Shown: in pieces, positions 1-33,344 of the stretch
Position numbering within the stretch: the stretch's first letter is position 1
Layout of the letters: every line of letters starts with the position of its first letter
IMG/VR virus record: IMGVR_UViG_3300037294_000190
Location: 1 to 33,344 of that record
Direction: 5' to 3' (one strand)
Length of the DNA stretch: 33,344 nt
Source: a virus
The notes under the pieces: generated by a model
Told to the model about the DNA's origin: nothing
What the model saw: only the letters and a program-made list of their open reading frames with translations
Databases searched by the model: none
Position numbers and translations under genes: made by a program

Positions 1-3000
1 ATCAAGATGGGTATGTCGGCGATATTGCTAACGAATTAACCACTACTACTAATGCAATCAAATACGTAAAAGAACTAGCCTATAACGTTGTATTAGGTAA
101 CACAACTTCTACACCTTATCAATCTACTGTAACGCAAAATTTAAGTTTACCAGTTGCTACAGGCACAGAAGCATCTGCAATCAGAACTGATTTTCAAGTT
201 ATCATAGACATATTGGAAAATGGCACTGCTGGCGTAACTGATATTGTAGTTGCAAATGGAATCGATATATTAAATGCAGATGCACAAAAGGCCTACGATT
301 TATTACAAATTAATAAAAGTTTTATTCAAGCAGAAGCAGTTGCTTATGTAGAAAGTACTAAAGAAAGCGGATTTGAATACGATCAAGAAAAATGCCTACG
401 TGATGTAGGATATATGATTGATTCAGTCGCCCACGATACTTTATACGGCGGAAATAGACAGGCGATTCAAAGCGGTGTATTCTATTACGGATTCTCAAAT
501 ACTCAAAGTGCGGTCGAAAACGAACAAGCACAAACTTCAGCAGCGTTTAATAAACTAAAAGAAATTATTCCTCTTATTATTACTAATGTAGAAATTACTC
601 CTACTATTAATAATACAGCAACTCAGATAACAAATTTAACAAGTTCTACTATTGCAGTTGCAGGTATTACTAATAATATTATAAGTTTAATAACTGATAT
701 AATTACAGAAGGACCAGATGTAGCAATTGAAGGATTGCCAATTGGCCAAACACGAACTACTAATATAGATACAGAAGCAGCCGCAACTATACTTCTTGCA
801 AACAGAGACTTTATTAAATCAGAGACTATTGCATGGGTAGACAAATATTACGGAACAGGTTTTGTTTATGATCAAGCCAAATGCTACCGTGATACCGGGT
901 TAATTGTTGATGCTATCGCAACTGACTTATTGTATCCTACTGATGAAAAAAGTCAAACTACTTTTGCTGGATTGCAGTATTGGAACCAAGCAGGGTATAT
1001 TGGAGACATTTCTAGAGAACTTACTACTACAACTAATGCAATTAAGTATGCAAAAACTGTAGCAGCCGAAGTTGTTCAAGGAATTACTACAGGTACAAGA
1101 TACCAAAGCACTGTTACACAAAATGCAGCAAGCACTTTTGCAACTGCTGTTGAAGGAAATATTGTTGCGGCAGATTTTGATGTGATTATTGACATTTTAG
1201 TTGACGGTACTGCCGGTGTAACTGACAAAATCGTTCCAAATGGTGTACAATCTATCGACACTGCAACAATTAATGCATACACATTACTTGTTAACAATAA
1301 AGAATATATTCAAAGCGAAACTATTGCTTATATTGAAGCAACTAAATTTGATTACGACGAAGAAAAATGTTATAGAGATAGTGGTCTAATTGTAGACGCT
1401 ATTGCATTAGATTTATTATACCCAACTGATACTTACAGTCAGTCAACTTTTGCAGGCCTTCAGTACTGGGATCAGAACGGTTACACAGGTAGCATTGCTG
1501 GAGAATTAACAACAACTACTAATGCTATTACTTACGTCAGCGCTCTTGCACAATTAATTGTTCAAAATGATGAAAGCGGCACACGCTACCAAAGTACTGT
1601 TACTCAAAATACAAGTTTAGATGCAGCATCGTCGGCTGCTGCGTTAATAATTGACACTGAGTTTACAGTAATCACTGATATATTAACTAACGGCACTGAT
1701 GGAGTAACGGATACTATTGTTCCTAACAATATTGCGGAAAGCACTGTTACTGATGTTATTAATGCTTACAATTTATTAGTTCTTAACAAAGAATATCTGC
1801 AAGCCGAAGCAGTTGCATATGTAGAAAGCACAAAGACTAGTGAGTTCGAATATGATCAAGAGTTATGTTTCCGTGATATTGGATACATAGTTGACTCAGT
1901 TGCATTTGATTTACTGCACAGCGGAAATAAACAAGCAGTTCAAAGTGGTGTTTACTACTACAGTTTTAATGCCAACAGCACAGCAATTCCTAACGAAATT
2001 CCACAGACTCTGCAGGCATTTAACTTTATTAAAGAAATATCTCAGCGCATTGTAACAAATACAACTGGAACAAATTATCAAAGTACTGTTACTCAAAATA
2101 CTAGTTTAACTGCTGCAACAAGTTTTGAATCAGAAATTTTAGGAAGAGCAATTAATACTATTACTAATATTATTAGTGATGGACCTAGCGTAGTAACTGC
2201 AAAAACTCCTATTAGTTTAGATGCTAGCGGCGATGTAAACAAACTTCGTGCAGCATTGATACTAGAAATCAATAGAGATTATATTCAAGCAGAAACTGTT
2301 GCATTTGTAAATCAAACTCAGCGATTTATATACGATCAAGAGTTATGTTTCCGTGATGTTGGATACATGGTTGACTCAGTTGCGTTTGACTTATTGCATC
2401 CTTTACATGACGGTATACCTAGTAATAGACAGGCAATTCAAAGCGGTGTATACTATTACGGTTTTAGTGATACATCAAGTGCAATTGCAGGAGAAATACC
2501 ACAAACTACTGCGGCGTATAATTTTATTAAAGGATTATTGCCATACGTTGTAACAGGCGAAAATGCAATTCCTCAGCAGCCGTTTATTACACAAACTACA
2601 AGTACATCAGTGGGTACAAGTAATGAAATTTTAGATGTTCAAAATAGTATTGATACTATTGTAAACATTATTAATAACGGTCCTGGAGTTGCAAACGAAA
2701 AAGTACCTGTAAGTTTAACAAAAGACACTAGTACAGATGTATATAATGCATATCAATTGCTGGTTGCTAACAGACAGTTTATACAAGAAGAAACTATTGC
2801 TTATATTAATAATAATTTTAAATTTGGAAGTTATCAAAATATTACTGAACAAGTATTTGATTACGATCTTAGTGGCGGCGAACGAGCATTAACTTCATTG
2901 GAAGAAAAATTTGATATTATTGCTGATATTATTAAGGATGGTGCAGACTCAAGTCCAACAATACGTAAGCCTAGACAGTATGTTGATAGCAACCAAGGTG

Positions 3001-6000
3001 TATTAAATGCTAGAAGATTATTAGAAAAGAATAGAAACTTTATTCAAGAAGAAGTTGTTGCCTATGTTGATAATTTATGGCCTAGCAAGTTTAGTTACGA
3101 TCCTGTTAAATGTAGTCGTGACACAGGATTAATTGTTGATGCACTTGCTCAAGATATATTATTTGACGGCAACACCCAATCGACATTTGCCGGGTTACAG
3201 TATTGGAATCAAGATACTGTACTTTTTCCTAGTGAGCAAACAACAACAACTAATGCTGTTCGTTATCTAAAAGATATTGCAACAAAGGTAATAACAAATA
3301 ACACTAGCGGTTACAGATACTCTACTAGTACACAGATTGAAAATACAAGTACTGCAACAATTGCTGTAATTTCTAATATACAGGCAGGATTTGATCTTAT
3401 AATCGACATCTTAGAAAATGGAACAGCCAGAATTACTGACCGTATTGTTCCGAATAATTTAAATCAAAGTGAAATATTGGCTGTTCGTTCTGCATACGAA
3501 TCATTGCAGTCCAATAAGAGTTCAATACAAACCGAAGTTGTTGAATATATCGATCAAACAAATAATTTTGTTTACGATGAGGCAAAATGTTTTCGTGACA
3601 CTGGGTTAATTGTTGATGCTATTGCATTAGATATGAAGTATCCGACTACTGGCGACAGTCAATCAACATTTGCAGGTTTACAGTATTGGAATCAAGGCGG
3701 ATACACTGGGTCAATTGCTAGTGAATTAACCACTACTACAAATGCAATTAATTATCTAAGCGGTCTTGCACAAAAAGTTATTGTTAATAGTCTAACTGGT
3801 ACTCGTTATCAATCTACAGTTACTCAAACAACTAGTACAAGTGTAGGTACCGCAGCCGAATCTGCAATTATTGGTACTAACTTTACATTTATTACTGATA
3901 TTTTAACAACAGGCACAACAGGAATTACTGATTTAATTGTTCCAAATGGCAGACCAAGTCTAAATGCTAATGTTTCTAATGCATACAATTTGCTAATTGA
4001 AAACAAAGAATATTTACAAGCAGAAGTAGTTGCATATGTAGAAAGCACTAAAGAGGAAGGATTTGAATACAATCAAGATAAATGTTTCCGTGATGTAGGA
4101 TACATGGTAGATAGTGTTGCATTTGATCTAGTACATGGAGGAAATAAACAAAGTATACAAAGTGGTTTTTATTATTACGGATACGATTCAACAAGCACAG
4201 CAATTGTTAACGAAATACCTCAAACAACTGCTGCTTACAATAGAATTAAAGAAATTATACCGTTTATTGTTCAGAACGAAATTGTATCTGTAAGTCAAGG
4301 CAACACAGCAACGCAGGTAACATATATGTTACCTGCTACTATAACACAGGTAGGCGTACTACAAACTAAAATTGATAGAATTACTGAAATAATTAACAAT
4401 GGTCCAAGTGCTGCTCCTGAATTAGAACCAATAAGTTTAACTGCTGATACTGATCCGTTAGTAGATCGTGCATATGATATTTTAGTTGCAAACAGAGATT
4501 TTATTAAAGCAGAAATAGTTGCATATGTTAATCAACAATTTACTGGATTTGAATATGATAGAGAAAAATGTTTCCGTGATGTAGGTTACATGTTAGATTC
4601 TGTAAGTTTTGATCTGTTGTATAGTGGTAACAGGCAGGCTGTGCAAAGTGGTGTTTATTATTACGGATACGATTCAACAAGCACAGCAATACCAAAAGAA
4701 ATTCCTCAAACAACTGCTGCTTACAATTTCATTGAAAGAATTGTGGGAGATATTGTAACTGGTACATTAATAACAACTCCACAACAATATACTGTTGTTC
4801 AAGTTGTTAGCGATGATGTAGCAAGCGAAGATGAAGCACAAATGATTCGTGACAATGTAAACTTTATTAATTCAATTATAGAATTTGGTCCAGATCAAGT
4901 TACGGTTAAGGAACCAATTAGTATTACAGAAACACAAGACGTAAAAATGCGAAATGCTGCATATTTGTTAAATGCTAACAGAGAATTTATTCGTGCAGAA
5001 ACAATTGCATTTATTAATAACACATATCAAACTGGTTTCTTATATGATAAAACTAAGTGCCAACGTGATACTGGATTAATTGTTGATAGCATTGCATTTG
5101 ACTTATTGCACGACGGTGTGACTGAAAGTACATTTGCCGGATTGCAATATTGGAATCAAGATACATATGTTGGGTCAGTAAGAGGCGAAATTACAACAAC
5201 TACAAATTCTATCCGTTACATTAAAGAATTAGTAGCAGATGTAATTGTTAACAATGAAATTAGTTCAACTGTTGGTAATACTGCTACTCAAAATACAAGT
5301 TTACCTGCAACTACCGTTGGTATTGCAACGTTAGTAACAGGCAATGTTGATATTATTTTAAATATTTTAGCAAATGGCACGGCAGGAGTAACAGATATTA
5401 TTGTTCCTGATAGTACTTCTTCTAATAGAGAAGATATTAATCGTGGATATAACTTATTAATGGCAAATAAAGAATTTATCCAAGATGAAGTAATTGCCAG
5501 AATTGATTATGACAACACTGAATTTGATTATGATAGAACAGTTTGCCGCCGAGATATAGGATACATTGTTGATAGTCTAGCATTTGACTTGTTGCACGAA
5601 GGCAATAGACAAAGTGTAACAAGCGGAGTTTACTATTATGGATTTGATGCAGCCGACACCGTAATCGATAATCAAGTTTCTCAAACAACTGCTGCGTATG
5701 ATAGAATTAAAGATATTGTAGGAAGTATTGTTAAAGCAGAAGCAGTTAATCAAACATATCAATATAAAGTTAAACAAGTATTGAGTACGAATACTGCTAC
5801 TGATTCAGAAGTAGTTGTTTTACAAGAAAAAATTGACATCATTACTGACATTATTAACAACGGTCCAGAACAAGCAGGAGCACAAACTCCAATCGATCAT
5901 GTTGCAAGTACAAGTACTTCAGTTATTAATGCATTTGATTTATTAATTGCAAATAAAAACTTTATTAAAGCAGAAGTTGTTGCATATATTGATGCGAAAT

Positions 6001-6100
6001 ATACTGATACTCCTAATTATGACAGAGATAAGTGTTATAGAGATGTAGGCGCTATTATTGATGCAGTAGGTTACGATGTTGCTTATGGCGGTAATTATAA
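1..6100 (+). repeat. Tandem protein-coding repeat array, period about 477-498 nt
   Basis: Twelve complete units are anchored by a CxRDxG motif with spacing of 477-498 nt. There is also one shortened unit between the Cys codons at 2346 and 3111 (765 nt apart) and a partial unit at the left edge. Two core types alternate irregularly. In order they are partial A, B, A, A, B, B, short, A, A, B, B, A, B and a terminal variant. Confidence 0.9.
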
Positions 6101-6503
6101 TTCAGTTAATACAGGTAACGGTTATTTTAATAGAAAAGGTCAGTATCATATTGTTCGATTAGAACAAAACGTTACTGATCCTACATTGTTTATTGATGGT
6201 GCTACTGTAAGATTTTATCAGCAGAGTTATATTTCCGCAAGTGGATATTTGTTTGAGTATGTTGGTGCCGGTACACAGTACGGAGCGTTACCACAAGTTG
6301 GTAAGGCTGATCCTGTACAAGAGAGAGAAGTAGTTCAGTTAAATAATGGTAAGGTGTTCTTTACATCAACAGACCAAAACGGAGACTTTAGAATTGGCCC
6401 AACGCTGGTTATTAGTCAAAGCACTGGTGTGTTGGCAGGTCGTACATTCGAGAAGAGTTTGTATGCTACAATGACACCGTTTATCTTAGTGGTAGGAGCA
6501 TAA
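1..6503 (+). CDS. Giant repeat-built virion/fibre protein, 5' end outside window
   Basis: The reading frame is open from base 3 to the TAA at 6503 (about 2166 residues seen). The repeat pattern is already running at base 3, so the true start lies upstream; a TTG at 213 is internal. The protein is a tandem array of ~162-residue units. Each has a core with Cys-x-Arg-Asp-x-Gly, then either a 'FAGLQYWNQ' (type A) or an 'AVQSGVYYYG' (type B) segment, then a linker. The Cys codons fall at 393, 882, 1368, 1866, 2346, 3111, 3588, 4083, 4569, 5058, 5544 and 6033. The last unit is a variant that leads into a different C-terminal domain with 'GKVFFTSTDQNGDFRIGP', a motif shared with the giant gene at 11550. 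Such proteins are known as large structural proteins of marine T4-like phages (VrlC-like is one label). A fibre or baseplate-attached adhesion role is inferred; no enzyme motif is visible. Confidence 0.85.
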   Translation, partial: QDGYVGDIANELTTTTNAIKYVKELAYNVVLGNTTSTPYQSTVTQNLSLPVATGTEASAIRTDFQVIIDILENGTAGVTDIVVANGIDILNADAQKAYDLLQINKSFIQAEAVAYVESTKESGFEYDQEKCLRDVGYMIDSVAHDTLYGGNRQAIQSGVFYYGFSNTQSAVENEQAQTSAAFNKLKEIIPLIITNVEITPTINNTATQITNLTSSTIAVAGITNNIISLITDIITEGPDVAIEGLPIGQTRTTNIDTEAAATILLANRDFIKSETIAWVDKYYGTGFVYDQAKCYRDTGLIVDAIATDLLYPTDEKSQTTFAGLQYWNQAGYIGDISRELTTTTNAIKYAKTVAAEVVQGITTGTRYQSTVTQNAASTFATAVEGNIVAADFDVIIDILVDGTAGVTDKIVPNGVQSIDTATINAYTLLVNNKEYIQSETIAYIEATKFDYDEEKCYRDSGLIVDAIALDLLYPTDTYSQSTFAGLQYWDQNGYTGSIAGELTTTTNAITYVSALAQLIVQNDESGTRYQSTVTQNTSLDAASSAAALIIDTEFTVITDILTNGTDGVTDTIVPNNIAESTVTDVINAYNLLVLNKEYLQAEAVAYVESTKTSEFEYDQELCFRDIGYIVDSVAFDLLHSGNKQAVQSGVYYYSFNANSTAIPNEIPQTLQAFNFIKEISQRIVTNTTGTNYQSTVTQNTSLTAATSFESEILGRAINTITNIISDGPSVVTAKTPISLDASGDVNKLRAALILEINRDYIQAETVAFVNQTQRFIYDQELCFRDVGYMVDSVAFDLLHPLHDGIPSNRQAIQSGVYYYGFSDTSSAIAGEIPQTTAAYNFIKGLLPYVVTGENAIPQQPFITQTTSTSVGTSNEILDVQNSIDTIVNIINNGPGVANEKVPVSLTKDTSTDVYNAYQLLVANRQFIQEETIAYINNNFKFGSYQNITEQVFDYDLSGGERALTSLEEKFDIIADIIKDGADSSPTIRKPRQYVDSNQGVLNARRLLEKNRNFIQEEVVAYVDNLWPSKFSYDPVKCSRDTGLIVDALAQDILFDGNTQSTFAGLQYWNQDTVLFPSEQTTTTNAVRYLKDIATKVITNNTSGYRYSTSTQIENTSTATIAVISNIQAGFDLIIDILENGTARITDRIVPNNLNQSEILAVRSAYESLQSNKSSIQTEVVEYIDQTNNFVYDEAKCFRDTGLIVDAIALDMKYPTTGDSQSTFAGLQYWNQGGYTGSIASELTTTTNAINYLSGLAQKVIVNSLTGTRYQSTVTQTTSTSVGTAAESAIIGTNFTFITDILTTGTTGITDLIVPNGRPSLNANVSNAYNLLIENKEYLQAEVVAYVESTKEEGFEYNQDKCFRDVGYMVDSVAFDLVHGGNKQSIQSGFYYYGYDSTSTAIVNEIPQTTAAYNRIKEIIPFIVQNEIVSVSQGNTATQVTYMLPATITQVGVLQTKIDRITEIINNGPSAAPELEPISLTADTDPLVDRAYDILVANRDFIKAEIVAYVNQQFTGFEYDREKCFRDVGYMLDSVSFDLLYSGNRQAVQSGVYYYGYDSTSTAIPKEIPQTTAAYNFIERIVGDIVTGTLITTPQQYTVVQVVSDDVASEDEAQMIRDNVNFINSIIEFGPDQVTVKEPISITETQDVKMRNAAYLLNANREFIRAETIAFINNTYQTGFLYDKTKCQRDTGLIVDSIAFDLLHDGVTESTFAGLQYWNQDTYVGSVRGEITTTTNSIRYIKELVADVIVNNEISSTVGNTATQNTSLPATTVGIATLVTGNVDIILNILANGTAGVTDIIVPDSTSSNREDINRGYNLLMANKEFIQDEVIARIDYDNTEFDYDRTVCRRDIGYIVDSLAFDLLHEGNRQSVTSGVYYYGFDAADTVIDNQVSQTTAAYDRIKDIVGSIVKAEAVNQTYQYKVKQVLSTNTATDSEVVVLQEKIDIITDIINNGPEQAGAQTPIDHVASTSTSVINAFDLLIANKNFIKAEVVAYIDAKYTDTPNYDRDKCYRDVGAIIDAVGYDVAYGGNYNSVNTGNGYFNRKGQYHIVRLEQNVTDPTLFIDGATVRFYQQSYISASGYLFEYVGAGTQYGALPQVGKADPVQEREVVQLNNGKVFFTSTDQNGDFRIGPTLVISQSTGVLAGRTFEKSLYATMTPFILVVGA
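4168..4690 (+). repeat. 37-bp identical direct repeats in neighbouring B-type units
   Basis: Bases 4168-4204 and 4654-4690 are identical over 37 nt, and a second identical block of about 24 nt follows shortly after each (encoding PQTTAAYN). The two copies lie one repeat period (486 nt) apart in adjacent type B units, which suggests recent duplication or gene conversion. Confidence 0.8.
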
Positions 6504-6504
6504 C

Positions 6505-8220
6505 GTGGCAGCATTATTAAGTGGAAGAGTTAAAAACCCAACGTCAACTGATGGATTCATCGGTCTAAGCGAAACACAAGTAGCGTTGGGTAATACTCCC
6601 AGAGATGATACTGGTTATGCTATCATTACAATAAACAATATTGCCACTTATACAAACAAGTTACAACAACTTCAATTTGCTACAGACAATTCTACTGAAA
6701 CTAGAATAACTAGTCAATTACCTGACGGTAATATAATAATTGAAACTACCGGAACTGGCACTATCTACTTGTTAGGTAATGTTAGTATTCCAATATTAGA
6801 TGCTCAAACTGCATTTAAAGGGCCTGTTCAAGCAGCAACTATTGAAGATGTAGACCTTATTGGCGGTGCTCCTTCTACAGTTGATGGAGTTGATCTCGAG
6901 TTAGAAAATAGAATATTAGTTAGAGCACAAACTGATCCGGCTCAGAATGGTATATACATTGTAAGTTTTGTAGGATCAGGAGCAAACGGCACTTGGTCAA
7001 GAGCGTCTGATAATAATACGGCTGACAAAATGGCATCTGCTATTGTTAGTGTGCAAGGTGGAGATACATTATCAGGAAGGTATTTTTATACAGATTTTTT
7101 ACCCAATCAAGAACTCGATGTTGATCCTGTTGCATGGTATCAATTGATTGCTGATTTTAAAGATCAATTTATAGAAAACAAAAATATTGACAACTCATCA
7201 ATTGGATTTTTTAATCCAGGTTATGGTGGATTTAACGATCTCAGAGCAGTTAGTACAACTACATCAACTGGCACAGATAGTGGCGCATTATTAGTATACG
7301 GCGGAGCAGGCATCGGCGGCGACGTTAATATTGACGGACTTACAAAAGTTTGGAATTCGACAAGTGCAACTTCTACCTTTACAGGTGCTATGCAAATAGC
7401 AGGAGGTTTAGGTGTTAACGGCGCAATTTATGCTCGATCAATATATGTTGACGGAGTACCACTAGATGAACCTTTTTGGAATGGTGGACAAATAACTAGT
7501 CCGTTCTATGTGGCTAACATCGAAGGCGCAACAAGCACCATGACAGGTGCATTAAAAGTACTCGGCGGCGCAGGCATAGGCGGTGCATTGTATGTAGGCG
7601 AAAGTATTACATTAGAAAGTCCTAATCAAGTTAATAGTGTTTACTTTCGTATGCGAAATACTGCAACTAACGGACAAAGTTACACATGGAGAGTAGGCGG
7701 AAATAACTTTGCAGGCCAAAGTGGTGCCAACTTAAATGAAGGCGGTCTAACTTTATATAATGACACAAACAATACATACCGTTTAGCAATAACAAAAGGT
7801 ACAGGAAACCTGCTTGTAGGTGCTCAAACAGACAACGGAACAGACAAATTACAAGTGTCCGGTAGTGTCCGATTCGGAGACGGTCAACTGTTTACTCGTA
7901 GTACCAGCATAAATAACACTAGTACTACAGTTATAGACAGTTTTCCTGCCGCAACTTACAGAACTGCAAAGTTATTAGTGCAAGTTGCTGACGGAATTGG
8001 GTCCGGAGCCAAGTTCCATGTAGTTGAGATCGTAACTTTACTTGATAATGACGGAAACGTTTACAAGTCAGAATACGGTATTATTACAACAGGAGGGTCG
8101 TCGGGAGAGTTTGCAGTAGATTATAATGTAGGTGGTAACGGATTAGTTAGACTATTATTCACAGCAGACCAAACAACGGCAAAATTGGTAAAAGTCTTAA
8201 GGACAGCAATAAGCAGGTAA
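6505..8220 (+). CDS. Modular tail-fibre-like structural protein with GGxGIGG repeats
   Basis: This 571-residue protein starts at a GTG one base after the previous stop. AGGAG at 6494-6498 is six bases upstream and supports that start. Residues ~107-214 form a module of the type 'ENRILVRAQTDPAQNGIYIV...GTWSRASD', widespread in phage tail fibres. Three copies of the STxTGALxVxGGxGIGG repeat follow near residues 253, 288 and 343. Residues ~375-460 resemble the 'GNLLVGAQTDNGTDKLQVSG' segment common near fibre C-termini. Residues 488-571 form a C-terminal domain (VQVxD...KFHVVE...YGIIT) that is paralogous to the end of the next gene. The tight spacing suggests co-transcription with the upstream giant gene. 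A fibre or baseplate adhesion role is inferred from the repeats and position. Confidence 0.8.
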   Translation: MAALLSGRVKNPTSTDGFIGLSETQVALGNTPRDDTGYAIITINNIATYTNKLQQLQFATDNSTETRITSQLPDGNIIIETTGTGTIYLLGNVSIPILDAQTAFKGPVQAATIEDVDLIGGAPSTVDGVDLELENRILVRAQTDPAQNGIYIVSFVGSGANGTWSRASDNNTADKMASAIVSVQGGDTLSGRYFYTDFLPNQELDVDPVAWYQLIADFKDQFIENKNIDNSSIGFFNPGYGGFNDLRAVSTTTSTGTDSGALLVYGGAGIGGDVNIDGLTKVWNSTSATSTFTGAMQIAGGLGVNGAIYARSIYVDGVPLDEPFWNGGQITSPFYVANIEGATSTMTGALKVLGGAGIGGALYVGESITLESPNQVNSVYFRMRNTATNGQSYTWRVGGNNFAGQSGANLNEGGLTLYNDTNNTYRLAITKGTGNLLVGAQTDNGTDKLQVSGSVRFGDGQLFTRSTSINNTSTTVIDSFPAATYRTAKLLVQVADGIGSGAKFHVVEIVTLLDNDGNVYKSEYGIITTGGSSGEFAVDYNVGGNGLVRLLFTADQTTAKLVKVLRTAISR

Positions 8221-8238
8221 AATGTTAAGGATTAAGAA

Positions 8239-11200
8239 ATGGCAAACATAAAAGATTTCGTCGTAAAACAAGGCATAGTTGCAGAAGGGACCGCAGCGTC
8301 CAATAACACTGCAACTGGTGCATTACTTGTAGGCGGCGGAGCGGGTATAGGCGGTAACGTCAACATTGGTGGTTATATTAAAAGGCAGGGAGATGTAACT
8401 AGCGATACACACAGTCTAGGTGCGCAATTATCTTTTAGAGATGCGGTATTCACTGATAGTTTAGTAACAGGCAGATCAGCCTGGGGTATTGTAAACTATT
8501 TTGGCAATCCACAATTAGATACAATCAGTGAAGATGCAACATACACTAACGCTACTAACATCTTTATTAAAGGTCCTGCTCAAGCAGTTGCTGGCGGCAA
8601 TTTAACAATTGAAAAGTCTTGGGCATTATATGCTAGTTCAGGTAGTTTTTATATTGGTGAAACAAGTGGCAGTACAAGTACTGCGGCTGGCCAAGCATTA
8701 CAGATAGCAGGCGGTGTTAGTTTTGGCAACGGAATTTACGGCGCAGGTGGCGGAAGTCTATTCGGTTACTACGAAATTGATGGTAGCCAAGTTTTAACAA
8801 AGGCAACACAAAACGTAGGTCTTGCAGAATTTCCAGACGGCATTTTAATATCAACTTCTACGCAAGCAGTTAGCACAGCAACAGGAGCATTAGTTCTTTC
8901 AAACGGCGGCGGCATTGGCGTTGCAGGCAATGTATATGTAGGTGGATACTTAGCAGTATTAACAACTGCAACAATTTTAGGCACAGAAAATGCATCCAGC
9001 ACATCAACTGGAGCGTTAAGACTCGAAGGCGGTCTAGGCATAGGGCAAGATCTGTTTGCACAAAACGGCGTCTTTGTTTCTGGAAATTCAAATACTAGCA
9101 CGGTTGGCGGCAACAGTGTTCAAATTACTAGTGGCGGCGGCCTAGGTGTTAGCGGGTCTGCATTAATTCAAGGTCTAGTATACTTAGAAAACACTACAGA
9201 CTCAGATGCTGTTGACACAGGTGCATTGGTTGTACGAGGCGGTGTTGGAATTGAACAAAATTTAACAGTTAATACTGTTGATATTGTAGGTACAACCTTA
9301 GCAACTGATGAAAGTTCAGGTGCATTAACAGTTGCAGGCGGCGTAGGAATTGCTGGTAATTTAGTAATTGGTGCTACTGACAGTTCTACTGGAACTACTG
9401 CATCAAATGCATTAGTTGTAGCAGGCGGCGGATACTTTGGCGGCGATTTGTCAGTTAAAGGAACAACAGTAATTGAAGGAGACCTATTACTATTAGGTAT
9501 AGGTACACAAGTCACAATTAATTCAACAAATACTTACATTGTTGATCCGTTAGTCGAAATTGGCGGCGGTATAGATGGTTCTATGCTAACTGTTCCAGAT
9601 GTATATGACAAAGGTTTATTAATACATTATCAAAATGCAGCAAGTACAGTAACAGATTGGCGTGCATTTATTGGTCTAGAAAACACTACTGAACGCTTTA
9701 TCTTTAAAACAGATATTGATCCTAGCGTAGAAGGTGAAGATCCCTTTGGCGATTATTATAACAGCGGTACCTGGAGTACATTAGAAGCAGGTAGTTTAGT
9801 TTTAAGAAATGATTTAACAGTTAACGGAACAGCAAATGTTACCGGATCTGCTGAGTTTGAAAATACTGTAACATTTACTAGTGCAGCATTTTCATCGACA
9901 CAAATTTTAGATAATGCGTTACAAGTTCCAAATGGCGGCATTGGCGCAAGATATTTGTACATTGAAGAATCTGGTTTTATTAAAAATGCTGAAATTCTAA
10001 CAACTGGTACAATTAACAATAACATCGGCGGATTGTTTACTAATACTTTCCAGTTTGCTAACTTAACTGAGGCAAACAGTACTGACACCGGCGCAGTAAC
10101 AGTTGGTGGCGGCGTTGGTATTGGTGGTAATTTATATGTTGGCGGCAATCAAGTACTGTACGGAACATTATCTATTACAGATGAAACACAATCTGTAGAC
10201 AGTAGTACAGGAGCATTAACTGTTCTTGGTGGTGTTGGCGTTGGTAAGAATCTAAATGTAGGCGGAACTGTTGCAATTACAGACGCAACTAACAGTACCG
10301 GTACTGATAATGGTGCGTTGACTGTGGCAGGCGGCGCCGGCATTGCAGGTGATGTATATGTCGGCGGCTTTATTGTAGCAACTAACACTGTAACTGTTTA
10401 TCAATTAATTGTCACAAGCGAAGAAGATAGCACAGCAACAGGTAATGGTGCTGTAACTATTGCAGGCGGCATAGGTGTTGGCAAAACTATAAATGCAGAT
10501 AGAATTAATGTTCAAACTGCTAGTATTAACAGCGGAACAAGTTCTACTTCAACTAATACAGGTGATTTAGTAGTTACTGGTGGTGCAGGTATCGGTGAAA
10601 ACTTACATGTAGGAAATAATCTACAAGTTTACTCAACATTAACATCAATAAGCACTAATACAGGTGCATTAGTAGTCGAAGGCGGTGCCGGCATCGGTAA
10701 AGATGTCTACATTGGTGGTAAAATTACTAGAAACGGTGAAGTTACTGTAAGCCAATTAAACTTGGGCGGTGCAGCACTAGCAATTTCGACCTCTACATAT
10801 ATAGACGAACTGTCAAGCGGCACACCTAGCAGTTTAGCAATTAATAGTTTTGGTCGTCCTACAATTGTAGGAACATTAAATCCAACATGGGGCGATGCTT
10901 CTACATTATATATCGATAATGCTCCGCAATTTACAGGTGGAGCCAATGCTACACGCAAGTGGGCCGCATTCGTTAATCAGGGTGCAGTAAAAATTGCAAC
11001 TGGCACAGTTAACAACGGTACTACAAATAGTGGTGCATTACAAGTTGTTGGTGGTGTTGGCGTTGGCGGTTCACTAACCGTTGGTGGAAAAGTTAAAGCA
11101 AACACTGTTGAAGTTGGATCTAACTTAATTAGTTCTCCGGGAATTACAGGTAAGAGCGATGCAACTGCTGCAACTATTGATACATATGTAGGTAACGAAT

Positions 11201-11463
11201 TTACTACAGCAAAATATCTAGTACAAGTTAATGATTTAGGAACACCTAACAAGTTCCATGTTGTAGAATTAATGGTAACATATGATGGCAGTGCTGCAAC
11301 CAGCGGCGTTTATATCAGTCAATACGGTATTATTACAAACACAGGCGAATTGGGCACGTTTGATGTCACTTACAATTTAGGTGATATCAATGTTATCTTT
11401 ACACCAAACTATACTCCAGTAAGTATGAGTATACGAGCGGTGCGATTTGCAATCATAACTTAA
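8239..11463 (+). CDS. Giant GALxVxGG-repeat fibre protein
   Basis: This 1074-residue protein starts at ATG with AAGGA at 8227-8231. About fifteen copies of a ~25-residue repeat (S/T-rich stretch, TGALxVxGGxGIGxNLxVGG) cover most of its length; such glycine-rich beta repeats are typical of elongated trimeric phage fibres. Residues ~424-500 hold a module beginning 'NSTNTYIVDPLVEIGGG' and containing a KGLLIHY...FIGLEN segment, present twice in the next gene. Residues 991-1074 match the C-terminal domain of the upstream gene (VQVND, KFHVVE, QYGIITN). A strong intrinsic terminator sits seven bases past the stop, so this gene probably ends the transcript of the first three giants. The receptor target is unknown. 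Confidence 0.8.
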   Translation: MANIKDFVVKQGIVAEGTAASNNTATGALLVGGGAGIGGNVNIGGYIKRQGDVTSDTHSLGAQLSFRDAVFTDSLVTGRSAWGIVNYFGNPQLDTISEDATYTNATNIFIKGPAQAVAGGNLTIEKSWALYASSGSFYIGETSGSTSTAAGQALQIAGGVSFGNGIYGAGGGSLFGYYEIDGSQVLTKATQNVGLAEFPDGILISTSTQAVSTATGALVLSNGGGIGVAGNVYVGGYLAVLTTATILGTENASSTSTGALRLEGGLGIGQDLFAQNGVFVSGNSNTSTVGGNSVQITSGGGLGVSGSALIQGLVYLENTTDSDAVDTGALVVRGGVGIEQNLTVNTVDIVGTTLATDESSGALTVAGGVGIAGNLVIGATDSSTGTTASNALVVAGGGYFGGDLSVKGTTVIEGDLLLLGIGTQVTINSTNTYIVDPLVEIGGGIDGSMLTVPDVYDKGLLIHYQNAASTVTDWRAFIGLENTTERFIFKTDIDPSVEGEDPFGDYYNSGTWSTLEAGSLVLRNDLTVNGTANVTGSAEFENTVTFTSAAFSSTQILDNALQVPNGGIGARYLYIEESGFIKNAEILTTGTINNNIGGLFTNTFQFANLTEANSTDTGAVTVGGGVGIGGNLYVGGNQVLYGTLSITDETQSVDSSTGALTVLGGVGVGKNLNVGGTVAITDATNSTGTDNGALTVAGGAGIAGDVYVGGFIVATNTVTVYQLIVTSEEDSTATGNGAVTIAGGIGVGKTINADRINVQTASINSGTSSTSTNTGDLVVTGGAGIGENLHVGNNLQVYSTLTSISTNTGALVVEGGAGIGKDVYIGGKITRNGEVTVSQLNLGGAALAISTSTYIDELSSGTPSSLAINSFGRPTIVGTLNPTWGDASTLYIDNAPQFTGGANATRKWAAFVNQGAVKIATGTVNNGTTNSGALQVVGGVGVGGSLTVGGKVKANTVEVGSNLISSPGITGKSDATAATIDTYVGNEFTTAKYLVQVNDLGTPNKFHVVELMVTYDGSAATSGVYISQYGIITNTGELGTFDVTYNLGDINVIFTPNYTPVSMSIRAVRFAIIT

Positions 11464-11469
11464 CATACA

Positions 11470-11497
11470 GGGCAACTTAGTTGCCCTTTTTTATTTT
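11470..11497 (+). terminator. Rho-independent terminator
   Basis: A perfect 7-bp stem GGGCAAC (11470-11476) / GTTGCCC (11480-11486) with a TTA loop is followed by TTTTTTATTTT. It lies just after the stop at 11463 and three bases before a perfect late promoter. Confidence 0.92.
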
Positions 11498-11499
11498 GG

Positions 11500-11507
11500 T
11501 ATAAATA
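11500..11507 (+). promoter_or_regulatory. T4-type late promoter TATAAATA
   Basis: This is an exact match to the T4 late-promoter octamer, 43 bases before the ATG at 11550 and directly after a terminator. Its position between terminator and giant gene makes chance unlikely. Confidence 0.85.
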
Positions 11508-11549
11508 CTCGAATAATATACATCGCCGTCATGTGGAAAGGGAAACTGA

Positions 11550-14500
11550 ATGGCACAAGCAGATTTCATCGTTAAAAACGGTGCAGTAATTCTTAATGGG
11601 TTAACTGCCACCTCAACAAGTACAACATCGGGTGCCTTGGTAATTCAAGGCGGCATTGCTACATCAGGGCAATCAACATTTGGTGGCAATTTAAACATTG
11701 TAAACACTACTACCGCAGTATCAGACACTACTGGTGCGTTAACTGTAGTAGGCGGAGTGGGTATTACTGGTGACTTATGGGTCAAAGGAGTAAATCTTAC
11801 TCAAAGTGATCCTCATGTAGTTTATGTTTCCGAGTCAGGCAATGATGCAAACGACGGGTTATTGCCGCAGTCTTCAGTACAAACAATTAAACAAGGTTTA
11901 ATTTTAGCCAGAAATATATATGATACTACTGGTCAGGGTGCAGATGTTAGGTTACACGCAGGTGTGTACGTAGAAGAATTTCCGTTATATGTATCAACAG
12001 GTACTGCTGTTAAAGGAGCAGGACTTCGTCAAGTAACAGTTCGTCCTACTACTGCTACAAATACTTTTACGGGTTTTTTGCTAGACGGCGAAACAACTAT
12101 CAGCGACTTTGCTATTACAAGTTTTTATAAACCTGGTTATGCATTTGCTTATGCTCCTAATGCAAAAATTACAACACGCAGTCCTTACGTTGAGCGTTTT
12201 TCCGTAATTACAAGAGGTTCAAACCCTACTGCTAACGATCCGTATGGATACGATAGCAACGACGCAGGCGGCGGCGCATACTTAGATGGAAGTCAAGTTG
12301 ATAAATCTTCATTAGAAGCAGCATTTTTATTCAACGAAGCCACGTTTATTACTCCTAGTTCTACTGCTATCTACGCAACTAACGGAACTAGAGTTGAATT
12401 ACTAAACGGATTTAGTTACTTCAGCGAAAAAGGTATTCACTTTGAAAGTGGATCAGAAGGTTGGGGCGGAGCAGGTAAAACTAAATTACGTCTCGCTAAT
12501 ACTACAGGCACATTTGCTGTAGGTGATTTCTTATACTACAAAGGTTCTACAGGAACCGTAGTTGCTAGTGGTGAAATTGCTGCTGTAGATTCTGATTATA
12601 TCTACATCGATGGAAAAGCATCTGGATTTATTGAGTCAGCAGACCGTGCTGGAAAAGTTGTTAACGTTTACGGCAACACTGAAATCAGCAGTTTTCAGCG
12701 TAAAATTGGTAACGGATCTGTGCATTTTACAACAGATGGTGATTTATTAGACATTGTTAGTGATGCCGATCTTCAATATGGTACAGGTGCATATACATTA
12801 GAAGCATGGGTATTTTTAGATCAAGGTGGTAGAACACAACAGATCTTTAACAAAGGTACTACTGTAGCCACTGAATTTGGTTTATATATCGACTCTGCTA
12901 ATAAAGTAACTGGTCAACATAGTAGTACATTAATGACAGGTACTAGTGTATTGAGCACAGGCACTTGGTACCACGTTGCCTTATCAAGAGATACTGGAAA
13001 TAATTTATACTTGTTTGTAGACGGAGGATTAGAAGCGACCGATACTTCTACTGCAAATACTACAAACGGTGAAAGTTTAACAATTGGTGGTAAAACTGGA
13101 GTTGCTAGCAACTCAATTAGAGGTTATATTGACGAAGCACGAGTAAGTTCAGTTGCTAGATATACAGCCGGCTTTACTCCGTTAACAATTTCTTTTAATT
13201 CTGACATCAGCACTACTGTTCTAATCCACGGTGATGGTGCAGATACAAGCATTGATATTAAAGATGACGGCCAAGGTTCTCAAAATGTTTACACAACAAC
13301 TGCAACAAGTGAAGATTCAGTAATTGCTAGTGCGCAGGCTATTATTCTTGCAGACTATAGACAATTTGGCGGTGAATTGCGCTCAATTGGTTCTGCAGTC
13401 TGTTACGGCAACTACGGTATATACGCAGATGGTGAAGGTGTTGACCTAAAAGCAATTGCATTTAACATGAGTTATATTGGATCAGGAAAAGATCTATCCA
13501 ATGACGCTACTTTAGCAGTTCAAGCAAATGAAATTATTAGTCTAAATGGTGCTAAGGTATACTATCAAACAGTTGACCATATTGGAGATTTTAGAGTTGG
13601 ACCTGAATTCCGTATTAATCAACGTACAGGTAACGTTGACTTTGGAACTGCTAACTTCCGGTTAGGCCCGTTATCTAGTTTAACAGTTAGTGACGGTGTT
13701 AATGCTGTTGTTGTACAACCTAGTAGCATTTCAGTAGGATCGCTGTTGCTTGGCGGCAATAGAATACAAACTATTAGCGGCAACTTAATTTTAGATCCTA
13801 ATGGAAGTTTAACTACAATTGAAAGTGATTTACAAGTAAATGGCGGCTTAAACTTTACAGGACAATTTTTAGCAACTAGTGTAGCAAACAGTACTAGTAC
13901 TACTACTGGTGCTATTGTCGTTAGTGGCGGCATTGGTCTTGCAAAAGATTTATATGTTGGAGGAAATGCAACTGTTGCTGGAAATTTAATAGTTAAAGGA
14001 TTAACTACTACAGTTAATAGTACTCAAACAAGTATCAGCGATCCTGTATTAGATTTAGGTACTGGAGCAGATAATACTGATATTGAAATTAATGATGGAT
14101 GGGATCGAGGATTATTATTTCATTACAACACATCGCCCACTCAAAGTGTAGCAAGTTATACTAGAAGTTTCTTTGGTATGGACAATGCTTCTGAGGATCT
14201 TGTTTACAAAGTTGGAGTTGCTAACGGAACACTTACTTCATTAGATCCTGACTTCTCTTCATTAGGAAGTTACGGCGGTGCAAAATTTGGTCGTCTATAT
14301 TTAGAATTATTAACTCCTGGGTCTCCTAGTGACGGCGCACTAGTAGTTAAAGGCGGCGGCAGTATTGCCGGTGAGTTGTATGTACAAAATACTCAAGTAG
14401 TTACTACTGGAACTATAAATCAATATGCAGTAACTGAAGCAATTGGCGGAGAAGACATTGATGTAGACGTTAATATAGGAATAGTAACTTTTACAAATAC

Positions 14501-17500
14501 TTCTACTTTACAATCAGTAACTAGTAGAGGAAGTCAAACTGACCAAATTGTCTACTTTACAAATACTACAAATTCATTTAATACTATAACTGGTGCTGTA
14601 GTAATTACAGGCGGACTAGGTGTAGGTCAAGATATACACGCAGAAGACATTTATTCTAACGGTGCGTTAGTTGTTACAGAAGGCACAATTGGTGCATTAG
14701 GTATTACTGCACTATATGCAGGAACTGACACTGCTGTTAGCAGCCAAACAGGTATTGTTTACGTATGGAGCACTTCTACTTTAGAAACAGTAACGTCTAG
14801 GGGAAGTTCTACTAGTCACATTATAACATTTACTAATATTGAAGAATCTACTGCAACAGATAACGGTTCAGTAGTTGTTTCCGGAGGTGTTGGAGTTGGT
14901 GGTAATTTAAATGCAAGTCAAATATTTGCAAATGTTGGATATTTTATCGGTGGCAATTCTTCAGTATCAGAAACTACTGGCGATTTAATTGTAACAGGTG
15001 GCGCTGGTATCGGTGAAAATTTAAACATTGCTGGAATTACAACTGTACTATCCAATCAATCATCTATTGATACATCAACAGGTGCATTGTTAGTAGTAGG
15101 CGGCGTTGGCATTGGTCAAGATCTAAATGTAGAAGGTGAAATTACAAGCAATATCGGACAATTAACTTTGAATGGTATATCATCGTTAATTAATGCAACA
15201 TCAAATTTAGATATTACTGGTGGAAGTAATTTAGGAATTACATCAGTAGGACAACTAACTATCGGTTCTTCTTTAGCAGTGGTATTTACTGATACAAGTG
15301 TAGTATATATTAACGGAACAGTAAATGCAACTAACAGCGGATCAGGAGCATTAGTCGTAGCAGGCGGCGCCGGGTTTGGCGGCAACATTTACGCAGCAAA
15401 TATTTTCTCAAATAACAGCCAAGTAATTACTAGTGCAAACTTAGGTGCGTTTGGTGTAACGTCATTAACTACTGGTTCAGGAATATCAATATCTACGACA
15501 ACTGGCGCAGTAATAATTGAATCAATTGACACATTACAAGATGTAACCAACAGATGGTCAACTACAACAAATATAGTTACTATACAAAATGATACAGCAG
15601 CAAGCAATACTGCAACCGCAGCATTAATTGTTCAGGGAGGCGGCATCGCAAGTGATAGTTTGTATACTAATTTTGCAATTGTTGGAACTAATTTACAAGT
15701 TGACGGTAGCGCACAAATAAATGATGTATCTGATGCAAGCAACGAAACTACAGGAGTATTAACTGTTGCCGGCGGCGTTGGCGTTGCAAAGAGTTTATGG
15801 GCCGCAGCATTGTATGACGACGGCCAGCGTGTTGTAACTAAGATTAATCCTAATTCTGGACCTGGTATTACAATCACTGACGAAATTGGTATTGGAACAG
15901 CAACAAGTTTTACAATTAATAATGCAGGTGTTATTGCTGCTGTTGGTAGTGCGTACATTGGAATAAGTTCAGCAACAGGTATCGTTACAATTACTAACTT
16001 AGGTGTACAAACTCTAACCGCAGGTACAGATACAAGTGTAAGTAGATCAACTGGTACTGTGACAATTTGGAGCACTAGTACATTGCAATCAGTAACTAAT
16101 AGAGGTGCAACAACTGATAACGCAATAAGCATTACTAACACTACAGATGCTAATACTTCCACTGCCGGGGCATTAATTGTTGGCGGTGGCGCCGGAGTTG
16201 CTAAGAATTTAATTGTTGGCGGTAATGCTGCTGTTTACGGCAATCTACAGGTATACGGTAAGCAGACTTATGTAAATTCAACTCAAACTGTAATTACTGA
16301 TCCGGTAATCGGAGTAGGTGCAGGAATAGACAACAGCAATTTAGGTGTTAATGATGGTTTAGATCGTGGTATATTGATGCACTACAATACTACTGCTACT
16401 GAAAACATATTCTACGACAATCATGCCTTCTTAGGTATGGACAATGCTACACAAACGCTTGTGTATAAAACAGATGTTTACCCAGAAGGAGTTCAAGAAT
16501 TTCCTGCACTATTCTCCAACACAGGCTCATTTGGATTAGCACAGTTTGGTGGATTGTCCTTAACAAATAACACAGTTGCTTCAAATACATCAACTGGCGC
16601 TTTAACTGTAGATGGCGGTGTCGGCATTGGTGGAGCATTGTATGTTAAAGATGCAATTTTTGTTAACGGCAATCAAGTTCTCACATCAGGCGGTGGAGGC
16701 GGTAGCGGATATGTAGAAGCATTGTATGCAGGAACAGATACCGCAGTTAGTGCAAATGCAGGTGAAGTTACAATATGGAACACAAGTACGCTTCATTCTG
16801 TTACTGAACGAGGTAATCAAACTGCGTTTAATATAATTATTGGAAATGTAACTACTGCATCAAATGCAACTGAAAATGGTGCATTTAAGGTATCAGGAGA
16901 TACAATTCTAAGTAAGAGCGCATTTATTGTAAACAATGCAATTTTAGGTGCAGAACTTCCTGCAGCATCTGATTCGAATGCAAATTTATTCTTACCATTT
17001 AGAGGAACCCCGGGTACTTATAGAAATTATGTAGAATTACAAGCAGTTAATGCAAACGACGTTTCAAATTTAGATGGCGGCGCATTTATTAAATTTCGTA
17101 CAAGCACAACAGCAGCATACGGTCCGGAAATTGGTGGCGTTAGGCGTGCAAGTGGCGAGGGCGATTTTGTAATTAGAACAGGTAGTAACACACCGCAAGA
17201 TAGAGTCACTGTTAAAGATGACGGCGACGTTGTAATGACTGGCGATTTATCTGCCGGTAGTTTACAAAACACTCCGGTCGGTAGTGTAACATCTAGCACA
17301 GCAAGATTTACAACTCTCGAAGCCAACGGCGCAGTTAAACTTACTAACACTACAGAAGCAACTAGTTCAGTAGACGGCGCAGTAGTTGTTGGCGGCGGCT
17401 TGGCAGTAGGTTCTAACATTGTTGTTGGACCTGGTGCAGAAACAAGAGGAGTTAAAAATGCTAACATTTATGCTAGCGGATCATTCACAACAGCCGGCGA

Positions 17501-17894
17501 CGCCCAAGCAGGTACATATGTTTTACGAAAATCTTTAGGAACTACATCACTTATTGCATTAACAACTGATGAAGGAATAGTAGGAACTACTAATCAAATA
17601 ACTTTGCTTGACAATTCTTCTTACACTTTTAAAGTGTTAGTGACTGCAAGAGCAACTGCTTCGAGCAATGGCGGTGCGTGGGAATTTAACGGAGTTATTA
17701 CTAGAGATACTGGTGCAGGATCGACTAATATGAGAATTGTAAACAAAACTAAAATATGGTCAAGTTTAACTGGGTACGATGTTGAAGTTGTAGCAGACAC
17801 TGCAAATGGGTCTTTGCAAGTTAGTGCAAAAGGCCATGACAGTAATTTTGTTAGATTCGTTGCAAGAGTAGATACTGTAGAAGTAACTACCTAA
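11550..17894 (+). CDS. Giant modular fibre protein with LamG-like domain
   Basis: This 2114-residue protein has a GGAAAGGGA ribosome site about eight bases before its ATG. Two GALxVxGG repeats come first. Residues ~86-240 look like a beta-helix module starting 'VVYVSESGNDANDG' (tailspike or pectate-lyase-like; no catalytic set assigned). Residues ~386-565 resemble a LamG/concanavalin-like jelly roll ('YTLEAWVFLDQ', 'WYHVALSRD', 'IRGYIDEARVS'). Residues ~675-697 carry 'GDFRVGPEFRINQRTG', shared with the first giant gene. Thirteen or so more GALxVxGG repeats follow. They are interspersed with two copies of the 'NSTQT...DP...DRGLLFHY...DNA' module (~818-893, ~1573-1643) and five copies of an AGTDTAVS...TSTLxxVTxRG unit. 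The C-terminal ~130 residues form a separate beta-rich domain. It is probably a long tail-fibre or side-spike subunit with a carbohydrate-binding domain; the target is unknown. Confidence 0.82.
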   Translation: MAQADFIVKNGAVILNGLTATSTSTTSGALVIQGGIATSGQSTFGGNLNIVNTTTAVSDTTGALTVVGGVGITGDLWVKGVNLTQSDPHVVYVSESGNDANDGLLPQSSVQTIKQGLILARNIYDTTGQGADVRLHAGVYVEEFPLYVSTGTAVKGAGLRQVTVRPTTATNTFTGFLLDGETTISDFAITSFYKPGYAFAYAPNAKITTRSPYVERFSVITRGSNPTANDPYGYDSNDAGGGAYLDGSQVDKSSLEAAFLFNEATFITPSSTAIYATNGTRVELLNGFSYFSEKGIHFESGSEGWGGAGKTKLRLANTTGTFAVGDFLYYKGSTGTVVASGEIAAVDSDYIYIDGKASGFIESADRAGKVVNVYGNTEISSFQRKIGNGSVHFTTDGDLLDIVSDADLQYGTGAYTLEAWVFLDQGGRTQQIFNKGTTVATEFGLYIDSANKVTGQHSSTLMTGTSVLSTGTWYHVALSRDTGNNLYLFVDGGLEATDTSTANTTNGESLTIGGKTGVASNSIRGYIDEARVSSVARYTAGFTPLTISFNSDISTTVLIHGDGADTSIDIKDDGQGSQNVYTTTATSEDSVIASAQAIILADYRQFGGELRSIGSAVCYGNYGIYADGEGVDLKAIAFNMSYIGSGKDLSNDATLAVQANEIISLNGAKVYYQTVDHIGDFRVGPEFRINQRTGNVDFGTANFRLGPLSSLTVSDGVNAVVVQPSSISVGSLLLGGNRIQTISGNLILDPNGSLTTIESDLQVNGGLNFTGQFLATSVANSTSTTTGAIVVSGGIGLAKDLYVGGNATVAGNLIVKGLTTTVNSTQTSISDPVLDLGTGADNTDIEINDGWDRGLLFHYNTSPTQSVASYTRSFFGMDNASEDLVYKVGVANGTLTSLDPDFSSLGSYGGAKFGRLYLELLTPGSPSDGALVVKGGGSIAGELYVQNTQVVTTGTINQYAVTEAIGGEDIDVDVNIGIVTFTNTSTLQSVTSRGSQTDQIVYFTNTTNSFNTITGAVVITGGLGVGQDIHAEDIYSNGALVVTEGTIGALGITALYAGTDTAVSSQTGIVYVWSTSTLETVTSRGSSTSHIITFTNIEESTATDNGSVVVSGGVGVGGNLNASQIFANVGYFIGGNSSVSETTGDLIVTGGAGIGENLNIAGITTVLSNQSSIDTSTGALLVVGGVGIGQDLNVEGEITSNIGQLTLNGISSLINATSNLDITGGSNLGITSVGQLTIGSSLAVVFTDTSVVYINGTVNATNSGSGALVVAGGAGFGGNIYAANIFSNNSQVITSANLGAFGVTSLTTGSGISISTTTGAVIIESIDTLQDVTNRWSTTTNIVTIQNDTAASNTATAALIVQGGGIASDSLYTNFAIVGTNLQVDGSAQINDVSDASNETTGVLTVAGGVGVAKSLWAAALYDDGQRVVTKINPNSGPGITITDEIGIGTATSFTINNAGVIAAVGSAYIGISSATGIVTITNLGVQTLTAGTDTSVSRSTGTVTIWSTSTLQSVTNRGATTDNAISITNTTDANTSTAGALIVGGGAGVAKNLIVGGNAAVYGNLQVYGKQTYVNSTQTVITDPVIGVGAGIDNSNLGVNDGLDRGILMHYNTTATENIFYDNHAFLGMDNATQTLVYKTDVYPEGVQEFPALFSNTGSFGLAQFGGLSLTNNTVASNTSTGALTVDGGVGIGGALYVKDAIFVNGNQVLTSGGGGGSGYVEALYAGTDTAVSANAGEVTIWNTSTLHSVTERGNQTAFNIIIGNVTTASNATENGAFKVSGDTILSKSAFIVNNAILGAELPAASDSNANLFLPFRGTPGTYRNYVELQAVNANDVSNLDGGAFIKFRTSTTAAYGPEIGGVRRASGEGDFVIRTGSNTPQDRVTVKDDGDVVMTGDLSAGSLQNTPVGSVTSSTARFTTLEANGAVKLTNTTEATSSVDGAVVVGGGLAVGSNIVVGPGAETRGVKNANIYASGSFTTAGDAQAGTYVLRKSLGTTSLIALTTDEGIVGTTNQITLLDNSSYTFKVLVTARATASSNGGAWEFNGVITRDTGAGSTNMRIVNKTKIWSSLTGYDVEVVADTANGSLQVSAKGHDSNFVRFVARVDTVEVTT

Positions 17895-17903
17895 AAATAA
17901 ACA

Positions 17904-17911
17904 TATAAATA
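17904..17911 (+). promoter_or_regulatory. T4-type late promoter TATAAATA
   Basis: An exact late-promoter octamer lies in the 38-base gap between two giant genes, 22 bases before the ATG at 17933. Confidence 0.85.
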
Positions 17912-17932
17912 TTGGATAAGAGTTAGAAAACT

Positions 17933-20900
17933 ATGGCAATAAATTTTGATACCAACACACCAGGCAGCGTAACGCTTAAATCGCCGTCAACGGGCACTGT
18001 TACCTTAACATTACCTGATACTGCTAATACCAGCGGTTGGCAACTAGTATTAGCAGATAACACAGGCACATTAGAATTTGTGCCTCCTGGCACCGGCGCA
18101 AGCGGCGTAGCAGGTGTAGACGGTGCTACCGGTGCTACTGGTCCTATTGGTGCAAGCGGAGCAACTGGCGCTACTGGCCCAGTGGGCGCAAGCGGCGCAG
18201 CAGGAGCAAACGGATCTACCGGTGCTACAGGTCCTATTGGTTCAACTGGGTTAAGCGGTACAGTAGGTAACGCAGGCTCAACCGGTGCTACAGGATTTAC
18301 TGGTGCTACAGGAGCAACCGGTGCTACAGGATTTACTGGTGCAACAGGCGGCATTGGTGCTACGGGCGCTGCAGGCGGCGCAGGTTCAGCAGGAGCAACA
18401 GGTGCTAGCGGATTGGGGTACGATGTTACATCTACAACTAGTCATCCAACAGCAGTAGGTACTAGAACTTTTACTGTTAACAAAGCAAATGCTTATGTAA
18501 TTGGCGGCCGAGTACAAATTACTTCTACAGCAGTTCCTACAAACTATATTCAAGGTACTGTTACGGGTATTGTGGGATTAAACATAACTGTTAGTGTAGA
18601 TTCAGTAGCAGGTTTTCCGGGCCAAACTTACAGTTCTTGGAAATTTTCAGTTGCCGGCCTAAACGGAACAACAGGCGCTACTGGGCAAACAGGTGCATTC
18701 GGATCAACAGGTGCAACTGGTCCGGGCGGTAATACAGGTAATGACGGTGCTACTGGTGCTACCGGTATTCAGGGTAACCAAGGATCAACAGGTGCTACAG
18801 GTCCTCAGGGAGCAAGCGGCTCAGCCGGTGGCGCAGGAAACCAAGGTTCGACAGGAGCAACTGGTTATACTGGAACTACAGGTGCTACTGGTGCAACTGG
18901 TTTACAGGGAACAACCGGTGCTACAGGACCGAGCGGAGTCGGCGGCACTACGGGCGCAACTGGTTTTAATGGATCAACCGGTGCTACAGGTCCTAGAGGA
19001 GCAGGAACATGGACTCCTATTTTAGGAACAGGAGTATCATCTACTGATTATACAGTGTTTACAAAAACTGGTGGATCAAACGGTGCTTGGGATGTTCATG
19101 TATATTCAGCAGAAGGATTTGTAAGAGGTGCCGCAGTTGCAGCAAGAGCAGGCGGGACTGCTACTTATCGTGTGATGTTTGGTTTAAACAGTGATCCTGC
19201 TGCAAATGCAAGTTTCTCTTCAATTGATTATTCATACTACATGAATAACGGTTCTGTTGCAATTTATGAAAGCGGAGCAAGTGTAGCAGGTAGTTGGGGA
19301 ACATATACTACTTCAACAGAATTTCAAATTACTTACGATGGATATTTTGTAAGGTATTACAAAGACGGAGTAATGCAGAGAGAAGTTTCCCGTATAATGG
19401 GAACTGCATTATATTTTGATAGTTCGTTTAACTATACAAATAATTCATTAACTAATGTGTCATTTGGTATGGCTGGCGAGTTAGGCCCTGAAGGTGCTGC
19501 TGGTGCAGGTATTGGTGCTGGCGGAGCAAACCAAGTTATCTATAAAGATAGTGGAAACTTATTTGCTGGTAGTAATAATTTAACATTTAATGGTTCAAAT
19601 TTAAATATCGGTGGCGCATTACAGTTTGACGGTAAAATAAACTGGGATAGTACTACTGGTACCACGCAAAAAGGTTCTCCAACTATTGCGTTTCACAGTG
19701 TTCGAAGCGGACTAAAACATCCCAGTTACTTGGACGAAAACTTCTTAAGCGGAAGTAACAACATCAATGTTTACAATAACTCTGGTGGTAGTAATGTAAC
19801 TATTACTCGAACAGCAAATAACTCAACTATTAATGCTCCTACTACTAGCGGATATGTTTTAACAATTAATCATACAGGAACTGTTGCAAGTCCTGGGTTT
19901 GGTGGTTTTTACTTTGCCGTAGGTACTAGAGCCAATGCAATTTTAGTTTCAACTTTTACAGCGAAATTACCAACAGGCAGAACAATTAACTGGGGTTCTA
20001 ATGCCATCGGTACTAACGGAACAAGTTACTGGTTAACTAATAATACAGGCACAGGCAAGTGGGAAGAATATTCTTATGTTGTTATATGTGGCAATAGTGG
20101 TAGTTTTAGTAGTACTCACTTTTTCTATGTAACTGGCGGTGCAGCACCTAGTGCAGGAGCACCATTAACTTGGTATTTGGCAAGCAGTGCAATTTATGAT
20201 GTAACTGATCAAAGAAGCGATGTACTTTATCTAGATCGTGTCGGCAGCACCCCTAACATCAAAGGATACGGTGAAGGACAGATCATTATTGATGGATCTA
20301 CTACTGGCAAGGGTGTTTATCTAAATCATTATGTAAATGGCAACGTCTATGCTGCAAGTGGCGGCGGCAAACTAGCAGTAGGTGGTGGTACTGGTCCGAC
20401 GTATACATTAGATGTTTACGGTACAGGTGCAGTTAGAGATTACTTCCGTATTACCAATGCTGGTGGCGCACAGAAACTGTTAATGGGTAACCAAGATAGC
20501 AGCGGCACTAATAATCCTAATATTATTACAGCGGCTAACGGTACGCTGTCATTTGGAACAGGAAACACTTGGGCTACTAGTGGCGGCACTGTTAGTAATT
20601 TTGCAACTTTTGCAAGTGCAGGAGCAACAATTGTAGCAGGATCAGGTACAACACCTGCTCTAAAAATTAACCCAGGCGGAAACAGTTGGAGTGAAGGTAT
20701 TCGAATTAATCCTAGCCCAGGTGGTTGGTCCGGACTATATCTCCCTTCTACAGCAGACGTTACCGGCGGCACATGGTTAATAGGTAAAGCAGGCGGACTT
20801 GCCAACCAGTTCATCTTAATGAAGAACGGATTTACTGGATCTGTAGCAGTACGCTCAGATGCTGCCTTTGACGTAAGTTCGACTACAGGTAGATTTACAT

Positions 20901-23900
20901 TTGGTTATAATCCGTATGTAGGTACAAATCAAATATGGCACGCAGGAAACTTAACTGATGCAAGTCAGTTGGGCAACAGTGGCGGATATGTCGGCGCTGG
21001 CGGCATTGCAACATTTCAATATGTAAGAACAACAGGCGGCGGCCTTGCTGATACTTCTGGAACATCATCAGCACTAAGAATCTATGCTCCTGGAGGAGCA
21101 GCATACGCTACTGGAACTAGTGCAGTAACTGGTGCTATTAAAATTCGGTTACCGCAGTATCGTTCATCTACAATGATGAGAATGACTGTCAAGATTTTCG
21201 AATACGCTGGTGGAACTGGTGCAGGAACTAGTAGAAGTATCGAACTAGGCGGATACAACTATGGTCCAGGCGGCTGGTATAACACTTTTGCTACACAAGA
21301 AACTGACGGTGGCGGAAACATTAATGTACGCTTCGGACATGACGGAACGAAAAATGCTATCTGGATTGGAGAAACCGGAACAGTATGGTCATACCCACAA
21401 ATTTTTGTTACAGAGTTTCAAGCAGGGTACAATAATTTTGGATATACACAATGGGTAGACGGCTGGTCGGTTAGTATAGACAGTAGTTTTGGTACAGTTG
21501 AAACCAACATAACTGCTGCAAGAATTCACACTAGCGATAACCTAACTAACCTAAGTCAGTTGACTAACGGTCCTAGTTTTGTATCTGCATACTATACAGG
21601 ACCTACTGACTTCCGTGGTGGCGATCACATGTTTACATCTGAAGGAACTGGCGCCAGCACTATCAACAACAGCACCTATGCTCTACAAGTTGGTCCCTTT
21701 AACAATCGTATTACAACTGCAAACAGTTACTACGGCGGTATTGCGTTTAACCATTTGTTAAACTACAGCGGCGGTACATTAAACGACGACAGCACAAGTT
21801 ATAATACTTCGCCGCATGCATGGATAGGTTTGCGATTGCATGATACTCCTGGTAGCGAACGAAGTTTCTTAGTATTTGCTACCAAGCCAGGTACTGGTAC
21901 TAGTAATGCTGGCGCAGACATACCTAACGAACGTATGACAATTGATCCAGTTAATGGATATGTTGGTATTAATGTACCTGATCCTACTCATAGATTACAT
22001 GTTAACGGTGACGTTCGTTTCCAAGGCAATAGTCGTGCGTACTTTGGTCCTAATAGTACATGGGGTGCAGATTTAATTATCGGCGGCAATGGTAGAACTG
22101 ACGCTACTAAGTCTACTGTGGCGGCAACTAATGGAAATTTACACATTGACGCTGCTAACGGCTATGATTTGTACTTAAACAATTACAGCGGCCGTCCTAT
22201 ATATGCAAGAGGCAGCAATACAAACTGGGACAGTGGTAATTTAAGTAATTTAAGTCAGTTGACTAACGGTCCGGGATTTATTACATCGAGCGGTTCAGCA
22301 GGCAGCATCAGTGGTGTCACTATTGATCGTATTGTTTACGGACAAAATTCTACTAAAACAACAGAAACCGGGTTAACACAAGCACTTTCTTCTGGATTCT
22401 ATAACGCCTATAACAACGGTACTCCTACAGGTACATGGTATACTGCAATACATGTTCGCCATACTAACACTGGTAATAATTACGGCGGCCAGATTGCAAT
22501 GAGTTTCTACAACGACGGTGATATTTACAATCGTCGCATTGAAAACGGCAGTTACAGTACTTGGCGTAAAATTTGGAACAACTTTAATTTAACTAACCTA
22601 AGTCAGTTGACTAACGGACCTGGATTTTTAGGCAAGTTTGGTAATACTTATTATCAATTAGATACATGGTTGCAAGGTACAGGAACACACGGCTTATATT
22701 TTCCAAGCAGTGGAGCAGGAACACGCTTCTATCCTAACCCTGCAACTTACGGTTCATTCTTAGTCGAAGGTGGCAAGGGCGGATATTGGGGCCAGATGTA
22801 TTTGACCAGCACAGGTCAGCAGGGTATGATGACCTCCGGAAACCTTGTTGGCTGGTACAATCATAGCGGTGGATGGAAGTTCCGTTTCAACAGCGGTGAT
22901 GTGTTCTACGTCTATAGTGCATCAAACGGAGGCGGCTCTGCAAGAACAGTATGGCATAATGGTAACTTAACTAACCTAAGTCAATTGACTAACGGACCGG
23001 GCTTTGTTACAGGAGCAAGTCAGTCATTAAGTTACAGAGGAGCAATAACAGGCGGCTCTCAAACAGAAGGAGTATTAAACTCCGGTTGGTACACAGTAAA
23101 CGAATCAGGATATGGCACATTCTTGTTCCATATGGGCGGCGCCACTTCATCTACTCGTAGTGTTCAAATGTATTTCCACTACGATGATCGCATGTGGATT
23201 AGAACTGGACGAGCCAGTGAAACACAATGGGACGGTGTTGGAAGATATTCTAGATTAGTATGGACCAATGGATCATTGACTAACCTAAGTCAATTGACTA
23301 ACGGACCGGGATTTGTTTCAAGTGGGAGCAGTCCTACATTCCAGGAAGTTTATGTCAACGGTTGGTTCCGTAACAACACTAGTGGCAACGGTTTATATAA
23401 CCAGGGAAACGCAAACCACTGGTATGCAAGCGCAGGCAACTACTGGGACACTGGGCTAACTACGTCTGGCGGTATTAGACTGCGTATTGGTTATAATGGT
23501 ACGGTTAGAGGACACTTATATTGTGATACTAGCAGCAACTCAGGTCTATTAAACCAAAGCGGCTCGTGGAAAGTTCGTGTTAATGGTAGCGACACTGAAA
23601 TTTACGATCTGTTATATTGGAATGATGGCCGTGGATACATCTTCTACGATAGAAACAATACTGGTTATTATGTAGACCCTGCAAGTACATCTAACCTTAA
23701 CGTTATTAACAATGAAGGTCAATATGGTAGATGGTGGGAACCAAAGGGCGTAGGTGGCGACAGCGGTAACGGTGGCCACGCATATAGAATTTTCCAAGAA
23801 GGCGGTGGCTGGGGATTTCCATATCCTGACTTACGTATTGCATTCCATACTGGTATTAAGTTTGGTGCAAACACAAGTTATGAAGGTATGCGTTTCTACA

Positions 23901-24571
23901 CTGATTACGATATGAGTAGTCGTGTTATGCAGGTCAACGGTAGTTCCAACTATATCTACATGGACCGCTGGATTAACGTTGCTGGTAGCCAAGGTATATT
24001 TTCTGGTACCAACGGTGCCCACTTTTATCCAAATAACGTAACTTACGGAGCATGGAGAGTAGACGGAACACGAAATGGTTGGTGTGGTATACACTTTACT
24101 ACTAGTGTAACGTTAATGATGAATAACAATGACGGTGGTATTCATCGAGAAGGTGATGGATGGAAGTTTTATTTTAATGGTAATAACATTTATGCAAGAG
24201 GAGAAGTTACTGCTTACTGGTCAGATCGTAGATTAAAACAAGATATTACTCCGTTAACAAAAGGTTCTGGTCTAGAACTTATTGATAAACTAGTACCATC
24301 TCACTTTGTTTGGAATGCATTAGCAAGAGAAGTAAATCCAGAGTTTAAAGAAGGACAAGAAGAAACTGCGTTAATTGCTCAAGAAGTGCAAGAAATATTA
24401 CCAATTGCTGTTGCTGAAAATAAAGCAGGTAGAAGAGCAGGTAAAGGTTCTAGCATGGAGAGTTATCTAACTGTTAAATACGATAAGATAACGCCCTACT
24501 TAATACAGGCAATTAAAGATCTAAAAGCAGAAATAGAAGAACTAAAGGAAAAAATAAATGGCTCTAATTAA
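17933..24571 (+). CDS. Collagen-like tail fibre with C-terminal S74 self-cleaving chaperone
   Basis: This 2212-residue protein contains, in order: an N-terminal segment; collagen-like Gly-X-Y blocks at residues ~54-160 (about 35 triplets, mostly GAT) and ~244-357 (about 38 triplets), split by an ~80-residue non-collagen domain; a lectin-like beta sandwich (~358-520); and several fibre modules. A pyocin-knob-like domain spans ~1453-1547. Five close and one degenerate copies of NLTNLSQLTNGPGF lie between residues ~1000 and ~1800. The C-terminus is a peptidase S74 intramolecular chaperone. The dyad is visible as Ser2097 and Lys2102 in SDRRLKQDI, and the domain ends in a coiled coil. In the family, this domain trimerises the fibre and then cuts itself off before the Ser, here releasing 116 residues. 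This is the best candidate for the main receptor-binding fibre. Confidence 0.9.
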   Translation: MAINFDTNTPGSVTLKSPSTGTVTLTLPDTANTSGWQLVLADNTGTLEFVPPGTGASGVAGVDGATGATGPIGASGATGATGPVGASGAAGANGSTGATGPIGSTGLSGTVGNAGSTGATGFTGATGATGATGFTGATGGIGATGAAGGAGSAGATGASGLGYDVTSTTSHPTAVGTRTFTVNKANAYVIGGRVQITSTAVPTNYIQGTVTGIVGLNITVSVDSVAGFPGQTYSSWKFSVAGLNGTTGATGQTGAFGSTGATGPGGNTGNDGATGATGIQGNQGSTGATGPQGASGSAGGAGNQGSTGATGYTGTTGATGATGLQGTTGATGPSGVGGTTGATGFNGSTGATGPRGAGTWTPILGTGVSSTDYTVFTKTGGSNGAWDVHVYSAEGFVRGAAVAARAGGTATYRVMFGLNSDPAANASFSSIDYSYYMNNGSVAIYESGASVAGSWGTYTTSTEFQITYDGYFVRYYKDGVMQREVSRIMGTALYFDSSFNYTNNSLTNVSFGMAGELGPEGAAGAGIGAGGANQVIYKDSGNLFAGSNNLTFNGSNLNIGGALQFDGKINWDSTTGTTQKGSPTIAFHSVRSGLKHPSYLDENFLSGSNNINVYNNSGGSNVTITRTANNSTINAPTTSGYVLTINHTGTVASPGFGGFYFAVGTRANAILVSTFTAKLPTGRTINWGSNAIGTNGTSYWLTNNTGTGKWEEYSYVVICGNSGSFSSTHFFYVTGGAAPSAGAPLTWYLASSAIYDVTDQRSDVLYLDRVGSTPNIKGYGEGQIIIDGSTTGKGVYLNHYVNGNVYAASGGGKLAVGGGTGPTYTLDVYGTGAVRDYFRITNAGGAQKLLMGNQDSSGTNNPNIITAANGTLSFGTGNTWATSGGTVSNFATFASAGATIVAGSGTTPALKINPGGNSWSEGIRINPSPGGWSGLYLPSTADVTGGTWLIGKAGGLANQFILMKNGFTGSVAVRSDAAFDVSSTTGRFTFGYNPYVGTNQIWHAGNLTDASQLGNSGGYVGAGGIATFQYVRTTGGGLADTSGTSSALRIYAPGGAAYATGTSAVTGAIKIRLPQYRSSTMMRMTVKIFEYAGGTGAGTSRSIELGGYNYGPGGWYNTFATQETDGGGNINVRFGHDGTKNAIWIGETGTVWSYPQIFVTEFQAGYNNFGYTQWVDGWSVSIDSSFGTVETNITAARIHTSDNLTNLSQLTNGPSFVSAYYTGPTDFRGGDHMFTSEGTGASTINNSTYALQVGPFNNRITTANSYYGGIAFNHLLNYSGGTLNDDSTSYNTSPHAWIGLRLHDTPGSERSFLVFATKPGTGTSNAGADIPNERMTIDPVNGYVGINVPDPTHRLHVNGDVRFQGNSRAYFGPNSTWGADLIIGGNGRTDATKSTVAATNGNLHIDAANGYDLYLNNYSGRPIYARGSNTNWDSGNLSNLSQLTNGPGFITSSGSAGSISGVTIDRIVYGQNSTKTTETGLTQALSSGFYNAYNNGTPTGTWYTAIHVRHTNTGNNYGGQIAMSFYNDGDIYNRRIENGSYSTWRKIWNNFNLTNLSQLTNGPGFLGKFGNTYYQLDTWLQGTGTHGLYFPSSGAGTRFYPNPATYGSFLVEGGKGGYWGQMYLTSTGQQGMMTSGNLVGWYNHSGGWKFRFNSGDVFYVYSASNGGGSARTVWHNGNLTNLSQLTNGPGFVTGASQSLSYRGAITGGSQTEGVLNSGWYTVNESGYGTFLFHMGGATSSTRSVQMYFHYDDRMWIRTGRASETQWDGVGRYSRLVWTNGSLTNLSQLTNGPGFVSSGSSPTFQEVYVNGWFRNNTSGNGLYNQGNANHWYASAGNYWDTGLTTSGGIRLRIGYNGTVRGHLYCDTSSNSGLLNQSGSWKVRVNGSDTEIYDLLYWNDGRGYIFYDRNNTGYYVDPASTSNLNVINNEGQYGRWWEPKGVGGDSGNGGHAYRIFQEGGGWGFPYPDLRIAFHTGIKFGANTSYEGMRFYTDYDMSSRVMQVNGSSNYIYMDRWINVAGSQGIFSGTNGAHFYPNNVTYGAWRVDGTRNGWCGIHFTTSVTLMMNNNDGGIHREGDGWKFYFNGNNIYARGEVTAYWSDRRLKQDITPLTKGSGLELIDKLVPSHFVWNALAREVNPEFKEGQEETALIAQEVQEILPIAVAENKAGRRAGKGSSMESYLTVKYDKITPYLIQAIKDLKAEIEELKEKINGSN
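18094..19005 (+). repeat. Collagen-like Gly-X-Y coding repeats in two blocks
   Basis: The two blocks (about 18094-18415 and 18661-19005) are dominated by GAT, GST and GPx triplets. Proline occurs only in the X position. The 18416-18660 segment encodes a non-collagen domain. Confidence 0.9.
24221..24568 (+). other. S74 intramolecular chaperone auto-processing domain
   Basis: The domain encodes SDRRLKQDI with the Ser/Lys dyad, a later IAQEVQEILP motif, a YDKITPYLIQAIKDLK helix and a heptad-type C-terminal coiled coil. Predicted self-cleavage is just before the Ser codon at 24221. Confidence 0.9.
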
Positions 24572-24956
24572 AAGTGTTGAACTAGCAAATGGAATTATTG
24601 CTGATCAAGCATACCACGTAGTTAGCGATGTAATTACATTCAAAATTCCATCAGACAAACCTGATCCCGGCGGTGTCAGGCCGGACAGTGCGCCTGACCA
24701 TGTGTGGAAAAAAGGATACTACGGACGAGTGTGTGTTAAAGTGTATTATAACAAAACGGCAAGAGATGCAGGCAAATCTGCTATTTTAAATATAGGAGTG
24801 TATCCTACTGATATACCCGCAGATTTACAAGCAGAAACAAAAACTGAATCTAACTTAATTTGCACGTTAGATATAAATTCATCTGCTAGTATTATTGAGC
24901 AAGCGTATTCTTACTTAAAAACTCTTGATTATTATGCAGATACAGTAGAGGAATAA
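24558..24956 (+). CDS. Conserved short phage protein, possible fibre accessory
   Basis: This 132-residue protein overlaps the fibre gene by 14 bases. AAAGGA about eight bases before the ATG lies inside the fibre coding sequence, so translation is probably coupled. The pattern (VELxxGIxxxxAYHVVSDV, then VKVYYNKTARDAGKS, then AYSYLKTL near the end) matches a recurrent class of ~130-residue phage structural proteins found beside tail genes. No enzymatic motif, signal peptide or membrane segment is visible. Position directly after a long fibre suggests a fibre accessory or assembly role, but this is inference from location. Confidence 0.75.
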   Translation: MALIKSVELANGIIADQAYHVVSDVITFKIPSDKPDPGGVRPDSAPDHVWKKGYYGRVCVKVYYNKTARDAGKSAILNIGVYPTDIPADLQAETKTESNLICTLDINSSASIIEQAYSYLKTLDYYADTVEE

Positions 24957-24957
24957 T

Positions 24958-25362
24958 ATGTCAGTAACTTATACTTGGCGAATCACCGGACTTAGAACTA
25001 AAACTGAAGGCAGTAATACTGACGCAGTTGTCCAAACTCACTGGGAAAAAATAGGAACAGATGAACACGGTCATACTGCTTCTTTTATAGGGGCAACGCC
25101 CTTTACATCAGTTAATGTGCCAGAAGGAGAATTTTTACCTTTTTCTCAATTAACTGAGGAAGTTGTATTAAGTTGGATTCAAACAACGATAGATTCTAAT
25201 CCATCATATAAAGCACACATAGATGAAAGAATTCAAAAGAAACTTGATTACTATCATGTAAGCGAACCTAACTTACCATGGAATAACGAACCTTCAGTTG
25301 CGCCGATTCCGGAAACTAGAGATATTAACGATCCAAACGAATTACCCGGATCTGAACGATAA
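24958..25362 (+). CDS. DUF7936-like small protein, paralogue 1 of 3
   Basis: This 134-residue protein starts one base after the previous stop, with GAGGA at 24948-24952. It opens with VTYTWRI, continues through 'TDAVVQTHWEKIGTDEHGHTASFIG', and has the family hallmark 'FLPFSQLTEEVVLSWIQ'. The same scaffold (YxW start, VV(Y/Q) strand, T-G-D/E-x-G turn, L/A-x-L-T then a helix with W) recurs in the genes at 25634 and 26590. The C-terminal tail is Pro- and acid-rich. This family is common in marine T4-like phages, with unknown function. The DUF number is recalled from memory and needs a profile search. Confidence 0.75.
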   Translation: MSVTYTWRITGLRTKTEGSNTDAVVQTHWEKIGTDEHGHTASFIGATPFTSVNVPEGEFLPFSQLTEEVVLSWIQTTIDSNPSYKAHIDERIQKKLDYYHVSEPNLPWNNEPSVAPIPETRDINDPNELPGSER

Positions 25363-25385
25363 TTTTATTGTTCATTATCTACATA

Positions 25386-25393
25386 CATAAATA
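25386..25393 (+). promoter_or_regulatory. Probable late promoter CATAAATA
   Basis: It matches TATAAATA at seven of eight positions. It lies in the 55-base gap before the gene at 25418, 25 bases upstream of its ATG. Confidence 0.65.
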
Positions 25394-25417
25394 ATTTTAT
25401 CTTAACGGAGATATAAA

Positions 25418-25603
25418 ATGAACCCAGATCAAAAAATTGAATTGTCTTTAGACATTAACGCACTTAACACTGTTATGGCAGGCTTAGGTAAATTACCATA
25501 CGAGCAATGTTTTGCAGTAGTTGACGAAATTAGACAACAAGTAGGACCTCAAATCCAGCAGCAAGGCGGCAGCGGAGCAATGGGACCCGGCTCAGAACAC
25601 TAA
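25418..25603 (+). CDS. 61-residue conserved hypothetical protein
   Basis: This short gene has a good ribosome site (CGGAG ending at 25410, seven bases before ATG) and its own probable late promoter. Residues 1-45 look helical (LDINALNTVMAGLGKLPYEQ, then VVDEIRQQV). The C-terminal ~16 residues are Gly/Gln-rich and probably disordered. Similar ~45-60-residue proteins with a 'VxxILxxLxxLP' pattern occur in marine phages, without known function. No transmembrane segment is visible. Confidence 0.7.
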   Translation: MNPDQKIELSLDINALNTVMAGLGKLPYEQCFAVVDEIRQQVGPQIQQQGGSGAMGPGSEH

Positions 25604-25606
25604 ATA
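25599..25606 (+). promoter_or_regulatory. Possible late promoter ACTAAATA
   Basis: This octamer overlaps the preceding stop codon and lies 28 bases before the ATG at 25634. The same octamer precedes the tail sheath gene at 31794. It matches the T4 consensus at six of eight positions. Confidence 0.45.
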
Positions 25607-25633
25607 CAGTATTAATTTTATCGGAGATAAAAA

Positions 25634-26017
25634 ATGGCTGTAACTTATGACTGGGGCGTAGAAACTATAGAGATGTACGAAGAGTACAATGGTTTAGAAA
25701 ATGTAGTATATCGAGTAGTATGGAAGTGTACTGCGACTGGAGATAACGGCGTAGTAAAAGATCAAATCGGAGTAGTTGATTTAAACTTACCTACAACATC
25801 AACTGGATATGTTTCAATTGCTGAATTACCGAGAACACAGATTGTAGATTGGGTTAAATCTAAAGTTGCAGTTTCTGTAGTTGAGAGAAGTTTAGTTCCT
25901 CAAAGCAAGACTGTAAGTTTTATGGACACTACATCAACTACAGTTACTGTTGCAGAGCAAATTGCTGCTAACCAAGCGCAACAAGCGTCTGATACGCCAA
26001 CTCCAGATCCAGTCTAA
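25634..26017 (+). CDS. DUF7936-like small protein, paralogue 2 of 3
   Basis: This 127-residue protein is preceded by CGGAG at 25622-25626. It opens with VTYDWGVETIEMYEEYNGLENVVY-type sequence, followed by a WKCTATGDNG turn, IGVVDLNLP and a helix IVDWVKSKV. This follows the same order as the genes at 24958 and 26590 with low identity. Compared with paralogue 1, it lacks the 'PF' before the last helix and has a Thr/Ala/Gln-rich tail. Function is unknown. The next gene starts four bases after the stop without a clear ribosome site, which suggests translational coupling. Confidence 0.75.
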   Translation: MAVTYDWGVETIEMYEEYNGLENVVYRVVWKCTATGDNGVVKDQIGVVDLNLPTTSTGYVSIAELPRTQIVDWVKSKVAVSVVERSLVPQSKTVSFMDTTSTTVTVAEQIAANQAQQASDTPTPDPV

Positions 26018-26020
26018 TAA

Positions 26021-26581
26021 ATGCAAGGCGAATGGGCTTATCTTAAAAGTCATTTTTCGGTAGAACAATGCAATACTATAATTAGCAAAGCATTACAACT
26101 GCCAGAAATGCAAGGTAAGATGGGTCCAGACAACAGCAAAGTTACTGATTGGCGTCGAAGTACAATACGTGGTATAATGAGAACTCCCGAATGGGAGTTT
26201 CTCTATAAAGAAATAGATGAATTAACTGCAAAAGTTAATGCAGATTGGTTTCAATTAGATTACACCCATCTTCCTGCAATACAATTTGCATCGTATGATG
26301 AAAAAGAACAAGGATGTTATAAAAGACATTGTGATACTTTTTTAGCACCTTTACCTACACACAGAAAAATAAGTTTTACTGTTCAACTATCAGATGAAAA
26401 TAGTTATGAAGGCGGAGATCTTTGTTTTTATGATGTATGTGCATTACCTAATCAAGAAAATATGCGAGTTAGAGGCACCGTTTGTTTCTTTCCTAGCATT
26501 GTGTTTCATGAAGTTAAGCCAGTAACAACCGGCATTCGACATAGCCTTGCTGGATGGTACGAAGGTCCTCATTGGAGGTAA
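26021..26581 (+). CDS. 2OG-Fe(II) oxygenase, prolyl-4-hydroxylase-like
   Basis: This 186-residue protein belongs to the 2-oxoglutarate/Fe(II) dioxygenase superfamily. The iron-binding triad is visible as His103, Asp105 (YKRHCDTF) and His163 (VFHEVKPV). Arg173 (GIRHSLAGWYEG) is in the place of the 2-oxoglutarate-binding residue. Length and order fit the stand-alone P4H-like proteins frequent in marine T4-like phages. Such enzymes hydroxylate protein side chains or small molecules, and the substrate here is unknown. It sits among fibre-associated genes, 1.4 kb after a collagen-like fibre, so a virion protein is one possible substrate (inference). No Shine-Dalgarno is seen; its ATG follows the previous stop by three bases (TAATAAATG), suggesting re-initiation. 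Confidence 0.85.
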   Translation: MQGEWAYLKSHFSVEQCNTIISKALQLPEMQGKMGPDNSKVTDWRRSTIRGIMRTPEWEFLYKEIDELTAKVNADWFQLDYTHLPAIQFASYDEKEQGCYKRHCDTFLAPLPTHRKISFTVQLSDENSYEGGDLCFYDVCALPNQENMRVRGTVCFFPSIVFHEVKPVTTGIRHSLAGWYEGPHWR

Positions 26582-26589
26582 ATACTACT

Positions 26590-26913
26590 ATGATTACTTA
26601 CGAATGGGATTTTCCGAGATTTCAAACTAGACCTTCACAGGACGGTTTAAGTGATGTTGTCTACAATATTGAATATGTACTTACTGGTCATGATGGCGAA
26701 GGCCATGGGCATCAGTTATTTGGTAATGTTGATGTAGGTAGTCCAGAAGCCGACTCATTTAAACCATTTAGATTACTAACACAACAAGTGGTAGAAACTT
26801 GGGTAATAGATGCGTTAGGCGAAGAATTGCTAAACGATTTAAAAGAAGTGATCACTAATCAAATTGATTCTCAACGATTGCCTGCAACTTCCACTTTAAA
26901 TAGACCTTGGTAA
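26590..26913 (+). CDS. DUF7936-like small protein, paralogue 3 of 3
   Basis: The ATG at 26590 was chosen because it gives the family start MITYEWDF and follows GGAGG at 26574-26578. An in-frame earlier start at 26554 would lie inside the oxygenase gene and add 12 unrelated residues. The 107-residue product contains GLSDVVYNIEYVLTGHDGEG, FGNVDVGSPEA, then FKPFRLLTQQVVETWVIDAL, aligning closely with the gene at 24958. It is the shortest copy. Its stop abuts the stop of the convergent Nudix gene with no spacer. Function is unknown. Confidence 0.75.
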   Translation: MITYEWDFPRFQTRPSQDGLSDVVYNIEYVLTGHDGEGHGHQLFGNVDVGSPEADSFKPFRLLTQQVVETWVIDALGEELLNDLKEVITNQIDSQRLPATSTLNRPW

Positions 26914-27342
26914 TTAACCAATAATATCAAACAATAATTCTATTTTAGTTTTATTAGTCTTGTTTGTAAGACTGCGTTTTACACCTTGATGTAAAGGTTT
27001 AGGCCAATGAGTTAAGTCACACCATGCATACCCTACATGTTCATTGTTAAGTGTAGGAATAAATTCTCGATCAATGATTAAAATATAAGTGTGATAATAA
27101 AAGTGTTGATCTTCACTTGTAAACAATTCTAACGGAATTGTTTTTCTAATGGTGGGAGTTTTTCCCACTTCTTCTGATATTTCTCTTTCAAGTGCAGCAT
27201 ACGGCGTAGTATCAGATTCTTCTTTTTTTCCTCCGACAATACCCCAAGTTCCTGCAGTTTTACCTTGATTTCTCAATAAGAATAAAAATCTTTTTGTGTC
27301 TTTAGCAAGAAAAAGTCCACCACTTGCAATAATATCGGTCAT
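26914..27342 (-). CDS. Nudix hydrolase
   Basis: The protein is 142 residues from the ATG at 27342, or 147 from an upstream in-frame ATG at 27357. The shorter start is preferred because it forms a classic ATGA overlap with the gp15-like stop; neither start has a well-spaced ribosome site. A Nudix box is visible as GGKKEESDTTPYAALEREIS followed by EEVG. The REISEEVG half keeps the metal-binding glutamates (Glu54, Glu57, Glu58). The first half has Asp in place of the canonical Glu and one extra residue before the Arg. Nudix enzymes cleave nucleoside diphosphate-linked compounds; the substrate (oxidised nucleotide, NAD-like cofactor or RNA cap) cannot be told. It is the last gene of a minus-strand operon with neck proteins. 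Confidence 0.85.
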   Translation of the reverse strand: MTDIIASGGLFLAKDTKRFLFLLRNQGKTAGTWGIVGGKKEESDTTPYAALEREISEEVGKTPTIRKTIPLELFTSEDQHFYYHTYILIIDREFIPTLNNEHVGYAWCDLTHWPKPLHQGVKRSLTNKTNKTKIELLFDIIG

Positions 27343-28769
27343 AAAACTAATCGCCATTCTCCAGGATAATACATACCATCTACACTCTTAGACCACTGCT
27401 CACCGTCCCATTTGTATTGTATTCCTGTATATGAATTAGTTATGTATATAACTTCTGTTGCAGCGGTTGAATTGAAAATCACATTCCATTGTACACCGTC
27501 CCACTGAATTATGTCATTAGCAGTTGCACTGAGTCTACTTTCGTTGGCATTTTGCCAAGCAGTCGGACCGTCATCTGATGTAGAATCGATATCTTCTAAT
27601 ATCAGATAACGTGTGTCAATTGTAGGATCACCTGGATTATAAGTTAATGGATTAATGACAGCATTAATCGTACCTCTACTGTAAGACTGCGTTAAATCGT
27701 ATATGTCAGTATTTAATAAAGTTTCATTGTCAAATTGAATACTTAACAAATCCATTTCAGTTTCACCTAACGGATTAGTACTCAAGTATCCTACAACTAC
27801 TCCTCCTTCAGGTTTCGTTAGTTCCAATCTACTTAGCCCTGATCTAAACTTACCAGGGTAAACATCTAATAATGTTTGCCAGTTTATTTCAGTACCGCCT
27901 CTTACTGGTATGATTTCTAAATCATTTCTAATTAAATTTTCACCAGGAGCCATTAACTTTGCATTATTGTTGTTCAATAGTAAAGAAAAATTTCCAGGAG
28001 TAACTACTACTGATCCAACGGGTTGACTAAATGCCAATTGACCATTTTCTGCAAGACTTCCTGGTTCTTCTGAAAATATATTAGCAATAATTTTTGTAAT
28101 AATTCCTAATTTTTTAACTTTAGCAGGAGTTGTCAACCATATGGGTGTTTCAAAAGTCAACTGACAAATGTCAATATCATTGTCTGTACCTTGAGGAACT
28201 TGTCTGCTGGTCCAATTAGTACTCATTAATTCCACATAACTTAAACTTGTCCAATCTATAAAATTACTTGTAGTTTGAAGTTCTAGTGCAGGCCTAAACA
28301 ATACCAGCAATTGTTCTAAAATTTGCAATTTTTGTTCAGTGTTAGTTGACCATATGTCTGCAGTAAACGTAAGTTTATAAGGCATTGGCATCAGTCGTTC
28401 TACAGTGTAATTTTCACCTTGCACATTAGCGTAATCTTCTATAGTTTGACCGTAAGTAGGACTTTCTGGATTTTCATCTACATAGCCATATTGTCTTTCT
28501 CGAATATTCATTTTGCCAACATACGTAGGATCTTGTAGCATTGCACGATTAAAATCAAGTCCTTTAATGTAGCAAGCGATAAACGGTGCAGAAGCCAAAA
28601 CGTTTTCACTGTTCTTCTTTAAAGTGCTAGCAACTTGCCTAGTCATGTCACCGTAACGAACTGGAATCTGTACAAGGTTACCTCTGCTATCTTTGTAACT
28701 AAAGTTACTAAGCAATCGTATAAATTGTGTTAAGTAGCGGCGTATTTGCCCGTCATAAAAATGTTCCAT
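27339..28769 (-). CDS. gp15: gp15-like tail sheath stabiliser/completion protein
   Basis: This 476-residue protein begins 'MEHFYDGQIRRYLTQFIRLL' with IPVRYGDMTRQVAS soon after. That resembles the opening of T4 gp15 (FYNSSFRRY ... RVPITYAS). A PMPYKLTFTADIW block and QKLQILEQLLVLFRP also match the gp15 plan (YELSIFTRYEDDMFQIVEQ). In T4, gp15 caps the tail sheath and joins it to the neck. T4 gp15 is about 272 residues, so this protein carries a ~200-residue C-terminal extension. The extension includes two WDGxQW segments (Trp423, Trp454) of a type seen in phage carbohydrate-binding or fibre modules. Its ATG shares one base with the upstream gp14-like stop (TAATG), so the genes are coupled. It could instead be a gp15 paralogue rather than the orthologue. 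Confidence 0.75.
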   Translation of the reverse strand: MEHFYDGQIRRYLTQFIRLLSNFSYKDSRGNLVQIPVRYGDMTRQVASTLKKNSENVLASAPFIACYIKGLDFNRAMLQDPTYVGKMNIRERQYGYVDENPESPTYGQTIEDYANVQGENYTVERLMPMPYKLTFTADIWSTNTEQKLQILEQLLVLFRPALELQTTSNFIDWTSLSYVELMSTNWTSRQVPQGTDNDIDICQLTFETPIWLTTPAKVKKLGIITKIIANIFSEEPGSLAENGQLAFSQPVGSVVVTPGNFSLLLNNNNAKLMAPGENLIRNDLEIIPVRGGTEINWQTLLDVYPGKFRSGLSRLELTKPEGGVVVGYLSTNPLGETEMDLLSIQFDNETLLNTDIYDLTQSYSRGTINAVINPLTYNPGDPTIDTRYLILEDIDSTSDDGPTAWQNANESRLSATANDIIQWDGVQWNVIFNSTAATEVIYITNSYTGIQYKWDGEQWSKSVDGMYYPGEWRLVL

Positions 28770-29974
28770 TAATTATCCGCCTGTGGTCTTTGTTTCTTTA
28801 ACGCCTTACTTAGGCTTTGTCTTTCTTCAACAACTGAACCTGCAATAGTTGCAGTATTACTATTGTTTATAAAACTGCCTACTTGAGTTTGCTTTGTATC
28901 AGCAGCAGGAGCAAGTGCTCCGTCTGCAGGCTCGTTAGTCATATTCATTCTCACATTACTTTCTACATACACCCAACTTTGACCGCTAAATCTAAATAAT
29001 CTATTAGGCAAATAATCAGTTCTTAGATGAAATGCACCTCTTGCAGGACCATACGGAAATTCAATGCCAAAAGTATAAGGTGCTCCGTTTGGAGGCTTTC
29101 CGTCTCCTTGCAAATAACTGATATAAACATCTTTATCAGGATTTACAAATACTGAACTAGCATCTATTTCGTGTGTATCTTGGCTTGCATCCGCATCTAA
29201 ACTTGTAACATCAGCAACATCTAAAGTTTGTCCGTCATCTTTTAACGGAAGAATGTAATATTGATCAGTGTCATAACCACTTAATCCTGCATCTTCTTCT
29301 GCTTGTGCAATGATTTGATTGTTAATTTCTATATTCTTACGATACTGAGACATGACATCTCGCAAAGTATTTTCTCCGTCACCTGCATCTTGATCCAATA
29401 TTTGTTTAAATTCTTGACTATCAACTAAAGGTTCACATTTAGCACGTAATAAATGCGGGTACCATGTTTGACTATATCCGCTAGCAGGTCTTGTAACATC
29501 AGTTACTACATAAAATCTTTTCAATGCAACCATGTCATCACTTAATGCATACTCGTCTTTTAAGTGAGGTAATTCTAATACATCGCCTGACATTAATTTA
29601 CGACCCATTAACTCTACACATCCACGTAGATGGAAAGTGATCATAATGTTGTCATTACTTAAGAAGAATCCAAATTGACTTAGGTTAAAATCTATGTCTT
29701 GCATGGTATAAATTCCACGGAAAACATACACATCTTTTTCGTATTTTCTATCCCTGTTTTCCATAAACAACACATCTTGTATTCCTAATTCAGGAATAGG
29801 ATTGCCATTTACAGGGGTTGTAGGAGTTGATTCACCGTCTAGCGGATCTTCAGTTCCTATATATTTGTGTACAACAATGTCAGTTCCGCCTACTTGAAAT
29901 TGCTCGTTAATAACACGATCAAGCATACGAAAGTCATTGCCTTTTTCTGGGCGGTAAAGAGATAGTCTTGGCAT
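28769..29974 (-). CDS. gp14: gp14-like neck / head-completion protein
   Basis: This 401-residue protein opens MPRLSLYRPEKGNDF and has a conserved-looking core: 'DRVINEQFQVGGTDIVVHKY', 'MENRDRKYEKDVYVFRGIY', 'FGFFLSNDNIMITFHLRG', GDVLELPHLKD and a YPHLLRAKCEPL segment. The order (GxD...P, SKFG-like strand, GDLIYLP-like loop, LxxKCE strand) resembles T4 gp14, a neck protein that closes the head and joins it to the tail. T4 gp14 is about 256 residues; the extra length is a C-terminal region with acidic and fibre-like stretches. Context with gp15-like and gp13-like neighbours supports a neck role. No ribosome site precedes the ATG. A late promoter only seven bases upstream implies a leaderless mRNA, unless Met17 (29926) is the start. 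Confidence 0.6.
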   Translation of the reverse strand: MPRLSLYRPEKGNDFRMLDRVINEQFQVGGTDIVVHKYIGTEDPLDGESTPTTPVNGNPIPELGIQDVLFMENRDRKYEKDVYVFRGIYTMQDIDFNLSQFGFFLSNDNIMITFHLRGCVELMGRKLMSGDVLELPHLKDEYALSDDMVALKRFYVVTDVTRPASGYSQTWYPHLLRAKCEPLVDSQEFKQILDQDAGDGENTLRDVMSQYRKNIEINNQIIAQAEEDAGLSGYDTDQYYILPLKDDGQTLDVADVTSLDADASQDTHEIDASSVFVNPDKDVYISYLQGDGKPPNGAPYTFGIEFPYGPARGAFHLRTDYLPNRLFRFSGQSWVYVESNVRMNMTNEPADGALAPAADTKQTQVGSFINNSNTATIAGSVVEERQSLSKALKKQRPQADN

Positions 29975-29981
29975 AGTCTTG

Positions 29982-29989
29982 TATTTATA
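29982..29989 (-). promoter_or_regulatory. Late promoter TATAAATA, minus strand
   Basis: The plus strand reads TATTTATA here, an exact late-promoter octamer on the minus strand. It lies seven bases from the gp14-like ATG, so transcription would start at or just before the start codon. Confidence 0.75.
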
Positions 29990-29997
29990 GGTAAATA
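29990..29997 (+). promoter_or_regulatory. Possible late promoter GGTAAATA, plus strand
   Basis: It abuts the minus-strand octamer back to back and sits five bases before the gp13-like ATG. It matches the late consensus at six of eight positions. Confidence 0.35.
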
Positions 29998-30002
29998 ACT
30001 AC

Positions 30003-30761
30003 ATGAGCGAACTAGAAACTGAAAAACAAAGTGTCGTAGATTATATCCGTACTATGCTAGGTGACGGTATGATTGATGTTGAACTCGATCCTGTACATTA
30101 CAATACAGCAATAGATCGATCCCTGCGTTATTATAGAGCACGAAGTCAAAACTCTGTTGAAGAAAGTTTTGGATTTTTAACTTTGCAAACAGACGTTAAC
30201 GACTACACTCTTTCAGACGAAGTGATGCAAGTTCGGCAAGTTTTTAGACGCAGTATTGGATCTAGAACAGGAGGAGGCGATGGCGGAAGTTTGTTCGAAC
30301 CGTTTAATCTTGCCTACAGTAATACTTATTTGTTGTCAAGCAGCAATATGGGCGGTTTAGCAACTTACTATGCTTTTGCCAGTTATCAAAAGCAAGTTGG
30401 TAAAATGTTTGGCTCCCATATTAACTTTGAATGGAATCCTACTACAAAGCATTTACATATTAGCCAGCGTCCACGTGGAGAAGAAGTAGTGTTGTTATGG
30501 ATGTACAATTACAAACCGGATTTTTCTCTATTTAAAGACACATGGTCAGGTATATGGATACGTGATTATGCATTAGCAAACTGCAAAATTATGCTAGGCG
30601 AAGCACGTGAAAAGTTTAGTCAAATTGCTAGTCCTCAAGGAGGAACTAGTCTAAACGGTTCTGCACTTAAATCAGAAGGCAAAGCAGAACTAGAACGGCT
30701 AGAAATGGACTTAATCAACAACAAAGATAACCAACAACCATTGACATTTGTCATAGGATAA
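30003..30761 (+). CDS. gp13: gp13-like neck protein
   Basis: This 252-residue soluble protein starts at ATG 30003. Its plan is an N-terminal helix pair (DYIRTMLGDGMIDVELDPVH), YNTAIDRSLRYYRARS, a strand NDYTLSDEVMQVRQVFRRS, and MYNYKPDF followed by WIRDYALANCKIMLGEAREKF. This fits T4 gp13-type neck proteins and virion proteins of marine T4-like phages. In T4, gp13 and gp14 complete the head-tail connector. The divergent gp14-like and gp15-like genes support the assignment. No good Shine-Dalgarno is visible; the nearest is AGG eleven bases away. A late-promoter-like octamer ends five bases before the ATG. It may be a paralogue rather than the gp13 orthologue. Confidence 0.6.
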   Translation: MSELETEKQSVVDYIRTMLGDGMIDVELDPVHYNTAIDRSLRYYRARSQNSVEESFGFLTLQTDVNDYTLSDEVMQVRQVFRRSIGSRTGGGDGGSLFEPFNLAYSNTYLLSSSNMGGLATYYAFASYQKQVGKMFGSHINFEWNPTTKHLHISQRPRGEEVVLLWMYNYKPDFSLFKDTWSGIWIRDYALANCKIMLGEAREKFSQIASPQGGTSLNGSALKSEGKAELERLEMDLINNKDNQQPLTFVIG

Positions 30762-30769
30762 TATAAATT
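30762..30769 (+). promoter_or_regulatory. Probable late promoter TATAAATT
   Basis: It matches TATAAATA at seven of eight positions, directly after the gp13-like stop and 21 bases before the kinase ATG. The expected start site (about six bases downstream, near 30775) falls inside the left arm of the hairpin at 30770-30792. Confidence 0.6.
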
Positions 30770-30792
30770 ATAGTATTACGAGGTAATACTAT
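30770..30792 (+). promoter_or_regulatory. Start-codon hairpin with ribosome site in the loop
   Basis: ATAGTATTAC (30770-30779) and GTAATACTAT (30783-30792) are perfect 10-bp complements around a GAG loop. The ribosome site GAGG (30780-30783) is at the loop, and the first two bases of the kinase ATG (30791-30793) are in the right arm. No T-tract follows, so it is not a terminator. Confidence 0.8.
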
Positions 30793-31444
30793 GATCATTG
30801 GAGTGTGTGGGTTTATTGGTTCTGGTAAAGATACTGTAGCAGATTATCTTACTAATATACATGAATTTCGAAGAGAATCGTTTGCAAATTCTCTCAAAGA
30901 TGCAGTAGCATCAGTATTTGGATGGGACCGAACTATGCTAGAAGGCCGCACTAAACATGCTCGTCAGTGGCGAGAACAAGTAGACCCGTGGTGGGCAGAA
31001 CGACTAGCAATGCCTCATCTAACACCACGCTGGATCTTACAATACTGGGGTACAGAAGTTTGTCGTAAAAGTTTCCACGATGATATATGGATCGCCAGCC
31101 TCGAAAATAAACTACGTAATAGCAAAGATGATATTGTTATTAGTGATTGCCGTTTTCCGAACGAAATTAAAAGTATTCGAAATTCAGGTGGTATTGTAGT
31201 TCGTGTAAAGCGTGGAGATGATCCCGAATGGTATCGAGATGCAGCAGATATGAATGCCGGAGATCAATGCATGAATTGGGCATTAGCAACTAGTCGAATA
31301 AAAAAGTTAAGTATTCATGCTAGCGAAACTGCATGGGTAGGAACTAAGTTTGATGCCGTATTGGATAATAACGGAACAATTGACGATTTGTATGAACAAG
31401 TTAAAAATCTGGTGTTAGATCCCCCCGGCGCCACGTCTGCTTGA
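30791..31444 (+). CDS. Deoxynucleoside monophosphate kinase, T4 gp1-like
   Basis: This 217-residue P-loop kinase resembles T4 gene 1 product, which phosphorylates dNMPs to dNDPs for phage DNA synthesis in the cytoplasm. The Walker A loop is GFIGSGKDT (residues 7-15, Lys13). Further family-like features are 'RWILQYWGTEVCR', SDCRFPNEI at 118-126 (LID/substrate region) and IHASET near residue 176. Length is near the T4 enzyme (about 241). Its ATG is embedded in a perfect hairpin and a probable late promoter lies just upstream. A nucleotide-metabolism gene inside a neck/tail gene cluster is a known marine-phage habit but unlike T4 placement of late structural genes. The last 14 codons are read on the opposite strand by the HNH gene. 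Confidence 0.88.
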   Translation: MIIGVCGFIGSGKDTVADYLTNIHEFRRESFANSLKDAVASVFGWDRTMLEGRTKHARQWREQVDPWWAERLAMPHLTPRWILQYWGTEVCRKSFHDDIWIASLENKLRNSKDDIVISDCRFPNEIKSIRNSGGIVVRVKRGDDPEWYRDAADMNAGDQCMNWALATSRIKKLSIHASETAWVGTKFDAVLDNNGTIDDLYEQVKNLVLDPPGATSA

Positions 31445-31733
31445 GTTTATGCAATAGTCTCTGACAGTTAGCACAAACTGTTTTTAGATTTTCGTATTTG
31501 CAATTGTTAATATCTCCGTCTACATAATGTACATCAAACTGGCAGTCATCGCCTTTGAAGCCGCATCTATCACAAGCGGCTTTCTTTTTATAACCTGATT
31601 TCCTCCAAGCAGGTTTAGATTTTTCAAAACCTTTAGCACAATGATCACATATTGATCTATAATATGTACGGTCATCTTTCTTATAATTGACAGCAACAGG
31701 TCTACTATGACATTTTTTACATAAATCTCTCAT
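31401..31733 (-). CDS. HNH endonuclease-like zinc protein
   Basis: This 110-residue protein has two zinc-ribbon Cys pairs in its N-terminal half (Cys5/Cys8 and Cys29/Cys32). An HNH-like core follows: Cys54/Cys57, His69 and Asp72 in DVHYVDGD, Asn82 in ENLKTVCANC, Cys87/Cys90 and His95. This is the layout of small free-standing HNH nucleases in T4-like phages, which act as homing enzymes or have unknown host/phage DNA roles. The start follows AAGGGTGGAG on the minus strand. The 3' end overlaps the kinase by 44 bases in antisense. No intron or interrupted target gene is seen nearby. Nuclease activity is inferred. Confidence 0.75.
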   Translation of the reverse strand: MRDLCKKCHSRPVAVNYKKDDRTYYRSICDHCAKGFEKSKPAWRKSGYKKKAACDRCGFKGDDCQFDVHYVDGDINNCKYENLKTVCANCQRLLHKLKQTWRRGDLTPDF

Positions 31734-31763
31734 ACTCCACCCTTTTAGATCCCTTTTGACTAG

Positions 31764-31771
31764 TATTTAAC
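31764..31771 (-). promoter_or_regulatory. Possible late promoter GTTAAATA, minus strand
   Basis: The plus strand reads TATTTAAC. The octamer lies 30 bases upstream of the HNH ATG on the minus strand, with six of eight consensus positions. Confidence 0.35.
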
Positions 31772-31793
31772 CCGGTGTTTTTTAAACATTGGC

Positions 31794-31801
31794 ACTAAAT
31801 A
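31794..31801 (+). promoter_or_regulatory. Possible late promoter ACTAAATA
   Basis: It lies 37 bases before the tail sheath ATG and is the same octamer as at 25599. A GTGGGAG ribosome site at 31824-31830 lies between it and the ATG. Confidence 0.5.
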
Positions 31802-31838
31802 TATAGAGCAAAAACACTATTATGTGGGAGACAAAAAA

Positions 31839-33344
31839 ATGGCTTTAAATTCACCAGGCGTAGAAGTATCAGTAATTGACGAAAGTTTTTACTTACCAGC
31901 GGCTCCGTCCACTGTACCTATGATCTTTGTTGCATCGGCAGCAAACAAACAAAATGCAAGCGGCACAGGCTTAGCGGTCGGAACTGATCCTGCTAATGCC
32001 GGTAAAGTATATTTAATTACTAGCCAACGAGATTTATCCGATACGTTCGGTACACCGTTGTTCTATACAGACAGCAGTGGTAATCCTGTTCACGGCGGGG
32101 AACTAAACGAATATGGTCTACAAGCAGCCTATTCTGTATTAGGCGTAAGCAGTCGTGCATACGTTACTCGTGCTGACTTAGACTTATCACAATTAACACC
32201 GCAAGCAAGCGCACCTACAGGGTCTCCAGTAGATGGAACATACTGGGTAGATACTTCGAACACTAGATTTGGTGTGTTCGAGTGGAATGGAACTAGTGCA
32301 GCATTTACTAACAAAATGCCTCTAGTTATTGACAACGATAACGCTGCTACTGCAACAGTAAGCGGAGCAGGAGTTACTCCTAAAGCAAGTTTTGGTTCTA
32401 ACGGACAATATGCTATTGTTGTAACAAGTGATAACACAAATACTTTATGGTACAAAAATTCTAGCGGAAATTGGGTTGCAGTAGGTACTGACTTTGAAAC
32501 AAATTTTAACAATACAGATACATTTGCAAGTTCTAGTTGGAAAACCAGTTTTCCAACGACAACTGGTACAGTATCGAGCCCGGACTTAACAGGTTACAAC
32601 GGTAACACTTTGCTTATTAATGGCGAAGTTGTTACATTAAGCGGTACTACTATTAGTGCATTAGCATCCAGCATTAACGCAACAATGCGTACAAAAGGTG
32701 TTGGAGCACGTATCAATGCAGGTGGCTTTATTGAATTATATTCTGATGCAAGAGCAAGAAGCAACGGTACTGTATTAGATGGAAAAATTACTATTGCAGA
32801 AGGTACTGGATTAGTTGATATGATAACTGATGCGGGCTTAGCAGAAGGAACATTTAACAGTCCCACACTATTCCAAGGTCCCCATACTAAGTATCCTGAT
32901 TTTAGCAATTTCCCTACAGGATCTGTATATGTAAAAACTACAACACCTAATACTGGTGCAGATTGGTATGTTAAAACATACGATAACGGTAGTTCTGCAT
33001 TTACTTTAATGAGTGCTCCTATATACACTGATCCCCAAACTGCTATTAATAACATTAATGCAACTGGTGATATTACAGTAGGTTCTGTATTTGTACAACA
33101 AAACTACCAAGGTGGCGTTGGAACAGCATCTACTTCAACTGTAACTCCTCAATTAGCATCATATAAAATATGGCGTAGAAATGCAACAGGTGCTACTAAA
33201 ATATCTTCTGTCGCTACAACTGACACAGTTACAACAGCATCAAGTTTTGTAATTGCAGAAGGCTTAGCAACTTCTACAAATGGTGTTGCAGATTACAGTT
33301 CTGCCTACACAGTTAGTTTAACAGCAGGCGACAGTGTTGATGAT
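31839..33344 (+). CDS. gp18: Tail sheath protein, 3' end outside window
   Basis: The frame is open from ATG 31839 (GTGGGAG eight bases upstream) to the right edge: 502 codons and no stop. The N-terminus MALNSPGVEVSVIDE and the following AAPSTVPMIFVASAANK, 'NEYGLQAAYSVLGVSSRAYV' and VTRADLDL are the hallmark opening of contractile-tail sheath subunits. Residues ~128-150 contain a PVDGTYWVDT...FEWNG module. Residues ~252-330 look like an inserted surface domain (LLINGEVVTLSGTTISALAS). T4 gp18 is 659 residues, so the C-terminal sheath-sheath contact domain is still to come. The subunit polymerises around the tail tube and contracts on infection. Confidence 0.88.
   Translation, partial: MALNSPGVEVSVIDESFYLPAAPSTVPMIFVASAANKQNASGTGLAVGTDPANAGKVYLITSQRDLSDTFGTPLFYTDSSGNPVHGGELNEYGLQAAYSVLGVSSRAYVTRADLDLSQLTPQASAPTGSPVDGTYWVDTSNTRFGVFEWNGTSAAFTNKMPLVIDNDNAATATVSGAGVTPKASFGSNGQYAIVVTSDNTNTLWYKNSSGNWVAVGTDFETNFNNTDTFASSSWKTSFPTTTGTVSSPDLTGYNGNTLLINGEVVTLSGTTISALASSINATMRTKGVGARINAGGFIELYSDARARSNGTVLDGKITIAEGTGLVDMITDAGLAEGTFNSPTLFQGPHTKYPDFSNFPTGSVYVKTTTPNTGADWYVKTYDNGSSAFTLMSAPIYTDPQTAINNINATGDITVGSVFVQQNYQGGVGTASTSTVTPQLASYKIWRRNATGATKISSVATTDTVTTASSFVIAEGLATSTNGVADYSSAYTVSLTAGDSVDD

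Follow-up and report, generated by a model that had tools for sequence, protein, structure and literature searches.

Balanced-bracket order of two repeat types in a giant phage tail protein

Repeat proteins are usually pictured as linear chains in which neighbors in sequence are also neighbors in space. In SI3 of the cyanobacterial RNA polymerase (rpoC2), hybrid-motif/HABAS domains are recursively inserted to six levels, with orders of the form A1-B1-C-B2-A2 and with eight to ten hybrid-motif domains within one enzyme (PMC13114784). This is the closest known analogue of the arrays that we describe here, in that domains of a single type are inserted within each other along the protein. Whereas hybrid-motif domains are all-beta, the module in the current family is a two-part pair, A plus B, that is predicted to be helical; and unlike SI3, this family has several insertion sites, carries bracket strings that vary and reach nine A-B pairs, and belongs to a phage tail component.

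The protein is encoded in a 33,344-nucleotide stretch of viral DNA (IMG/VR record IMGVR_UViG_3300037294_000190), referred to here as the window. PHROG families of T4-like cyanophages, namely, 4527 (short tail fiber), 5342 and 17885 (tail fiber), and 701 (virion structural protein), match the window protein and the N- and C-terminal fiber parts, and their descriptions say nothing of a bracket order, of pairing between A and B, or of nested insertions. Profiles of PHROG 4527, 5342, 701, and 3442 match the repeats and the C-terminal domain (E values of 1.3e-96, 6.3e-83, 5.6e-59, and 6.6e-48, respectively), and the N-terminal part of the giant protein matches as well (E value of 1.1e-39). phrog_17885 has 1,002 positions and therefore is too short for arrays of the size of the window protein. 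Isolate relatives, at 20 to 36% identity, are the cyanophages S-H9-1, S-WAM2, S-PM2, DSL-LC03, and ACG-2014d. We found no description of such a bracketed repeat order in the literature.

Unit order in the window protein and its relatives

The giant tail protein ORF occupies window positions 3 to 6503 and is open at its 5′ end. The whole gene, encoding 3081 amino acids, is present in a related contig (L008:9065-18310), where 2164 of 2166 residues are identical to the window protein; the window thus covers its 3′ two-thirds. Cutting the protein at the motif Y[DN]xxKCxRD gave the order A (partial), B, A, A, B, B, short, A, A, B, B, A, B, and a terminal unit, which is the succession of A, B, and short units that a first-pass annotation of this DNA had proposed. 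This order is a balanced-bracket string in which A opens and B closes, as follows:

3..377, + strand: A unit, cut at its 5′ end by the window edge; bracket partner, 378-866
378..866, + strand: B unit, closing half of the first pair
867..1352, + strand: A unit, outer A of a nested pair; partner, 2331-2861
1353..1850, + strand: A unit, inner A; partner, 1851-2330
1851..2330, + strand: B unit, inner B; partner, 1353-1850
2331..2861, + strand: B unit, outer B, with a longer spacer, GSYQNITEQVFD, at its end, leading into the resumed host half-domain
2862..3095, + strand: the short unit, corresponding to c2 of a C-type host domain, with helix 3, a linker, and helix 4
3096..3572, + strand: A unit, outer A; partner, 4554-5042; covered by the AABB model
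3573..4067, + strand: A unit, inner A; partner, 4068-4553; covered by the AABB model
4068..4553, + strand: B unit, inner B; covered by the AABB model
4554..5042, + strand: B unit, outer B; covered by the AABB model
5043..5528, + strand: A unit of a simple pair, modeled together with 5529-6017
5529..6017, + strand: B unit of the simple pair; AB model, pLDDT 95.7 and pTM 0.92
6018..6503, + strand: terminal T unit, whose helix 1 carries CxRD, plus the conserved C-terminal fiber domain, SASGYLFEYVGAG...FILVVGA, then the stop codon

Examples from the window are ABAABB, which reads ()(()), and AABBAB, which reads (())(); balanced strings in relatives include AABAABABBB, AAABBABB, and AAABBBAABBAB. 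Automatic bracket parsing succeeded in 56 of 61 complete related ORFs, and the totals of A and B in these ORFs are equal (215 and 215), although such counts are not independent because the proteins are related to one another. Three of the five nonparsing ORFs reflect labeling problems or a split unit and one is too divergent to label; the true violator (L076) has B first. Permutation within strings gave 4.9 balanced strings expected versus 23 observed among 26 distinct strings, a figure that is descriptive only because the strings are related. The first-pass annotation had called the order irregular; it does differ among relatives, but it is bracketed. The window shares its order with L008 and L009, a second order is common to L010, L011, and L013 (from separate metagenomes), and L015 to L017 also share one. 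Rather than being a degraded copy of A or B, the short unit comes from another kind of domain, C-type, of which it is the second half; in the window, this domain is broken by the block ABAABB (its first half lying upstream of the window start), and in L014 it is contiguous.

Matched half-units and interrupted units

As the first-pass annotation had observed for 12 of 12 window units (six A cores with an A linker and six B cores with a B linker), core and linker agree in type. In the window protein, HMMs of the half-units scored each A or B half far above the opposite type. Across 82 nonredundant related proteins, the two types matched in 516 of 517 contiguous a/b units (a1a2, 261; b1b2, 255; b1a2, 1), with half-unit classes whose seeds came from the window family; no contiguous unit combined an A core with a B linker (a1b2, 0). 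The helix upstream of the core also is type specific (CxRDTGL in A and CxRDVGY in B), so that the typed unit is the whole repeat of ca. 160 amino acids; the cysteine of CxRD is kept in 776 of 795 a1, b1, and c1 units. Presumably, core and linker types match because both belong to one half-domain and both face the partner.

In 12 related proteins, however, a core and the linker that belongs to it are separated by a whole A-B block. Split units take the forms b1[AB]b2 (L012, L141, and L052), b1[AABB]b2 (L028), a1[AB]a2 (L145, L068, L065, and L042), and a1[BA]a2 (L076). There are 14 core-linker interruptions, each of which contains whole pairs wherever the contig is complete, and interrupted positions are intact in relatives (L012 versus L010 and L008 versus L014). 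In L012, for example, the B unit at the place of window 4554-5042 has an A-B pair inserted between core and linker. These blocks contradict the earlier proposal that the evolving unit is a core with its downstream linker; that unit is the A..B pair, and the nesting rule corrects a simple cassette-shuffling idea for such arrays.

Coevolution of bracket partners and the predicted pair

The top A-B couplings had z scores of 17.4, 15.2, 12.9, 9.1, and 8.6, compared with at most 5.6 for shuffled partners. The first helix of A coevolves with the last helix of B (pairs 3-317, 7-309, and 19-298), helix 4 of A with helix 1 of B (140-180 and 136-180), and each linker with its partner's core; in the helix pairs, i + j is 316 to 320. 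Outer bracket partners, ca. 320 amino acids apart, also couple (mean z of 0.59; shuffled, −0.06; standard deviation, 0.19), wrong partners giving mean z scores of 0.06 and 0.28 and adjacent B-A nonpartners showing no coupling (mean z of −0.02), a pattern in favor of separated halves folding together. Within-protein agreement between A and B distances was better under bracket pairing (0.32 versus 0.05; 18 of 24 proteins). With couplings trained solely on isolated AB pairs of clusters other than the one under test, 30 of the 37 nested blocks scored higher for bracket pairing than for the alternative, as did all seven clusters on average; one cluster contains 21 of the blocks. Looser training that included nested inner pairs gave 36 of 37, and we used the stricter test instead. 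For the window protein's own AABB blocks, the test favored bracket pairing in one of two.

AlphaFold predicted the AB pair with high confidence (pLDDT 95.7, pTM 0.92), in line with A and B together forming one closed domain. The AABB block was predicted with a pLDDT of 89.3 and a pTM of 0.64, a value that alone does not demonstrate contact between the outer pair. Foldseek found no match to the AABB model in the PDB and, among viral models, matched solely cyanophage and uncultured Caudovirales tail proteins.

Helix 1 of the repeat units contains KCxRDxGY, which resembles the KCARDIGYY of phycocyanin, and we examined phycobiliprotein homology and bilin binding through Pfam, hhalign, cyanobacterial phycocyanin genes, Foldseek, and bilin-gene searches. 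PF00502 (phycobilisome proteins) was the most frequent Pfam match (18 of 92 A-B pairs; best E value, 6.7e-5), its best single segments being co-linear but below threshold (12 to 18 bits; curated cutoff, 22.2 bits), and the hhalign alignment covered about 25 columns. The AB model had no Foldseek match at an E value of ≤0.001; the best phycobiliprotein, phycoerythrin, had an E value of 0.96 and a TM score of 0.29. Among 49 records, one has psbA and three have bilin reductase. Since the folds differ, phycobiliprotein homology and bilin binding were set aside and count as no more than a lead. Intermedilysin (PDB search, E value of 0.001) was judged a chance match, the alignment being a Ser/Thr/Asn-rich stretch of about 80 residues.

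Probable recursive insertion and rival readings

The balanced order, the interrupted units, the confident AB model, and the couplings specific to bracket partners make it very probable that A and B are complementary halves of one helical domain and that recursive insertion of pairs gives rise to balanced-bracket arrays. The domain would comprise ca. 325 residues with approximate 2-fold symmetry, helix 1 of A lying antiparallel on helix 4 of B and helix 4 of A on helix 1 of B; the two cores would meet on the 2-fold axis, each linker contacting the core of the partner unit. Because such a domain closes on itself, it would need a single A together with a single B, and its two chain ends should come together; with the ends adjacent, as we infer, the closed domain would be insertable into loops. 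Sites open to insertion would be the junction between A and B, the loop that joins core and linker in either half, the equivalent loop of a host C-type domain and, at least once, a loop inside the A core. Repeated insertion would yield a balanced-bracket string, and the window array would read as C-domain first half, [ABAABB], C-domain second half, AABB, AB, and terminal unit.

That a core and its downstream linker are instead shuffled as a cassette, the order being a free strain-specific code, is highly improbable. The type matching of contiguous units would fit such a scheme, but the type signature reaches upstream of the core, whole pairs intervene between core and linker, and free shuffling should leave A and B unbalanced, which is very rare among the observed strings. 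Moreover, the core-linker congruence expected of a cassette is weak, since within-protein distances for cores and linkers of the same type hardly correlate (mean r of 0.33 for A and 0.05 for B). It is also unlikely, albeit conceivable, that arrays simply grew by AB duplication or insertion, with nesting as a by-product and no structural A-B pairing across an inserted block. Inserting AB where A meets B, or B meets A, would indeed yield balanced strings by itself; yet bracket partners parted by an inserted pair still coevolve and adjacent B-A neighbors do not, couplings learned elsewhere prefer bracket pairing, and the unbalanced strings that unequal crossing-over between A copies should have left are not seen.

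We give almost no credence to the idea that units stack in runs with first pairing to first, as in two parallel ladders of A and B. AABB and AAABBB by themselves are compatible with it, but AABABB and AABAABABBB speak against it, this pairing loses to bracket pairing in the 30 blocks noted above, and its couplings are near null. Short-read misassembly across the repeats can hardly be credited at all. Repeats are hard to assemble, and the close relatives are all metagenome contigs; however, the shared orders recur across contigs, including those from separate metagenomes, the units are only ca. 70% identical to each other in DNA, and the reading frames stay open for 2,000 to 4,000 codons.

With recursive pair insertion, the array would be branched and tree-like, and the giant protein would be a putative tail-fiber or baseplate adhesin, differing in size and branching from one phage to another. 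A nesting rule for two repeat types predicts which distant repeats touch, and the rule is checkable from sequence alone; one insertable pair may offer a route to branched protein scaffolds, and its recursive insertion would explain giant tail genes of 2,000 to 4,000 codons that are hard to annotate. One speculative, and in our view doubtful, possibility is that the fiber is a genetically written tree, in which the bracket string sets the branched scaffold and phages alter shape, reach, and perhaps host specificity through gain or loss of whole bracketed pairs, a context-free code read by folding. The giant repeat gene sits in a structural gene region, near baseplate and fiber genes; its neighbors in the window match a baseplate wedge subunit (11550-17894), collagen and Peptidase_S74 (17933-24571), and the T4 gp15 tail sheath stabilizer (27339-28769).

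Typed units and their genomic setting

Features of the window to which the text refers:
3-6503, first ORF (2166 aa, 5′ end open), an array of ca. 160-aa units, each starting Y[DN]xxKCxRD
3096-5042, AABB block within this ORF
5043-6017, simple AB pair within this ORF
8239-11463 and 11550-17894, neighbouring giant genes rich in STSTGALVVxGGxGIGxxLxVGG-type repeats, the second additionally matching baseplate wedge subunits
17933-24571, fibre protein; GXY repeats of collagen type lie close to the start and an S74 intramolecular chaperone at the C terminus, and the module NLTNLSQLTNGPGF occurs in several copies
31401-31733, minus strand, small Cys-rich ORF, HNH-type endonuclease-like by eye, in overlap with the end of the opposite-strand dNMP kinase gene

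Cutting the first ORF at Y[DN]xxKCxRD gave the order A (partial) B A A B B short A A B B A B, with a terminal unit last, and so recovered the order read in the first-pass annotation. Units were halved into x1 (helix 1, core, helix 2) and x2 (helix 3, linker, helix 4), and HMMs for a1, a2, b1, b2, c1, c2 and t1, made from ten proteins, gave a clear type call for all A and B halves of the window protein. That annotation had also held that core type is tied to the type of the downstream linker, and this proved to be both real and general: contiguous a/b units in 82 related proteins on viral contigs comprised 261 a1a2 and 255 b1b2, versus 0 a1b2 and 1 b1a2. The type signature also takes in the helix ahead of the core (RDTGL in A, RDVGY in B), and it is therefore the whole unit that is typed. 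Because the half-unit classes were seeded from the window's family, the highly divergent relatives L020, L022-L024 and L025 were left unclassified.

The gene is complete at its 5′ end on two other contigs (L008 and L009), where it encodes 3081 aa counted from the first ATG and agrees with the window protein at 2164 of 2166 residues. Tail fibre PHROGs match both ends of the protein, over its N-terminal 870 residues and in its C-terminal domain. Downstream, the window encodes a baseplate wedge, a fibre that combines collagen-like sequence and an S74 chaperone domain, a gp15 tail sheath stabiliser and a dNMP kinase. The genes form part of the structural region of a T4-like virus; the virus record G000 is 33 kb long. 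Directly upstream of the window's gene, beyond a 128-aa ORF, lies another giant gene built in the same way (L008:2026-8628, 2200 aa), which reads C C A B C[beta region]C A B T. Upstream paralogues are also present in L010, L012, L014, L028, L037 and L141.

Bracket order and split units

The succession of A and B, previously called irregular, follows that of brackets, with A as opener and B as closer. Arrays read as half-units in 87 non-redundant proteins include AABAABABBB, AAABBABB, AAABBBAABBAB and ABAABABBAABBAB; the window protein reads ABAABB and then AABBAB. By automatic labelling the strings balance in 56 of 61 complete proteins (related, and so not independent samples), and the totals are equal, at 215 A and 215 B. 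The five unbalanced cases were examined singly. In L040, one A unit carries an AB pair in its core loop, between AGIQYWNQ and TGYVGAIASEITTTT, which splits a1; in L035 and L156, C-like units score as B; and L023 is too divergent for labelling. The sole real exception to the A-first order is L076:8132-11698, where B comes first and the polarity is reversed; an A unit there encloses a B-A pair (b1 b2 a1 [b1 b2 a1 a2] a2). The core loop of L040 (L040:4460-16357, aa about 3180-3560) is a further insertion site.

Whole blocks also sit between the halves of a unit: b1[AB]b2 in L012, L141 and L052, b1[AABB]b2 in L028, and a1[AB]a2 together with b1[AB]b2 in L145, L068, L065 and, up to the contig end, L042. 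In L034, an A unit opens inside a1 and continues off the contig end. The site interrupted in L012 is an intact B unit in its relative L010. The window's "short" unit is the latter half of a domain of C type, whose halves are contiguous in L014, flank AB in L010 and L012, and flank ABAABB in the window's gene. From these interrupted and intact sites, as read in the sequences, relatives differ by entire bracketed blocks.

Domain insertion is common, and recursive cases are known as well: in SI3 of cyanobacterial RNA polymerase, hybrid-motif domains are inserted recursively to six levels (PMC13114784). In both systems a module is interrupted by further copies of itself. Here, however, the module is a two-part pair, the strings differ from relative to relative, and the protein belongs to a viral tail. 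We found no description of a nested A/B array in the open-licence literature.

The A-B pair and the choice of partner

Mean-field couplings computed on 176 adjacent AB pairs (Meff 160) included strong A-B inter-unit couplings (z 17.4, 15.2, 12.9, 9.1 and 8.6, versus at most 5.6 with B partners shuffled). They set A helix 1 antiparallel to B helix 4 (3-317, 7-309, 19-298) and A helix 4 antiparallel to B helix 1 (140-180, 136-180), with core-core couplings at an offset near 162. The linker and helix 3 of A couple to the B core (101-191, 119-192, 116-196), and those of B couple to A helix 1 and the A core (284-19, 267-29, 263-17). A two-fold mirror partner exists for 17 of the top 40 coupled pairs, against a random expectation of 6.3. 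With contacts inferred from these couplings, A plus B is a closed pseudo-dimer whose first helix packs on its last. The linker of each unit faces its partner's core, which explains the tie between core and linker types.

The AlphaFold2 model of the simple pair (92 aligned pairs; pLDDT 95.7, pTM 0.92) predicts one rigid body, and every modelled unit has four long helices and a core with a short helix and a strand. The AABB model (36 sequences; pLDDT 89.3, pTM 0.64) is compatible with two rigid bodies, although not decisive. A Foldseek search of both models against the PDB gave no match at E ≤ 0.001, and the pair may thus be a new fold. Foldseek matches in a viral structure library were tail proteins of cyanophages and uncultured Caudovirales; isolate relatives of the pair are all cyanophages.

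Do bracket partners touch, or do neighbours? For 30 of the 37 nested blocks, couplings trained solely on isolated, un-nested pairs from other protein clusters favoured bracket pairing, as did 7 of 7 cluster averages (related proteins, not independent samples); in the window's gene, one block was for bracket pairing (+100) and one against (−36). At 30 contact positions derived from isolated pairs, inner partners scored 1.00 and outer partners, ca. 320 residues apart, 0.59 (shuffled −0.06, sd 0.19), while wrong partners scored 0.06 and 0.28, and a B followed directly by an A scored −0.02. The coevolution signal follows pairing rather than adjacency. Pairing first A with first B was rejected: within proteins, A-A and B-B distances agreed with a mean r of 0.05 under this scheme versus 0.32 under bracket pairing, which did better in 18 of 24.

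The analysis shows that units are strictly typed and ordered as brackets, that some of them are split, that the pair is modelled with high confidence, and that coevolution is specific to partners. In the likely mechanism, the chain ends of a pair would be adjacent, so that a pair could enter loops on the surface of the host domain or of another pair without disturbing the recipient. Balanced strings would then arise through repeated gain and loss of pairs, and selection would remove unbalanced recombination products, in which an unpaired half is left over. The assembled array would branch, as a scaffold on a protein of the tail fibre or baseplate, with reach, avidity, shielding or specificity as candidate roles.

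A conserved cysteine and resemblance to phycocyanin

A near-invariant single Cys stands at the start of helix 1 in the window's units (YDxxKCxRD, 3-6503), in a protein with hardly any other Cys. Across the array units, C-x-R-D occurs on helix 1 in 272/273 a1, 270/277 b1, 234/245 c1 and 64/64 t1, and its Cys accounts for 542 of the 620 Cys in a/b halves, which are otherwise nearly Cys-free. This stretch is similar to KCARDIGYY of phycocyanin, residues that hold the bilin. PF00502 was the Pfam family with the most matches, with single segments below its cut-off, and reversed sequences gave no comparable matches to phycocyanin profiles. Kinship with phycocyanin was nevertheless not adopted: the pair model did not match the phycobiliprotein fold by Foldseek, and psbA occurs in 1 and bilin reductase in 3 of 49 records. 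We treat the likeness of helix 1, a sequence similarity, as unexplained. Three phage contigs of 230-328 kb that bear these arrays (G029, G032 and G039, the contigs of L070, L084 and L119) are without psbA and encode a ferredoxin-dependent bilin reductase (PF05996).

Follow-up and report, generated by a model that had tools for sequence, protein, structure and literature searches.

The deoxynucleoside monophosphate kinase gene of a 33-kb virus record (33,344 nt, hereafter the window) probably carries, embedded in its own promoter, a lock against read-through. Judging from the letters and from modelled RNA folding, the RNA made from this promoter would be translated early, and the late read-through RNA of the neck gene in front of it would be silenced. 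In the proposed mechanism, the kinase would be driven by the sigma70-type promoter TTGACA-N17-TAAATT, the RNA starting near 30776 would lack most of the left arm of a hairpin and leave the ribosome site open, and the enzyme would be made early, in the phase when host-type promoters are in use. At a later stage, RNA from the neck gene would run through, with no terminator between the two genes, and this RNA would carry the whole left arm, the Shine-Dalgarno and ATG would be folded up, and the kinase cistron would stay silent on late RNA.

Promoter and hairpin at the kinase start

The kinase (217 aa, 30791..31444, plus strand; phrog_139, E 3e-54; PF21448) lies 29 nt behind a head-tail adaptor Ad2/neck gene on the same strand (252 aa, 30003..30761; phrog_211, E 1e-32; tblastn matches to jumbo-phage neck proteins). 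The closest cultured relatives are the jumbo phages PBECO4, RaK2, Munch, PA5oct, Atu_ph07 and Phosso, where the kinase is also found near virion genes, usually between the neck and the tail sheath, and in all the relatives where the neck gene is present (151/151) it lies upstream of the kinase on the same strand. This neck gene is a late structural gene and the expected origin of the read-through RNA reaching the kinase; a terminator for it was sought in 29900-31500, with no T-run or terminator-like site found. At the other end, an HNH-endonuclease-like ORF (31401-31733) is convergent to the kinase and overlaps its 3' end by 44 nt, and an inverted repeat at 32529-32564 (17 nt, 88%, 2-nt loop), possibly a terminator, sits between minus-strand ORFs.

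In sigma70 promoters, the spacing rule places the transcription start a few nucleotides past the -10 box. The strongest sigma70-like match in this region, 10/12, consists of a -35 box TTGACA (30741..30746, plus strand), which lies within the final codons of the neck gene and was overlooked in the earlier, sequence-only reading of this DNA, and a -10 box TAAATT (30764..30769, plus strand), a weak one, 17 bp past it and overlapping TATAAATT (30762-30769). By this spacing, transcription is predicted to start on the plus strand at 30776 (plus or minus 1), 7 nt past the -10 box, and a start near 30775-30777 is a reasonable prediction for a sigma70-type and a late promoter alike. Distinct kinase loci were taken at an identity to this kinase of 55% or more, and of these 133 loci, 106 carry TTGAC followed by TANANT, a promoter of the sigma70 type, directly before the ATG. 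All 106 show the TTGAC-type box at a spacing of 16-18 bp, with a spacer of 17 bp in 97, and the distance from the end of the -10 box to the ATG is 19-24 nt in 98 of them. In the window and in four further loci (L026, L033, L101 and L102) the end of the neck gene contains the -35 box, and in most others this box comes past the neck stop; the -35/-10 spacing is kept in both situations, which argues for a real promoter.

Just behind the -10 box, 30770-30792 reads ATAGTATTAC-GAG-GTAATACTAT, a perfect 10-bp stem with the kinase ATG in its right arm, exactly as the sequence-only reading had described it; its loop of 3 nt is also correct, but consists of GAG and not of GAGG, the fourth G being already paired. 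Three more pairs (U.G, U-A and A-U) extend the stem to 13, with the left arm at 30767..30779 and the right arm, including the ATG (30791-30793), at 30783..30795, both on the plus strand. The Shine-Dalgarno GAGGT (30780..30784, plus strand) provides the loop with its GAG and opens the right arm with its GT. The predicted RNA energy of this hairpin is -11.7 kcal/mol, versus -3.6 kcal/mol for shuffles (z -4.3), and no known RNA family from Rfam reaches its gathering score within the window. The hairpin is above chance, chiefly because its pairing is kept in relatives. The part of the left arm between the -10 box and the predicted start (30770-30775) would be absent from the RNA of the kinase's own promoter.

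The consequences of this arrangement for the ribosome site were estimated as the predicted cost of opening it. Over the loci, the mean cost is 4.3 kcal/mol in the own-promoter RNA, 8.4 kcal/mol in the read-through RNA and 5.8 kcal/mol with a shuffled upstream sequence; in the window, the corresponding values are 4.3, 11.2 and 4.4 kcal/mol. Other genes with early promoters, taken as a control, display no clear increase over shuffles in 26 of 28 cases (z below 2). The remaining two do: G003:15172, with a z of 5.5, follows immediately after an 878-aa repetitive gene without a family match, which we call fibre-like from our reading of its sequence, and G001:160019, with a z of 2.4, comes after a head-morphogenesis/co-chaperonin gene.

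Conserved pairing and alternative builds

In relatives, what lies before the predicted start is complementary to the Shine-Dalgarno/ATG region and covaries with it, the arms being built of differing letters, such as TAGAGC/GCTCTA, TAGCG/CGCTA, TAGCAT/ATGCTA, ATAGTATC/GATACTAT and AATTGTTCT/AGGACAATT. This pairing was measured in a fixed register set by the class of the -10 box (three classes), with the rows permuted 5000 times. In the TATACT class, 78% of the fixed-register cells are paired versus 65% after permutation (0/5000 as high), with several Watson-Crick types at positions -2 to -5, and the z-values of 5.9 for this class and of 3.1 and 3.0 for the other two in their own registers overstate independence, as the loci are mutually related and derived from IMG/VR. 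In every slid register the pairing falls. A register search among 44 dissimilar representatives likewise found that own arms beat swapped arms (z 5.9, 0/20000), and an earlier swap test on the predicted untranscribed segment only gave a z of 5.2. An excess of G.U over A.C is expected for an RNA stem and not for a DNA palindrome; the ratio is 18:3 in own arms versus 632:245 in swaps, a difference that leans towards RNA but is not significant (p 0.22), and the count in the untranscribed segment was likewise indecisive. The covariation in related phages, on which the sequence-only reading had made its hairpin depend, is thus present, and what relatives conserve is the design of the stem, not its sequence.

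The same end appears to be served by more than one build, and the arm placements replace each other. Where no hairpin follows the -10 box (33 loci), it is the promoter spacer that is complementary to the Shine-Dalgarno (12.8 versus 10.7; z 4.5, 0/10000), as in CCCCTCA/TGAGGGG and CCCCTGT/ACAGGGG, whereas the 73 loci with that hairpin have no such excess (z 0.0); over all the loci this pairing is weak (z 1.8), and it becomes clear only once they are split by the other hairpin. In five loci (L142, L131, L111, L122 and L123) the -10 box lies 5-6 nt before the ATG, an arrangement that predicts a leaderless kinase RNA. Neither pairing is found in about 17 of the 106 promoter loci. All these promoter-bearing solutions place the element that blocks, or that is lacking, before the predicted start, which is hard to explain unless RNA coming from further upstream matters. 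Covariation and alternative placements together support, as far as modelled structures go, the core logic of the sequence-only reading, namely that own-promoter RNA is free and read-through RNA is locked.

Some loci have a kinase without its own promoter, most of them separated from the neck gene by at least 560 nt and by another gene. In three of these loci, L054, L046 and L060, an exonuclease-type gene placed between neck and kinase bears a TTGAC promoter at its start, and its stem is strong in L054 and L046. The promoter module is absent from the enterobacterial relatives GAP32, CBB and Munch, which have a terminator-like hairpin instead. Such a hairpin, with a T-run and no promoter module, is seen in seven enterobacterial and Xanthomonas jumbo-phage loci (L214, L216, L219, L220, L221, L223 and L225), about 20-60 nt before the kinase and after the neck gene or a small ORF. 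It could be speculated that the enterobacterial hairpins are another route to the same end.

Promoter class, timing and rival explanations

The timing depends on the class of the kinase promoter. TATAAATT matches 7/8 of the T4 late octamer and also occurs at 7166, 10129, 13002, 24872, 28719 and 29707 in the window, where one-mismatch octamers are scarcer than chance (71 observed versus 94 expected). The late octamer ending at 30769 in the sequence-only reading is therefore there, but as one of several and at no more than 7/8, and a 7/8 octamer precedes the kinase in 9 of 156 relatives, a perfect one in none. The three perfect TATAAATA octamers of the window, at 11500, 17904 and 29989 (minus strand), each have a large structural gene 7-42 nt downstream, as expected of late promoters. 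Over the contigs of four relatives (641 kb), the two promoter classes are split by gene content: the genes behind TTGAC-N17-TATAAT sites are non-structural, among them those of the late sigma factor and an SbcD-like nuclease, and the genes behind perfect TATAAATA sites are those of the tail sheath and baseplate hub and fibre-like ones. A T4-like late sigma factor has been reported for Atu_ph07 and most RaK2-like phages (PMC6102473). The late-octamer reading of the kinase promoter was rejected. Since TTGAC-N17-TANANT is conserved and the octamer is not, and since TATAAATA sites stand before virion genes, the promoter is probably of the early type, as judged by its sequence and the company of genes it keeps. 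The order of events in the sequence-only reading, with early read-through blocked and the kinase made late, is thus probably inverted, this promoter class preceding replication-type genes. In the window itself, TATAAATT might serve the late polymerase too, with TAAATT used by both polymerases.

A lock of the T4 gene e type, where TATAAATT would be a late promoter and the kinase a late product because early read-through is blocked, is in our judgement unlikely. It would account for the 7/8 octamer at the right distance, it suits phages whose late genes are preceded by perfect TATAAATA sites and which also encode a late sigma factor, and it has precedents in e, soc, 49 and I-TevI of T4, whose ribosome sites are sequestered in read-through RNA and open in the RNA from an internal promoter (PMC3014915). 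However, the gene upstream of the kinase is late, so early read-through is not an obvious threat, and it is the sigma70-type arrangement that relatives have kept. Less probable still is that the palindrome acts as DNA, as the operator of a phage repressor covering the -10 box and the start site: even though a symmetric sequence centred beside a transcription start occupies the classic operator position, the arm letters vary widely among relatives with their pairing kept, the second arm is found now behind the -10 box, now in the spacer, and G.U exceeds A.C, although not significantly.

The AU-rich stem over the ribosome site is thermometer-like, and the sequence-only reading had also suggested a temperature or protein sensor at the loop-exposed site, acting on the main kinase mRNA. 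We consider this improbable to a high degree, and found it unsupported, given that the left arm would be missing from the own-promoter RNA and that stem and loop are unconserved in sequence, unlike a protein site. Chance complementarity in AT-rich DNA deserves the least credence of all; TATAAT-like boxes do pair with ATTATG by composition, and 22% of swapped arms are already above threshold, but three tests placed own arms above swapped ones, and the block is missing from ordinary early-promoter genes.

Known relatives of the proposed lock and its implications

The proposed promoter-embedded lock shares with T4 gene e a promoter overlapping the 5' arm, with a long RNA that folds over the Shine-Dalgarno and AUG and a short RNA that cannot; here too, according to predicted structure, covariation and the predicted start, the stem would be formable by upstream-initiated RNA only. 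It differs in that the internal promoter of T4 is late, with TATAAATA as its octamer, and early RNA is blocked, whereas here the octamer is an unconserved 7/8 match, the promoter belongs to the sigma70 type and late RNA should be what is blocked; moreover, the gene is a nucleotide kinase and the placement of the arm varies between relatives.

The transposase genes of IS10 and IS50 are protected by a fold-back against transcription from outside. There, as in the kinase lock, the own promoter lies inside the upstream arm and only outside RNA folds over the start; in the modelled structures, the kinase promoter lies within the arm by which outside RNA would block translation. Contrary to these elements, here the gene is a dNMP kinase (phrog_139, PF21448) and not a transposase, no mobile element is involved, and the protection would be against the phage's own late transcription. 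The kinase homologues of Atu_ph07 and Phosso also have strong hairpins over the Shine-Dalgarno (Atu_ph07 L224, 2432-2510, z -6.1; Phosso L217, 2430-2510, z -4.4), but their promoters are less clear and the whole element was not found described there. A literature search for an identical phage arrangement returned T4 reviews only. The kinase lock would thus represent the logic of T4 gene e and of the insertion-sequence fold-back in a new form, likely with its timing reversed.

Tentatively, and at somewhat less than even chance, the lock may follow a rule widespread in this lineage of jumbo phages, by which an early gene lying behind a late gene has a promoter that encodes the block on its own read-through translation. 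The builds would be interchangeable (an arm after the -10 box, an arm in the spacer, or a leaderless start), and the rule would extend to other genes, such as the exonuclease of L054 and L046 and G003:15172 behind its fibre-like gene. Any phage genome can be screened for the pattern, from which clear expectations follow for start-site mapping and for ribosome profiling. The arrangement would mean that the sequence between box and start site is selected as an RNA that its own promoter never makes, and it suggests how an early enzyme can be encoded within a late gene cluster of a phage and yet not be mis-expressed.
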